Source: Bolinopsis microptera (taxonomy: Eukaryota; Ctenophora; Tentaculata; Lobata; Bolinopsidae). Taken from it: a stretch of DNA of 64,000 bases. Below the pieces are notes generated by a model. It was not told the origin of the DNA. It ran no database searches and was given only the letters and a program-made list of their open reading frames with translations. The stretch is from contig NC_087072.1 of the NCBI RefSeq assembly GCF_026151205.1, positions 14,732,169-14,796,168 on the forward strand, in the 5' to 3' direction. Positions 1-64,000 of the stretch are shown piece by piece (the first letter of the stretch is position 1; each line of letters starts with the position of its first letter). Made by a program: the position numbers and the translations under genes.

Positions 1-125
1 TTGCAAGCATATTATAATTGTAGTTGTTGCTTTCACTTGCAGTTTGGAAAATTTAAATTGGATTTGTGCAAGTTATGTCACTTAAAACCCAAGATTATTT
101 TTTATCGACATTATTTTTTCCAGAA

Positions 126-1160
126 ATGGCGGAAAAAGAACCTGAAGAGTTGAACAGGGACAATCCTAAAACAGAGATGAAAGAGATCGAACAACCTGCT
201 GCTAGCTCATCATTTTGTGCATGTAAATTGGAGGATGGCTGCCCTGAATTTAGTAATGAGCCCTTCAAGACTGAACCTTCTACAGATGAAGATATAAAGG
301 AAGTGGGTAATATGAATTCATGTCGTTTAATCATGAAAACTGAACCTATGGACTGTAAACAATTTCAATGTGATCTTTGTCAAGAGTCAGTAAACCATTC
401 TAGTTCACTCCGTTCTGACGGAGAATGTGTCCTTGATCCTCTGAAGACCAACCATCATATATGTAAACACTCAGCTGGACAAAGTGAACATCCTACCACT
501 CACAAACGAACTCCTAATATAGAAAAACCTTATCCTTGTAGCTTGTGTGACTATAAAACTAACAGATCAGACGATTTAAAGAAACATATGTTAACTCACA
601 CTGGTGAGAAACATTATCCCTGTAGTTTGTGTGACTTTAAAACTAGCAGATCAGGTAATTTGAACAAACATTTGTTGACGCACACTGGAGAGAAACCTTA
701 CAATTGTGATATTTGTAGCTACTCATCTGCAACTAAAAGTAATCTGTTGATTCACAAACGAACTCACACTGGAGAGAAACCTTACCCCTGTAGTTTGTGT
801 GACTATAGGGCTAATCAATCAAGCTCATTGAAGAAACATATGTTGATTCATACTGATGAAAGACCTAACAAGTGTGATCTATATAGCTACTCAGCTAAAT
901 GGAAAAGTTCTCTGGTGAGTCACAAACGAACTCACACTTGCACTGGTGAGAAACCTTACCCCTGCAGTTTGTGTAACTACATGGCCAACAAATCAAGTGA
1001 TTTGAACAGACATATGCTGAGTCTTCTTGTTGCTCCCAAAAATAATCACCCAGATTCGCGACCGTTTGGCTGTGAAATTTACTGTGGCTATAAAGGCAAA
1101 ACCAAAAGTGATTTAAATGAACATATTTGGGAGGTGCATGGTCTAGAAGACCTCAAATGA
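126..1160 (+). CDS. C2H2 zinc-finger protein, tandem copy 1
   Basis: Probable nuclear DNA-binding protein of about 344 aa. I chose the ATG at 126, not the in-frame ATG at 66. All three paralogues begin with the same M-A/V-E-x-x-P-x-E-L context directly after a pyrimidine tract and AG, so 126 lies just inside an exon that follows a 5' non-coding exon. The N-terminal 130 or so residues are acidic and contain repeated F/M-K-T-E-P motifs, which fit the SUMO consensus. Fingers joined by TGEKPY-type linkers follow: four good C2H2 fingers, then one that has lost its second cysteine (CDLY) and one that has lost its last histidine. The C-terminus is an atypical C-x3-C finger ending in EVHG and is shared with copy 3. 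Target DNA is unknown. Confidence 0.85.
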   Translation: MAEKEPEELNRDNPKTEMKEIEQPAASSSFCACKLEDGCPEFSNEPFKTEPSTDEDIKEVGNMNSCRLIMKTEPMDCKQFQCDLCQESVNHSSSLRSDGECVLDPLKTNHHICKHSAGQSEHPTTHKRTPNIEKPYPCSLCDYKTNRSDDLKKHMLTHTGEKHYPCSLCDFKTSRSGNLNKHLLTHTGEKPYNCDICSYSSATKSNLLIHKRTHTGEKPYPCSLCDYRANQSSSLKKHMLIHTDERPNKCDLYSYSAKWKSSLVSHKRTHTCTGEKPYPCSLCNYMANKSSDLNRHMLSLLVAPKNNHPDSRPFGCEIYCGYKGKTKSDLNEHIWEVHGLEDLK

Positions 1161-1775
1161 ATTGTTAGATCCAAAGAATCATATTTTACGTACAACTTTA
1201 TAACTTTACATAATTTAAATTATCAAAAGTACTAGTGCCCGATCATCTATAACGTTAGCTTTAAATGACGAGGTATATTTAATATAGATGAAAATTTATC
1301 TATACTCAGTACACCATTAAATCGGTTGTCACGATCGTACTTGAAGCACATTTTAGCTTTACAATTGAATCGAATGTTTCTTGTTTAATCAATATCTTCA
1401 CAAATTGTCTTGTTCCTTTCCCAGTTGCTGTATTTATTGATCGTTTGCCAGCTCCTATATTTTACTCACCAATGCACTGTGTGTTTACTATTATAAAGCC
1501 TATGATAATTTCAAAACTCCCCATTCTTAGGTGACTAAGTAATATTTGAACGTCCCCTAAATAAATTGCCGGGCTAATAACATGATCAGTTTCTGTCCAA
1601 CACTGTTATTGAGCTTCGACCATGTTGCTCGAGCAATTATATGTTGCTCAGGCAATTATTAGGGGTGGTTGGCATATTGCGTAATTACTTTAGCCAACTT
1701 TCAACCCCCTCCCTCCTTCCGTCATTAGTTTTACTCATAGCTATTATGTTAAAATTACACTTTTTTTCTTCAGAA
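1161..1775. other. spacer between zinc-finger copies 1 and 2
   Basis: No gene is seen. The stretch at about 1320-1500 (CGTACTTGAAG, then TTGTCTTGTTC, then CCCAGTTGCTG) recurs at about 3585-3770 behind copy 2, and its start recurs at about 6335-6380 behind copy 3. The duplicated unit therefore includes the gene plus its 3' flank. An ORF running in from 1641 is probably intronic or 5' untranslated sequence, because the splice-acceptor-like tract ends at 1773. Confidence 0.6.
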
Positions 1776-2837
1776 ATGGCGGAACAAAAACCTAAAGAGT
1801 TGCGCAAGGATAATCATAAAACAGAGATGATAAAGATCGAGCAAGCTGCTGCTAGCTCATCATCTTGTGCATGTAAATGGGAGGATGGCTGCCCTGAATT
1901 TAGTAATGAGCCCTTCAAGACTGAACCAACTACAAAAAATGAAGTTATGAAGGAAATGGGTAATATGAATTATTGTAGGTTAGTCATAAAAAGTGAACCT
2001 GTAGACTGTAAAGAATTTCAATGTGATATTTTTCAAGAGGCAGTCTATCAACCCAACTCATCTCTTTCTAATGTACAATCTGTCCCTGATCCTCTGAAGA
2101 CCAACCCTCATAGCAATGTGGTTATCTCTCATTCTATTGAAAATACTACTCTTTCTGGGTCTGGACTCAGCTTAAAGAAGAATATATCGACTCACACCGG
2201 AGCGAAATCTGACACTGGCAGTTTGCGTGAATATAGGGCTACCCAATCAAGCCAATTGAATAAACATATGTTGACTCATACGGGAGAAAAACTTTACCCC
2301 TGCAGTTTGTGTGACTATAGAACTAGTAAATCAAGCAATTTGAAGGTACACATGTTTGCTCATACTGGAGAAAAACCTTACAAATGTGATATTTGTACTT
2401 ACTCTGCAAGACGAAATGCTCATCTCACTGCTCACAAACGAACTCACACTGGTGAGAAACCTTATCCCTGCAGCTTTTGTGACTACAGGGCTAAAACATC
2501 AGACGTTTTGAAGAGACATATGTTTACTCACACTGGAGAGAAACCTCACAAGTGTGATATTTGTAACTACTCTGCTGCAAGAAAAAGTACTCTGATTAGT
2601 CATAAACGAACTCACACTGGCGAGGAACCTTACCCATGTAATTTGTGTGACTATAGAGCTAGCCAATCAAGCCAATTAAAGAGACATATGTTTACTCATA
2701 CTGGAGAGAAACCTTATAAATGTGATATTTGTAGCTACTCATCTGCACGAAGTGACACTCTTACTTCTCACAAACGAACACATACGAAGAAATATGATAA
2801 CCCTTCAAGTTTATTTTACGACAGGGCTAGCGCATAG
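1776..2837 (+). CDS. C2H2 zinc-finger protein, tandem copy 2
   Basis: Paralogue of copies 1 and 3, about 353 aa from the ATG at 1776, which follows a CTTCAG acceptor-like site. The N-terminal acidic region again carries F-K-T-E-P and I-K-S-E-P motifs (SUMO-type consensus; inferred, not shown). One degenerate finger has lost its cysteines. Six intact C2H2 fingers follow, alternating between a YPC-x2-C-DYRA type and a YKCDIC-x-YSA type with HKRTH ends. The C-terminus differs from copies 1 and 3: the atypical C-x3-C finger is missing and the protein ends shortly after finger six. Function is presumably transcriptional regulation. Confidence 0.85.
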   Translation: MAEQKPKELRKDNHKTEMIKIEQAAASSSSCACKWEDGCPEFSNEPFKTEPTTKNEVMKEMGNMNYCRLVIKSEPVDCKEFQCDIFQEAVYQPNSSLSNVQSVPDPLKTNPHSNVVISHSIENTTLSGSGLSLKKNISTHTGAKSDTGSLREYRATQSSQLNKHMLTHTGEKLYPCSLCDYRTSKSSNLKVHMFAHTGEKPYKCDICTYSARRNAHLTAHKRTHTGEKPYPCSFCDYRAKTSDVLKRHMFTHTGEKPHKCDICNYSAARKSTLISHKRTHTGEEPYPCNLCDYRASQSSQLKRHMFTHTGEKPYKCDICSYSSARSDTLTSHKRTHTKKYDNPSSLFYDRASA

Positions 2838-2939
2838 ACATATTTAAAGTCACATATATGTCAACTTACAGTATAGTAAAATTGAAGGACATTATACATA
2901 TATATATTACTCCACTGTAGGCTTATTTGAAGGCTACAC

Positions 2940-3140
2940 TATTTTTCATAATCGCACCGGATTTTTTTCGGGTTAAATGAAATTTGTGACAGGATAGGGA
3001 GTGTGATTATAAACTAATCGCATTAGTGTTCTTAAAGTCTAAATATCGTGTTCCGTAATTAGCTGCTCATACCTTAACATGAGTCTACATTAGTTGTACG
3101 ACCGTACTAATATTGCTTAATAATGTAGCATCAATAAACG
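2940..3140. repeat. dispersed repeat, also at 56705-56950
   Basis: A segment starting near CATAATCGC, with short direct and inverted ATCGCA/TGCGAT-type motifs and then ATATCGTGTTCCG, matches 56705-56950 in the same order and orientation, with moderate divergence. The GGATGCGTTA end seen at 56935 appears here at about 3480, so this copy is probably interrupted or longer. No coding potential. Two copies 53 kb apart suggest an old non-autonomous element. Confidence 0.55.
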
Positions 3141-3846
3141 ATCACGTGTGAGTTACCTTGGCCTGGGGACTTCTGGCTTTTTCTGTTCATTAATAGAATT
3201 GAAGCTGCGGCGAAATGAATGGCTGAGCGCCGCCCAGTATTCAAACGTGTGAGTCACAAGAACGAATCATCTTGACAGATGCAGGTCACGTGCCAAGTTA
3301 TTCACTATTCTGCGTCCATGTTAGGCTTAGTGTGACCAGCCGCTCATTTTTCTTTTGTTACGGGCCTGATATGGCCGATTTTAATAATTGTTGCTGTGTT
3401 GTGGTGCACTTTACAGTTCCAAGGAAATATGATCGTCCGAAAAACATAACCCGGAAATCTAAATATGATTTTTAATACCGGATGCGTTAAGTTATATACT
3501 TATACTCTTATAGGTTAATCAGTAATCAACAATGAAGCTTCAATTTCGGTTTATCTGACGACCACGGAATTCTGATGTCAAGATCGTACTTGAAGTACAT
3601 ATAGCTTCATACTTAAATTGAAAGTCATGTTGCTTTTGTTTTATCAATGTGTCGACAAATTGTCTTGTTCTTTTCCCAGTTGCTGTGTTTAATTTTATAG
3701 ATCGTTCGCGTTTTCTAGCTCCTCTGTTTTTCTATCCAATTTACAGTGTGTTTAATGTAACAGTAAATACCTTATCGGACTTTATTTGAACGGACATTAA
3801 TTGGACGCTGGAAACCCTGGGGTTCATTTTAATGTCCGTGAAGTGG

Positions 3847-4212
3847 CGCTCCTACTAAATCGCTCGCCCAAATTTTAAGAAAATTCTTGTGAAAAGGCCC
3901 TTTGGGCATGAAAGTGATCGGAATCGGTGTATTTTTGGACGCTGAATCCGAATCACCCCCCATGACGTAGGGTTAAAATGCTTCCCTGGAGAGTTTTGGG
4001 CGAAAAACCGATTTGGTCACGTGACAGGCTAGTAAAATACGAATTCGATTGTTTAGAGCTCGTGTTAGGGTTAGGGTTGTGGTAAGGGTTATGGTTAGCT
4101 TCGGGGTTATGGTTAGGGTTGGGATAAGGGTTTATGTAAAACCGTTTTGTACGGCTGCAAAACCATAAAAACCAAAGTCACGTGAAATTTTCGGCGAGCG
4201 AATTAGTAAGAG
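3847..4212. mobile_element. MITE with inverted termini and a duplicated target site
   Basis: The ends are imperfect inverted repeats of about 22 bp: GCTCCTACTAAATCGCTCGCC at the left pairs with the complement of GGCGAGCGAATTAGTAAGAGC at the right, with two mismatches. CGTGAAGTGG occurs directly outside both ends (3837-3846 and 4214-4223), a target-site duplication of about 9-10 bp. That length fits Mutator-like elements; the family assignment is inference. No ORF. The core holds a degenerate TTAGGG-like run at about 4065-4130. A partial copy in inverted orientation lies at about 46949-47072. Confidence 0.75.
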
Positions 4213-4425
4213 CCGTGAAGTGGACTACAAATTTTTGATATAATAAATTTTACTATTTTACTATTATATTTTTCATCTAACTGTCTCTTGGAAAACTTAA
4301 GATTTATAATTCTTACTTACAGATGTTAAAGTTAAATGTTGCTTTCACTTGCCGTTCAGACAAATTCGAATCGGTTTTGTGCAAGTTATGTCACTTATTA
4401 TTTAATCAATATTATGTTATCAGAA

Positions 4426-5943
4426 ATGGTGGAACAAGAACCTAAAGAGTTGTGCAAGGATAATCATAAAACAGAGATGATAAAGATCGAGCAACCTGCT
4501 ACTAGTTTATCATCTTGTGCATGTAAATTGGAGAATGGCTGCACTGAATTAAGTAATGTTCCCTTCAAGACCGAACTTACTACAAATGAAGATTTGAAGG
4601 AAATGGGTTATATGAATTCCTGTAGGTCAGTGATAAAAACCGAACCTGTAGACTGTAAGGAATTTCAATGTGATCTTTGTCAAGAGGCAGTCGATCAACC
4701 TAACTCATCTCTTTCTAATGTACAATCTGTCCCTGATCCTCTGACGACCAACCCTCATAGCAATGTGGTTATCTCTCATTCTATTGGAAATACCAATCCT
4801 TCTGGGTCTGGCCTCAACTTAAAGAAGCGTATGTCAGCTCACACCGGAGAGAAATCTGACACTGGCAGTTTGCGTGAATATAGGGCTAATAAATCAAGCC
4901 AATTAAAGAAACATACGTTGACTCATACTGGAGAGAAACCTCATAAATGTGATATTTGTAGTTTTTCTGCTGCAAGTAAAAGGTATCTGGTGATTCACAA
5001 ACGAACTCACACTGGAGAAAAACCGTACCCATGTAGTTTGTGTGACTATAGGGCTAATCAATCAAGACAATTGAAGAGACATATGTTTGTTCATACTGGT
5101 GAGAAACCTTACCCATGTAGTTTGTGTGACTATAGAGCTACTCAATCAAGCTTATTGAAGAGACATATGTTGACGCACACTGAAGAGAAACCTTATCCAT
5201 GTAGTTTGTGTGACTATAGAGGTAGCCAATCAAGCGATTTGAAGGTACATATGTTCACTCACACTGGAGAGAAACCTTACCCATGTAGTTTGTGTGACTA
5301 TAGAGCTACTCAATCAAGCTTATTGAAGAGACATATTTTGACGCACACTGGAGAAAAACCTTATCCATGTCGTTTGTGTGACTATAGGGCTAATCAATCA
5401 AGCATATTGAAGGTACATATGTTGACTCACACTGGTGAAAAACCTCACAAGTGTGATATTTGTAACTATGGTGCTGTAAGTAAAAGAGATCTTAATAATC
5501 ATAAACGATCACACTTTAGCTCTAGAAAGACACCTCACAAGTGTGATATTTGTAACTACTCTGCTGCAAGTAAAATTGCTCTTTATAATCACAAACGATC
5601 CCACTCTAGCTCTGGAGAAAAACCTCACAAGTGTGATATCTGTAGCTATCCAGCTGCAACTAAAAGTATCCTGGTGACTCACAAACGAAAACACACTGGA
5701 GAGAAACTTTACCAATGCAGTAAATCCACCAGTTTAAAGACAAATATCTCGACTCATAGTCAAACTGAATTACATTTTAAATGTGAATTATGCGAATTTT
5801 CAGCTGTAACGAAAAGTCTTCTTGTTGCTCACAAAAAAACTCACCCAGATTTGCAACCGTTTGGCTGTGAAATTTACTGTGGCTATAAAGGCAAAACGAA
5901 AAGTGATTTAATTGAACATATTTTGGAGGTGCATGGTCAATGA
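4426..5943 (+). CDS. C2H2 zinc-finger protein, tandem copy 3
   Basis: Largest of the three paralogues, about 505 aa from the ATG at 4426 after a TATCAG acceptor-like site. The N-terminus again has K-x-E SUMO-type motifs (F-K-T-E, I-K-T-E-P). A degenerate finger is followed by about ten C2H2 fingers. A block of five YPC-type fingers with nearly identical N/TQSS-x-L helices looks recently duplicated. It is followed by three HKCDIC-type fingers, a broken finger (about 5700-5760), one further CELC finger and the atypical C-x3-C terminal finger shared with copy 1. The 5' flank from about 4336 matches the 5' flank of copy 1. Probable sequence-specific DNA-binding regulator; target unknown. Confidence 0.88.
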   Translation: MVEQEPKELCKDNHKTEMIKIEQPATSLSSCACKLENGCTELSNVPFKTELTTNEDLKEMGYMNSCRSVIKTEPVDCKEFQCDLCQEAVDQPNSSLSNVQSVPDPLTTNPHSNVVISHSIGNTNPSGSGLNLKKRMSAHTGEKSDTGSLREYRANKSSQLKKHTLTHTGEKPHKCDICSFSAASKRYLVIHKRTHTGEKPYPCSLCDYRANQSRQLKRHMFVHTGEKPYPCSLCDYRATQSSLLKRHMLTHTEEKPYPCSLCDYRGSQSSDLKVHMFTHTGEKPYPCSLCDYRATQSSLLKRHILTHTGEKPYPCRLCDYRANQSSILKVHMLTHTGEKPHKCDICNYGAVSKRDLNNHKRSHFSSRKTPHKCDICNYSAASKIALYNHKRSHSSSGEKPHKCDICSYPAATKSILVTHKRKHTGEKLYQCSKSTSLKTNISTHSQTELHFKCELCEFSAVTKSLLVAHKKTHPDLQPFGCEIYCGYKGKTKSDLIEHILEVHGQ

Positions 5944-6406
5944 ATTGTTATCTAAAAATTATATTTTACATACAACATCCCCAATTTTATCATTAATGAC
6001 TTGACATTATTTGTTATTTAAATTATAAAAATTACTGCTGACTGCTCGATCATCTGACGTAAATGAATTAACTTTCTTTGAACAGATATTAAAATGAACG
6101 CACGGGTTCTTCACATATGACATAGGTCATAGCCATGTGTCTACGCGTACTGCGTGACGCGCTTGTTTAACAAGTAGAATAGACCTGTTCCGCCTACTAT
6201 ACGGCGGTTGCGCGCTACTTCAAGCGGCAGGACTCTGGTTAGAGCAACACGGGTCGGCTTTAGCATTCAATTAATGTAGCTGAAAGAAAGGTAGTCAGTA
6301 TCTGTACCCTGTACTGTGTACAGTATTACATCGGATTGCATGATCGTACTTGAAGTAAATTTAAGCTTTATAATGAAAATTAAATTGTAGTTTGACTCAT
6401 GATAAT

Positions 6407-6480
6407 ATGTATCACGTGGTGACCCCCACTGTCGCTTCACTATAGTGCGCGGCGGGTCATACAACGTATGACAAGATAAT
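6407..6480. repeat. palindromic repeat, uninterrupted copy of 7537-7720
   Basis: Contains GTATCACG, GACCCCCAC, TTCACTATA and GCGGCGGGTCATACAA in the same order as 7537-7720. There the same sequence is split by about 110 bp of extra DNA. It ends in a small palindrome (GTCATAC-n3-GTATGAC). No gene. The two copies look like members of a GC-rich short element family. Confidence 0.55.
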
Positions 6481-6512
6481 GTCTCCAAAAATTGTTTTGT
6501 CGCTTGTTCATT

Positions 6513-6640
6513 GCTTGACGGATGTTACTCGTCTAAATTTCTTCGAAGTAGCGCGCGCCGCTTTCTTCTCGAAATGTTATGGCCCGACGGCAAGTGCTAC
6601 GAAGTAGCGCGCGCCGGGCCAGATCATTAACAATGGTCAA
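6513..6640. repeat. direct repeat, second copy at 7199-7312
   Basis: Starts GACGGATGTTACTCGTC and ends near CCAGATCATTAA. Nearly the same sequence, shortened in the middle, is at 7199-7312. The two copies bracket the inverted-repeat element at 6688-7054. Both contain GAAGTAGCGCGCGCC-type palindromic GC stretches. No ORF with support. Confidence 0.6.
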
Positions 6641-6717
6641 GTTCATTGCATGTTTGTTGTTCTTTTTTCAGCTCAATTATTAGTTGTAATTGGCGTGCCC
6701 ACAGGGGGGCTGAAACC

Positions 6718-6930
6718 AGGTTTTTGATCAAACGCTGCCATGTGTAGTCAAACGTCGCCAAAAGTTGCTCTCGTCCAATAAAATTGCTGCATTTTGCAAG
6801 CCAGTATGCATAATTGAATTACATATATTCATATATGCGGAGCTTTGCTTACATAATGCAGCGATTTCATTGGACGAGAGCAACTTTTGGCGACGTTTGA
6901 CTACACATGGCAGCGTTTGATCAAAAACCT
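6718..6930. mobile_element. short palindromic MITE with about 60-bp perfect termini
   Basis: AGGTTTTTGATCAAACGCTG at 6718 is the exact complement of the sequence ending at 6930. The inverted match continues for about 60 bp with no mismatch that I can see, leaving an AT-rich loop. Outside it, ATTGGCGT...TTGAAACCAGG-type sequence at about 6688-6720 matches in inverse orientation at about 7016-7054. The perfect palindrome is thus nested in, or forms one arm system of, a larger inverted-repeat element (about 6688-7054). No ORF. Confidence 0.7.
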
Positions 6931-7198
6931 TACTGGGCCGCGCTCAGCCTGTCATTCCGCCTAATCTCTATTTACCAACATTAAAGCCTGGGGTCCTCAG
7001 GTAACGAAAACCTGGTTTCAACTCCCCTTGTGTGCCGGGTAACGCCAATGCCAAACGCGCGGCGATATTGCCAAGCTTCTGTTTTATGAGAGAAGCGAGC
7101 AATAAACAAGCACATGTACATATTAAGCTAGGTAAACATTTCCCTTTTGAGCCAGGGGACACTTATATTTTTAACGATACGAACGTATTATATATAGC

Positions 7199-7860
7199 TT
7201 GACGGATGTTACTCGTCTAAATTTCTTCGAAGTAGCGCGCGCCGCTTTCTTCTTGAAAGTGGCTAGTGCTACGAAGTACTGCGCGCCGGGCCAGATCATT
7301 AAAAATGGTCAAATGTATAGCACGACGTGCACTAAAGTATCTCGGCTCGGCTATAAAGTATAAAATTACCTCATTACCTGGGAATCTCAGCATTTAAATC
7401 CATACTAGTACACATATTTTCATGATGATATATGGCCAAACGATAAATCGAGCGCCGCCCAGTAAGTATAACTTTAAACCAATTTACGGGTTAAACAAAA
7501 TAAAATGCGCATGCGCACTACACGGACGCACTTGTATCACGTTGCGACCCCCACAGTCGTTTCACTATATCGTCTTAACGGGTGGTACCTGTAAAATATC
7601 TGTCTCATATATTGGACGAGTCCAACTCGGCGCGCGTCCTGGTAGGTTATAAACCTACAATATATCGTCCTGACGATACAAGGGGAGCCGCGCGGCGGGT
7701 CATACAATGTTGTATGACAAGGACGCAAAGTGTCAAGTTTTGATTGACGCGCGATGTCAACCCTTCCAGATCGTTGTTTGCGAATAAACAGAGCAACGAC
7801 CTTGTAAGAATGATAGTTTCTGCGGCGCGTCGAAGTGGCAAAGTCCTCCAATGTCAAGTT
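7199..7860. repeat. repeat-rich spacer before the LINE
   Basis: Holds the second copy of the 6513-6640 repeat (7199-7312). It also holds the split copy of the 6407-6480 repeat (7537-7720), which contains the palindromes GTCATACAA-TG-TTGTATGAC and TAGGTTATAAACCTA. Short ORFs on both strands have no recognisable family and overlap palindromes, so I do not call genes here. Confidence 0.5.
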
Positions 7861-7869
7861 AAAAGTTAA

Positions 7870-10800
7870 TTGACGATAATAATTTTTTTAGCTCGTAGTT
7901 CTGCTTCATAAAATTAAATCGATATGTTTGCTCTTGGGAATGAAATCAAAGGTATTTAAAATTTTAAAAAACTTTTTTAAGAAAGATCTGATTTCTAAAA
8001 GTATGATATGTTACAAATAATTGCTTTTTGGAATGTTTCTGATGAAGTTTCAGTAAGAACAAAGAATTTAGGGAGTCAGTTATAAAGCAATGAAAGGCAT
8101 TAGTTTAGTTAGAAAGGCATATGTCAGTAATAAAAACATGACGATAGTCAGCCCATGAATATTTTTTACACTAATGCTAATGGACTATTTAATAAAATTG
8201 ATGAACTAAAATGTATTCTATCAGTTTATAAATCCATTCATGTAATCTGCATTACAGAAACTCATTTTAATAGTGATATTTTAGATGCTGAAATTTTTAT
8301 TGAAGGTTTTAGTATGTTTCGAAAGGACAGAGATTTTAAAATCGATAACTCCACTAGCAACATAAGTGGAGGTGGAGGTTCTATTATTTATATTAAAAAC
8401 AGTTGTAATGCTTCATTAGTGAGCTCATTTTTAAAAGCACCAGATTCTTTAGCTATCAATGTCAATACCTCTGGTGGATTGATTAGTATTTGTTGTATTT
8501 ATAGGTCTACTTCTTTAACTTTAAATCTTTAAATTTAGAACAGAACAATATGTTATTATCTTGCATCAAGAGCATATCTAGTGAAAAGAATGTTTTTGAA
8601 ACTATTATCATAGGAGATTTTAACCTACCTAATGTATCTTGGGAAACTGGTAGTGTAAATAGTAGTATTTCTAGTAAGAATCAGGTTTTAATGATTCAAC
8701 AAAAGTATATTGATTTATTAAATGACAGTGGTTTGATGTGGTACTTTACTAACGAAACAACCAGAAGACGGCTTGTGAAAGATACTCTCCAGGAGAGTCT
8801 TCTTGATCAGGTTTTGTATACAAATGATGCTCTTGTCAACGGTTGTTAGATCGTTTCTCCGCTTGGCAAGAGTGATCATGTTGGGATACTTGTCGAACTG
8901 GTCGTTTCGCCCAACACTAACAAAAGTCCCAAACAAAAGATTTTGAAGCCTATTTGGGGTAAGATTTCCTCAGAGGAGTTATTTAACTTTAGTATGAATA
9001 ATATTGACTGGGATTATAGTTGTACAAATAATGTCCAAGATATGTGGGTTGAACTACATGGTAAATTGGAGTCTGTTGCTGCAGCTGTCCCAGCTGCTTC
9101 GGTTTATCTCGACAACAGACCTGCCAAGTTGCCATGGAGTACAACTTCACTTAAAAGAATGAGGAAGAACAAGGACAAAGCATGGGCTGAATTTGATATT
9201 AATCCTTCGAATATTAACTTGAGCTGTGCAAATAGCAAGCAGCATATTTTTGAGGTGGCAGAAATTAAAGCTAAAGTAAATTATGAAAAGAAGATTACAT
9301 CTAATCTAAAACAGAATTGTAAATCTTTTTACTCGTATTTGCGTAATAAACGACAAGTGAAATCAAGTGTTGTTTCTTTAGATAGAGGAGATGGTACACG
9401 CACAGATAGTTCATCTGAGTCAGCTGAGGTACTTGCTAGTGCCTTTAGTTCTGTGTTTGTGCGTGAACCACCTGGCCCTCTCCCTAAAAATGAGAGTTTA
9501 AGTTATAACAAAGAGGTTATTGATGATATGGAAATTAGCAGTTCTGATATCAAGAAGCAGCTTTTAAAGCTTAATGTTTTTAAGAGTTCTGGTCCGGATG
9601 GCGTTCATCCAAAGTTGTTGAAATCCTTAGCATACGATGAAATGTTTGTTGAAGCTGTTACTTAATTATTTGTTAAATGTTCAGAAACAGGAGTCCTGCC
9701 TGACATTTGGAAGACAGCATCTGTTGTAGCATTGTTAAAAAAGGGTGTTAAATCTGATCCCTTAAATTATAGACCTGTCTCATTAACTTGTATTTTGTGC
9801 AAAGTGTATGAAAAGTTAGTGAGGGCACATTTATTAACATTTTTAGAAGAACGAATTTCAAAGCATCAGCATGGATTTGTGAAGGGTAAATCTTGTCTAT
9901 CTAATCTTTTAGAGACATTTGATAATATTCTCGATATTTTAGACGAAGGTGCTCCTGTCGATCTTTTGTATTTTGATTTTAGTAAGGCTTTTGACACAGT
10001 CCCCCACTTTAGACTTCTATCTAAATTGGAGGGGTTTGGGGTCAAGGGAAAAGTTCTAGATGTTATAAAAGACTTTCTGACAGACAGAACCATGAGGGTT
10101 TGTGTAGAAGGACAATGGTCTGAGGTGAAACACGTGTTATCTGGTGTTCCCCAGGGGTCAGTATTGGGTCCTTTGCTATTTATTCTTTATATAAACGATT
10201 TACCTGACAATGTTAAAAATAAGATTAAATTATTTGCAGATGATCTCAAGTTAGTTTGTAATGCAGCTAACCATAGAAGTGTATCTGATGATATTTTAGA
10301 ACTCGAAATTTGGGAGAGTTTTTGGCACTTAAACTTCAATCCTGCCAAGTGTAAAGTAGTTCATATTAATCTGAATAATAATCCTAACTCGAATTATAAT
10401 GTAAATGGAGTGGAACTAGAAGTATCTGCACAGGAAAAAGATTTGGGGGTTATTACCCATAGCTCCTTGCTTTGGAATGAACAGATAAAAGCATGTATTT
10501 CTAAAGCAAATCGTATGATCTGCTGGATTGTAAGGAACTTAGTTATTAGAGAAAAGGTTGTAATGATATCTATTTATAAAGCTTTGATAAGACCTCATCT
10601 TGAGTATTGTGTCCAATTGTGGAATCCAGTTGCGGCTCATGGAAGTTGGGGGACTGTTTTGGAGCTGGAGAGCGTCCAGAGGCGGTTTACCCGTCTTATT
10701 GATGAGGTGGGTACTCTTCCATACAGCCGTAGACTGGATATACTCAATTTGACAACGCTGGCAGAGCGGCGAATACGTGGGGACCTTATTGAAGCTTTTA

Positions 10801-11740
10801 AAGTAACTAGTGGTTTGACTGAATATGGATCGGGTTTGTTCAGAATGAGCAGATCTGGTCTTAATTTAGTTTCAACCAATAGATGTAGTAAGAGTGTAAC
10901 TAAAGTCAGGAATATTCAGTCTTCTTTTCTTCCGGAGCGAGTCATTCCTTATTGGAACAAACTCCCTTCAGATGTCAAGAACTGCTCGACAGTTTTAAGC
11001 TTTAAAGTTAGATTGGAAGGATTTAAGAAAGAAATGATTTCTAAAAACAGTGTAAATGATTCTTATTTTTGGACTGTTTCGAATGAAGTTTTAGGGAAAA
11101 TTGAAGGACCGAGTTATTTAAGCAATAAGGAGAGACATAATGAATATCTTTGGTTTCATCCTTTTGTGGCAAAGAAGCGTTTTATAAATCTTTATTCCAC
11201 TGGGAAGTATTAATGAATTATTTATAGATAATGTATTAGATTTTATTAGTTAAAATTGAATTTATTAAATTATTAATGTTGATGGAAAAGTATATTTATT
11301 TAAAGTATTTTTCTATTTAGTGCAATGATATTTTGTAGACACTTGTCATGATGTTATGTCATAATCTTTACTTACTTAGGTACTTACTTACTTACTTATG
11401 AATTAAATTTAAATTAACAGTCTAGATCTTAACTTGGAGCCACAAGGCCAAGGGTAATTTTTAATTGTTAAGGGAATTTTTTGAATTCTTAAAGGGTTGA
11501 TTTTATATAGGGTCATTGCTATATTATGTGTATATTGTTTGAATAATTTTATATAATAATTTGATGAATTAAATAATCAATGTTGTTTGGGAAATATTTA
11601 TTTTATATTTTTCAGTTAGTGCAATGATATTTTGTAGACGACATTTATAATATTTAAAGACACAAAATTTGTAAAAAAATGTGTACAATTTGTAGAAAAT
11701 TTATACAAGGGGGGACCCTTGTGTTCGAGCTAGAAAATTA
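7870..11740 (+). mobile_element. CR1/L2-like LINE, inactive copy
   Basis: Non-LTR retrotransposon copy. 7870-8154 is probably leader, 8155-11213 the endonuclease-reverse transcriptase region, and 11214-11740 an AT-rich 3' tail with TTAC repeats and two copies of GTGCAATGATATTTTGTAGAC about 300 bp apart. Exact ends and a target-site duplication could not be fixed. Same strand as its neighbours, in the spacer between the zinc-finger cluster and the RAD51C-like gene. Confidence 0.8.
8155..11213 (+). pseudogene. LINE endonuclease/reverse transcriptase, broken
   Basis: Residues from 8155 give an APE-type endonuclease start (NANGLFNK, CITETH). IIIGDFNLP and the terminal SPLGKSDHVG motif follow in a second frame, so there is a frameshift at about 8530. 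That second frame is then continuous to 11213 except for two in-frame stops, TAG at 8847 and TAA at 9663. The reverse transcriptase shows FKSSGPDG, NYRPVSL, FDFSKAFD, GVPQGSVLGPLLF and FADD. The C-terminal region has RPHLEY and RRIRGDLIEA, typical of the CR1/L2/Jockey lineage. One frameshift plus two stops make it non-functional. I did not see an ORF1 (RNA-binding) region. Confidence 0.9.
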
Positions 11741-11759
11741 TTTAAGGCAATTTGTCTTC

Positions 11760-12400
11760 TAAAAGCACCTATTTGGTACTAAAAGATTCGTCTTACCAAG
11801 CTGATTACGATTCTGTAAAAATTATTTCAAAAAAAACTGATACTTTTTGAGTTATAGGCATTTTAAGCCTTGAATCTGCCTTTTTTGCCCTTTTTTACTA
11901 TGAATTTTACTAAGTCGTTTGAGGCCACATTGCATAGCTTAAAACTCAAATCTGAGAGAAATCCTACTCCAAAAAGTTTGATATGATCATCAGCTACACT
12001 CACAAGAATTTTTGAAGCGATATCTGCTGACCCGGGTGATTGGTGAAATGTACAACTTTAGAAGTGGGAAAAATTTCAATTTTTATTTTTTCGACCTTGT
12101 TTGGTCTGTAACTTCGTCATTTATCGTTCAATTGTATAATCCTTTCAACGGCTTCTTGTACGGATTGTAAGTAATGTTCAGTAAAAAACAGCCAAAAAAC
12201 TTTTAAGATTGCCGAACTATCGGTATTACAGTGACAGACTTCTCAAAATTTTAAAAATTTTCGAAAAAGAAAAATATTTTATTTCTCGATGAGGGAATAT
12301 TTTTAAAAAATTTTGAAGGTGTGCAATCTTATTCTTTTTGTCTATTTAACCATAATATAAAATAAAATCGATGTTCAGAGAAAAAACGTTTTTGGTGTAT
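11760..12400. repeat. AT-rich dispersed repeat, related to 48257-48878
   Basis: TTTGGTACTAAAAG, GCTGATTACGAT and GAGTTATAGGCATTTTAAGC at 11770-11870 recur in order at 48612-48695 inside a palindromic element. The family is therefore a dispersed non-autonomous repeat. No coding sequence. From 12401 to 12860 I see only AT-rich spacer; short ORFs on both strands there resemble nothing known. Confidence 0.5.
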
Positions 12401-12863
12401 CTCCCCTGACCTGTTAACAAACCGTTTGCACACTTTGGACATGCCTATAGATGTGAAAAAATCAGCTAGGGTGAATGCCTTCTCCACATTCAATACTCTC
12501 TATAAGTACCCATCCTTCTTCACATGCTTGTTCTCTTCGTACACTTCTTGAAGAGTCGTTGTCCTGTTTGATAAACAATTGGGGTATGAAACTGCTGAAA
12601 TCATGTGTGTATATTGTATCAATATTTCTCCCATTGAAAGTACTACGAGAGCTATACTAGAGGCACCAAAAATGTAGGGCACCAGATTAATTGAAATCTT
12701 TGATTTATAGTGCATAGCCTTACTTTCATATATGAGCAGAAATATCATGACTTTTGGTCCATCCTATATAATTCTCCTCATCAGACAATTCATTATTATT
12801 GGTTATATAGCCTAATGGGTCAAGTATAACTGTTTAACCGACCTAAACTGTTACAGATGTGCA

Positions 12864-15113
12864 ATGGCATTACCGATCACATCTTTACCTTTACCAAAGG
12901 CTACTACAAAACACCTAGCGGCGCAAAACATCACCTTTCTCTCTGATGTGGTCCAGACACTTCCATGGCTGGATTCGTATAGCCAAAAAGATGTAGTCTC
13001 ACAGCTAGAGGAACTGAATTTGCCACAGAGCCATGAAAAATTGTTGTTGGATGTTCTCACCACTAATATAAATGATGTAAGTGTAAAACTTGTTTAATAT
13101 AGAGGAAGTTATCATGTGGCAATTGAAACACACAAGGTCTGACTTAGAGGAAATTTTGCCAAAGAGGGAATTTCTACAAGAACTGATCTTTCTTTTTTCC
13201 TCAATCAGGAAGATTTATTGGCAAGTTTCATTTCCTCAATCAGAAGTTTTATTGGCAAGCGGCCGGAAAACTAAGCTGTAAACTGGTATATTAATTTGTA
13301 AAATAAGGTATATCCATTTCAGCCATCATTCCTGAGCAGTAAGGATGTGAAAGAATCAGTGTTAAAAAGTTCTCTCATAACTTTTAGCTCACACTTGGAT
13401 GCTCTTCTTTGTGGTGGAATTTTTCCCGGAGAGGTAGACAAATATTTCATATGATTTTATCTAACACTTATTTATTTTTTTCGGACATTCCAACAACCGT
13501 ATTAGTTACACAGGTGTAACCAGAAAAAATACAGGAAGCCAAAGGATTCAATTATACATTAGGCCAGTGATAGAATGTTAATGAAAAAATTAAATTAATA
13601 TTGGTTGATTCATTGAACTAATAAATAAATGTAAAAGTGTCATTCTAAAGTACACTTTGCCCCTTACCAGATAATAGAGTTCGTTGGAGAACCTGGTAGT
13701 GGAACAACTCAGCTTTGTTCACAGTTGGCTGTAGATTGCACCATACCCAAGATATTCGGTGGTAGAAATTGTAAGACCCTTATTGTAGATTGCAATGGTG
13801 ACACCTGTGAGGCACGCCTAAACCAGATGGCAGATGCAACTCTCTCTCATCTCAAACTCATTGCAAGTAAGTTTGTGAAGTTTGGTTGTACAGTGGTAGT
13901 GTTTTATTATATTTGACGTGACAATGATTATTAGGATGCTGTAATCAAAGTAACGATTAGTGTATTGAGAATAATGTGTACAAATTGATCAGCTATTATC
14001 TGATAAAATTAAAGGCAGCAGTGAAGAAAGGGATGTCGTCTCCAGATTGACAGTGAAAGAAATGTTAAGTAGCATATCCACAATGAGATGTACTGACTAC
14101 AGTCAACTGCTTGCCCTCATCAACAACATCAGGTTTGATTCTGTTACCAAGCTGATTATCCGTTGCCTTGATATTTAAAATATTCAGCATGTATGATACT
14201 AATTTGCTTACTTCATAGGTCACTATATAATAAACTATTTTTGATTATGATCGAATTCTGCAGTCTGAAGAGTTAAAAATGCCGAGTTATTATATAGCTG
14301 TACATTGAATTCTAACTCTCATAGCTGTATATTGGTGTACTTTAAGTTATTTTTCAGAACAGTGAGGAGTGTAATTATGGTGCAGTAATAGTTGATGCAT
14401 TAGCGACACATTTTAGACATGAGTTTGATGACATGAGACAAAGAACGAACATTTTAGCTGAACTGTCTAACAAGGTAGCCTATTTTACTTTACCATAAAT
14501 AAATTAAGTTAAAGGTGGCCATTTGAAGTCACGATAAAGCGATTCAATCCAATTCCAATAGATATTCCTATCTTTGTAAAACTATCAAGATGTTTTATAG
14601 CCCCTCCATCTCCTTGATAACCTTTTCAGCTGCACAGATTGTGTATCCGGCACAATGTAACCCTGGTGATAGTGAACCAAGTAAGGATGGACGGAGAGGG
14701 AAATGTACAGCCTTGTCTTGGGGAGTCGTGGTCTCACACCGCACATCGCAGAGTGTTCCTGCGCAAAGTGGCTGGCGACGTCTACTCTGCCACGTGAGTT
14801 CCGGTACCTCTGAGTTGGGAGGTAGTGAATCTTTTGTAAATTTAGCATACACGTGGTACTTGTGTTACAGTTTGTACAATATCATCATGGGTTTGTTCAA
14901 TTTACTGATTAATAACATTGATCACATCTATTTTGAATTTCTTTAAACAAATCCTAAAATGTCCAGAAAAGGTTTGAACCAAATAAAAGTCTTGGTCATA
15001 TTTTCATGATTATAATAAATAAATAAAATTTCAGTGTAATGAAAGGAGAAAAAAGTGGAGAGACTGCTAATTTCAGAATTTCATCACGTGGAATTCGGGA
15101 TTGTCCTTCTTAA
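12864..15113 (+). CDS. RAD51C: RAD51C-like recombinase paralogue, Walker A lysine lost
   Basis: RecA/RAD51-family ATPase-like protein of homologous recombination. Exons I can place: 12864-13076, 13323-13433, 13671-about 13866, about 13993-14132, 14363-14474, 14630-14793 and 15035-15113. The joined protein is about 335 aa, near the usual RAD51C size. Family matches: ITFSSHLDALLCGG, QLAVDCTIPKIFGG, a Walker B-like GAVIVDALATHFRH, LVIVNQV, CLGESWSHTA and a terminal FRISSRGIRD. Walker A reads GEPGSGTTQ: the invariant lysine is threonine (codon ACA at 13704). The exon 3-4 junction is unclear. The strong donor GCAA|GTAAGT leaves the wrong phase for exon 4, so a GC-AG intron, another donor or a frame defect is possible. 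It could be a degenerating or ATP-independent copy. Confidence 0.85.
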
Positions 15114-15749
15114 TTTACTTTACAGGTTCGACAGAATCAACGATTTTGCTGCCTTAATTCGTAGTCAACTTGCCTTGTGTGCCAGTATGAACATTAGACA
15201 TGGGGAATTTTAAATGAGAGTAAGAACTAAGAAGTCATCTATAAGTTGTGTAATTTAATGTTTGTTTTTAAAACTGCTTTACAATTATAATTTCTTAATT
15301 TATTGTGACTTATTTATAATACAATGTATGTGTGATCGATTAATACACTTTTAAAATCTTTCTTAATTCGATTATCCAAATAGAATTTAACTATCTTGAA
15401 TTTAAAACAGATATTCGCATTGGCGGGGCATTGCTGGATATTCAGAGCAAGGCAAGCAAACTTGAAAATGATACATTTATATTATTACTAATTGTGGTAA
15501 CAAACATTATTGAATATCACCATCTAGCATAACTTCAATATTCTATATTTAATCAGAGCGGTTTTATTCTAAAAGAGCAATAACTTAATAACACTAATAA
15601 ATGATAACGAAGTCAATTAATCAATAACATGGAATTATAAAAGAACATCTTTTGCTGTTTAACACCATCCCCGGTCTAATTTTACTATTGAGCGCACATA
15701 CATTTCTATCTGGCTGGAGATTTTTTTTTCAGATTTGATTAAATAACTA
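15114..15749. other. spacer between the RAD51C-like gene and LSM1
   Basis: AT-rich, no supported gene. It probably holds the 3' UTR of the RAD51C-like gene and the LSM1 promoter. A pyrimidine tract and CAG at about 15722-15732 could be a splice acceptor for a 5' non-coding LSM1 exon. Confidence 0.4.
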
Positions 15750-16412
15750 ATGAACAAATCTATCAGATGTGAAGTTAATGGGCGAAAGATGTCAAACTTA
15801 GTAGATGATTTGGGCCAGGAGATGTTGTATCTGCCTGGCACCGCAGCGCTGGTCCAGGATATCGACAAGCGCATGATGGTTGTGTTGCGCGACGGGCGCA
15901 CTCTCATCGGTTTCCTCAGATCACTTGATCAGTTTGCAAATTTGCTCCTTACTCAGACAATAGAACGCATTCATGTGCGGGACAAATACGGAGACATTGA
16001 TCGGGGGGTATTTTTAATACGTGGAGAGAATGTCGTGCTGTGTGGAGAGGTTGATTTTCAGAACTCTCAGTTTAAAAACTTGATCCAGGTTTCTCAGGAG
16101 GAAATTCTGACGATACAGGTTATGATATAATTCATATTAATGAACATTTTATTTATTTATTTTTCTGCTGATTTCTGATACAAATTCAACACCATTTACA
16201 CGTTTCTGCACCCTGATAATTCCATGTGTGGCTGGATAGTGTCCAACACCTCGTTGTAATATAAACTATTATCTTCTCATAACTGGGCGTTAACTTTACA
16301 GGCAGAAGAGCTAAAAGAAAAGGAAGAAAAACAAAAGATTCTCAAGAAGGCGTTTCAAGAAAGAGGAGTGCCGTATTATTCTATCGATTCCATGGCAGAT
16401 GACGCTTTCTGA
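15750..16412 (+). CDS. LSM1: LSM1, U6 snRNA-like Sm protein of mRNA decapping
   Basis: Two exons, 15750-16118 and 16302-16412, joined in phase 0 (CAG|GTTATG donor, TTTACAG acceptor). The product is 159 aa, slightly longer than the 133-aa human protein because of an N-terminal extension. An internal ATG at 15789 is an alternative start. The Sm fold is clear: LPGTAALVQDIDKR, then LRDGRTLIGFLRSLDQFAN (Sm1) and IRGENVVLCGEVD (Sm2). The basic/acidic helical C-terminus typical of LSM1 follows, ending ADDAF. LSM1 is the cytoplasmic-specific subunit of the LSM1-7 ring that binds oligoadenylated mRNA 3' ends and promotes decapping with PAT1. It looks intact. Confidence 0.95.
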
Positions 16413-17064
16413 GACTTCTCCGGTTCCAAACTTTCTTTTAGTTTCGTTCACGTGGAGGTTATCGTGAGGAGGAGTTTAAACTGAAATACTCCAAAACTCA
16501 TGAGTCGTACAGAGTTCAAGTTGTCATTGATACTATTAATATTATTTCTACTGTCAGCAGTTATGCTTTAATTTCTTTTTAAAAAACTTGAAAGTACATA
16601 CAAAAGTTTGATGAATTTTTCTAACTTTGATACAGCAGTGTAATTTGAAGACTACGATTAGTTATATTGGCGTCATGTTGCCCAGTTTTTTTTCTCACCG
16701 TATTAGTATGTCAAATCTGAATGATTATTTACTCAGCCAGCGCCAGCACAGTTCTCAATATCATAAATTGTGTGATCTACATTCTACAAAAGTAATCATT
16801 TACCAATCATTTTCAATTTAGAGGTTTGTATAAAGTTAAATAATAATAATCAGGTTTTATTTGAGTCAGAACGAAACCAGAGTTTTATTTCCGCTTTAAT
16901 TTTGATCGAAACCTGTACATCAGCATTTTTGATATCAAATTTGTATTAAATCAAATCCGTCTTTATTTAAAAGTGTATTAAGTTTATAGTTGAAGCATAA
17001 ATAATGATTATGTAACCGATTGTGTTATTCTAAATCTAAATCTCTATTTTAAGGTCTTAGGGTC
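16413..17064. other. spacer between LSM1 and NOP14
   Basis: AT-rich, no supported gene. Short ORFs here have no family features. It must hold the LSM1 3' UTR and the NOP14 promoter and 5' UTR. Confidence 0.4.
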
Positions 17065-20000
17065 ATGGCAAAGAAAAATAAGGTAGCTAAAAACCAAACC
17101 AAGAAGAAATCTGATAATGGCCAGAAAATCAATCCTTTTGAGGTGAATTGTTTGTTATTGATGTTTCTTTTCATGGTATTGAAGCAAGCCTGAGACTGCA
17201 TGATCTACCAACATTTTTAACTTTAAATAATCAAATTTACAAGATAATACCAAAATTGTCAAAATGTCATCCGATAATTTCCTATCGATGAGCACACGAT
17301 TTGTATTAGCTTCAAGTACTAAGTAGTTTAATCAATTCCAAAAGTAACCTGTCATTGAACAGGTATACCACAAGAAGAACAAGCACTCAGTGTTGGGGGT
17401 TAAAGAAAAGCGCATCTCTGGAATGCCCGGGGTATCTAGATCTAGAGCTAATGTCAAGGTATTCAAATTGTTTCATTTTGTCACCTTTTGCCTTTAATTT
17501 AACTAGCAGGAACCCGTATAATATAACCCTAAACGGTGTCAAGACTCAAGAGACTAAAATAATTATTACCTATTTAATTGGCGTTTTTGACACCACTTGG
17601 GGGTCCAAATTTTGGGCTCTAAAATCATTATTCCTTAGCCAATTTTTTATTTTTTCATGCTGATTTGTAGGCCATTAAAGCATTTGACCCAGTCAAAAAA
17701 GTTTCAGTTGTATATCTTTTACGGTCTTTGCAGAAAGTCGCGTTAAAGTTGATGCCGTGGTGTCAGTAAAATGGCACAGATATATATATATATATATATA
17801 TATATATCGTCTCGCTTTATATATAGTAAGATAGTTTGCCATGCTCGGAGTCTTGTCTGTCTTCCTAATTTCTTATCCGCCCATAAACAGACCACCCAAA
17901 AGGTATCATTAGAATATTCTCAGCCAGTAGTTAGGCTGGTCATAGCTTGTTTTATCCCAGACGAATTTGTGAGCCTCGTTCAAAAATTCACAACAAAACA
18001 ATTTCAGCGAAACCAAACATTAGGTGTGGAGTACAAAAAGCGCCACAAGAAGAACGCGTTTGTGGACGAACGGTTCGGAGCAGAGGACTCCATGATGAGT
18101 GCAGAGGACAAGATGATGGCACGATTCACTGTGGAACGACAGAAACATCACAGTAAACAGAGGTTTAACCTTGAGGAAGATGTGCTCACTCACAAGGGAC
18201 AAAGTGTGGACCAGATTGAGGAGTTTGATGACATTTACAGTTCCGGAGATGAGAATGAACGTTAGTGAGCCTGTAACACCACATGACGTCACGCCACGTG
18301 CTTTTTATTATTTTGTTTATCTTTACAGTTCGCGTGGTTAATTACACGAATATGAGAAGCTGTTGAAAACTTGATAGATAACTATTGAATACTGAAATTA
18401 AATGTGTCATTAAATTTGTCATAATGTTAAGTTTGATCAAAATCAGATCAACTTGAACAAACAATTTTAACAGGTGGTCCACCGGATACTACAACTGACA
18501 TGCACTTTGGTGGATTTCTTACGAAGAACGAGGGAGGCACCACCAAACATCTGTCAAGTAAAGATGTAATGGATGAAATAGTAGCTAAATCTAAAATGCA
18601 GAAGGTGAGATGGAAGGCGGTTAAAATGACCGTGAATTAAATTGATCGGTCATGTTATCACTTTAACACTTTAGTAGAATAATTGTGGATTTTCGGATTG
18701 AAAGCGGATAAATGCGTGCAATTGAATGCTAATATATTATGATACCATACTCAATCAAAAGTAACTGCTATGATAAATGAAGCTTTATATTTTTATATCA
18801 TCAGATGGAAAGACAGAAGTTGAAAGAAGAGGCAAATGAAGAGACAACTCAGTTGGACAAGGATTGGACAGCAATTCACAGCTTATTGGTACCTAAACTC
18901 AAACCCATCGTCAACAATGCTCCGAGGGACACTTATGATAGAGATGTCAAATCGCTCATGTTTGAAGCAAAAGCTAAACCAACAGACAGACTGAAGGGAG
19001 ACGAGGAACTTGCAAAGTACGGCCTTTAATTTTAGGAATGTAACGGACAGCTTTGTGAAGACTTCTTTAACTGGAACATTTCGTGTATAATTATTAAATG
19101 AAATATAATCTGTACTGAATAACCAATATGTGATACTAATGTAGTTGTTTTCAGGGAACGGCGGGATTTGTTGGAAAAGTTGGAAACCCAACGTCTACAA
19201 AGGATGAAGAAGGGACCGGACGAGACCTCTGATCATTCAGCAGATGCCCTGCTCACACGGAAAGTAAAGCGGAAATCAGACAAAGTTCTGATATCTTATG
19301 ATGAAGAAGGAAAAATGAACAAGAACGAAGAATTCGAAAAGGCTCTTGATAGTTTGAAGAATAAGAATAGGGGTAAGTTTTCATAAATACCGAAGTAAAA
19401 AAGTAACACCATGTGCCACCTTTTTATTTGAAACATTCTGAGTCATTCCATCCATATGTAATTTAAACCTGATCCTGATATCCTCCCCAGAAGAGGATGA
19501 CAATGAGAGCGATGATGAGGAAGAAGGATCCAGTGAATATGACGAAGATGGAGAAGACGGAGAAGAAGATAGTGGAGAAGAAGAAAGTGAAGAAGAGAGT
19601 GATGAACAGTTAGGTGATGAGAATGAGGAGGACCAGGCTGATCTACCCTTGATAGAGGTAAGAACTAATAAAGATAGAGATAAGAACTAAAGATAGAGGT
19701 AAGAACTAAAGAACGGGCTCGGTGGTTCATTTCATTTTTTACGTATCTTACGAATTAGTTGCTACCACGAACATAATTAAGTATTCTGACACAAAATTCC
19801 AGTTTTTGACCTTAAATTTGTGGACATTGCTGCTGTGTACTGCAAAATTCTATCTGGCTTGACGGGAGGGATCTTACTACTATACTACTAGTTAGTGACA
19901 GTGTTTGAAACATTCCGAAAGTGGTTATTGAGGTGCCAGTAATTTAAATCATTGACGTCAACTTGCACTGGAACTTCATTTAATACCCTACCCATTAATG

Positions 20001-23000
20001 TCAAATGTGACGTAATAGTTGAGTTGTTGTAACATAAGATAGCCAATTAAGACTTAATTTATGAAACGTGATACCCATCATCAAGTTTATCTTACTAGCG
20101 ACCAAGAAATATATTGTCCTATGCCAAGTCATTCACCTGGTAACTTCTATTTTAATTTTAACTGGATCTAATTAGGTCTAACTAGAATCTAACTAGTAAT
20201 TTAAAAGTTTTGAATTTATCAGGCTGCTTAAAACGACTAGAACAATCGTAAAACTAAGTCAAAACTTAATGTTAATGTTCAGCGAGAAAAAGTATCCAAA
20301 TTTAGTTTGTCGTTGAATTTAAAATTTAACTAATTAAGCTTGGATTCGTAATCATAAACTTATCACAACATCAGTAGAATAATATTGCAATTAACATTAT
20401 GATTTTTAAATAGATTTGTCCCTCTGAAGTTTTCCTTATTCCAGAGCTTTGAAAGTGGTTAAATTATTTCGGATAGTACAAATGAGAATGCTCTAAGTGT
20501 TTTTTTTCCTTTGGTTAAACATACAATATTTGCTGAAAACAAAAGTGTTACAATTTCCAGCTCAGCTTATTTATTTTAATATTCTCAAATTTAACAAGAT
20601 TCTGTCATCAAACCGTCATTTCGAGCATCAAACCGTCGTTTCGTGCTCAACCAGGCTTCTTGTATTTTCGTAGAATGAAACTTCTGGCTCTGAAAAATAT
20701 TCGTTAAAGACTTTTTTATTCACTATTTGGTCGTGTCAAAATATAAAAATGGAAATAAATGTGATCATAGTTGAAGTTCAAATGCATAAAATGGGGACAG
20801 TTAATAGTTATCGTGAATCATTAAACCTAAGCTATGAGATATCAAAATTCTAAATTACAGTTTAATTCCATCACATTCAACTTCGTACCTAATGCTGAGA
20901 GTGGCAAGGGCAAATAAAACCGGAGATGCAATGAAAGATGTGTTGCAAAGTGAGCAAACATATGAAGCCTTGCCCGGAGAAACGACCGAAAACTTGGGAC
21001 CGCTAGGCAATAAATAAAGAAATTGCCCATTATATACAAATGAGAACACACGATACCCCCTCTGTAAAGTACAGCGCTAGTAGACGTATCAAACTCCCCC
21101 ATGGTGGATATAGTGTTTGGAATAATGGTAACCAGAAACAAACACGCGGTGAGTATGACAGTTAAAATGCTACTGCGTGGATCTGTAGCCCCGACCCGTC
21201 TAGCACTTTTACCCGCTTTACACAGCTGATGTATCAACAGAGATGTTGTTGCTAATATGACTGCAAGCGGACTGTAACAAAACGTGATCATAACTGTGTC
21301 CATAAACAATGATCTCGAGGAGAAATTGTAATCGCATGTGTAACCTCTGAAGTCGAAATAGGTATCATTCTTGTCTACAATGAAGAACGTAACTGGCACA
21401 CTTAAAGAATAAGTCCAAATAATTGCAGTTACTTTGATATGGAACTTTCTTCTAACAAGATGTGTCGCTCTAAAAGGATACTGTAGGATGAGGAGCCGGC
21501 TTGTTGTCATCGCACAAACGAACAATAAGCTCGCCGTATAAACATAGTTGTGGAACACAACAAGAAAATTGAGAATAATCTTGTGCGAGGGTAGGGACCC
21601 AGATGTCGTTTCTAACACAAATAAACTTTAAGGAGGCTTCTCATCAGTAGCCGCACCTCCTTACTCGGTTTCTGAATTGGAATTCTATGGGCTTCCAGAC
21701 GGCCAGACCGAGTATTACCACCCCATCCTTCTAGAGTTCATCACAAGTAGCACCCACCTTGAAGATCTTTGACACCCAGACACACCCCATTGGCGAACAA
21801 ACTTTGGATATAATCTTACATGCTCCCGAAGGAATCCCTGGTTTATGGTCTTTCTCATCGTCACCAGCACTTTCACTAGAGTCACCAGCCCTTTCACTGG
21901 AGTCATCAGCCCAATCACTGAAGTATACAGAAGTATAGTTGTGGAACACAACAATAAAATTGAGAATAATCTTGTGCGAGGGTAGGGACCCAGATGTCGT
22001 TTCTAACCCAAATAAACTTTAAGGAGGCTTCTCATCAGTAGCCGCACCTCCTTACTCGGTTTCTGAACTGGAATTCTATGGGCTTCCAGACGGCCAGACC
22101 GAGTATTACCACCCCATCCTTCTAGAGTTCATCACAAGTAGCACCCACCTTGAAGATCTTTGACACCCAGACACACCCCATTGGCGAACAAACTTTGGAT
22201 ATAATCTTACATGCTCCCGAAGGAATCCCTGGTTTATGGTCTTTCTCGTCGTCACCAGCACTTTCACTAGAGTCACCAGCCCTTTCACTGGAGTCATCAG
22301 CCCAATCACTGAAGTATACAGAAGTATAGTTGTGGAACACAACAAGAAAATTGAGAATAATCTTGTGCGAGGGTAGGGACCCAGATGTCGTTTCTAACCC
22401 AAATAAACTTTAAGGAGGCTTCTCATCAGTAGCCGCACCTCCATACTCGGTTTCTGAACTGGAATTCTATGGGCTTCCAGACGGCCAGACCGAGTATTAC
22501 CACCCCATCCTTCTAGAGTTCATCACAAGTAGCACCCACCTTGAAGATCTTTGACACCCAGACACACCCCATTGGCGAACAAACTTTGGATATAATCTTA
22601 CATGCTCCCGAAGGAATCCCTGGTTTATGGTCTTTCTCATCGTCACCAGCACTTTCACTAGAGTCACCAGCCCTTTCACTGGAGTCATCAGCCCAATCAC
22701 TGAAGTATACAGAAGTATAGTTGTGGAACACAACAAGAAAATTGAGAATAATCTTGTGCGAGGGTAGGGACCCAGATGTCGTTTCTAACCCAAATAAACT
22801 TTAAGGAGGCTTCTCATCAGTAGCCGCACCTCCTTACTCGGTTTCTGAACTGGAATTCTATGGGCTTCCAGACGGCCAGACCGAGTATTACCACCCCATC
22901 CTTCTAGAGTTCATCACAAGTAGCACCCACCTTGAAGATCTTGGACACCCAGACACACCCCATTGGCGAACAAACTTTGGATATAATCTTACATGCTCCC

Positions 23001-26000
23001 GAAGGAATCCCTGGTTTATGGTCTTTCTCATCGTCACCAGCACTTTCACTAGAGTCACCAGCCCTTTCACTGGAGTCATCAGCACAATCACTGAAGTATA
23101 CAGAAGTATAGTTGTGGAACACAACAAGAAAATTGAGAATAATCTTGTGCGAGGGTAGGGACCCAGATGTCGTTTCTAACCCAAATAAACTTTAAGGAGG
23201 CTTCTCATCAGTAGCCGCACCTCCTTACTCGGTTTCTGAACTGGAATTCTATGGGCTTCCAGACGGCCAGACCGAGTATTACCACCCCATCCTTCTAGAG
23301 TTCATCACAAGTAGCACCCACCTTGAAGATCTTTGACACCCAGACACACCCCATTGGCGAACAAACTTTGGATATAATCTTACATGCTCCCGAAGGAATC
23401 CCTGGTTTATGGTCTTTCTCATCGTCACCAGCACTTTCACTAGAGTCACCAGCCCTTTCACTGGAGTCATCAGCCCAATCACTGAAGTATACAGAAGTAT
23501 AGTTGTGGAACACAACAAGAAAATTGAGAATAATCTTGTGCGAGGGTAGGGACCCAGATGTCGTTTCTAACCCAAATAAACTTTAAGGAGGCTTCTCATC
23601 AGTAGCCGCACCTCCTTACTCGGTTTCTGAACTGGAATTCTATGGGCTTCCAGACGGCCAGACCGAGTATTACCACCCCATCCTTCTAGAGTTCATCACA
23701 AGTAGCACCCACCTTGAAGATCTTGGACACCCAGACACACCCCATTGGCGAACAAACTTTGGATATAATCTTACATGCTCCCGAAGGAATCCCTGGTTTA
23801 TGGTCTTTCTCATCGTCACCAGCACTTTCACTAGAGTCACCAGCCCTTTCACTGGAGTCATCAGCCCAATCACTGAAGTATACAGAAGTATAGTTGTGGA
23901 ACACAACAAGAAAATTGAGAATAATCTTGTGCGAGGGTAGGGACCCAGATGTCGTTTCTAACCCAAATAAACTTTAAGGAGGCTTCTCATCAGTAGCCGC
24001 ACCTCCTTACTCGGTTTCTGAACTGGAATTCTATGGGCTTCCAGACGGCCAGACCGAGTATTACCACCCCATCCTTCTAGAGTTCATCACAAGTAGCACC
24101 CACCTTGAAGATCTTTGACACCCAGACACACCCCATTGGCGAACAAACTTTGGATATAATCTTACATGCTCCCGAAGGAATCCCTGGTTTATGGTCTTTC
24201 TCATCGTCACCAGCACTTTCACTAGAGTCACCAGCCCTTTCACTGGAGTCATCAGCCCAATCACTGAAGTATACAGAAGTATAGTTGTGGAACACAACAA
24301 GAAAATTGAGAATAATCTTGTGCGAGGGTAGGGACCCAGATGTCGTTTCTAACCCAAATAAACTTTAAGGAGGCTTCTCATCAGTAGCCGCACCTCCTTA
24401 CTCGGTTTCTGAACTGGAATTCTATGGGCTTCCAGACGGCCAGACCGAGTATTACCACCCCATCCTTCTAGAGTTCATCACAAGTAGCACCCACCTTGAA
24501 GATCTTGGACACCCAGACACACCCCATTGGCGAACAAACTTTGGATATAATCTTACATGCTCCCGAAGGAATCCCTGGTTTATGGTCTTTCTCATCGTCA
24601 CCAGCACTTTCACTAGAGTCACCAGCCCTTTCACTGGAGTCATCAGCCCAATCACTGAAGTATACAGAAGTATAGTTGTGGAACACAACAAGAAAATTGA
24701 GAATAATCTTGTGCAATGGTAGGGACCCAGATGTCGTTTCTAACCCAAATAAACTTTAAGGAGGCTTCTCATCAGTAGCCGCACCTCCTTACTCGGTTTC
24801 TGAACTGGAATTCTATGGGCTTCCAGACGGCCAGACCGAGTATTACCACCCCATCCTTCTAGAGTTCATCACAAGTAGCACCCACCTTGAAGATCTTTGA
24901 CACCCAGACACACCCCATTGGCGAACAAACTTTGGATATAATCTTACATGCTCCCGAAGGAATCCCTGGTTTATGGTCTTTCTCATCGTCACCAGCACTT
25001 TCACTAGAGTCACCAGCCCTTTCACTGGAGTCATCAGCCCAATCACTGAAGTATACAGAAGTATAGTTGTGGAACACAACAAGAAAATTGAGAATAATCT
25101 TGTGCGAGGGTAGGGACCCAGATGTCGTTTCTAACCCAAATAAACTTTAAGGAGGCTTCTCATCAGTAGCCGCACCTCCTTACTCGGTTTCTGAACTGGA
25201 ATTCTATGGGCTTCCAGACGGCCAGACCGAGTATTACCACCCCATCCTTCTAGAGTTCATCACAAGTAGCACCCACCTTGAAGATCTTTGACACCCAGAC
25301 ACACCCCATTGGCGAACAAACTTTGGATATAATCTTACATGCTCCCGAAGGAATCCCTGGTTTATGGTCTTTCTCATCGTCACCAGCACTTTCACTAGAG
25401 TCACCAGCCCTTTCACTGGAGTCATCAGCCCAATCACTGAAGTATACAGAAGTATAGTTGTGGAACACAACAAGAAAATTGAGAATAATCTTGTGCGAGG
25501 GTAGGGACCCAGATGTCGTTTCTAACCCAAATAAACTTTAAGGAGGCTTCTCATCAGTAGCCGCACCTCCTTACTCGGTTTCTGAACTGGAATTCTATGG
25601 GCTTCCAGACGGCCAGACCGAGTATTACCACCCCATCCTTCTAGAGTTCATCACAAGTAGCACCCACCTTGAAGATCTTTGACACCCAGACACACCCCAT
25701 TGGCGAACAAACTTTGGATATAATCTTACATGCTCCCGAAGGAATCCCTGGTTTATGGTCTTTCTCATCGTCACCAGCACTTTCACTAGAGTCACCAGCC
25801 CTTTCACTGGAGTCATCAGCCCAATCACTGAAGTATACAGAAGTATAGTTGTGGAACACAACAAGAAAATTGAGAATAATCTTGTGCGAGGGTAGGGACC
25901 CAGATGTCGTTTCTAACCCAAATAAACTTTAAGGAGGCTTCTCATCAGTAGCCGCACCTCCTTACTCGGTTTCTGAACTGGAATTCTATGGGCTTCCAGA

Positions 26001-29000
26001 CGGCCAGACCGAGTATTACCACCCCATCCTTCTAGAGTTCATCACAAGTAGCACCCACCTTGAAGATCTTGGACACCCAGACACACCCCATTGGCGAACA
26101 AACTTTGGATATAATCTTACATGCTCCCGAAGGAATCCCTGGTTTATGGTCTTTCTCATCGTCACCAGCACTTTCACTAGAGTCACCAGCCCTTTCACTG
26201 GAGTCATCAGCCCAATCACTGAAGTATACAGAAGTATAGTTGTGGAACACAACAAGAAAATTGAGAATAATCTTGTGCGAGGGTAGGGACCCAGATGTCG
26301 TTTCTAACCCAAATAAACTTTAAGGAGGCTTCTCATCAGTAGCCGCACCTCCTTACTCGGTTTCTGAACTGGAATTCTATGGGCTTCCAGACGGCCAGAC
26401 CGAGTATTACCACCCCATCCTTCTAGAGTTCATCACAAGTAGTATCCAAATTTAGTTTGTCGTTGAATTTAAAATTTAACTAATTAAGCTTGGATTCGTA
26501 ATCATAAACTTATCACAACATCAGTAGAATAATATTGCAATTAACATTATGATTTTTAAATAGATTTGTCCCTCTGAAGTTTTCCTTATTCCAGAGCTTT
26601 GAAAGTGGTTAAATTATTTCGGATAGTACAAATGAGAATGCTCTAAGTGTTTTTTTCCTTTGGTTAAACATACAATATTTGCTGAAAACAAAAGTGTTAC
26701 AATTTCCAGCTCAGCTTATTTATTTTAATATTCTCAAATTTAACAAGATTCTGTCATCAAACCGTCATTTCGAGCATCAAACCGTCGTTTCGTGCTCAAC
26801 CAGGCTTCTTGTATTTTCGTAGAATGAAACTTCTGGCTCTGAAAAATATTCGTTAAAGACTTTTTTATTCACTATTTGGTCGTGTCAAAATATAAAAATG
26901 GAAATAAATGTGATCATAGTTGTCTGGTAAAATTAAGACACTTCCAAAGCTCACTCAAAATAGTGGTTTAAATTCTGAACTTAAGTTAACCTCCAGTTGA
27001 CAGCTTCAGCACTTACAGTCTTTATCGCAATTATACGATTCTATAAATTATAGATTTTTGTCAGGAGTTGACAGTTGGAAGATTGGATTGATTTATAAAT
27101 TCTTCCGTCAGTTAAGCAGTCATCTGTAGCAAGCACTTAAGATTTTAGATTAGATCAATTATTATAGACGATGGGAGTTTTTTCCGACAAGAATAATCCT
27201 CAATTTGCCTTAAACATTATACATAATGTAACCGTTGTTTCAATCATCAGCCTTGTAGATAAGTAGCGAGTTCTTGAAAAAATTGTGTCATGGTACTAAA
27301 TCGTTTGTTTAGTAGATCTGTACTAGGGTTATATCCGAACTAGAGCTATATAATAGTTAGTTGTATGTAAAAACTCGTTAGCTGATATTATTACACATTT
27401 TGTCTTCTGAATTCCTTGCATGTTAATTGTACTGGATCCTACTCTTACAGCTTTACAGATATCTTTCATTTAAGAAACATTCTCTAGAAACATTTCATCT
27501 GTTGTTGTTATTTGTGCATTGAGAAGAAGTAATCCCGAATCACATACCAAAGAAATATGATGTCTGATGGGACACCTGCTTCATACCCGAACCAATCTAT
27601 CCCCTACATCAACTACCAGCTCCCTCCTTACAGCACAGCTGCTCTCATCATCTGGTCTCTGCTCACTGCTATCGTATCTCTGTCAGGAAACTCCATCATC
27701 CTCGTCGGCACGATAAAACACAACGCTATCAAACTCGACAAACTGTCCCTGGTCCTGATAAAGAACCTGGCGATATCTGACATTCTCAACACACTTTTAG
27801 TGGTGATTCCAGGTATGGTGACACTCCACGCCAGGGGCGCCCTCTTTCAGGACAACCTCCTCGTCTGCACCCTCTCCAGCTACCTCCAGTTTGTTGTACC
27901 CATCTTTAATTCCTTAGTTGTGTGCGCTTTGACTGTCAACAAACTGATGATCCTCTTGGATCCTCTGAAGACGCTTTCTGGTAGTGATATGACGGGGTAC
28001 TTTCTGGTGCTCGGAGCTTGGATCTGTGGCTTGGTTCCAGGGATCGAATATTTGATCATCAGAGAGAGGGAAATTGTTTTCGATACAAGAATATGCAGGT
28101 TTTTTAATTTTGTTAACAATATCTGACATCATATTTGATCACTTCATTATAAGTATGTAAATGTCCCGTAAAGTCATTTAAAGCTTTCATTATTTCTGTT
28201 CATGAACAAAAATCTGCTATATATATATATTTATCAGGTGCATATCAAAGTGGACAAAATCTTCCAAACAAAACCTGTGGATGATCCTAGACAACATCAC
28301 ATCCATTCTCTTCGTCTTAATTCCCTTTATTGTCATCTTCGTCGTCACCATCGGGATACTCTCGTTCCTCAAAAAGAACAGCACCTTACAAAAACAAAAG
28401 ATTGCACTGGTCTTGAGTGTGTCCATCCTCCACCTCATTTCCTTTGTTCCTTACCTCCTCTACACCGTCTTGATGAACGTCATGAAACCAAGCGCTGAAG
28501 TTAAATACAGAAACAGCACAGTTGCACAGTTGTATGCTGGTGCTAGCTACGTTAACTACCTTAACACCATGTGCAATCCTATTCTGTATTATTTCACCAG
28601 CGCTAGTTTTGGTGCTTACATCAGGAGATGCACCAAGAATTGGATGGGGAGGATTGGTAGAGTTGGAGATGGAGAGATGCAGAATACTGGCACTACAAGT
28701 GTGGGTGAGAGGTATTCTATAAACAGAGCGTGATTGCTGTCCACTCAAACATTTCAAGTGAGAAGGACTCTATAAACAGAGCGTGATTGCAGTCCACTCA
28801 AACATTTCAAGTGAGAAGGACTCTATAAACAGAGCGTGATTGCAGTCCACTCAAACATTTCAAGTGAGAAGGACTCTATAAACAGAGCGTGATTGCTGTC
28901 CACTCAAACATTTCAAGTGAGAAGAACTCTATAAACAGAGTGTGATTGCTGTCCACTCAAACATTTCAAGTGAGAAGGACTCTATAAACAGAGCGTGATT

Positions 29001-32000
29001 GCTGTCCACTCAAACATTTCAAGTGAGAATGGTAGAATTTTTGTGTAAAGCTTTAGGACTATCGTTATCATTTCTTTTTCTAAGACTTTGTGTATTTTAC
29101 ATAGCCATTTTGTATTTGATATTACAATGCAAATTGCAATGTTTAGTATCGTCTATTCACAATATATTTTTACAATCCTTTCAATATCATTTTTAATTTT
29201 TACGTACTGGTCATTGGTCAATGGTCATAAATAATGAACAACCATACCATAATAGCACAATCTTGGCATATATTAATTTAATTAAGCCACTATAATGCCT
29301 AAATACAGGTTAAGCCGCTTGAGCCTTAGGGGCGGAATTTTAATGAGATGTTATGACGTTTTGACTTGGTTACCAAAGCACGACATGGTGTGCGACCGTA
29401 CAATAAAGTAACATAGTGATGGTTAATAGACTTAGGTTGGTTTTGTGGTAGTCCAAAGTCCAATATTCAAATCTGTCCATTAAATTCTGTGTTGAGTTGT
29501 TTCTAAATCAGTAATGGTGATGACAACTTTCGATGAAACCGCTGACCATTTTGCCCAAATATGTCCGCCTGTTCCCATTCTTCTTTAATATCCGTCATTA
29601 GCTCGATCTTAGCTACGACCAGTAAAGGTGAGCTTTCTATTCTTCCAGAAGATGCAGTTGAATTGATCTAGTCGAGAATTAGCTCATGTCTAAATCATAA
29701 TCAATGTAATATGAAGGATTACCAGCAGATCTGTACAGATCCCAAGGACAATTATAAGCATACTTGCAGTTGGTAGATGTTTGTTGGACATCAACTGATC
29801 AACTTACTAAACCGCGCATGCATTTTCGACGCGGTTTGCCTTGCTACAGTAATTTGGTATGTGATTCTTTTCTGGGCGCGAAATGAGTTCATGAATCCGA
29901 GATTTTGGAACAATTTTGGAACAGTGAGACAGAATTGAGACAGAATTGAGACAACTTTGGAACAGGCTTTTGGGGCAGTAGTTATGCCTGGGTTGACTTA
30001 AAATCTATATGGTATGGTGGAGGGGTATGTTTACTAACATGTTCAGCCACTCAGAAGTGCCAAATGATCCCCTGGTTCATGAAATGAACGAAATGAACAA
30101 AAATGAACTTTACCCTAAAATCGCCTAAACTGAGTTGAAACCGATCAGAGTCTGTTGGTATTGATACCAGGAGTGTCCATGAAAAGTTTGGTGGCCCTAG
30201 CAAGCTCAGAAAAGGCTCTGGGGGCAATGTTCCATTTTGGTTTCAGAGTAGTTGGGATTCTGGAACAGAATTGAGACAACTTTGAGACAGGCTTTTGGGG
30301 CAGTAGTTATGCCTGGGTTGACTTAAAATCTATCTGGTATGGTGGAGGGGTATGTTTACTAACATGTTCAGCCGCTCAGAAGTGCCAAATGATCCCCTGG
30401 TTCATGAAATGAACGAAATGAACGAAAATGAACTTTACCCTAAAATCGCCTAAACTGAGTTGAAACCGATCAGAGTCTGTTGGTATTGATACCAGGAGTG
30501 TCCATGAAAAGTTTGGCGGCCCTAGCAAGCTCAGAAAAGGCTCTGGGGGCAATGTTCCATTTTGGTTTCAGAGTAGTTGGGATTCTGGAACAGAATTGAG
30601 ACAACTTTGAGACAGGCTTTTGGGGCAGTAGTTATGCCTGGGTTGACTTAAAATCTATCTGGTATGGTGGAGGGGTATGTTTACTAACATGTTCAGCCAC
30701 TCAGAAGTGCCAAATGATCCCCTGGTTCATGAAATGAACGAAATGAACGAAAATGAACTTTACCCTAAAATCGCCTAAACTGAGTTGAAACCGATCAGAG
30801 TCTGTTGGTATTGATACCAGGAGTGTCCATGAAAAGTTTGGTGGCCCTAGCAAGCTCAGAAAAGGCTCTGGGGGCAATGTTCCATTTTGGTTTCAGAGTA
30901 GTTGGGATTCTGGAACAGAATTGAGACAACTTTGAGACAGGCTTTTGGGGCAGTAGTTATGCCTGGGTTGACTTAAAATCTATCTGGTATGGTGGAGGGG
31001 TATGTTTACTAACATGTTCAGCCACTCAGAAGTGCCAAATGATCCCCTGGTTCATGAAATGAACGAAATGAACGAAAATGAACTTTACCCTAAAATCGCC
31101 TAAACTGAGTTGAAACCGATCAGAGTCTGTTGGTATTGATACCAGGAGTGTCCATGAAAAGTTTGGCGGCCCTAGCAAGCTCAGAAAAGGCTCTGGGGGC
31201 AATGTTCCATTTTGGTTTCAGAGTAGTTGGGATTCTGGAACAGAATTGAGACAACTTTGAGACAGGCTTTTGGGGCAGTAGTTATGCCTGGGTTGACTTA
31301 AAATCTATCTGGTATGGTGGAGGGGTATGTTTACTAACATGTTCAGCCACTCAGAAGTGCCAAATGATCCCCTGGTTCATGAAATGAACGAAATGAACAA
31401 AAATGAACTTTACCCTAAAATCGCCTAAACTGAGTTGAAACCGATCAGAGTCTGTTGGTATTGATACCAGGAGTGTCCATGAAAAGTTTGGTGGCCCTAG
31501 CAAGCTCAGAAAAGGCTCTGGGGGCAATGTTCCATTTTGGTTTCAGAGTAGTTGGGATTCTGGAACAGAATTGAGACAACTTTGAGACAGGCTTTTGGGG
31601 CAGTAGTTATGCCTGGGTTGACTTAAAATCTATCTGGTATGGTGGAGGGGTATGTTTACTAACATGTTCAGCCACTCAGAAGTGCCAAATGATCCCCTGG
31701 TTCATGAAATGAACGAAATGAACGAAAATGAACTTTACCCTAAAATCGCCTAAACTGAGTTGAAACCGATCAGAGTCTGTTGGTATTGATACCAGGAGTG
31801 TCCATGAAAAGTTTGGTGGCCCTAGCAAGCTCAGAAAAGGCTCTGGGGGTAATGTTCCATTTTGGTTTCAGAGTAGTTGGGATTCTGGAACAGAATTGAG
31901 ACAACTTTGAGACAGGCTTTTGGGGCAGTAGTTATGCCTGGGTTGACTTAAAATCTATCTGGTATGGTGGAGGGGTATGTTTACTAACATGTTCAGCCAC

Positions 32001-35000
32001 TCAGAAGTGCCAAATGATCCCCTGGTTCATGAAATGAACGAAATGAACGAAAATGAACTTTACCCTAAAATCGCCTAAACTGAGTTGAAACCGATCAGAG
32101 TCTGTTGGTATTGATACCAGGAGTGTCCATGAAAAGTTTGGCGGCCCTAGCAAGCTCAGAAAAGGCTCTGGGGGCAATGTTCCATTTTGGTTTCAGAGTA
32201 GTTGGGATTCTGGAACAGAATTGAGACAACTTTGAGACAGGCTTTTGGGGCAGTAGTTATGCCTGGGTTGACTTAAAATCTATCTGGTATGGTGGAGGGG
32301 TATGTTTACTAACATGTTCAGCCACTCAGAAGTGCCAAATGATCCCCTGGTTCATGAAATGAACGAAATGAACAAAAATGAACTTTACCCTAAAATCGCC
32401 TAAACTGAGTTGAAACCGATCAGAGTCTGTTGGTATTGATACCAGGAGTGTCCATGAAAAGTTTGGTGGCCCTAGCAAGCTCAGAAAAGGCTCTGGGGGC
32501 AATGTTCCATTTTGGTTTCAGAGTAGTTGGGATTCTGGAACAGAATTGAGACAACTTTGAGACAGGCTTTTGGGGCAGTAGTTATGCCTGGGTTGACTTA
32601 AAATCTATCTGGTATGGTGGAGGGGTATGTTTACTAACATGTTCAGCCACTCAGAAGTGCCAAATGATCCCCTGGTTCATGAAATGAACGAAATGAACGA
32701 AAATGAACTTTACCCTAAAATCGCCTAAACTGAGTTGAAACCGATCAGAGTCTGTTGGTATTGATACCAGGAGTGTCCATGAAAAGTTTGGTGGCCCTAG
32801 CAAGCTCAGAAAAGGCTCTGGGGGCAATGTTCCATTTTGGTTTCAGAGTAGTTGGGATTCTGGAACAGAATTGAGACAACTTTGAGACAGGCTTTTGGGG
32901 CAGTAGTTATGCCTGGGTTGACTTAAAATCTATCTGGTATGGTGGAGGGGTATGTTTACTAACATAAATGTTCTATTTTGGTTTCTGGAACAGAATTTTG
33001 GAACAGAATTGAGATCAACTGATCTGGTATGGTGGAGGGGTAAGTGTGCAGCCCTAGCCGTAGTTATTGACGTCGAATAGAGAAGTGACATAATGAGCTA
33101 ACAGTTTAATATCATTTATAAACATAAATATACAAAAACACTCCAATTCAACGTCTGGCACGTTTGGGAGCGTTTAGAGGCTCACTATCACTCCTCATTC
33201 TCTTGCCCTGTGCAGGTTGTATCACTCCGAATTGATGTGAACTGCATAGGTGCCATTTGAGAGTGATGTGATCTAAGCCTTTTTGCAAATGTGAACTGCA
33301 TAGGTGATCTATGCCCTTCTGCAAGTGATGTGAACTGCGTAGGTGCAATTTGCTTATTGTTTGCGCCACCGGACGAAGGGGTTTATAATTATTAGATGTC
33401 GATGCGCTTTCTGTCCAGGCAGTACAGAAAGCGTTAGTAGGTGAACATCGGCCATCATCAATACCACATGCCATAAGAACACGAACTTCGGCCCTCGTTA
33501 ATACCGCATGCCATAAGAACACGCCCATCGGGCCTGTCTTTGACTATTTCCAGCAGTACAGTTACCTTAGTAGATGAACATAAGCCCTCATTTATACCAC
33601 GTGCCATAAGAATACGAACATAGGCCCTCGTTAATACGACATGCCATAATAACACGAACATCGGCCCTCGTTAATACCACATTCCATAAGAACACGAACA
33701 ACGGCCCTAATTAATACCACATGATCTGTTCGTGACGTGAACTGTTCGATAAATACCACATGCCATTAGAACACGAACAACAGCCCTAATTAATACCACA
33801 TGATCTGTTCATGACGTGAGCTGTTCGATGAAAACCACATGCCATAAGAACACGAACAGCGGCCCTAGTTAATACCACACGATCTGTTTGAATGACGTGA
33901 ACTGTACAATTACAAGATCCGATCAGAGAATGATCACGTGCATGATGCTTACTTGAGCAGCATCAGCTTGTTATCCCTGTCACCGGACGAAGGGGTATAA
34001 AGGATATCACGACGAGGATCATTCATCTTACCCACCATCTTTACAGCTTTCACTACAACATCTCAGACAGTTACAACACGAAAGCACCTACCCCTTATTC
34101 CTTAGTCAGGAACGTAGTTTACTACTACTTCTTCGACCCTTCTTCCTTGCTCGGAAACGTAGCTTTCTGCTACTTTCTGTTTGACAACACACCCTACATA
34201 CCCTCCTCCTTAGGTCGGTAACGTATCTCTCTGCTACCCCCTGTCCTCCATCACTTGTCGGATCGATGGATCGACAGCTCATCACATCTTACATTGACCT
34301 TATTCGTGGTTCACATAGCTTAGGTTCCGTATTTGGCATTTATTTCCATGACATTAAGGACGAATTACCTCCTCTTGCATATGATTATTCTGATGACCTC
34401 ACAGTATGTTCCTCTGTAGTTCTTAGGCTAGAATGTGGAAATTATGTATTCGTATCTGAGTTAGCCCGAGGGACCCCTCTGTAAGATTATTCTGTGGCTC
34501 AAATGTTCAAATGATTTATCCTCTGTTAACTGAATATAAGACATTCTTTAGACATTTCTTTCCAGCGAAACATACGTTAGAAGTTTACGAAGGTTTTAAT
34601 CAGAGTAGTCTTGATAAGGATGGTTCTATTTATTCGCTGTTGTCGTTATATAGTTGTATTATCACTGATAGAGCCATCAAGTTTAACCTTCTTGAGTCCC
34701 AAAATCTCCACAATGAAATCGTTTCGAGTTTTAGACGTTCAGTAGATTCGAATCAATTGTTGAAATTTTTACAGACAATCTTTCTTCCGGTAGATAAGAT
34801 TAGGCCAGATGTATTGTATTCTGTCATAATTTTCACAACAGCAGAAATGTTGGATTTAAAAAAATCCAAGGATGCAGCAGCTCGTGAGGCTTTCAAGAAG
34901 AAGCTTCAGACTCAGTCAGCTAAGCAGCAAGCTGAACCGTCGTTGACAGATTCCGACGATGATTTTGAGCAACCACCCAAGTATAGATGCTCTGATCAGG

Positions 35001-38000
35001 CTGGCCCGAAACAGTTCGATAAAACCTCTGAACTTCCAAAGTTCTCTAGTTTTAAGAGAGCAGATCCAGCTGTTTCGAAGAGCCGTCTAGATTCGATTAA
35101 GAAACTAGCCTCGATTTCGGTGAATGACTTGCCTTCTGTGATTAACTCGACTTCAGTGATTGATCCTGGTCAATCCTCAGTTCAGATTTCTGCTGGGGTT
35201 GGTGGGGAACAGTCAGTCGGTCATGATCAGTCTTCGAGTTCTTCCACTGATGTTCGGGATCAACCTGTTGCTTCTCCTCCTGACGAGCTAGATCAGGACC
35301 TATCCACGAATCCTCCCTTTGGTTCTGTGCAACATATAGAAAACGTTCTTAAAACCGATGATGTTGATTCTTTGAAGTCTTACAAACGTGAAATGACTTG
35401 TAGAAATTTATCTTGTATTAGAGTGAAAACGACTCGTGTACTTCATTTTCATTGCTTGTTGTGTAAGTCGTACTCATACCGTGATTTTAAGAGAGTAGTT
35501 ACGCATATGTTAAAATGTTCTGCCGGGCGAAGTTTTATAACAGCCCCATCTTTGTCCTCGACTTCAGTGATTGATTCGACTCCAGTGATTGATTCGACTC
35601 CAGTGATTGATCCTAGTCAGCCCTCAGTTCAGATTTCTGCTGGGGTTAATGGGGAACAGTCAGTCGGTCATGATCAGTCTTCGAGTTCTTCCACTGATGT
35701 GCGGGATCAGCATGTTGGTTCGTCCACTGCTGAGGTTGATCGAGATCAGCATGTTGCTTTTTCTCAACCCAGAGTATGCTGGGATACGTCTGCAAATTGC
35801 ATTGTTATGGCTTCTAGTGGTAAGAGGAAGCACTATCATTGTCCAGTTTGCGACAAGTCCCACGCATCTCTTTGTCGAATGAATGATCACATTGGTCTGT
35901 GTAGAATCAGAGTAGAATCGTCTGGAAGTGCTCGCCCCGGCAAGGCCGATACCACAAAATTGCTTCAGGCGGAGCTTATTTGTCCATCATCAGGTACGTA
36001 TCTTGTTAGGCGGTGCGCCCAGGGGCCCGCTAGTCCAGTTCATGTAGTTCATAATAAGAATGGTTGGGAGTGTACCGCACCTCTTTGTCGTGATTTTTAC
36101 AACTTCCACAACGGTAGCTTAAATCCAGGTTTTTTGTGTCAACACGTACTAGCTTGTGTAAACCGTAACCTCAATGTTCAGCCAGATTTAATTGATAGTG
36201 TTCTTACATACGATAGTTTTGGTGATGATGATAAGAATCTCATAATGGCTTTTTGTAAAACAGCTAGGGATTTCGGTCTTCCGGTCATCAAGCAGTACAT
36301 TCCCACTATGGTAGATATATGCAGTACTTCTCGATATATCTACTATAGTGTGTTTGCTGGTGATGAGAAGCCGAAATACTACAGTAAGTTAGGGCGTGTA
36401 ATAGTTACTTATGATAGGTGTAGTAAAACACATAAATGTGAGTGTGGCATCAAATCTTGTCTTCATCGGAAAGTTGCAGTTCTCGCATCAGAGATTAATC
36501 CGGTTATTGGTGAGTCACGCCCCGAGGATGACAGTGACCCCAATGAACTGATGTTTGCAGAAGCGATGATGCAATATGTACTAAAGAACAAAGTCATACC
36601 CTTTGACGTGACTGGATTTAAGGATCACTCACCAAAGGCGGAGTTTGCTCCGATTGAAACAAAGTGTCACAAATGTACTGATGTTGATCTTGTAACCTTT
36701 GACGTGAGCAACCGTGGCTGTATATTCACCATGCATGAAAAGAAAACAGGTGTTAAAGTTGTCACTAAGAATTGTCCTATTTGCTCCATGAGGTATAGAT
36801 ATGCCGAGTATTCAGAAGGTTATTTCAATTTTAATAATAATTCATTTTTCTCTATTTCTCTGATGGAAGTTGCTCTCGCAGCTTGGATCAAGAACACTTC
36901 GTTGACTGCTTTTTTTGAGATAATGTCAGTTATGACCGACGTTAAATACAACATCCACCTCTTACTTGACGCTGTTAAAGCATACATGGCCTTAAAGGAT
37001 TTGAATCTTGATAAAACTCTTAATTGTTATAGGTGTGGCCATTTTCCTGTTTATTTGACGTACGATGTAATAAGGAGTGTTTGTTTTGATGTTAAACCTG
37101 GTGAAGTAACTAACCATGAGTATTCTAGCTCTTCAGCAATGCATTTAAATTGTTCACAGCACAATCTATCTAGGTCATATCTTGATAAGAAATCTCCTCA
37201 TTACAGTAGCAATGTTAAGCACTTCTCCATGAAAAAAGGTCAGACTCTTCCACCTATTGTCAGTTCTAAAAATTTTAGTAGTATAGATCCATACACACGG
37301 CCCCTCCTTGCTAATGATAAAGCTGAAGAAATCAAACTGCCATTAGAACGCATAGAACAACTTGTGAATTCTACAAATTCATATAAGCAGCTTAAAGATA
37401 TTTGTAAGTCACTTGATATTGAAACACGTGGAGGCAAGAGCCACATGGTTGCACGTCTTATAGACCTAGAAGGTAATACCCAACTTTATTCAGTAGTTCG
37501 CAAGAATTTTACCAAGCTCACTGGAAAATCTGGAGGTGTCTTACGAGCATTCTGTCCCCATGGTGTGTGCTATGGTATTAAGTTCCTTACAATGCCCGAA
37601 TCAGTGGCCGACTATGCTAACCTTATAACTTCGTTTCAAGTTCAACCTAGCTTTAATTTTTCCGACATAGCAACGACTTGGGGCAATCACATGGAAGGAA
37701 ATTATCCAGGTTTTTGTAGACCATACCGGGGTCGTTTAGGTGACCCCGAGTGCCCAAAGTCGGAAATGTACAAAGATGGTCGTAAAACAGCTATATTTAA
37801 TCATAACACATACACTACCTGCCAGCTTGATATAAGTAGTTACGACCACACTTCAGTTCATCCTATAAGCTTACTTCCATCTGTTCTAATGTTGTTTGAC
37901 ATCTTCCATGAGTCCAATCAAACTTTAGTCGACACGTACTTAAGGTCTGTTAAATGTACTAATCTAGGAGCCTATTTAAATACGTCAGTAGTAGAACAGC

Positions 38001-41000
38001 AGAACCACGTCCTTGCGCTCACAAAAAGTTTTTGCAATGAGATGAGTCCTGAACAGCACATATTGTTTGTATCGTATCTTACTAGTGTCCACAACAAGAA
38101 GATAAACGATGCTTGGAAAAGTCGAGTTGAGAAAAATGTTGGAGAAGAGTGTGTGGTAGATGAGTTGGGATTTCTAGTCCGGAAGGGTGTTGAAAAAACG
38201 TCTTCAAATTCAACCCGTTTTGACACTCCTTCAACGAGTGACTTGAAATCTCCTCACCCGCTGCCTCTTCTGCAAGATCCCTCTTCTGATTCGTCAGCCC
38301 TTAACTCTGTTGTTTATGCGGTGTCATTAAGTAGTATAGGTGAACCTATACTTGATGAGGAGACTTGTTTATGCCACGAACTGCTTTCTTTTGTCTGTGG
38401 CAAGACCCCCTACAACCAGTTAGTACATTTTAGGATGAAGAAGAAGATCGATAAGAAAATTTCAGATGTAAGCGGTTCGACATCCGACCCCTGCTCGATC
38501 TTTTCTATCTGTTTTCTTCCTGATCTGAAGAAGCTTGGTGTACTGCTGATAGAATCTAAAGCAACCTCTTTAAATATGGGAATCGGTCTAGATAATTGCT
38601 TGCAATCTCAGAATTCCATGGTAGACTTCATTGTTCTTACTCAGCCTGATGATGATAAGTATTTTAATGGCGTTTGTTCACATTTTGATGTCTCTTATTT
38701 TGATAGCCAGGTGAGGTTCGAAACTGTTGCATACATAGCTAAGTCCGGCCAATCTATCTATTCAGGCTTTGTTCGTATTGGCGACAATTTTTATGAAATG
38801 ACCAACAGTAAATGTAATCTACTTTCTGAGCACGCCTTTCTTGAGTTTGCTCGCTCAGCCTGCCTAGTAATATTTAAACTTAGTACACCTTTAAGTAAGA
38901 AGCCTGTAAATATTCCTGTAAACATTCCTGAAGTAGAAAGTAAGAAACCTGTCAACGTCTTTGAGTTTGAACCTTTGTCAGGGATGAAAAGAGCTGCTCC
39001 CTCAAAAGTACAAATTAAGAGGAAGAAAGTAAAGATGGGTCCGGGTCACACTACAAGACCCGTAAGTAAAACGTGGCAAAGCTGCTCAGATACTGGTAGG
39101 TTAGATTTGTATTCAGAGCAGTTTCGTATTTGCCAGTCCGCCACTTCCTGGTATGATGATATTGTTATTAATTCGTACGCCCTCATGTGCCAGTTCAATC
39201 GTTCCAATTCTTTTGTATATCAAGATACCCTTTTAGGAAGTCGTTATTCGTTAAATGGTTTTAGTCCCGTTGATGGTAAGTTTATTCAAATAGTTAATCC
39301 TAACAATAACCACTGGTTTTGCCTTTCCAACGCCCTTACATTCGTTAGAGAGCCACACGTAGTAGAGATATTCGATTCATTAAGAACCCCTCAGTCTTTA
39401 GAAACATGCATGATTATAGATAGATGTATTAGCAGTCAAATTTTACAACTGAGACCACAGACAACAGTCGTTAGATTTGTACAAACTCAAAGTCAAGGTA
39501 ATGGGTATGACTGTGGGCCTTTGGCGCTTGGATTCCTTTGGTCCCTATCTCACGGCCACCATCCCTTAAAGTTTCAACATCTCAAAGGACCGACGATTCG
39601 TAGACAGGTAAGAGAAAGTTTTAGAGATAACAAATTTTTAGCTCCATGCCCGTACAAGCGTCCTGATTTGACTCCTAAGAAAATCCTTAGAACTTTCACC
39701 TTAGAACTTCACTCCAACAGGTTTGTATTTAACAACAGTTTGTATCAGTAACTAATATGGTTAAATTATTTGTAATGATTAACCTTACATCATTATTGTT
39801 ATCGATGTATATGAACATTAATTTATGAGTGAATATGATTCAAATTATTTGAGTGAAACGATTTTGGTTTGCACTGAAGAAATCCGACAATCCTAATCGT
39901 CCTAATCCTAATCCTAATCCTAATCGTCTCTTCATTCCTCAAGTTCCCCTGATCTATCCTAGCACTAAACTACCCATTACCTGGACATATTATTATCACG
40001 AACCTAATCCTTACCTGGACAAATTATTGTCATCCTTACCTGGACAAATTACTGTCATCCTTACCTGGACAAATTATTGTCATCCTTACCTGGACAAATT
40101 ATTGTCATCCTTACCTGGAACTGCTGTATCCTTCCCTAGTATGTAACAGTTTATTTACCTGAAACTACTCCTTATCTGGAAGTCCTCGTTATATAGCTTT
40201 ATAGTACTTCCCCTGGAACTTCAACATCTCCTACTACAGCTGGAACTTACATGTCATACCTACAACTTCTCCTTCCCTAACATTGCTACATACCTAAAAC
40301 TTCTCCTTCCCTAACATTGCTACATACCTAAAACTTCTCCTTCCCTAACATTGCTACATACCTAAAACTTCTCCTTCCCTAACATTGCTACATACCTAAA
40401 ACTTCTCCTTCCCTAACATTGCTACATACCTAAAACTTCTCCTTCCCTAACATTGCTACATACCTGTAACTGCTACAATTTGCTATTTGCGTTAAATTAT
40501 TATTATTGAATTTTGATTCATGTCTGATTATTGATTTATATGATTCGGATCTGATTAAAAACAATGAAAAAGCTGTCTTATTTTAATCGAAATAATTACA
40601 AACAATTAAAATGAAATAAGAATAAATAACAAAATAAAATATTACCTAATATATAATAACTCAGAAATGTTGACAATGTAGAAAATATAATGTGACACCG
40701 AAAATCACTATAATGTGTACACGCTGTCAAATGTGATTAGCTGTGTACACTGTACCTGTTCATAGGAATTTCTCTGATTGCTTGAAATGTAAGAATAAAT
40801 GAAGTCATTCAGTGAGGGACAACAACTAAAATTGAACAGTACTGCAGTAGGTATAGATGTGGATACTGGCGGGGAGGTGATCATTGTTTGTTTACATTAA
40901 TAGGGAACACATGTTCAGGAGGCTGAGGAGGTGATCATTGTTTGTTTACATTTTAGGTGGAACACATGTTCAGGAGGCTGAGGAGGTGTTACATATTTTG

Positions 41001-44000
41001 TATTATAGAAGGCTTGTAACACATGTAACGCCTTCTTGTTACCCCCCTTTGAGGACCCCGAATTATTTTCTGAACGAAAGCTCAAAAATAACCGAGAAAT
41101 CGACCTTCTTATTAACTCATTTTGATGACCGTTTCTAACCTAAAATTGCACGAAAAATCGATTTAGCTAGGTTTCAGAACCTATAAACACTTCCTTATTC
41201 CTCAAAATCGATGTTTTATAGTTTAGAATGCAAGCAACAAGCAACATATATTTTGATCCTTCGGTTCTACAGCTCTTGACCTAGGGCTGAAACCGAAAGA
41301 TCGAGGCAATCCTAACCTTAACTGATCGAACTTGAGCGAAGAGCAGAGTACGACAAAACACAGCAGGTAAGCATCTCATTTTTGTGACTGTTTCTCACCT
41401 GTACAACGTTGCACGAGAAATCGATTAAAGTTGGTTTTACAGCCCAATAACGCTTCCTTTTTCCTCAAAATTGTTGTGTTACTCAAACAAAGAACATGTT
41501 GATTCAGAAAATAATTCGGGGTCCTCAAAGGGGGGTAACAAGAAGGCGTTACATGTGTTACAAGCCTTCTATAATACAAAATATGTAACACCTCCTCAGC
41601 CTCCTGAACATGTGTTCCACCTAAAATGTAAACAAACAATGATCACCTCCTCAGCCTCCTGAACATGTGTTCCCTATTAATGTAAACAAACAATGATCAC
41701 CTCCCCGCCAGTATCCACATCTATAGTACTAGATAATCGCATATAAAAGGAGTTGGCAAGATGGTGTAGAATTCTAGAGAACAGTAGATGGGACACAGCT
41801 TATTTACTACATAAACCGTACGGTTAAAATTGTATACATGCTAGACCCACCAAACTTCCCAGGGACACTTCTGATATAAAATATAAATACCAATCGATTC
41901 CAGCTCAATTCGTGGGAATTTAGGATAATGTTGATTTTTTGTTCATTTCGTTCATTCCATGAACCAGGGGAATATTTCGCACTTCTAAGTGACTGGAAAT
42001 GTTAGTACACATGCCCCTCTACCATACCAGATCGATTCCATGTTAGTCCAGGCATAATTACCGCTAAAAAGCATGTTTCTAAAAATGTTTCCAAAATCTT
42101 AACTACTGCTCAGAAACCAAAATGAAAATATTGCCCAGAGCCCTTTCTGAACGAGCTGGACCCACCAAACTTCCCGGGGACACTCCTGGTATCAATAGCA
42201 ATCGATCCTAATCGGTTTCAGCTCAGTCCAGGACATTCTGAGACAATGTTCATTTTTTGTTCATTTCATTCATTCCATGAATTCGATAAATATTTCAAAA
42301 CTAGCTGGAAATGTCAGTACACATGCCATCCTATCATACCAGAGCAAATTCATCTTAGTTTACGGACAAATACAGCAAAAAAACATCGATAAAAAGTTGT
42401 CTCAAACTGTTCCAAAATCTCGGATTCATCTTCTGCGCGAAATCCGAACGACATAGAATTAATTAAAGGGCTCCTATTTTCGCGCGCGTGAGTTAAATTA
42501 GACGACGCGACGGACGCGATATCGTCGCGTGTCAATCAAGTATCATGTCAATGTTGGATTGAGTTTCCTCGATTATCGCCAATTTAATTACAAACTACCG
42601 AAATGCATACATCGTATCTTTGACTAGTGCTTGGTGGTATAATACTTTGGTGAGTCTTCCTGTACCAACCCAGTTATTTTCGTCACGACAAGTTGATTGA
42701 TGATTTTCATTCCTACAGGACGAGATTGACGACGCTGACGGCAACTGCGTGATTGAAGACATAGAAGTCGAGGAGGATGAGACAGAGGAACCACCCCAGA
42801 CAGACCACAAGGATTTGGTTCTGGAGATGACAGCCGACATTCCTTTCGTTATAGACTCTCCTGAACATCTTACAGAGTTAAATGCATTGGTGTCTGGACA
42901 GAGCGACTCTAACGTGGAGGCAATTATTAAGAGAATCGTAGCTTCAAACCATCCGACCTTGAAAGAGGAGAACAAGGCTAAAACCGCTACGTTTTATGTC
43001 GTGCTTATTAAGTATCTTGTCAGCAAATATGGGGAGGGTAAACTTTCAAAGAATGTTCTGGACGTATCTTGTAAAGCACTGTTTTCAGTTACCAAGCATG
43101 TTCAGAAAGAGATTTATAAGCATTTCTTCGATGTTTTGAATTCACTGAAGCATCTCGTCGCGAAAAACACTGGCAAATCTTTGAGTGCAGTCTTCAGCAA
43201 GCGTTATGTTATCTATCTGTACATTCTACAGAGAATTTACCCAGTAACGGACTACAAACATCCAGTATTAACGCCAGTACTCATGTCAATAAACTGGGCC
43301 CTCTCAGCCTGTTCTGTCAAGAAATTGACGGATTTGAAAGTAGGTGTGTTTTTGTGTGGCTTTGTGTTGCAGTGCTCTAAAGGAAGGTATTCTCCAGAGG
43401 TCATCTACTTTCTGACTCAAGTTTTAAGATGTTTGGCTACAGCGACCTCTGCAAAAAGCCAGGAATATGTCAGCAATTTCAAGATCAGGCCAGATGGCTT
43501 GGCTGACAACACAAAACCGGGAAAGTTGTCGATCAGTCAGTTATATGACAATCATACCTCGAAATCAGATGTCATATATGCTTTGTTAATGATCACAAGG
43601 ACTGCAATGCGAAACGCTAACGACTTCACTGGGTTCAGCGGAGTATTTCATCCTCTTGTAGAATCCCTGAAACATGTGCAGGCTGAACAGTGGCACACTG
43701 ATATCCAGTCCTTCATCACATCTCTCACTGCTTCATACGACCAATACTCTCAGAAAATAATGCCTTTCCTACGGTATCAAAACATTAAGCCCGTTTCAAT
43801 CAAAATGTACGAACCTAAATTCGGAGATGTCTTTGTGAGAGACAGGAAGGACAAGGATGAGACCAAATATTTGAAGAAGAAGATTAAGACTGAGATGAAG
43901 GGAGCTATCCGCGAGATTAGAAAGGATAACAAGTTTATCAGCCGTGTGAAACACAAGGAGCAAGAGAGTTCTGATAAGGCGAGGAAACGTAAGGTCAACG

Positions 44001-44077
44001 AAATTATGGGCTTCTTGAGCAAGGAGCAGGGAGAGGCCAATGATTTGAAATACAGAAAGAAGAGGGGACAGATTTAG
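17065..44077 (+). CDS. NOP14: NOP14, small-subunit processome factor with one giant intron
   Basis: Nucleolar protein needed for 18S rRNA maturation and 40S assembly. Eight exons: 17065-17142, 17363-17458, 18008-18260, 18474-18604, 18805-19016, 19155-19372, 19491-19657 and 42719-44077. Every junction is GT-AG and the phases agree, giving about 837 aa (human NOP14 is 857). Recognisable segments: NPFEVYHKK and GMPGVSRSRA near the N-terminus, AFVDERFG, SAEDKMMARF, the acidic stretch in exon 7, then IRKDNKFISRV and ARKRKVNEIMGFL near the C-terminus. Intron 7 (19658-42718) is about 23 kb, against 130-550 bp for the other introns. It carries two GPCR loci and a large transposon. The sequence looks functional; whether the giant intron is spliced in vivo is inferred. 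Confidence 0.93.
19658..20290. other. start of NOP14 intron 7
   Basis: Begins GTAAGAACTA, with GATAGAGGTAAGAACTAAAGA repeated just after the splice site, so two or three possible donors are stacked. The rest is AT-rich with no gene signal until the duplicated segment at 20291. Confidence 0.5.
20291..20773. repeat. 483-bp direct repeat, left copy (partner 26441-26922)
   Basis: Begins AGTATCCAAATTTAG and ends GTGATCATAGTTG. The same sequence is at 26441-26922 in the same orientation. I find one difference, a T fewer in a poly-T run near 26650. The two copies bracket the truncated GPCR exon and the 391-bp array, so this is a recent segmental duplication, not a transposon family. The right copy begins abruptly within a 391-bp unit at 26440/26441. 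Confidence 0.9.
20842..21612 (-). pseudogene. class A GPCR, 3' part only (TM3 to TM7)
   Basis: Rhodopsin-type receptor fragment of about 257 codons. From the N-terminal side: TM3 with MTTSRLLILQYPFR (TSR where most receptors have DRY), TM4, a cysteine in the second extracellular loop (YTCDYNF), TM5, TM6 (FLVTIIPN) and TM7 with NFFIY in the NPxxY position. A stop lies upstream in frame, and a splice acceptor (GTGTTAG at about 21606-21612) probably opened this exon. The exon for TM1 and TM2 is not seen. Where it should lie there is the 391-bp array, then a copy of the 3' flank. The gene therefore appears beheaded by rearrangement. A distant first exon cannot be excluded. Confidence 0.7.
21544..26440. 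repeat. 391-bp tandem array, 12.5 copies
   Basis: ATAGTTGTGGAACACAAC recurs exactly every 391 bp from 21544 to 26236: twelve full units and a 205-bp partial one. Units are almost identical. The first lies partly inside the GPCR exon: the unit begins in TM3 codons on the minus strand and runs through the splice acceptor into upstream sequence. Marker differences (GATCTTTGAC versus GATCTTGGAC) alternate between neighbours from 22888 to about 24840, indicating amplification as 782-bp dimers. Repeated minus-strand ORFs of 72 and 79 codons are by-products of the repetition, not genes. Confidence 0.95.
26441..26922. repeat. 483-bp direct repeat, right copy
   Basis: Nearly identical partner of 20291-20773. 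Here it follows a truncated 391-bp unit on its left and runs on its right into sequence not related to the GPCR fragment. Together the copies show how the array was inserted or expanded between duplicated flanks. Confidence 0.9.
26923..27556. other. upstream region of the intact GPCR gene
   Basis: AT-rich with no gene. It presumably contains the promoter and 5' UTR of the GPCR starting at 27557. No clear TATA box can be assigned. Confidence 0.35.
27557..28733 (+). CDS. class A (rhodopsin-like) G-protein-coupled receptor
   Basis: Seven-transmembrane receptor in two exons, 27557-28098 and 28238-28733. The junction (TGCAG|GTTTTT, TTATCAG) restores phase and gives 345 aa. The N-terminus has NQS (possible glycosylation). 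TM1 has SGNSIIL, TM2 LAISDI, and TM3 starts at the conserved cysteine (CTLSSYL) and ends VNK in place of DRY. TM4 and an extracellular-loop cysteine (RICRCIS) follow, TM6 has SFVPYLL, and TM7 ends NPILYY, a clear NPxxY motif. The C-tail is short. Ligand unknown. It lies inside NOP14 intron 7 on the same strand, so it must have its own promoter and polyadenylation signal. Its last codons form the first unit of a 53-bp array. Confidence 0.88.
28715..29028. repeat. 53-bp tandem array, 6 copies, beginning at the GPCR stop codon
   Basis: CTATAAACAGAGCGTGATTG occurs at 28717 and then every 53 bp to 28982. The first unit encodes the last residues of the receptor and its TGA; later copies lie in its 3' UTR. 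Units differ at only a few bases (GCAGTCC or GCTGTCC, GAAGGAC or GAAGAAC). Confidence 0.95.
29029..29869. other. intronic spacer between the GPCR and the transposon
   Basis: AT-rich. No gene, repeat array or clear inverted repeat was recognised. The sequence at about 29813-29841 forms a short stem (AAACCGCG with CGCGGTTT). Confidence 0.4.
29925..32965. repeat. 325-bp tandem array, about 9.4 copies
   Basis: TGGGGCAGTAGTTATGCCTG starts at 29971, 30296, 30621 and so on to 32896, exactly 325 bp apart. Units are nearly identical. Variants (GTGGCCC or GCGGCCC; AACAAAAAT or AACGAAAAT) suggest a three-unit higher-order period in the right half. Diverged reverse-oriented copies lie at 41844-42440. 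No ORF crosses a unit. Probably the left terminal repeat region of the transposon. Confidence 0.95.
33440..33935. repeat. subterminal short repeats of the transposon
   Basis: Variants of CCATAAGAACACGAAC, GGCCCT and TTAATACCACATG recur many times at irregular spacing of about 45-75 bp, with ATGATCTGTTC...GACGTGA between some. Such clustered motifs near a transposon end commonly serve as transposase-binding sites; that role is inference. Minus-strand ORFs over this region are repeat artefacts. Confidence 0.6.
33981..34265 (+). promoter_or_regulatory. putative promoter and leader of the transposase gene
   Basis: A TATA-like GTATAAAGG sits at about 33995-34003. After it come three diverged repeats of about 60 bp built around CCTTxxTCxGxAACGTA and CTACT, up to the ATG at 34266. 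The motif CACCGGACGAAGGGG just upstream of the TATA also occurs at about 33366, next to TTTATAATT. Core-promoter assignment is from sequence pattern only. Confidence 0.4.
34266..34484 (+). pseudogene. N-terminal piece of the transposase ORF, frame-shifted
   Basis: A 72-codon ORF starting at the first ATG after the putative leader and ending 27 bp before the large ORF. The large reading frame is open back to a TAG near 34453, so the two frames overlap. This arrangement suggests one original protein interrupted by a small indel near 34455-34484, or an assembly error. A separate short upstream ORF is the alternative. No domain recognised. Confidence 0.4.
34511..39751 (+). CDS. Zisupton/KDZ-like transposase with SWIM, SAP and Ulp1 protease domains
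   Basis: Intact ORF of 1,746 aa. The N-terminal third is Ser/Asp-rich with two copies of a repeat containing VQISAGV and DQSSSSSTDVRDQ. Two C-x2-C zinc-finger-like segments lie near residues 296-336 and 442-465. A SWIM-type motif C-x-C-x4-C-x-H (KCECGIKSCLH) is near residue 640. A SAP-like helix pair (LKDICKSLDIETRGGKS) is near residue 965. The core near 1010-1210 includes FCPHGVCYGIKFL and VVEQQNHVLAL, resembling KDZ transposases. The C-terminus is an Ulp1/C48 SUMO-protease-like domain with H (NNNHWFCL), D (EIFDSLR), Q (TQSQGNG) and C (YDCGPLA) at about 1599-1667. SWIM, SAP and Ulp1 together point to Zisupton. The 5.2-kb open frame suggests recent activity. Confidence 0.78.
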   Translation: MIYPLLTEYKTFFRHFFPAKHTLEVYEGFNQSSLDKDGSIYSLLSLYSCIITDRAIKFNLLESQNLHNEIVSSFRRSVDSNQLLKFLQTIFLPVDKIRPDVLYSVIIFTTAEMLDLKKSKDAAAREAFKKKLQTQSAKQQAEPSLTDSDDDFEQPPKYRCSDQAGPKQFDKTSELPKFSSFKRADPAVSKSRLDSIKKLASISVNDLPSVINSTSVIDPGQSSVQISAGVGGEQSVGHDQSSSSSTDVRDQPVASPPDELDQDLSTNPPFGSVQHIENVLKTDDVDSLKSYKREMTCRNLSCIRVKTTRVLHFHCLLCKSYSYRDFKRVVTHMLKCSAGRSFITAPSLSSTSVIDSTPVIDSTPVIDPSQPSVQISAGVNGEQSVGHDQSSSSSTDVRDQHVGSSTAEVDRDQHVAFSQPRVCWDTSANCIVMASSGKRKHYHCPVCDKSHASLCRMNDHIGLCRIRVESSGSARPGKADTTKLLQAELICPSSGTYLVRRCAQGPASPVHVVHNKNGWECTAPLCRDFYNFHNGSLNPGFLCQHVLACVNRNLNVQPDLIDSVLTYDSFGDDDKNLIMAFCKTARDFGLPVIKQYIPTMVDICSTSRYIYYSVFAGDEKPKYYSKLGRVIVTYDRCSKTHKCECGIKSCLHRKVAVLASEINPVIGESRPEDDSDPNELMFAEAMMQYVLKNKVIPFDVTGFKDHSPKAEFAPIETKCHKCTDVDLVTFDVSNRGCIFTMHEKKTGVKVVTKNCPICSMRYRYAEYSEGYFNFNNNSFFSISLMEVALAAWIKNTSLTAFFEIMSVMTDVKYNIHLLLDAVKAYMALKDLNLDKTLNCYRCGHFPVYLTYDVIRSVCFDVKPGEVTNHEYSSSSAMHLNCSQHNLSRSYLDKKSPHYSSNVKHFSMKKGQTLPPIVSSKNFSSIDPYTRPLLANDKAEEIKLPLERIEQLVNSTNSYKQLKDICKSLDIETRGGKSHMVARLIDLEGNTQLYSVVRKNFTKLTGKSGGVLRAFCPHGVCYGIKFLTMPESVADYANLITSFQVQPSFNFSDIATTWGNHMEGNYPGFCRPYRGRLGDPECPKSEMYKDGRKTAIFNHNTYTTCQLDISSYDHTSVHPISLLPSVLMLFDIFHESNQTLVDTYLRSVKCTNLGAYLNTSVVEQQNHVLALTKSFCNEMSPEQHILFVSYLTSVHNKKINDAWKSRVEKNVGEECVVDELGFLVRKGVEKTSSNSTRFDTPSTSDLKSPHPLPLLQDPSSDSSALNSVVYAVSLSSIGEPILDEETCLCHELLSFVCGKTPYNQLVHFRMKKKIDKKISDVSGSTSDPCSIFSICFLPDLKKLGVLLIESKATSLNMGIGLDNCLQSQNSMVDFIVLTQPDDDKYFNGVCSHFDVSYFDSQVRFETVAYIAKSGQSIYSGFVRIGDNFYEMTNSKCNLLSEHAFLEFARSACLVIFKLSTPLSKKPVNIPVNIPEVESKKPVNVFEFEPLSGMKRAAPSKVQIKRKKVKMGPGHTTRPVSKTWQSCSDTGRLDLYSEQFRICQSATSWYDDIVINSYALMCQFNRSNSFVYQDTLLGSRYSLNGFSPVDGKFIQIVNPNNNHWFCLSNALTFVREPHVVEIFDSLRTPQSLETCMIIDRCISSQILQLRPQTTVVRFVQTQSQGNGYDCGPLALGFLWSLSHGHHPLKFQHLKGPTIRRQVRESFRDNKFLAPCPYKRPDLTPKKILRTFTLELHSNRFVFNNSLYQ
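39890..40480. repeat. minisatellites 3' of the transposase
   Basis: Three short arrays: CCTAAT repeats (39893-39925), a CTTACCTGGACAAATTATTGT-type unit of about 27 bp (about 40010-40115), and a 34-bp unit beginning CTAACATTGCTACATACC, six copies from 40277 to about 40470. Low-complexity pyrimidine-rich sequence, no gene. Confidence 0.85.
40854..41723. mobile_element. 870-bp MITE with 221-bp terminal inverted repeats, TA target
   Basis: TAGATGTGGATACTGGCGGG at 40854 is the complement of the sequence ending at 41723. The inverted match runs inward about 221 bp (40854-41074 and 41503-41723) and is nearly perfect. TA lies outside each end (40852-40853, 41724-41725). Each arm contains a partly duplicated block (GGTGATCATTGTTTGTTTAC, then ACACATGTTCAGGAGGCTGAG). 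The centre has a diverged direct duplication (about 41120-41222 and 41383-41480). No transposase. The TA duplication would fit Tc1/mariner-type mobilisation (inference). Confidence 0.85.
41844..42440. repeat. diverged reverse-oriented copies of the 325-bp unit
   Basis: GACCCACCAAACTTCC occurs at 41844 and 42159 (315 bp apart). Complementing this region gives the same motif order as the 29925-32965 array: GGTATTGATACCAGGAGTGTCC, CATGAAATGAA, TATGGTGGAGGGG-like. Divergence is substantial, unlike the homogeneous left array. Interpreted as the right terminal region of the Zisupton-like element. Confidence 0.8.
42719..44077 (+). CDS. NOP14: NOP14 terminal exon (C-terminal 452 residues)
   Basis: Eighth and last exon of NOP14, opened by CATTCCTACAG and starting in phase 0 with DEIDDADGN. 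It holds the conserved domain (DIPFVIDSPEHL, NHPTLKEENKAK), helical repeats, SIKMYEPKFGD, and the basic tail with IREIRKDNKF, a probable nucleolar-localisation and binding region. It continues the acidic segment of exon 7 without loss. TAG stop at 44075. The next gene begins 263 bp downstream on the same strand. Confidence 0.93.
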   Translation, partial: DEIDDADGNCVIEDIEVEEDETEEPPQTDHKDLVLEMTADIPFVIDSPEHLTELNALVSGQSDSNVEAIIKRIVASNHPTLKEENKAKTATFYVVLIKYLVSKYGEGKLSKNVLDVSCKALFSVTKHVQKEIYKHFFDVLNSLKHLVAKNTGKSLSAVFSKRYVIYLYILQRIYPVTDYKHPVLTPVLMSINWALSACSVKKLTDLKVGVFLCGFVLQCSKGRYSPEVIYFLTQVLRCLATATSAKSQEYVSNFKIRPDGLADNTKPGKLSISQLYDNHTSKSDVIYALLMITRTAMRNANDFTGFSGVFHPLVESLKHVQAEQWHTDIQSFITSLTASYDQYSQKIMPFLRYQNIKPVSIKMYEPKFGDVFVRDRKDKDETKYLKKKIKTEMKGAIREIRKDNKFISRVKHKEQESSDKARKRKVNEIMGFLSKEQGEANDLKYRKKRGQI

Positions 44078-44339
44078 GATTCTTTTATTTTTAACTGGGT
44101 AACTTATTCTTAACTGTTATCTTCAATTGATTTTATCGCAATAATTTATTGACTCAACAGATTGTTTTACACTATGATACCATGTTTATGATTAATTTAA
44201 ATTCGACAGCATGTCCTTAATACTTCAATAAGTCGACCACTTTTTCAACTAATAAAAGTAACTCCAGCAAGCATTGTGTTTCAGACAACCCGCTCTCCAA
44301 TTTAACTCCTTGTATTCCTTACAAATATAATTTATTAGC

Positions 44340-47300
44340 ATGTCGTTAACGACTCGGGCGGTGTGCAGACATCGCCACCTGCTGCTGGTGAGGACTATAG
44401 CTGGGTCTCACTTCGATTATGGCAACATCAGGAAAATACCCGGTAGGTGTTCTTAGAAGCAATAACAAGTGGGGGGGGGGGGGGGGTAACAAGCATGTTA
44501 CAAAACTCTAAAGCTCAGGAAAGAAATGAAGATATAGACTGCTGATAAGTGATATGTTGCCTGTTCATGAATCTCTTTTAACATGGTTTCTTAACTTCAG
44601 GTTTTAGGAAACCTCCAGTGCCTCATGAAGAGTTGCTATTAGAGAATGACGGTCGTTATCCACCACATCTCAAGGTGATCAAGTTTATTTTATCGCCATT
44701 TTTGCCATCAATATTTTAGGATTTCCGCACGTTTTCGCCAGTATTTTAGTTGGTACTTTCAGTTTTAAATGAACATAAAAATAGCTTTTAAATTGACAAT
44801 GACAATCCGTTACAAGTAAGAAAACTGTTTAGTTATGAATTTTGGCAAGTAAAAGGAAAAATAACTTTATTACAAACATTAAAAATACTTACATGTTACA
44901 GAACAAACATATTTCTACTTAAAAGAAACAACTAACACCACTCTAGAAACAATCTTCGAATATAAGATAACTGATCATTGTAGAGATCAAAGTGACAAAG
45001 AATATAATGTCTAGATGGTACATTTCCAAGAAGTTTTGCTGCATCATGATTTGATTAATCAAGTGGTCCAAGTTTCCATGCTTCAGTATCAAGTTCAAAT
45101 AATACATCAACTTGTCTTTACCAGAAGCCGGATCTGTTTTAAAGATGTCTACAGCTTTTGACATTTCTTCACGATATGACTCATTTTCTTTTATCATTTT
45201 ATCGATTACACGTTTGAGAGTTTCCTTTGAGATCTTTGTTGGTAGAATCAATTCTCCGAAACCTCTGTGTTTAATAGCGTCCGCGTTTATACCTTGCTCT
45301 CCAATAGTAGGAGTACACAGAACCGGAACCTGATAATATATGGTTTCAATCTTGCCATTGTTACCACAGTTTGATATGAACAGTGTGATATCCCCACTTG
45401 CCAGAAGATCTCGTTGTGGCACCCAGGACGACACAAAAAACTTGCTAGAAAGTTCAGGGAGTTTGTATTGACTCCCTTCATTTACTTTGAGAACCACACT
45501 AAATTCGCTTTCTTGCAGAACTTTTAGCAAGATGGCATGCCACTTTAGCCATTATATGAAATCAATGTATGTTCCCATTGATACATACACGATAGGGTCC
45601 GTCTGGTTCCTAACAAACGTTTTCAGATCTCCCTGGAGAGGTTTTCCTTCTGTCAAACTAGATCCTCCCACCTGTACCACGTTGTTTGCAACTTGATATG
45701 GAAATGAGAATGCCGGGTGGTCATTTATGATAAATAGTTGTATTTTCTCCAGCAAGGATTGTGTTGACTTGATACTGTACTTGGCATAGACCGGTTTCAA
45801 CATCGTCTCAACAGCAGATATTAATTTAGCTCCTCCGACAACCAGGTTATAAATCCCATACAGTCTCCTCCAAAAACCTGGTTTCTCTCCATCATAGACT
45901 TGAATTGCCATGCTAGGTTCGCTGCAGAGAAACTGCGGGAGATTTTGAGCCATCCTAGTCCTGCTGTACTCAACTTCAGGAAAATATACCGCCAGTGGAA
46001 TATTATTTGTCACAGCGAGTATCGGAATGGAAGTTCTATCTTCAGCAACGATCAGGTCAAATTGTTCATCCATCAGTAACTGTAAGAATTGATCACTGGT
46101 GTAATAGTTTATGAGAATTTGGTAAAGCCATTCCCACTTTTGTTTACATACTTCGTTTGCCGCCTGGGTATCAAAGTACAAGTAGTCGTCCCTTTCTGAC
46201 TCAATTATTGACATCACACATCCATATGTGTCATTGCCTCCGAGTCCCTCAATTTTCCAAAATGGTGGCACCAAAGTAAAGTTCTCGTGCTCCATTATGT
46301 TTCGAGGATCTATAATTGGAGCTACAAAGGTAACTTGGTGTCCTTGTTTAGCGAGCAGGTGTCCGATGTCTGAAGTGGCAAAGTAGTGACTGCCACTAAA
46401 TGGAGCTGCAACTAGTATTTTAGCTCCAGCAGTGCCACCGATAAAACACTGCATGAGCAGCAACCATTGAAGTGCTATCATCTTCCTGAGGGCAAGTATT
46501 TAGTTACCAGGAACACTGTTCCAAGGAGAATGTGATATTTCAATAACCAGCATATTTTGTCAACGGAAAAGACAACGATTTTAAACCTAATTATTCCCAA
46601 CAAATATATATGCGCAAGAAAATGATATCATATCATACCATCACGATTTATGATTTCTTATAGTCGAGTGGATTTCACTGTGGATAGTGTGGAATTTAAA
46701 TAATACTCAGCTCGTAACATCAGTTTAAAATGTAAGCTGATAACAACAAATGATAAGCGATAAGGAAGCGATTTGAACGCTTTAAATGCTATTGTAGTTT
46801 ACTGGTGCAATGGTTTTCTGGTGGCCGATGATCCCCAAATATATGGATTATCGTACCCCAGGATTTTTCCATTTTCGCCATAAAAATATTGCAAAAATGG
46901 AGAGGATTTTCCCACCATTAACCCTAAATGTTGTCTCATGTGACCCACCCTACGTCATGGGGGGTGATTCGGAATCAGCGTTCAAAAATACACCGATCCA
47001 GATCAATTTCATACCCTTAGGGCCTTTTCACAAGAATTTTCTTAAAATTTGGGCGAGCGATTTAGTAGGAGCGGACCCTCCCGGCGTGTCAGGCAGGCAA
47101 CGTCTGGCAACTCTAAACTTAGATTATATACATGCTCTGTAAGTGGATTATTTAGATCTGCTAACCCCTCTCCCTTCCCTCAGATTGACATGGACCACCC
47201 TGAGAATTGGCCCAAACACTACCCTCCATTCTACGAGAGCCGACGTCCTGCTCGTTACCCCTTATTACGGGCAGTTCTCATCGCCTTCGGTCTCTACCAA

Positions 47301-47525
47301 GCCTACCTGTTCTGGACCAACCCCATGTGGCTGATCCCATGGGTTACTCCTAACTATGAATGTATCAGTAATGAAGGTAATTGGGTTAAGTTGGAGGACC
47401 ACGATGAGAAAGACAGGGTTTATCCCTGGCAGAAACCCCTGGTCGAGCCTGAACTCCGAAGTCCTGAGGCTCGTAGGTCTCTGGGTTACAATATTGTTCT
47501 GGAAGGCGAAGATAAAAAGTTGTGA
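44340..47525 (+). CDS. small probable mitochondrial single-pass membrane protein
   Basis: Three exons, 44340-44442, 44601-44674 and 47184-47525, with agreeing phases, giving 172 aa. The N-terminus is rich in Arg and hydroxylated residues without acids (MSLTTRAVCRHRH), like a mitochondrial presequence. A conserved-looking segment follows (RKPPVPHEELLLENDGRYPP), then DHPENWPKHYPPFYESRRP, one hydrophobic segment (about residues 88-106) and an acidic C-terminus. Size and layout recall accessory subunits of respiratory complexes, but I cannot assign a named family. Intron 2 (2.5 kb) contains a UDP-glycosyltransferase pseudogene on the other strand and a MITE fragment next to the acceptor. Confidence 0.7.
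44471..44486 (+). repeat. run of 16 G in intron 1
   Basis: Homopolymer between exons 1 and 2 of the 172-aa protein gene. It could form a G-quadruplex and is also a place where read length errors are likely. Confidence 0.9.
44943..46481 (-). pseudogene. UDP-glycosyltransferase (GT1), one in-frame stop and a degenerate signature
   Basis: Single-exon reading frame of about 512 codons including one internal TAA at 45552-45554. Both halves are in the same frame. Signal-peptide-like start (MIALQWLLLMQCFIGG), then AAPFSGSHYF typical of UGT N-termini, VSMGTYIDF before the stop, WVPQRDLL, and a donor-binding signature in which the usual HGG is NCG (FISNCGNNG) and the usual DQ is EQ. A C-terminal membrane helix (FFVTLISTMISYLIF) precedes a short tail. 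Intact UGTs transfer sugars from UDP-sugars to lipophilic substrates in the ER. The stop makes this a probable pseudogene, unless it is a sequencing error. It is nested antisense in intron 2 of the 172-aa protein gene. Confidence 0.8.
46949..47072. mobile_element. partial inverted copy of the 3847-4212 MITE
   Basis: CTACGTCATGGGGGGTGATTC through GCGAGCGATTTAGTAGGAGC is the complement of 3847-3976 with few changes, including the terminal GCTCCTACTAAATCGCTCGC. Only this end is clear; the opposite end has diverged or is deleted. It lies about 110 bp upstream of exon 3 of the 172-aa protein gene. Confidence 0.75.
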
Positions 47526-48054
47526 ACATTTATCTAAGAAAAATGAGAGACCTTATTTTTGAGATCTTTCTAGTGTCAAATTTAGTATCGTGCTAGGAAT
47601 ATTGCTAGCCTATGGACTGATCTAATTAATATTGAAATGATTCAGTGTGATTTTGTATTAGATACTGAGTTATTGTACACTAAGTTATTTATATTTTGAT
47701 GGAAATATTTCCCCGTTTCGACTGAAAAGTAAAACAAAACCTTAACAACCAAATTTAAGCAAATTATGTAAGAATCATGAATATGAATACACAAAAAACC
47801 AATATTTTCTAAACAGCTCAAATAATTTGAAACGGACGAATATAAACAATTCAAATCAATAAATATAAAGCTGTACAAATAGCAATATGTTTTTAAATAT
47901 CAGCAAATATTAAATACAACTGAGAAGTAACGGGTTAATTCACGTTAAGTTAGATATCAAATTAAGTTGCAACAAATATTCATCATGCCAATTATCATAT
48001 ATTTAACTTGCAGACATTTTGAGGGAAAAATGTTTCAGTATAATCAAGAGTCAC
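47526..48054. other. convergent 3' spacer
   Basis: AT-rich region between two genes that face each other, the 172-aa protein gene (+) and EXOC1 (-). It should contain both polyadenylation signals. No gene seen. Confidence 0.45.
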
Positions 48055-51000
48055 TCAGTGTCGTGGACTCTTCCCATCGAAGATAGCGTGAATCTGGGCA
48101 ACAGAAAAGGAAAACTTCAGCCCTGCATCTGGGTAGCAAAGTTTCATCAGATTTTCGTATCCTTCGACTTGCTTTATAAATTCAGCTTGCATTGTCAAGC
48201 ATGCGACCTGAAAGAAATGTGACGCGTTTAAGTTAATTTAATAGTCAGTGTAATTAAATAAGCGCCAATACAAGTGCGAGCACAGAACTTTTTTTCTCCG
48301 ATTTCGATAAATTTGGTACCAAAAGTTGTCTAAAAATGTGAATAAAATAAATCCACCGTGTAGCAATTTTCGCTAAAAATGCTACACGGCGCTTGTTCGC
48401 CGCGCGTACTTTTTTTCGCGCAAATTTTTAGTTTTTGGCCTATAACTTTCACATTTTCAGTTATTATCACATAAATATTATGATATCGTAATCAGCTCAT
48501 CGAGACGAAACTTTTAGTACTAATATTTTAAGATTTGAAGGAAAATTATTTTCAAAAATTTTTAATCTGAACTTTGTGAAATTTTTGAAAATTTTTGTGC
48601 TTCAAATACTATAATTTTGGTACTAAAAGTTGCGTCTGACTAAGCTCATTACGATCCTGTATGTATTCAATATGTTAGGAGTTATAGGCATTTTAAGCAA
48701 TACATTACCCATTTTTCGTCCTTTGTACACTCTTGCGATGCACAAAAGACCCACATACAGCTCGCCGTTATCGTGCTACACGGTGAATTTTCATTATTCA
48801 CACTTAGAGGCAACTTTTGATACCAAATTTATCAAAATCACAGACAAAAAATTCTGTGCCAGCTCATGGCGCTTATTACATAGACTATAACATTGTAGCG
48901 CGATGCTCTACTGGGCCACGCATCAGCAATTAAATCATAAATAATGTTTCTCACCACACTTCGGTAGATCGGCGAGATGCACCACTGGGCCTCGCCTACT
49001 TTTACTTTACGGTATAGTACAGGATCTCTAAAATTCTTGCTACACGTTGTATACCTCTCGTGCACGCGAAGCGTGCACGCTGTAACCCCTTCGCGCGCGC
49101 TCAAAAGGGGTTACAGCGTGTGTCAATAAAATTCATAGTGCTTTCAATTCCAAGCCCAGCATCAGAACTTCGCCCTACCATATAATATCCATAAATTTAC
49201 GAATTAGTCGGATCCCAACCGTTCTAAAAGGCTATCTCGTTAGCTTTTCGTGTTAAAAGCGATTTCTCAACGGTTATCACCTCTCTAGATGATTCTTAAA
49301 ACATTTGGACTTCATGGCAAGGTTGAAATACATGCAATGAGGGCGTTTTCGGCCACACCCTTTTTCAGGGTTTCGCGGTCACTCGAATTATTGTATTTCA
49401 GCCCAGGAAGGTCTTAAAGACTATTCCGATACACCAAAATATGCCTAATAGCCACATTTATATACAACTTATGAAGCAACATATACCTTAAAATGCTTTG
49501 TTTCGGAAATATGGCCGAAAAAACGGTTTTTGGCTTGACGCAGTTCATAATTTCCGTGATTTTTGGCATTTCCGCTTAGGAAGGTCGTAGAGACTATTCT
49601 GATACACCAAAATGTGCCTAATAGCCACATTTATATACAACTTATGAAGCAACATATACCCTAAAAGGCTTATTTTCGGAAATGTGGCTGAAAAACGGAT
49701 TTTTGTCGAGCAAACAATGACAATATTCACAAATGGGCTATTGGACTGTTAACTAGAAAGGTCTTAAAGACTCATGAGCAACATAGCATTTGTCACAAGA
49801 TGTAAGATGACTCACTTTGTGTCCAGAAACACCTACAAAAATTGGAGAATGATCTACTTTATTGGGCATCTCTTTTAATGGGCCAGGCCAGCAGCATATT
49901 TGTGTCTTACGAAATGGCAATTTTTCAAAATTACGGTTTCTTTAGTAAAGGTCAATGGGTCAGTTACAAACAACAAATTGTTCGCAATTGCCGACTCATG
50001 CACATCATATACTCAAAAACGCTCACATTAGGAGTCATTAGTAAATAACTAATACATGATTTGTGAAAACTCCAACAATTTTTCCTTGGTACAAATTTAA
50101 ATAAAATGTGTGACGTGCCAGACCAAAATTCAACTTCAAACTTTTTATTTATTCATGCCATGAAACCATAATGAGTTATGTGCCCATCCTTGGAGAACCC
50201 GGCGAATGTCCTTGCTGTACGGCAGTGTTAAACAAGGAATTGAAACCGAGGGGTTCCGTTCAGGCCCTTCACACTTTGTTTCTGTCTAGTTCTAATGTAC
50301 CGTCACAATAGTGACTTTAATATATGTACCAAGAATACCAGACCTAAAATAAATCGGCACTGGATCCGGATCAGATTGTTGCTTGACCGCTGACCAGTAC
50401 CCCACTTTTTAATTATGATTGATTTCGCTGCTTCGACCAATGTTGGTCTGTAATCCCTGGATTTCTTATAATACCGCAGTGGTCTGGTTCCCACTTTAGA
50501 ATGACCCCATATTCTTTTTTTCAGTCGCATAGATTTTCCCATCGTTTGATAATGTTTGTCAACTGTCATTCCCTCGTTTTTTAATCAAGTGGTGACTGGT
50601 TATTTCTTCTGTTATTACAGCTGTGAGCTGCCTCGAGATCTTATCTGGGGCATGGGCACAAATACTAGAACATTAGAAGATTATAACTGTAATTCTAGAA
50701 CTTCAGATTAAGGTTACTTGGCAGAATAGCATTAGCAGGGTTCGAGATTTGACTGAGGGCATTCAGGTAACATACCAGGTTCACATCACCAGTTGAAGTG
50801 AATCTTAATTTCGGCATGCAATGCCTTTATGCCTTATAAGTTATAATCTTATAGTAGGATCACGGGGTTTTTATAATAGAAGGTCTCGAGATGCTGATTT
50901 AGCTATTTAGGTTTCACATGTGACATTTTTCCAGCTTTGGGTAAAGTGGATTTTAGAGCTGGGAGGGGGTCTAAATGACCAAAATCTGAACGATCTCTTA

Positions 51001-54000
51001 CTTACGGGACACTACGGGACAAGGGACGGATCTCGGGCCTAATAGCTGTTTTTTAATGAGAGGCTGGAGTTTGGACCTAGATGGTCAACGTGAGGATAGC
51101 ATGAGGATTTAGGATGCTCTGCCTGCCTTTCGTGGGGTCTTGTAACCCCTAAAGCAGGTATATCTTATCTAAATTAACCTTGGTTACATCTCGTGCTGTT
51201 TCGAATATATAATTAGATTTATAGGTTCAATATCAAGCAAAAAAGTCTGATGTCATGTACTGATGTTACACTTACATGATCTCCGACGCAAGGATCTCCG
51301 AAGTCCGATCTTAAAGTTGGGTCTCAGAGCCAAAAAGAGGAACGTAAGCCTTGGTTCCTTTCTTTGAGAGTCAAACAGGAAATTCGGGGTTATCAACTCA
51401 AACTCGGATTCGTAGCACAATTAAAAAACCAAAGAATAAAAATCTTAATGAATTTCCCGACATTCTAAAATTAATATCAGTTCGTATTCATATATATATA
51501 TATAGCCTGACTGACAATTTTCTCGACTGACTGACAATGTTTCTTCTTTTCCCCATTTAGAATACAAAGATTAGTACATTTTAGCTTATGATTAATATTA
51601 TATTTTTACCTATAGTTTACCTAGATCAATTCAGTGGCCCAAACTCCAGTAGGTTACAAGACTTAAGTTCAATTCGAGGAACACTTTGATTAAGCATGAT
51701 CCTTGTCTAGTTGGAGTTTTCGCATATCATGCAGTAGTTATCTACTAATCACTCCTAAACTGAGCGTTTTAGAGTCGAATCTCGAACCCTGCCATTCGGC
51801 CAAGTAATCTTAATCTGAAGTTCTAGAATTACAGTTCTAATGGTCTAGTACTAATGTATTAGTGCCCTAGATAAGATCTCGAGGCAGCTGTAATAAAAAA
51901 GAGCTAGCCAGTAACCACTTGATTAAAAAACGAGGGAATGACACACATTATCATACGATGGGAAAATCTATGCGAACCAAACCACTGCGGTATTACTATT
52001 ATGGTAAATGAGCTAAATTAAACTGCAGCCAACAGATCTCAATCCAGGGATTACAGACCAATATTGGTCGAGGCAGTGAAGTCAATTATGATTATAAAGT
52101 GGGGTACTTATACAGTTATACTGGTCAGTGGTCAAGCGTCAATCTGGCCCGGATCCAGTGCCGATTTATTTTAGGTCCGGTATTCATGGAACATATATCA
52201 TGGTTTCATGGCATGAATAAATAAAAAGTTTGAAGTTGAATTTTGGTCTGGCACGTCACACATTTTATTTAAATTGGTACCAAGGAAAAATTGTTGGAGT
52301 TTTCACAAATCATGTATTGGTTATTTACTAATAATGACTCCTAAAGTGAGCGTTTTTGAGTATATGATGTGCATAAGTCGGCAATTGCGAACAATCTGCT
52401 GTTTGCAACTGACCCATTGACCTTTACTAAAGAAACCGTAATTTTGAAAAATTGCCATTTCGTAAGACACAAATATGCTGCTGGCCTGGCCCATTAAAAG
52501 AGATGCCCAATAAAGTAGATCATTCTCCAATTTTTGTAGGTGTTTCTGGACACAAAGTGAGTCATCTTACATCTTATGACAAATGCTGTGTTGCTCATGA
52601 GTCTTTAAGACCTTTCTAGTTAACAGTCCAATAGCCCATTTGTGAATACTGTCATTGTTTGCTCGACAAAAATCCGTTTTTCAGCCACATTTCCGAAAAA
52701 AAAGCCTTTTAGGGTATATGTTGCTTCATAAGTTGTATATAAATGTGGCTATTAGGCACATTTTGGTGTATCAGAATAGTCTCTACGACCTTCCTAGGCG
52801 GAAATGCCAAAAATCACGGAAATTATGAACTGCGTCAAGCCAAAAACCGTTTTTTCGGCCATATTTCCGAAACAAAGCATTTTAAGGTATATGTTGCTTC
52901 ATAAGTTGTATATAAATGTGGCTATTAGGCATATTTTGGTGTATCGGAATAGTCTTTAAGACCTTCCTGGGCTGAAATACAATAATTCGAGTGACTGCGA
53001 AACCCTGAAAAAGGGTGTGGCCGAAAACGCCCTCATTGCATGTATTTCAACCTTGCCATGAAGTCCAAATGTTTTAAGAATCATCTAGAGAGGTGATAAC
53101 CGTCGAGAAATCGCTTTTAACACGAAAAGCTAACGAGATTCCGTTTCGTCTCGGACTAAATAAGAAAGTACGTTTGCGCCACTAAATCAAATTTGATATA
53201 TCCGCGCGTTACAACTACGTGACGCGCATTATGGCCAAAACAACGATGAACCTTTGGGTTAGAATCCAAGTGATATCTGTCACGCTGGCTACTTTTATGG
53301 GTTTCTACATCATTACTGTGCTACACATTATTAGTACATTTAAAAAGTACACACCGTGAAAAGGTTCTGCTCCTTTGTGAAGTGCTTTTCGATCTTTTTC
53401 ATGACTGACTCTAGTCCTTTCTTGACCTAGCAATAAGAATTGATAAATAAAACCATCTTAAAGCAAATCATCATAACGGTTAGATACTGGTGACAGTATT
53501 TATTGAAAATTTGTGCAGAAAAATCAAAGAAAGCTTTTCTCTTACCTCTTTGACGCTGTAATCTGTGATCAGAGCTTTTAATTTCTGTTTTGAAAACTCA
53601 GAGTAAAATCCGATCTGAAAATAGGAGATCAGGACATTTCACCGAGAATTTTAACAACATTTTCACAACCTTTAAACAAAACATCACCATATTGCCATCA
53701 GATGGTCAAGTACCATAAATAATCACGGTTGCATAGCTATAGGAATTAGGACGGTAGTGACAACTCATTTTTAGTACGTGAGTAAATAAATGAGTTAGTG
53801 ACCCAGGCCACCACTAATTGCAGAGAGACTTGAAAACTATGTTTAAAACCGTCGTATACTAAACAATATCACTCGTATACTAAACAATAGCACTTGTAAA
53901 CCTCGTACTCGTTTTTTCGTAAGTATTTACAACTCGAATCCCATTTATTGCTGATTGCCATGAGTTTGGTACTGGTCTATGTTCTTGTTGGATTGTTACA

Positions 54001-57000
54001 GATCGCTAGCGGTAGACTCCACAGAAAACTTGATAAAAAAAACCAAGGACCAGACACGTTAGGTTTCCAGATTAAAGAATCCGCTAGATGGAGTGCGTTT
54101 GAGAAAATATGGGAGGAGGTACAAGAGGACATAACATCCGGGGACAAAGACAGTGGCCTGGGCCTATTTCCTGATATAGCCACAGCGTTCCCGCCCGAAG
54201 ACACAACTGAGAAGATAAGAAGATATAAAGATAACTTTGTGCCGGCTTACAACAAAGTTATCTTTCTTCCGCGATACCCAGTTGTCACAGGGATCAACTT
54301 CTTCGCCCTGCTAAGTGAAGAAGAGAAGGGACTATATCTGGGTGCTAATTTAGGAAATCAGACCATAAGACCAATCCTTCAGAAGTTGGCACCTGATGAT
54401 TTGAAGGAGTATGATTTGGAACAGGAAGAAGGTTATGAAGGAGCGAAGGAAACATTCTTTCACCATGAACTCCACCAGTTCGGCGGATTTAGCGAGGAGT
54501 ATGTTAACTTTACACACGAGGGTGAAGTAGCATCAAGGAATACTGGAGGACACTTAGCTGCGGGAATTTTCAGCGCACTGAATGTTCTAGAGAGTGTTTA
54601 CCGTCTGAAAACTATGTTCACTCGATCAGACAAGAAGGTATTCTCACGACAGTTTCTGATGGATTGTTTACATCCCCATCATTGGAAAATCACAAACTGG
54701 TTCCCAAATGAAGTATTTAGATACCTTCATAGATTAAAGAATCTGCCTCTTGAAAGTGATCTCCCTTACACCGGAATTAAACACCATTGTAAAGATGACA
54801 GGAACCTGGACAATGCCATGAGTCACGCTGTCGAGGTGGTCCGTTCGAAAGTATCATTCCCGACTGAACGAGGAATGATGGATCATTTTAAGGGCAGTGG
54901 TCCTGTTTCCGTATGTATCCACGTAAACGATCACATATTTTACTACCAAAGTGGAAAGTCAAACGAGTGTGTTGCAGGCATACATTGCAATCACTTTGTC
55001 ACCCTCCTGGCCTACAAAAAGGATTTCTTCACTGTTGAAAACTCTTGGGGCAAGAAGTGGGGGTTGCAAGGTCGCATGAACATGCTGCGAATGAATTGTG
55101 CTGAAAATCCCAGTGGATCGAGATTCTTTGTCACATCAGTAACTCTCACTATAGTCCAAACAGAGGAAGAGGAAATAAAGGACGAGGCAATAGAAAAGGA
55201 GAGTCACCAGGGAAATGAATACACAACTGTTATGATGAGAGAAAGCCTCATCAACAACAAAGATTATGGGTTTGAAGACAGTATTCAGGTAGGTGATGTG
55301 GTTGTTGTGACAGGTAAATCTATCCAGAAAGGAATGCAAAGCGCTTATGTGAGCCTGTTTGAAAAGGCATCAGACGTCAACATTCCCTACCATATCGCGA
55401 TAGATCAAAATCACCAAGCGATCTCCCAAACCTACTTCTTCGGCCACACACACGCCCACTTTCCAAAGCTTATAGAAAGGCTGAACAAGGAAGATATTGA
55501 CGAGAACGAAACTGTGATCTCGATAGAGTTCACTAGAACCTTTATCCAGACCAGGATTAACGACAAAGCTCTCCAGATCTTCTACCACCAAGCTGACTTA
55601 CATAGTATAGGATCTTTTGAGGTGCATGGTCCAGTCGGGTGGTTCAAGTCGTTGAAGCATCTACGAGTGAAGCGAAGTGGTTGAAGACACACAATTTTAA
55701 ATTCTTCAACAAACACTGATTGTCTAAAATGTTTTAGGTATTTCCTGCATTTTTCCTGTTAGATTCAAATGAAAGTTGTGTTTTAATTTGTTGCCGTCCA
55801 TTTATGAGAGAATTTGGATACTATCGAAGTACATGATAAGCAGGTAAATATAGTGTACAATGTAAATTTGGAATGTACACTGTACATTCTAAATGCTACC
55901 GAATGTGGATTTTGCATTTATTTCGTCGAACAACACAGTATATCTTCCCTGTCATCGACAACATTGAAATTCCGCTCTACAAATGTATTAATTAATTAAA
56001 TACTATTCATTGCTGTCGAGCTTAGCTATCACTTTTACATTAGAGGTGCACCTGACCACATTTATGGAGTGGTGACTATCAATCTGTAAGTCAAAATACT
56101 TAGGCAAGTGAATTAATCCACAATTTATCTATTTTCTGTTAAAGTTGAGTCTTATTAAACTTCAAACATTGTCAGGATACAGTTATATTTAAAAGCAATA
56201 AAAGAATTTGTGACAGAACAAACCTCTTGATGGGGCACTCCAGAGTTCAGCTTGAGATTTACTCCTTCGAAAAACACGTTTATCTTATCAAGTGGTGTTC
56301 CGAGATAAGACTTCACGTACTTCTCCAAACTGTCTTTATACTTCTTGTGGCAATGCTGAGATAGATCAGTGAGCTAGGCTTAGATGGAATTGTTTTAAGC
56401 ACAAAAACTTCCTCAAGATTGATTTTGTATCATAATTAATGGACTAAAAATTAGAAAACATGATAAAATTATGCATAGCATAAGAATGTGTAAAACTAAA
56501 ATTATGAACATTAATCATGCATGACATAATCAATCTGTGTCGAGTTACACTTACCGTTCTAAACTTGTCAAGTCCGTCTATTTTGTTCCTAAATAAGAAG
56601 TGGTAGATGAAATGGTAATTCTCAATCGTCGCTACTTCACTCGGCATCTGGAATGTTATCAGTTCAGTTAATAATATAACTCCACTTTTGACCTATTTGA
56701 CTGCCACTTATTTTGTTCATAATCGCTCCGGTTTTTTTTTCAGGGAGTGCGATTAAAAAACGAATTGCACTGTTTTGAGAGAAATCGAAAACATAGTCAG
56801 TGCGATTACAAAACTAATCGCACTGATTTTCTGAAAGATACTGTAATATCGTGTTCCGCAATTTCCTGCCCATACGCTAACATAAGTTTACATTATATTA
56901 ATTGCACTAGCGTAATAATATGTTAATAATATAGGATGCGTTAGAAGAAATCATACAACTATATCTTACCAAAACCCTACACCGCGGAGCCTTGATGTCA

Positions 57001-59517
57001 GAATGTACATTATTGTACTATAACTTTATTGTACTATTATACTATATATAACGTTATTGTACTATAACTCTATTGTAATATAACTTTATTGTACTATAAA
57101 TTTATTGTACTATAACTTTATTGTACTATAACTTTATTGTACTATAACTTTATTGTACTATAACTTTATTGTACTATTATAACTTTATTGTACTATAACT
57201 TTATTGTACTATAACTTTATTGTACTATAACTTTATTGTACTATAACTTTATTGTGCTATAAATTTATTGTACTATAACTTTATTGTACTATAACTTTAT
57301 TGTACTATAACTTTATCGCACTATAACTTTATTGTACTATAACTTTATTGTATTATAACTTTATTGTATTAATGTAATATTATTTTAAAAACTTGTATAA
57401 ACGCTGCAATGCTGAGCCATTGTCAGAAAAAGTGGCCCGTAGTCGGTGGAGAATGTTAGGACATGTTTTGCGGGGTCCTATTGACGGACCAGCGTTTTCT
57501 TCCCTCATTTTTGCCATCAATACACTGGACTTACCAGGGAGAAGAGGAAGACCCCAAAGCAATCTATTCTCGCTGATTGTGCATGATTTATGTAAAAGAA
57601 ATCTTTATTTGAATAATATCTTTGACCTGCATTATCTCCGTAATTTGAGTTATGACAAGAGATATTGGCGGAAATTGCAATGAAGTTCTTTATTCTTAGT
57701 TTTTGTTTTAGGGAAAGATTAGACTTGGGCGATGTTTTTTAACTATCCCTTGTTTAGAACTTTGATTTAATAATAATATTTTAAGGCACGTGCCTACCCG
57801 CCGCGGGTTAATGACTACAACTGCACTATTTGTATACCTTAGACTGGTGGGTCGAGAACACTTCAATAGACTGACACACCGCTTCAGCTAACTGGGTGTA
57901 ACACAGATCTGAAGTGAAAGTTATCATTAACGTGTCGGGCACTGGACAGGTCTCCGGAACAAATAACCTAAGCATCGTTATAATATGAAGTCGAAGCACT
58001 TGTGTAAATTACCAAACTTATTTAAATCTACATTTGAATTAACAGAAGAAAATTGGGAGAAAATATAATTTTACCCAGAGAAGAGCGCCTGGCATTCTTC
58101 ATCAAAGATTCAGAGAAGAGGAGGAATTGGGTGAATTGTAAAACACAGGATGCAGTGCCTCTTCTCGCCTTCTTGTTACTCTCCAGAATCCTCTTCTTCT
58201 GCATCTGAAACAAGGAGATGTCACTCCCCACTCCTTAGTTCAATATTTAAATATAATATCAAAATTACGAGCCTCCACCCACCCACCGCGTCAAAGTTTT
58301 ATAAAATATCAGTTAATTTGCAGCAGGTCTTACCTTGTGCATTTCGTTGAAGTACAAGTTGCTAGTATCGAGACAGTGACGTAGTACATTGAACAGGAAG
58401 CTCTCCTGCTGGGTGTCATCTAATCTGTCCAGTATACTCAGGTATATGGGGAGGGCGTAGTACGGGTCAAACTTACAGCTGGTGTTTATAAAGCTCTCAA
58501 GCTCTGCTACAAACCTGGTAATAGTGCGGATTTAAGGTTGGGAGAAGGAGCGGCAATTGTAAGGATCCTGGAAGTTACTAAAACCGAATACATCTTTAGT
58601 TTCTAGCGTTGAAGCAACAGTGGGAACATCTGTATGATTGATCCTGCTATTAATGAGTTATAAGTCGACCATCAGATGAGCTTTACTTCGTACATACCTG
58701 CATACATACCTGCATACATACCACACTTTACAGTTTACATACCTGCACAAAACAACCTCTCCCATATCAGCTCTATCTTTCCTGCTCCTGGTCTCTTAAA
58801 GAAATTGTTGATAAACCCTTCCTCCTTGCTCATAGTAATCTCTATAAAGTCAAGCGAGTCTCGGAACGAGGCCTCGAACTGACTCCCATGTGTAACAGTA
58901 AAGTCAGACTCAGATCTACAGGAGGCAATTGAGTCGAGTGAGGTGGTTGAGTTTCCGGAGTGGAGCGAGGATTGAGACTGCAGTCGGTTATTACTGCCCA
59001 TCAGCTTTTGGGAGAGTGCCAACTCTGACTTCCGGGAACCAAACTTTGAGAGGATTTTCTCGGTCGATTTTCGGGTCACTGTGCTGCGCTTGTCTTCGAA
59101 GAATTCTCGTAGAACCTTCTGGTAGGCGGTCTGTGCTGTGACTTGGTATTGTGCAACTAGGTCGTCGTATTTTGGTTTGGCGAAGGTTGACAGCCAGTTT
59201 ACAACCTGTACAGTAGTCAGTTAGTAGTAGTAGTATAATACAGTAGTCAGTTGGAGATCTGCACTGAATTATCAAGAAAATATGTATCTGTCTAATTAAA
59301 ACTACATTCTAAAAACATGGAGAAGTTTGACAGTTTATACTCAGAATTGCTAAAAAAGGATTATTTCTAAAAAGTGGTACATTGAAAATGAAAAGCGGAA
59401 TAAAAGATCCTCAGTACCGGTAGAAGTGGTGCAAGCTTGGAATGTCGTATTGACTGAGCAGCATTCCATGCTGGGGAAGTGATACCAGCCACTGCCTCAA
59501 TAACTCTCTCGCTGAAC
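48055..59517 (-). CDS. EXOC1: EXOC1 (Sec3), exocyst subunit, C-terminal part
   Basis: Exocyst subunit that helps tether secretory vesicles at the plasma membrane. Exons in transcript order: 59517-59418, 59205-58743, 58503-58334 (or from 58514), 58204-58075, 57908-57838, 56647-56555, 56355-56224, 53614-53546, 53426-53355 and 48207-48055. Matches to EXOC1: RELLRQWL...FYR, RILESNKKARRG, SEVATIENYHFIYHFL, YLGTPLDKINVFFEGV, FSKQKLKALI, VKKGLESVMKKIEKHF and a final exon with MQAEFIKQVEGYENL ending before TGA at 48055. Phases agree at all junctions except the first one, where 59418 leaves two bases and 59205 starts in phase 0. Exons for the N-terminal half are not recognised and probably lie beyond the window. 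Confidence 0.88.
48257..48878. mobile_element. palindromic non-autonomous element, about 622 bp
   Basis: AATAAGCGCC at 48257 and its complement ending at about 48878 mark the ends. The inverted match continues for about 100 bp with mismatches: GCACAGAA, GATAAATTTGG, CAAAAGTTG, GTGTGAATAA-like and CACCGTGTAGCA. The interior is AT-rich and resembles 11760-12400. No ORF. It lies upstream of the last EXOC1 exon, within its intron. Confidence 0.65.
49058..49119. other. two adjoining perfect hairpins
   Basis: GTGCACGCGAAGCGTGCAC (about 49061-49079) is a perfect stem with a tiny loop. Directly after it, CACGCTGTAACCCCTT pairs exactly with AAGGGGTTACAGCGTG (about 49075-49119) around a GC-rich loop. 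Origin unknown; possibly the end of a palindromic transposon. Confidence 0.6.
49234..53139. mobile_element. 3.9-kb fold-back element with 1.4-1.5-kb inverted arms
   Basis: ATCTCGTTAGC at 49234 and its complement ending at 53139 bound two long inverted arms (about 49234-50745 and 51780-53139) around a loop of about 1 kb. The arms are highly similar: each encodes the same 68-69-codon ORF on opposite strands (49842-50048 and 52321-52530). Indels differ; the left arm carries extra sequence at about 50173-50318. A motif near 52310-52360 is repeated in diverged form at about 51720-51780. No recognisable transposase, so it is a Foldback-type element or two opposed copies of one element. It occupies the last EXOC1 intron. 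Confidence 0.8.
53948..55684 (+). CDS. secreted papain-like pseudoprotease with C-terminal galectin-like domain
   Basis: Intronless ORF of 578 aa with an N-terminal signal peptide (about residues 1-22). An I29-type propeptide follows (RRYKDNF, then GINFFALLSEEEKGLYLG, about 85-130), then a C1A papain fold. At the active site the usual QGxCGSCWAFS reads TGGHLAAGIFS, so the catalytic Cys is Ala205 and the neighbouring Cys is His202. The catalytic His (CNHFVTLLAY, His349) and Asn (ENSWGKKWG, Asn365) are kept. An acidic linker (about 400-430) leads to a domain of about 140 aa with the galectin strand pattern (SIQVGDVVVVTGK, FFGHTHAHFP, VHGPVGWFK). It cannot act as a normal cysteine protease; a binding or decoy role is inference. 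It lies antisense inside an EXOC1 intron. Confidence 0.82.
   Translation: MLIAMSLVLVYVLVGLLQIASGRLHRKLDKKNQGPDTLGFQIKESARWSAFEKIWEEVQEDITSGDKDSGLGLFPDIATAFPPEDTTEKIRRYKDNFVPAYNKVIFLPRYPVVTGINFFALLSEEEKGLYLGANLGNQTIRPILQKLAPDDLKEYDLEQEEGYEGAKETFFHHELHQFGGFSEEYVNFTHEGEVASRNTGGHLAAGIFSALNVLESVYRLKTMFTRSDKKVFSRQFLMDCLHPHHWKITNWFPNEVFRYLHRLKNLPLESDLPYTGIKHHCKDDRNLDNAMSHAVEVVRSKVSFPTERGMMDHFKGSGPVSVCIHVNDHIFYYQSGKSNECVAGIHCNHFVTLLAYKKDFFTVENSWGKKWGLQGRMNMLRMNCAENPSGSRFFVTSVTLTIVQTEEEEIKDEAIEKESHQGNEYTTVMMRESLINNKDYGFEDSIQVGDVVVVTGKSIQKGMQSAYVSLFEKASDVNIPYHIAIDQNHQAISQTYFFGHTHAHFPKLIERLNKEDIDENETVISIEFTRTFIQTRINDKALQIFYHQADLHSIGSFEVHGPVGWFKSLKHLRVKRSG
55685..56223. other. 3' flank of the pseudoprotease gene, EXOC1 intron
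   Basis: AT-rich with no supported gene. It presumably carries the polyadenylation signal of the pseudoprotease-galectin gene; AATAAA-type motifs occur near 56200. Confidence 0.4.
56705..56950. repeat. dispersed repeat, second copy of 2940-3140
   Basis: Begins TTCATAATCGC, continues through two AATCGCAC motifs and ATATCGTGTTCCGCAA to GGATGCGTTA, in the same order as at 2940-3140. It lies in the EXOC1 intron 56648-57837. Confidence 0.55.
57005..57378. repeat. 16-bp minisatellite, TTGTACTATAACTTTA
   Basis: About 20 tandem copies with single-base variants and an occasional extra TAT. AT-rich and intronic in EXOC1. Confidence 0.95.
57393..57683 (+). pseudogene. LINE C-terminal fragment
   Basis: A 96-codon ORF with ARSRWRMLGHVLRGP and LPGRRGRPQ, the pattern seen at the C-terminal end of many non-LTR reverse transcriptases (W-x-GHVLR, then GRP). 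No reverse transcriptase core is present. It directly follows the 16-bp minisatellite in an EXOC1 intron, antisense to that gene. Interpreted as a truncated relic. Confidence 0.65.
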
Positions 59518-61540
59518 CTGAAATAACGTCGTCTTTTAGTTTATTTGTAATCAAAATACACATTTTAGTGAGAAATTTGCCAACATCTAAATGCATATAT
59601 ATTCGAAATTCGAACCACTATAGCTACAAGACAATATTATGACAAAACAGCTAAATGGCTTAGAGAAGTGTTTTACATAGTGGGCTTGACCGAGCACTAA
59701 ATAACCAATCAAGGTTGAGATAACACCTTTACACCTGGGGGACTGTAAAGGAAGCCTGGTCCCATGGGACCAGTTCATAACGGGCACAATCTAATTCTAC
59801 TTTAAATCGGTATCTCATTACAAGGGGCACTGGAGCTGCTGCGTTACATTACACGCGCTTTAGGTCACGTGACAGCGTAATGACGTGAGAAATGACTAAC
59901 GCCAAAACTTGTGGCTTTCTGTAACATTTCGAGAATGACACTTGTATTATATTATATATATTATCTAAATACTGTAGCCTACTGAACACAGCTGCTAGAC
60001 AAATGAGCTAGACTCAGTGATTCAAGTGATTCATTGTTCTTCGTTACATTTCCTTTAACAGCTCTTCTCTATACAAGTATTAGAAATTAGTGACAGACAA
60101 ACTTTCTGTGAGTTTTAAGAATAATTTCGATGCAAGATAGGACTGTTGTAACAGACACTTGTTTTGGTAGCAATTTCAGCAGCTGTTTTGTTGTTTGAGG
60201 ACAGCATATCATTCGGTTTAACGATCATGTGTACATATTTAAATTCTTACGGTCCCACCAGCTAGAAGCTTCATCACATATTATACATTGTGATCAATTC
60301 TATGATCAGGAGTTCTAAATTATCTTCATATTTAGTGTTGCTTGATTGACTTAAATGTATCTTTTTTGATAGATTTTATTGTCGAAGCGTGTAATAAAAG
60401 TTAAAGCTTAGCTTATCTATTCATTATATTATACAAGTTAGGATATAGGAGCACTTGCCAACTGCCAAGAACCAGTACATTGACATACCAAGCATTCATA
60501 GACCATGACGTGCCAGTATCACTCACAAGCATTTACACTACCAGATAAGTTTTATTTACGTCAACCATTGTGAGACTTGACTAATACCCCAGCCTTGCCC
60601 CTCTCAGAAAAGTAAGAGAACTATTTTAAGGATGACAATCAGCGCATTGCAATCTCCTATTAAGATCACTAGTACACTGTATATAAGGAGCATTCAGGGC
60701 GGAAAATTGCAACGATTCAGTTTAAGGTGCAATTTAGTAAGTATTGGCATTGTTCCAAGGTAAAGCAATGTCAAATGCAAAAGTACATGAAAGTGGTGAA
60801 ATGAAGGGAATTTATAAGGTGCCTTCCAACTCTACCCAGCACTGTGTCCGATTTTACTCCATTTAATTTGCTAAGTGACTGGAGTTCATCATGGAGTAAC
60901 TACCAGCTCTTGCCTTCTGTATCATGTTTCTTAAATACCTGACAAAACACTGTCAAGTATTTTGTGAATGTAGTTTAGTCTCGTTTGCATGCGGTTAAGA
61001 TGAGCTTCGTTTATTGAGAGACAAGCGGTGATTTCTGTATACAGTGAAGGGCATCAGCTCATTTTAGTCTTTTTCATTGTATTTGTACTTACTTTTAACT
61101 GATAATTATTGCACTTTGTACAGGTTTCTCGACCTGTATGGTTAGCCCTGGATATTATATGATTGTCAATCCCAACAGCTTGTATTGATCCGACGTTCTT
61201 TTTATTATGTTGCTTCGTTTTTATTAAAGTTGAGAGCTGTTCTGACGCTCTCAACTATAACGAACCTTAATTAAGTATTCACCTTCATTTTTATTCCCTT
61301 GTTTGCTTCTATTATTCTGATGAATAGTTTTGTTTACCACCGTCATGATGATAGTAACACAAGTTAAACATTAATTTTTTTCATCTAAATATTTAGAGGA
61401 GAAACAAAATATAGAGTCCGAGAAAAAGTGAGGGTTTTACTCGTATGGCTCGTATGGCTCGTATGACTACAATCATCTTTATAATCAGCTTGAATTGTAC
61501 ATTTTAAAATCTTAATTAACTAAACTGGGAAACGCAGGAA
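59518..61540. other. long spacer or intron without recognised genes
   Basis: AT-rich. No ORF here has a recognisable family and I found no further EXOC1 exon. It may be an EXOC1 intron, the promoter region of the 61541 gene, or both. Confidence 0.45.
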
Positions 61541-63771
61541 ATGGGCGATGACGAGAGTCCCGGCGGTGAGTTTAGTAGTTTAGTGTTTTTAGATTTATTG
61601 AAAGAATTGTTGCCATCTGATAAATATCAGCTATGATAGATTTAATAAATATAACGGTATTAGCAAGTAGTAGCTGTTTATTTTGACACCACATACCGGG
61701 TGTCCTTTCTCTTGAAATCATGGTTGTAACTATTTCCAATATTTTGACACCTCTAATTTATCTAAGGAGGAGGAGGGGGAGGAGATGCAGAAAATATCTA
61801 CCAATTAGTTGACCCAGCTCCCACCCCAGAACCAGAACCAACCCTAGTTTCAGAACCAACTCCCACCTCAGAACCAGAACCATCTCCAGAACCAGCTCCA
61901 ACACCAGCACCAGCACAAGATGTGGTGGTGACCCAAACAGATGACAACGGCTACACAGTCCATGTAAATCCTAACACGCAGGAAACTGCTTTTGTAGGGC
62001 AACAAGAGACCAGTGAGGCTGAGGAAGCAGAAGAAGAACCAGAGGATATACCACAGGAAGACACTGCTGAACAGGAACACGATGGTAATCTTGGCAATAG
62101 TAGGATATACATTTTGTAGGATCAGGGGTGTTAAGTCTGAAGTTAAGTACATAACCTTCCAGCCATAACATTCTAGAGTCTTTACAAGGTTTAAATGTTG
62201 TTGTTGTAAAGACCCGTATAGAGCCACCTCTAAGGGCTTTGAGACAGGTTATTAAATATAATAATCAATAATATCGAAAGTCGTTTCAAAATATTTTCAA
62301 ACTCAAAGTTGAAATCACACTCACACTAAAAAGATCAATTATTTTGTCAAATAGTAAAAATTAAAAAAACTCTCGATACATTACAGTACGTGAGCATGAT
62401 TAGCATGCCTTTCATTTTATTTGTACCACTCAAGTCCCAGAACCTTTTATCTTTTAATTCTGCTTGCTATAGTTTGTTATAATATACGGCTATTCTAATT
62501 TCTAGAAATTTTCAAGCGTGACGATGAAAATTTTATCGCGAGAATTATCTTTAAGATTTAGTGCATTAAAAAGCCGCGCGGAGTGGGGTAAGGCTTGCTG
62601 TTATCAGCGCTTTGGCAGTGAAAAATATGCTGAAATATGTCAGTCCATTAAGCGAACGTTGTTTATTACTGCTCGTTTATTGGGTGTTTGCTGTCGTCCT
62701 ATGTTATGTTATGTTATGATATGATGTCATGATTTAGCGATTATTGGTCGCTGTATTACTCAATCATCATCTATTGGACTTCCTCAAACCAGGTACGTTG
62801 TGTAGCAGAAATGCTGGCCAGCTGTCCTCTGAGTTAGCTAGTGTTGACTGTTGCTCAAGAAGCACGCGTTTTGCGTTCGATTTGTAAATATTTATTGAAA
62901 ATAAGCTAGGTAGGGACGTGATGTTCTTGTTGGTGTCTGTTTGAGCTAGTAAAGGTCCTTTAAAAAAGATGGATGCTTTGAAACATCGGTTATTGTACGT
63001 ATCTAGCCATTCGCTACTGTTCTCATGATTTGAACCATGCGTGGGTATGTTATCTGGAAACAAATTTCTAATTGATACAGGTACTGTGTTAGGAAAGTGC
63101 TTCATACCATACGGATGATACATAATATAATTATACAAAAACTACCTGAGATGTCATAACGAACAAAAATGTCCTTATATAATAAGATTAACTGATTTCA
63201 GAAGACGAATATTCCTTACAATCGTCAGTAGGCAGAGTGAAAATAAAGGTTGGAAGAATGGAGAGTGTTCATGGAAGGGCTGAGAACGGAGATGGTGTGC
63301 GTTTGGGAGGAAAGTCAGTAGGTGAGTTACCTTTCTAGTGAGTACACAACTAATTCTATAAAACGAGGTACGACTGGAACACAGCTACAGTTGGGCTATA
63401 GTGTACTTACATTTTTAATTGAATGGAATAAAGAACTCGTAAGTAAATGTCAGTGAATTTCAGTAAATCCTAATGCGTTTATCGCGCCAACTTTCAACCT
63501 TGGAAAATGACCCTACTATTCAGGGTACACCTCTTGTCAAGACAGTATGATCCGTCCACTGGCTCACATGCTGATTGAGATACTCTCACTGATCGTCATC
63601 ATCATCGGGGCAGTCCTCATGGGACTCGCTCCTAACCACCGAACCATGGATTACTTTCCGGTTATCATGATATTTGCGGTTATTTGTCTGGTGAACATTT
63701 CCTTTTACGCCATGTCTGAAGTTTCAACACGACAACGCTGCAATCATAAATATGTGGAAACGGAAATTTGA
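61541..63771 (+). CDS. acidic Pro/Glu-rich protein with two C-terminal membrane helices
   Basis: Four exons, 61541-61565, 61767-62084, 63202-63321 and 63524-63771. Each junction splits a glycine or glutamate codon after its first base and all phases agree. The product is 236 aa, starting MGDDESPG. A glycine run follows, then a Pro/Glu-rich tract (PTPEPEPT, PSPEPAPTPAPA) and an acidic region (EEAEEEPEDIPQED). After a basic middle section come two hydrophobic segments separated by a short loop (about LSLIVIIIGAVLMGL and FAVICLVNISFYAM), and a short C-tail. The absence of a signal peptide and the terminal hairpin suggest a membrane-anchored protein with a large cytosolic N-terminus. No family recognised. 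Confidence 0.7.
62767..63138 (-). pseudogene. possible retroelement C-terminal fragment
   Basis: A 123-codon open frame inside intron 2 of the preceding gene, antisense. The composition (KGPLLAQ, SLPSLFSINIYKSNAKRVLL) resembles the tail of non-LTR reverse transcriptase proteins, where F/YKGPLLWN and a K-x2-LK segment are common. No catalytic domain. Low confidence; a chance ORF is the alternative. Confidence 0.3.
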
Positions 63772-64000
63772 AAACCGGCAAGAAAATGAACAGATCTGAA
63801 GTAGTATTTCAACAGTAGAAGATTGTACACAAATTTCAAGCTGATATGATGGCTCTTTTGAGGTTATGTTGCACTTTACAGAGTAGCAAGTCCGGGACTC
63901 ACAGAGCAAGAGTGCATGCCTTCTTCTTTCAGTTTCTTTTTTTAGTTTTATGCTTTTACATTTGAGCTTGAATTGCCGCGCTGAAGTTTTCTGAATTGCA

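Follow-up and report, generated by a model that had tools for sequence, protein, structure and literature searches.

A long open reading frame for a transposase-like protein in Bolinopsis microptera is bordered on its left by a homogeneous satellite-like array of 325-bp units, and on its right by two diverged units, one of them partial, in the opposite orientation. This arrangement raises the question of whether the repeats are the ends of a transposon or a satellite into which one has fallen, and how two such unequal ends came about. A preliminary description of the window (the whole 64,000-nucleotide stretch analysed here, C1:14732169-14796168) had proposed a Zisupton-like transposon with the arrays as its end regions, one of which expanded after insertion. 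It had also proposed looking for further copies to define termini and target duplications, and a search of the genome (264.65 Mb, 232 contigs) yielded copies that set the limits of the element (Table 1). The locus is indeed a transposon, with the same 8 bp duplicated on both sides and a distinct tip at each end, which we call A (left) and B (right). The outer sequence said to be common to both ends is real, but the element runs on for another 8 bp outside GAATCC at either end, and the tips differ in their first six bases (GAGTTC at A, CAGAAG at B) before a common inverted ATGAATCCGAG.

Table 1. Features of the transposon in the window (positions are those of the window)
Feature	Position	Strand	Basis or remark
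Left target-site duplication, CGCGAAAT	29877..29884	.	Exact 8-bp match to 42436-42443
Element, 12,551 bp	29885-42435		Ends set by comparison with other copies
A tip, GAGTTCATGAATCCGAG (left end, read inwards)	29885..29901	+	
A-end array, 9.3 units of 325 bp, 99% match	29940..32965	+	TRF
Upstream coding part, ~65 conserved N-terminal codons	34266..34460 (end approximate)	+	Frame comparison with C2 copy and longer relatives
Main ORF, 1746 codons, KDZ-like transposase	34511..39751	+	
SWIM-like CxCx4CxH motif	36437..36466	+	C643, C645, C650 and H652 invariant in 19 aligned proteins
CxC4 cysteine cluster, residues 710-806	36638..36928	+	PF18717, E 2.5e-8
Probable DDE core (D852, D1052, E1162) with inserted SAP domain	37064..37996	+	
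Ulp1-type/C48 cysteine protease domain, residues 1595-1709	39293..39637	+	PF02902, E 5.5e-6
Nested insertion, 865 bp	40857..41721	.	Perfect 223-bp inverted arms, TATAG duplicated; missing from C2 copy
B-end units: partial (41835-42081) and outermost B1 (42091-42380)	41835..42380	-	nhmmer with unit profile
B tip, CAGAAGATGAATCCGAG (right end, read inwards)	42419..42435	-	
Right target-site duplication, CGCGAAAT	42436..42443	.	

Identifying the two tips allowed us to ask how they are paired across the genome. Exact matches number 34 for the A tip and 81 for the B tip, with none for the reversed-pattern control of either, and all of these 115 except one lie on contigs C1 to C13. Tips facing each other within 20 kb form 29 A/B pairs (481 bp to 15,769 bp) and nine B/B pairs (8.9-12.3 kb); A/A pairs of exact tips at this distance are absent genome-wide, and 39 of the 115 tips (5 A, 34 B) have no facing partner within 20 kb. 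Target duplications were read in 30 elements, namely the 29 exact A/B pairs and one with an inexact A tip (L026), and are perfect over 8 bp in 27 of them. The element at C10:11621303 has a single mismatch, and in that at C7:17274470 and in L026 the duplication is out of register, with common sequence appearing only after a shift. These 30 elements are members of multiplying families, so they do not amount to 30 independent trials of the A/B rule. The three B/B pairs that were inspected, out of nine, all carry the same inverted flank outside their tips for at least 36 bases per side (about 171 bp beyond the tips in the one pair read further), which argues that these three are parts of a larger repeat rather than simple insertions. 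A search with the single joined 20-base flank pattern found no empty site.

The coding region was also largely as first described. The 1,746-codon frame with its SWIM-like, SAP, KDZ-like and Ulp1 parts is present, but it is not the whole gene, as about 65 conserved codons lie upstream; in the window copy their frame differs from that of the main ORF, and in a second copy on C2 they are in frame. No fully intact coding copy was seen among those examined. The domains differ in the strength of their matches: the Pfam SWIM model does not match the ORF; the SAP match (residues about 936-1004, E 4.7e-4) falls below the curated cut-off; and profile matches to the Ulp1 region include the solved OtDUB (E 0.0006) and a ULP protease (E 0.0019). 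A fold model of the ORF was of middling quality (pLDDT 66.4), and Foldseek with this model gave no match at E <= 0.001 and no KDZ structure among the matches listed. A separate model of the DDE core was of poor quality.

To which transposons this protein is related was judged from 19 proteins, the window ORF and 18 relatives, scanned with Pfam at E <= 5 with HMMER filters on. The KDZ-associated cysteine clusters are well represented, with CxC4 in 17 of 19 (best E 3.8e-10) and CxC5 in seven (best E 3.2e-4). The KDZ transposase domain PF18758 matched none of the 19 under these settings; it had no match genome-wide either, and 14 control genomes were equally silent in the same search. The Pfam matches of the 19 contain no THAP or P-element family, which speaks against membership in the P superfamily, to which Galileo belongs. 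Zisupton elements are described with 8-bp target duplications (PMC12730594), the length found here. Kyakuja, whose fungal description gives 7-bp duplications, CA..TG termini and no TIRs (PMC12730594), does not match the 8-bp duplications or the tips seen here. With CxC4, the SWIM-like motif, SAP, Ulp1 and a probable DDE core, and no PF18758 match, the ORF appears to be KDZ/Zisupton-like, a term of likeness rather than of proven membership, and at that level the original assignment stands.

Two of the relatives are Mnemiopsis leidyi proteins. A profile of the 19 sequences found one clear further relative (P0020) and one marginal one (P0021) among the 7979 candidates sharing most words that were scored, and a search from the most distant relative listed 14 proteins including itself, the new ones being P0022 (40% identity) and the EukProt protein P0023 (33%). 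Neither search gave a bridge to canonical KDZ proteins, and a scan of viral contigs gave no relative. In the flanks of one relative on C8, 28% identical, lie a 201-bp tandem array and a tandem duplication of 1.26 kb; across the two 2.4-kb stretches read there, blastn gave no match to the window element, and the exact tip core is absent.

The terminal repeats follow the tips to other sites. Units resembling the 325-bp repeat occur in both orientations in 28 of the 30 elements, giving them the inverted ends of internal tandem repeats that define a foldback architecture. Seventeen elements were read from end to end, 16 of them exact A/B pairs and the other L026. Each has units facing both ways, with one to 13 matches at the A end and one to seven at the B end when partial ones are counted; rearrangement is visible in L023 and L026. 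The 13 others, some read at their ends only, have both orientations in 11 cases, and those at C7:18840499 and C9:8273481 have a single orientation in the stretches read. Taken together, the tip pairs, the 8-bp duplications and the two-orientation units establish that the arrays are part of the transposon. Many relatives have the same plan, so the repeats are a component of the mobile element rather than a neighbouring satellite.

Two patterns had been named beforehand as contrary to this result: transposase copies without the repeats, and arrays without the gene. Transposase-like sequence is present in at least six of the 29 A/B elements, a lower bound from 27 of 153 candidates scored, with three other elements read at their ends only, and all six carry units; they are the window element, C2:1177359, C2:2447336, C2:35765, C7:18840499 (C-terminal part) and C7:17274470 (a 48-residue N-terminal remnant). 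Gene-less arrays are common, yet they lie within tips, in the many short copies that retain tips and units and lack the gene. The exception is an orphan array of 13 units on C5 with an A-like end, for which the 14 kb read downstream hold no B end and no transposase match was found. Both comparisons cover in part the relatives at 25-28% identity, among them those at C8:15.00 Mb and C1:12.52 Mb.

The units themselves offer a clue to what the arrays may do. At each unit junction stands a repeat of the sequence that lies immediately inward of the tip. For the B tip region, the alignment to the unit spans 25-38 columns, with a score that no shuffle out of 100 reached in any of four elements, whereas for the A tip the likeness is weaker (1, 1, 0 and 1 of 100 shuffles in four elements); the shuffles were made by an approximate dinucleotide-keeping swap. 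Fifteen representative units, of which some are no more than ~70% alike, have a nearly invariant core in common, TCATGRAATGAAYGRAATGAAC followed by AAAAATGAA; the exceptions are a gap in the L032 unit and single changes in a few others. Because the tip-adjacent stretch recurs and the core is conserved, the units look like multiplied internal end sequences, and this likeness suggests, by analogy with Galileo, that they may be multiplied transposase-binding sites.

The question of asymmetry is best approached through the closest copy. This element (C2:1177359-1188474, 11,116 bp) has its own target duplication, AATTAATT, and differs from the window element by 1.0-1.8% substitutions in the blocks that align beyond the array. 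Its ends are likewise unequal, long at A and short at B, with ~7 A units against 9.3 in the window. Both arrays begin with the same distinct outermost unit, and further in they show copy-specific variant patterns recurring about every three units, from which it follows that the copies gained or lost blocks of units after their separation. With 9.3 units in one copy and ~7 in the other, in copy-specific block patterns, array length keeps changing. The same inequality is found in two larger, diverged relatives with a period of 349-350, at C2:35765 (13.3 kb, ~10 A units) and at C2:2447336 (15.8 kb, roughly 18 A units, 499 bp unread), each with two to three unit matches at the B end. It is not universal, as the A arrays of groups 2 and 4 are no longer than their B arrays.

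A tree of 142 units from 17 elements (FastTree, midpoint root, read from topology alone) separates the units by position. One clade gathers the outermost B unit from every one of the 17 elements, along with a single inner unit (L019_B5), and in groups 2-4 the A units and inner B units are intermixed within each subfamily. Mean within-element distances in the window group are 0.007 among A units and 0.294 between A and B units; in groups 2-4 the A-B mean is 0.085-0.097. Tree and distances together indicate that the outermost B unit has its own line of descent and that inner units are homogenised, between the two ends as well in groups 2-4.

There are possible alternative explanations for the arrays. 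Homogeneous tandem repeats are satellite-like, and the C5 array stands alone, so that a transposon landing beside or in a pre-existing satellite might be imagined; since the tips and duplications lie outside the array, and 28 of 30 elements, at different sites, carry similar units within their tips, a chance neighbouring satellite is rejected, and we give this reading practically no weight. Scarcely more credit goes to the view that a less asymmetric element expanded its left end after inserting at the window locus. Since the window and C2 copies parted, their A arrays have indeed changed, as that view would have it; the preliminary description is nevertheless not supported here, as the asymmetry was not made after the window insertion, being present in a near-identical copy at another locus with another duplication. 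Expansion after insertion is contradicted by the long-A/short-B state shared with the C2 copy, C2:35765 and C2:2447336. The separate clade formed by the outermost B units also speaks against it.

A stronger competitor, unlikely in our judgement, holds that the arrays are a tolerated by-product of slippage or unequal exchange without a role in transposition. Their wide range of lengths at both ends would fit, as would the persistence of the 13-unit orphan array; the smallest derivatives (481 and 534 bp) have fewer than two units and still inserted with clean duplications, so long arrays are dispensable for some insertions. Against it stand the units in two orientations in nearly all elements, the core motif kept between diverged unit families, and the homogeneous arrays kept by relatives whose units are only ~70% similar. 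We consider it likely that the locus holds a KDZ/Zisupton-like DNA transposon of 12.55 kb with ends of the Foldback style, whose arrays are predicted to be multiple transposase-binding sites turning over by recombination, slippage or gap repair. Such an element would move by cut and paste, with each unit repeating a transposase-recognised sequence found just inside the tip, and the multiple sites may add specificity and help to bring the ends together. Arrays would grow or shrink by those three routes, the A array and inner B units turning over and homogenising and the outermost B unit passing down on its own. A more specific version of this transposon reading, which we offer tentatively and hold to be somewhat short of an even chance, is a ctenophore KDZ-like lineage with a two-part end code, in which fixed, non-interchangeable A and B tips are combined with expandable binding-site arrays, homogenised both within each end and from one end to the other, and with an outermost B unit shielded from this exchange.

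Comparison with known systems places each half of this design. Among the matches listed in titles and abstract openings on KDZ/Zisupton, ctenophore transposons and foldback elements, a scope outside which the Bohne et al. 2012 Zisupton paper lies, we found no KDZ element with tandem-array ends and no combination of A/B tips, array ends and KDZ-like transposase. The window element resembles Zisupton and KDZ elements in its 8-bp duplications, a size of about 9-12 kb and the KDZ-associated cysteine cluster (PMC12730594, PMC12810828). KDZ1, for example, is described as about 11 kb with 241-bp TIRs and 8-bp duplications, and KDZ2 and KDZ3 with duplications of 4-8 bp (PMC12810828). It differs in that its ends are arrays, whereas the KDZ ends described so far are TIRs of 139-241 bp in the cited passages, which make no mention of tandem arrays (PMC12730594, PMC12810828), and in that PF18758 is undetected in its protein. 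Nematode and fish Zisupton elements are reported as multi-exonic (PMC9297572), unlike the one long ORF in the window.

Galileo, a P-superfamily element of Drosophila, is described with internally repetitive long TIRs, unequal repeat numbers within one copy and many gene-less copies (PMC3688188, PMC3573991), all features of the window family; from a footprinted site, the tandem repeats within its long TIRs were found to contain further transposase-binding sites (PMC3688188). Its transposase, however, is of the P superfamily with a THAP domain, a match absent from the window protein, and the window element has two differing tips and a separately inherited outermost B unit. The Tetris foldback element of Drosophila virilis likewise has tandem repeats of ~220 bp within its inverted ends, found also in longer satellite-like arrays (PMC4079207); it is apparently non-autonomous, whereas the window family has gene-bearing copies, none seen fully intact. 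Foldback-type arrays are thus already known from the P superfamily and the Foldback-like elements of flies, and the same design with a KDZ-like transposase in a ctenophore favours a common functional reason, many binding sites, over accident. It also offers a well-delimited case of satellite-like repeats growing within a mobile element, with many copy stages in one chromosome-scale genome. We read the window element as a Foldback-style KDZ-like transposon: its design is known, and the pairing of that design with a KDZ-like transposase and A/B tips appears to be new among the matches listed.

The window element carries a nested insertion (see the table), and because the near-identical copy on C2 lacks it, the empty site of this insertion is known. 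The target duplication GGGGCAGA is common to three elements, at C7:17277197 (L018), C10:3329077 and C12:11573467, and at the latter two the flanking bases are identical as well. The sharing of both duplication and flanks suggests that the target was a repeat, or that the segment had been duplicated.

Nine pairs of two B tips (the right end of the element) were counted in the genome, of which three were inspected (C9:2549661, C6:7632020 and C6:11225316). The pair at C9:2549661-2558605 (stretches L042, L035 and L043) bounds a 9-kb palindrome that is almost perfect. Its inverted symmetry extends for about 171 bp beyond the B-type tips, and inside it the N-terminal part of the KDZ-like ORF is present twice, in inverted orientation. 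Both C6 copies have at least 36 flanking bases in common with it.

Seven open stretches of 315 codons are confined to the C-terminal Ulp1 part of the KDZ-like ORF, and six of them are free of internal stops. Each has, at a distance of approximately 2-14 kb, an unpaired B tip, one with no other tip facing it within 20 kb. These are perhaps non-autonomous elements retaining the protease alone.

Nested insertion in the window element and Ulp1-only open stretches
Feature	Location	Details
Nested insertion	window 40857-41721	865 bp; perfect 223-bp inverted arms; TATAG duplicated
Ulp1-only stretch	C1:13206852	
Ulp1-only stretch	C1:13608233	
Ulp1-only stretch	C3:4396277	
Ulp1-only stretch	C6:4099593	
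Ulp1-only stretch	C6:6335306	
Ulp1-only stretch	C10:3625585	
Ulp1-only stretch	C13:13619020	

At C5:4785.3-4789.6 kb (L011) lies an orphan array with an A-like (left) end, whose 13 units are about 90% similar to the 325-bp window unit; no B end was found in the 14 kb downstream, nor does the array have a transposase match. Arrays of other periods were also observed. At C8:14998440-14999369 (L062), 4.7 units of 201 bp adjoin a gene related to the transposase at 28% identity, with an open frame of 1465 codons. In the element at C2:35765-49061 an 18-bp unit is repeated about 98 times (approximately 6668-8422 of the stretch starting at C2:35735), flanked by stretches matching the N-terminal part of the transposase; the window ORF has a shorter run of 18-bp repeats at 35558-35611. 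Finally, window positions 21544-26442 hold 12.5 units of a 391-bp period (99% match), with one and the same short tandem repeat, of a 20-bp unit, on either side (20606-20643 and 26755-26792); this array could be another mobile element bearing arrays.

Follow-up and report, generated by a model that had tools for sequence, protein, structure and literature searches.

The gene at 53960..55684 on the forward strand of the window (here, the whole stretch of 64,000 nucleotides that was analysed) raises the question of what a papain-type protein could do once its catalytic cysteine is gone and a galectin-like domain is attached to it. Its reading frame is uninterrupted at the DNA level and consists of a single exon encoding 574 amino acids plus a stop, in which a signal-peptide-like start, a propeptide, a papain (C1A) domain and a C-terminal domain follow one another. 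Given the composition of the window, 574 codons would run free of stops with a probability of 1.2e-17, and the codon score of this frame (0.064) is the highest of its six frames and exceeds those of all 286 random window stretches of the same length (highest, 0.045). A prior sequence-only reading had found the same open reading frame but placed its start at 53948, which is a TTG four codons upstream, so that its residue numbers run four higher than ours (its Ala205 is our Ala201). That the papain and galectin-like parts belong to one gene, as that reading held, is supported at the DNA level by the single open frame that contains both, and a wrong joining of two genes was rejected on this ground. 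A retrocopy with a visible tail was also considered, and no tail was seen by eye. The intronless state is not special here, since 69 of the 77 papain-type matches in the genome sit in open frames of at least 300 amino acids.

The N-terminus (residues 1-18; 53960..54013, forward strand) resembles a signal peptide in its hydrophobicity, as had been proposed: of all its 12-mers, the six with the highest hydrophobicity begin at residues 1-6, and the cleavage site is a guess. The region that follows (residues 19-181; 54014..54502, forward strand) contains an I29-like stretch around 'GINFFALLSEEEKGLYLG', and many matches (query start about 104-112) align it with the corresponding part of paralogues. 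Similarity to the paralogue propeptides thus suggests that it is a propeptide. The Pfam I29 model (PF08246) was not reported for the window protein at E values up to 10, a search whose filters drop most weak matches. The papain domain spans residues 182-398 (54503..55153, forward strand), with a Peptidase_C1 match (PF00112; 74.4 bits against a cut-off of 20.7; E 1.8e-20) covering residues 204-378 and PDB matches headed by ficin (E 1.7e-12). It is joined by an acidic linker (residues 399-418; 55154..55213, forward strand) to the C-terminal domain.

The window gene is not the only one of its kind. Five papain-galectin genes were found in the genome: the window gene and those that we refer to as L002, L023, L024 and L025. 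The last three contain introns and keep the catalytic Cys25, His159 and Asn175 (papain numbering); they share with the window gene the order of a papain domain followed by one or more galectin-type domains in one protein. L024, a multi-exon gene, scores 162.4 bits for Peptidase_C1 and 44.8 bits for Gal-bind_lectin, and its spliced product matches the window protein colinearly over both domains (query 5-394 of 402; 112.7 bits). A ShK-like segment was seen by eye after the L024 galectin and is absent from the spliced model. L023 carries a galectin-type repeat three times, with the last copy divided between two frames, and its Pfam galectin score lies at the cut-off (22.1), while that of L025 lies below it (19.2); in both genes, one frame spans the later papain part and the galectin. 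A search of viral contigs and prokaryote genomes with the window protein, sensitive only to close relatives, gave none.

The nearest counterpart of the window gene is L002 (C9:15837425-15839089), likewise a single exon with an intact frame (555 codons), the same two domains and no Cys25. It matches the window protein colinearly over both domains (E 1e-27; query 190-555) and differs from it in having Trp at the Cys25 position and an additional C-terminal ShK domain (30.1 bits). A reading of the L002 motif 'PSW' as a Cys25-to-Ser replacement was rejected: the alignment, gap-free back from the conserved Glu, puts Ser at position 24 and Trp at position 25. I29 in L002 scores 9.9 bits, under the cut-off of 24.4. 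The codon score of the L002 frame (-0.030) is the highest of its six frames and not above all random stretches. A broken partial copy of L002 adjoins it.

In an unrooted tree of the papain domain only (51 rows), all five fusions fall on one side of a branch supported at 98/95, and the window gene and L002 form a sister pair (100/98), a join between two long branches of odd composition of the sort that the tree program warns may be false. After removal of seven further long rows together with either of these two genes, the window gene still grouped with the fusions (94/94), as did L002 (100/100). The window gene thus belongs to the papain-galectin family both by its colinear domains and by the grouping of its papain domain. 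The path between the window gene and L002 amounts to 3.97 changes per papain-domain column, and yet both keep full reading frames, of 574 and 555 codons; this would be hard to explain without selection.

Which parts of the papain domain have been lost, and which kept? The sequence-only reading had reported that the catalytic Cys is replaced by Ala and the Cys22 equivalent by His, with the catalytic His and Asn retained, and the alignment agrees (Ala201, His198, His345 and Asn361). It also reveals losses beyond that list. Within the former catalytic segment (54542..54565, forward strand), just past which the Peptidase_C1 match begins, Gln19 has become Thr195, Cys22 His198, Cys25 Ala201 and Trp26 Gly202, and the GCxGG motif is missing as well. 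Both the nucleophile Cys25 and the oxyanion-hole Gln19 are therefore absent, residues present at these positions in 46 of 46 Cys-type rows (rows that were themselves chosen for the Cys). The cleft face of the window protein is changed at each of eight positions (Gln19, Cys22, Gly23, Cys25, Trp26, Cys63, Gly65 and Gly66). L002 shares these eight losses, including the Trp26-to-Gly replacement. In both genes the nucleophile, the oxyanion-hole Gln and the Gly-Gly of the substrate-binding wall are missing, as is the Cys22-Cys63 pair. The right-lobe residues His345 (His159), Asn361 (Asn175) and Trp363 (Trp177) are kept in the window protein (54992..55048, forward strand). For 44 columns conserved in the 46 Cys25 rows, we divided and tallied the lobes manually with the table already in view: 9 of 24 left-lobe columns and 15 of 20 right-lobe columns are retained in the window protein (Fisher p 0.017), as are 8 of 24 and 16 of 20, respectively, in L002 (Fisher p 0.003). 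The two predicted pseudoproteases have thus lost the face of the substrate cleft and kept most of the right lobe. Because His345 and Asn361 both lie in that kept lobe, their presence is no proof of activity.

The state of the cleft bears on what a dead papain domain could bind. Two inactive cathepsins are reported to capture protease inhibitors: according to the excerpts consulted, the fluke Trichobilharzia regenti has an inactive cathepsin B1 paralogue to which cystatin binds (PMC7054455), and in the weevil Sphenophorus levis a canecystatin is bound by a cathepsin L whose Cys has become Ser (PMC8583781). By analogy, the window protein could act as a sponge for cystatin-type inhibitors and so protect active papain enzymes, in a genome that has 77 papain-type matches and in which two weak matches to cystatin exceed the cut-off (E 0.001 and, for a short one with a stop, 0.003). 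In both precedents, however, putting the Cys back restored activity, so the excerpts imply clefts that were otherwise intact, whereas here the eight cleft-face residues listed above are all changed, and we consider such a role unlikely. The same difference separates the window protein from SERA5 of Plasmodium, which resembles it, as does the S. levis enzyme, in being a papain-fold pseudoprotease with no activity detected (PMC8583781 for S. levis). Both of these carry Ser at the nucleophile position, and their clefts are evidently intact, as replacing Ser with Cys gave activity; no galectin is mentioned in the excerpts describing them. The idea of a decoy that works through an open papain cleft is weakened in the same way, since the residues lining the cleft have been lost along with the nucleophile.

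The C-terminal domain (residues 419-569; 55214..55666, forward strand) is difficult to classify by itself. Pfam did not report galectin (PF00337) for this tail alone, a genome search with it returned only itself, and its profile, set against nine galectin domains from this genome, gave no significant match (probability 4.2; score 20.6, against a top score of 18.6 among 40 shuffles). The tail does match that of L024 (BLASTP E 2e-12 over 154 amino acids), which passes the Pfam galectin cut-off (44.8 versus 22.1 bits), and the hhalign probability for the window tail is 92.6 when the galectin profile includes L024 and 4.2 when it does not. Through this intermediate, the sequence evidence supports a divergent galectin domain, and with it the proposed architecture of a predicted secreted pseudo-cathepsin with a galectin-like domain. 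The L002 tail behaves similarly: its galectin was not reported by Pfam, and its hhalign probability is 8.4, 26.8 and 54.2 against three galectin profiles and 76.7 against the window and L024 tails together. AlphaFold2 predictions from the single sequence without an alignment had pLDDT values of 34.4 (tail) and 32.7 (whole protein), which have no bearing on the fold.

Galectin ancestry raises the possibility that beta-galactosides, whether on microbes, on prey or on the animal itself, are the docking sites of this domain, with the dead papain domain as payload or decoy. We compared eight positions that we take, from galectin-1, to be the canonical ligand contacts (His44, Asn46, Arg48, Val59, Asn61, Trp68, Glu71 and Arg73). 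Of these, 3 to 8 are retained in nine other galectin domains encoded by this genome, with at least 6 in eight of the nine; the window protein, homologous to galectins via L024, keeps a single one, the His. Among the triad-intact fusions, L025 and both L023 repeats examined keep none of the eight and L024 keeps three. Glycan targeting by the usual pocket, the function originally suggested for this protein, is therefore not supported in that form, and a glycan-guided decoy or opsonin seems improbable.

Taken together, we favor, at a probability of roughly 0.6, a model in which the product of the window gene, a predicted secreted pseudoprotease from the papain-galectin fusion family, serves as a non-catalytic binding or scaffold protein. 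The ancestor of the window gene and L002 would have been an active enzyme; because the tree has no root, we infer rather than observe that the active form came first. The present protein would fold and be secreted without cutting, its old cleft would no longer hold a peptide, and its tail would not bind beta-galactosides in the canonical mode. Binding or scaffolding might instead proceed through the right lobe and the beta-sandwich, most likely in the extracellular setting (for digestion or for defence at the surface) of those papain-galectin relatives that look active, where the protein could be a regulator or a matrix partner. A matrix protein used for cell adhesion, of the TINAGL1 type, overlaps with this model, and the sequence cannot separate the two. 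In the excerpts consulted, TINAG and TINAGL1 are likewise extracellular proteins in which an inactive cathepsin domain is fused to another domain (PMC5361709); they differ in being cathepsin B-like and in carrying two EGF-like domains, and we regard this specific version as having a low probability. That the gene is functionless and decaying, open merely by chance, might be suggested by its very long branch in the papain tree and by the broken copy beside L002, but is very improbable given two intact frames at such divergence and the preferential keeping of right-lobe residues in both genes.

Papain-fold pseudoproteases and galectins are each well known separately, and full-text searches of part of the literature turned up no account of a single protein that has both. 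The sequence-only reading had not recognized the combination either. Within this genome the fusion recurs, with five members found. We give even odds to a history in which the lineage built lectin-guided proteases from papain and galectin domains and a two-gene branch then hollowed out both cleft and pocket while keeping the two-domain frame, leaving a scaffold that would neither cut nor bind the usual sugar. Because triad-intact and dead members of one architecture stand side by side in one genome, this change from protease to scaffold is testable, and the same genome also allows a test of whether the lectin domain guided the ancestral enzyme. In the portion consulted, a 2019 review stated that the proteolytic enzymes responsible for extracellular digestion in Pleurobrachia had not been identified (PMC6733828); the comb-jelly papain-galectin family would be relevant to such digestion, or to defence, in this lineage.

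The gene occupies a single open frame of 574 codons on the forward strand (53960-55684), a length without stops that has a chance probability of 1.2e-17 at the composition found here. With a codon-use score trained on 44 other papain-type loci, this frame was the highest of its six (0.064), and none of 286 stretches drawn at random from the window scored as high (top random score, 0.045). The frame of L002, its single-exon sister gene elsewhere in the genome (C9:15837425-15839089), was also the best of its six, with a score (-0.030) between the 95% point of the random stretches (-0.060) and their top value. Some of the 5' portion of L002 recurs at C9:15840570-15840903 (L069; 92.9% identity over 322 bases) as a broken copy with two internal stops. 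The sequence-only reading had begun the protein at 53948; the in-frame codon there, four upstream of 53960, is TTG, and that reading therefore numbers every residue 4 higher than here. The predicted protein is likely secreted, as hydrophobicity peaks at its N-terminus, the top 19-residue mean after residue 25 (1.56) is just below the usual membrane-span threshold of 1.6, and there are three N-glycosylation sequons.

Pfam assigned the product a Peptidase_C1 match of 74.4 bits, and its matches in the PDB set included cathepsins and plant papains (best E value, 1.7e-12). We aligned 51 papain domains of this genome, the window gene and 50 others, which are a subset of a family that returned 77 matches in one search listing and 104 in another (matches, not genes). 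The DNA came from 54 distinct places; L036 and L040 were excluded because the local search matched neither, and L041 because its Cys segment is out of frame, while L009, the same gene as L025, was counted once. Cys25 was present in 46 of the 51 rows and was replaced by Ala in the window gene, by Trp (by alignment) in L002, and by Ser in three papain paralogues (L031, L044, and L063), as in silicateins. L049, a near-twin of L063, has Cys, so the substitution in L063 may be a recent change.

The losses in the window gene and L002 extend beyond the nucleophile. Columns were counted as conserved when 85% or more of the 46 rows with Cys kept them, which gave 44. Of these, the Ser-type paralogues retained 40 (L031), 33 (L044), and 41 (L063), and the three papain-galectin fusions with an intact Cys-His-Asn triad retained 42 (L024), 38 (L025), and 37 (L023); the window gene and L002 each retained 24. 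On the cleft face, in papain numbering, Gln19, Cys22, Gly23, Cys25, Trp26, Cys63, Gly65, and Gly66 are all altered in both genes. By hand count, the window gene kept 9/24 left-lobe and 15/20 right-lobe columns (Fisher p = 0.017) and L002 kept 8/24 and 16/20 (p = 0.003), for a split chosen post hoc. Because the His and Asn of the window protein both sit in the retained right lobe, their survival need not imply a poised active site.

The C-terminal tail on its own drew no galectin report from Pfam, its sole match in a genome search was itself, and it reached a probability of 4.2 against a profile built from nine galectin domains that six genes of this genome encode. The connection is provided by L024, a gene on contig C6 modeled as nine exons separated by eight GT-AG introns, whose product matches both Peptidase_C1 (162.4 bits) and Gal-bind_lectin (44.8 bits; cut-off, 22.1). 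The last portion of the papain domain and the opening galectin strands share a single L024 exon, so this fusion is independent of the splice model. The window and L024 tails align nearly end to end (154 aa, 23% identity, E = 2e-12), and adding L024 to the galectin profile raised the window tail to a probability of 92.6 (E = 4.5e-7), with a score of 45.1 versus at most 16.1 over 40 shuffles of the tail. By these sequence comparisons, the window tail is galectin-type, connected through L024. Among the other fusions, the galectin match of L023 was at the cut-off (22.1 bits) and that of L025 below it (19.2 bits). The L002 tail matched three galectin profiles weakly (probabilities of 8.4, 26.8, and 54.2) and the window and L024 tails at 76.7; L002 is linked to the fusions by its colinear match with the window protein. 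Compared by eye, 3 of the 47 PF00337 matches adjoined a papain match (L025, L024, and L023), all below the cut-off in that search. As PF00337 misses both the window gene and L002, the five fusions are a lower bound.

At eight ligand positions, named as in galectin-1, the nine galectin rows kept 7, 7, 6, 8, 3, 7, 6, 7, and 6, while L024 kept 3/8 and L025 and each of the two L023 repeats kept 0/8. The window protein kept 1/8, the His; L002 was left out of the count, its alignment being gapped there. The glycan targeting proposed from sequence alone thus lacks the usual galectin chemistry, a loss that perhaps had already occurred in the triad-intact relatives.

In a papain-only tree, all five fusions fell on the same side of a branch (support, 98/95), and the window gene and L002 paired at 100/98. 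Both are long branches, of which the tree program warns. With L002 and seven other long rows removed, the window gene grouped with the fusions at 94/94 (not starred); with the window gene and those seven removed, L002 did so at 100/100; and with both and the seven removed, the three triad-intact fusions stayed together at 100/100. Because the fusions group even after removal of long rows, the simplest reading is that there would have been a single fusion event, and that the cleft would have been lost later, while the window gene and L002 still shared a lineage. The pair lacks the introns of the other three fusions, through either loss in the pair or gain in the three. The active form may be ancestral, in a tree that is unrooted.

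Elsewhere in the window, N- and C-terminal pieces of Nop14 (17771-18265 and 42827-44077, both forward) flank a forward 1746-aa open frame with CxC4 (KDZ-transposase associated) and Ulp1 C48 domains (34511-39751), probably a transposon within a Nop14 intron. Downstream of the fusion gene lies a tandem array of 22.5 copies of a 16-base unit (57010-57368). In the wider genome, two long frames (L016, C4:12105755; L017, C7:15943215) carry a galectin domain followed by a stretch that, by eye, resembles a transglutaminase or PNGase; Pfam reported galectin alone on L016. A cluster of near-identical papain genes (L006, L026, and L029) has long C-terminal extensions, and L006, the sole member scanned, has two kringle and two ShK stretches. 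Of 32 genome matches to PF10613, the glutamate-receptor ligand-binding domain, 25 were in open frames of >200 aa and ten in frames of at least 900 aa; judged by these frames, the iGluR set is large and mostly intronless.

The papain-galectin fusion may be previously undescribed, a statement about the literature rather than about eukaryote proteomes. No description was found in a full-text search for papain or cathepsin with galectin, whose coverage leaves out most subscription journals. One paper naming both Pfam families lists them as separate enrichments; neither "galectin" nor "cathepsin" occurs in the main text of the Mnemiopsis genome paper.

The window protein has no nucleophile and no oxyanion Gln, has lost its cleft-wall glycines, and keeps one canonical sugar ligand, yet retains an open frame. 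We infer that it is probably a secreted, noncatalytic binding protein. Inactive papain-type proteins described in the literature include two cystatin binders (PMC7054455, PMC8583781), the indispensable, nonenzymatic parasite protein SERA5 (PMC4671257), and the matricellular TINAGL1 (PMC5361709). Restoring Cys reportedly gave activity in SERA5 (PMC4671257) and both cystatin binders (PMC7054455, PMC8583781), so they have intact clefts, whereas the window protein does not. An inhibitor sponge would follow the cystatin-binder precedents, but these have the intact cleft that the window protein has lost. Peptide binding is argued against by the same altered cleft. This difference from the precedents favors binding through surfaces other than the old cleft, and the window protein might in this way cooperate with the active papain-galectin enzymes.
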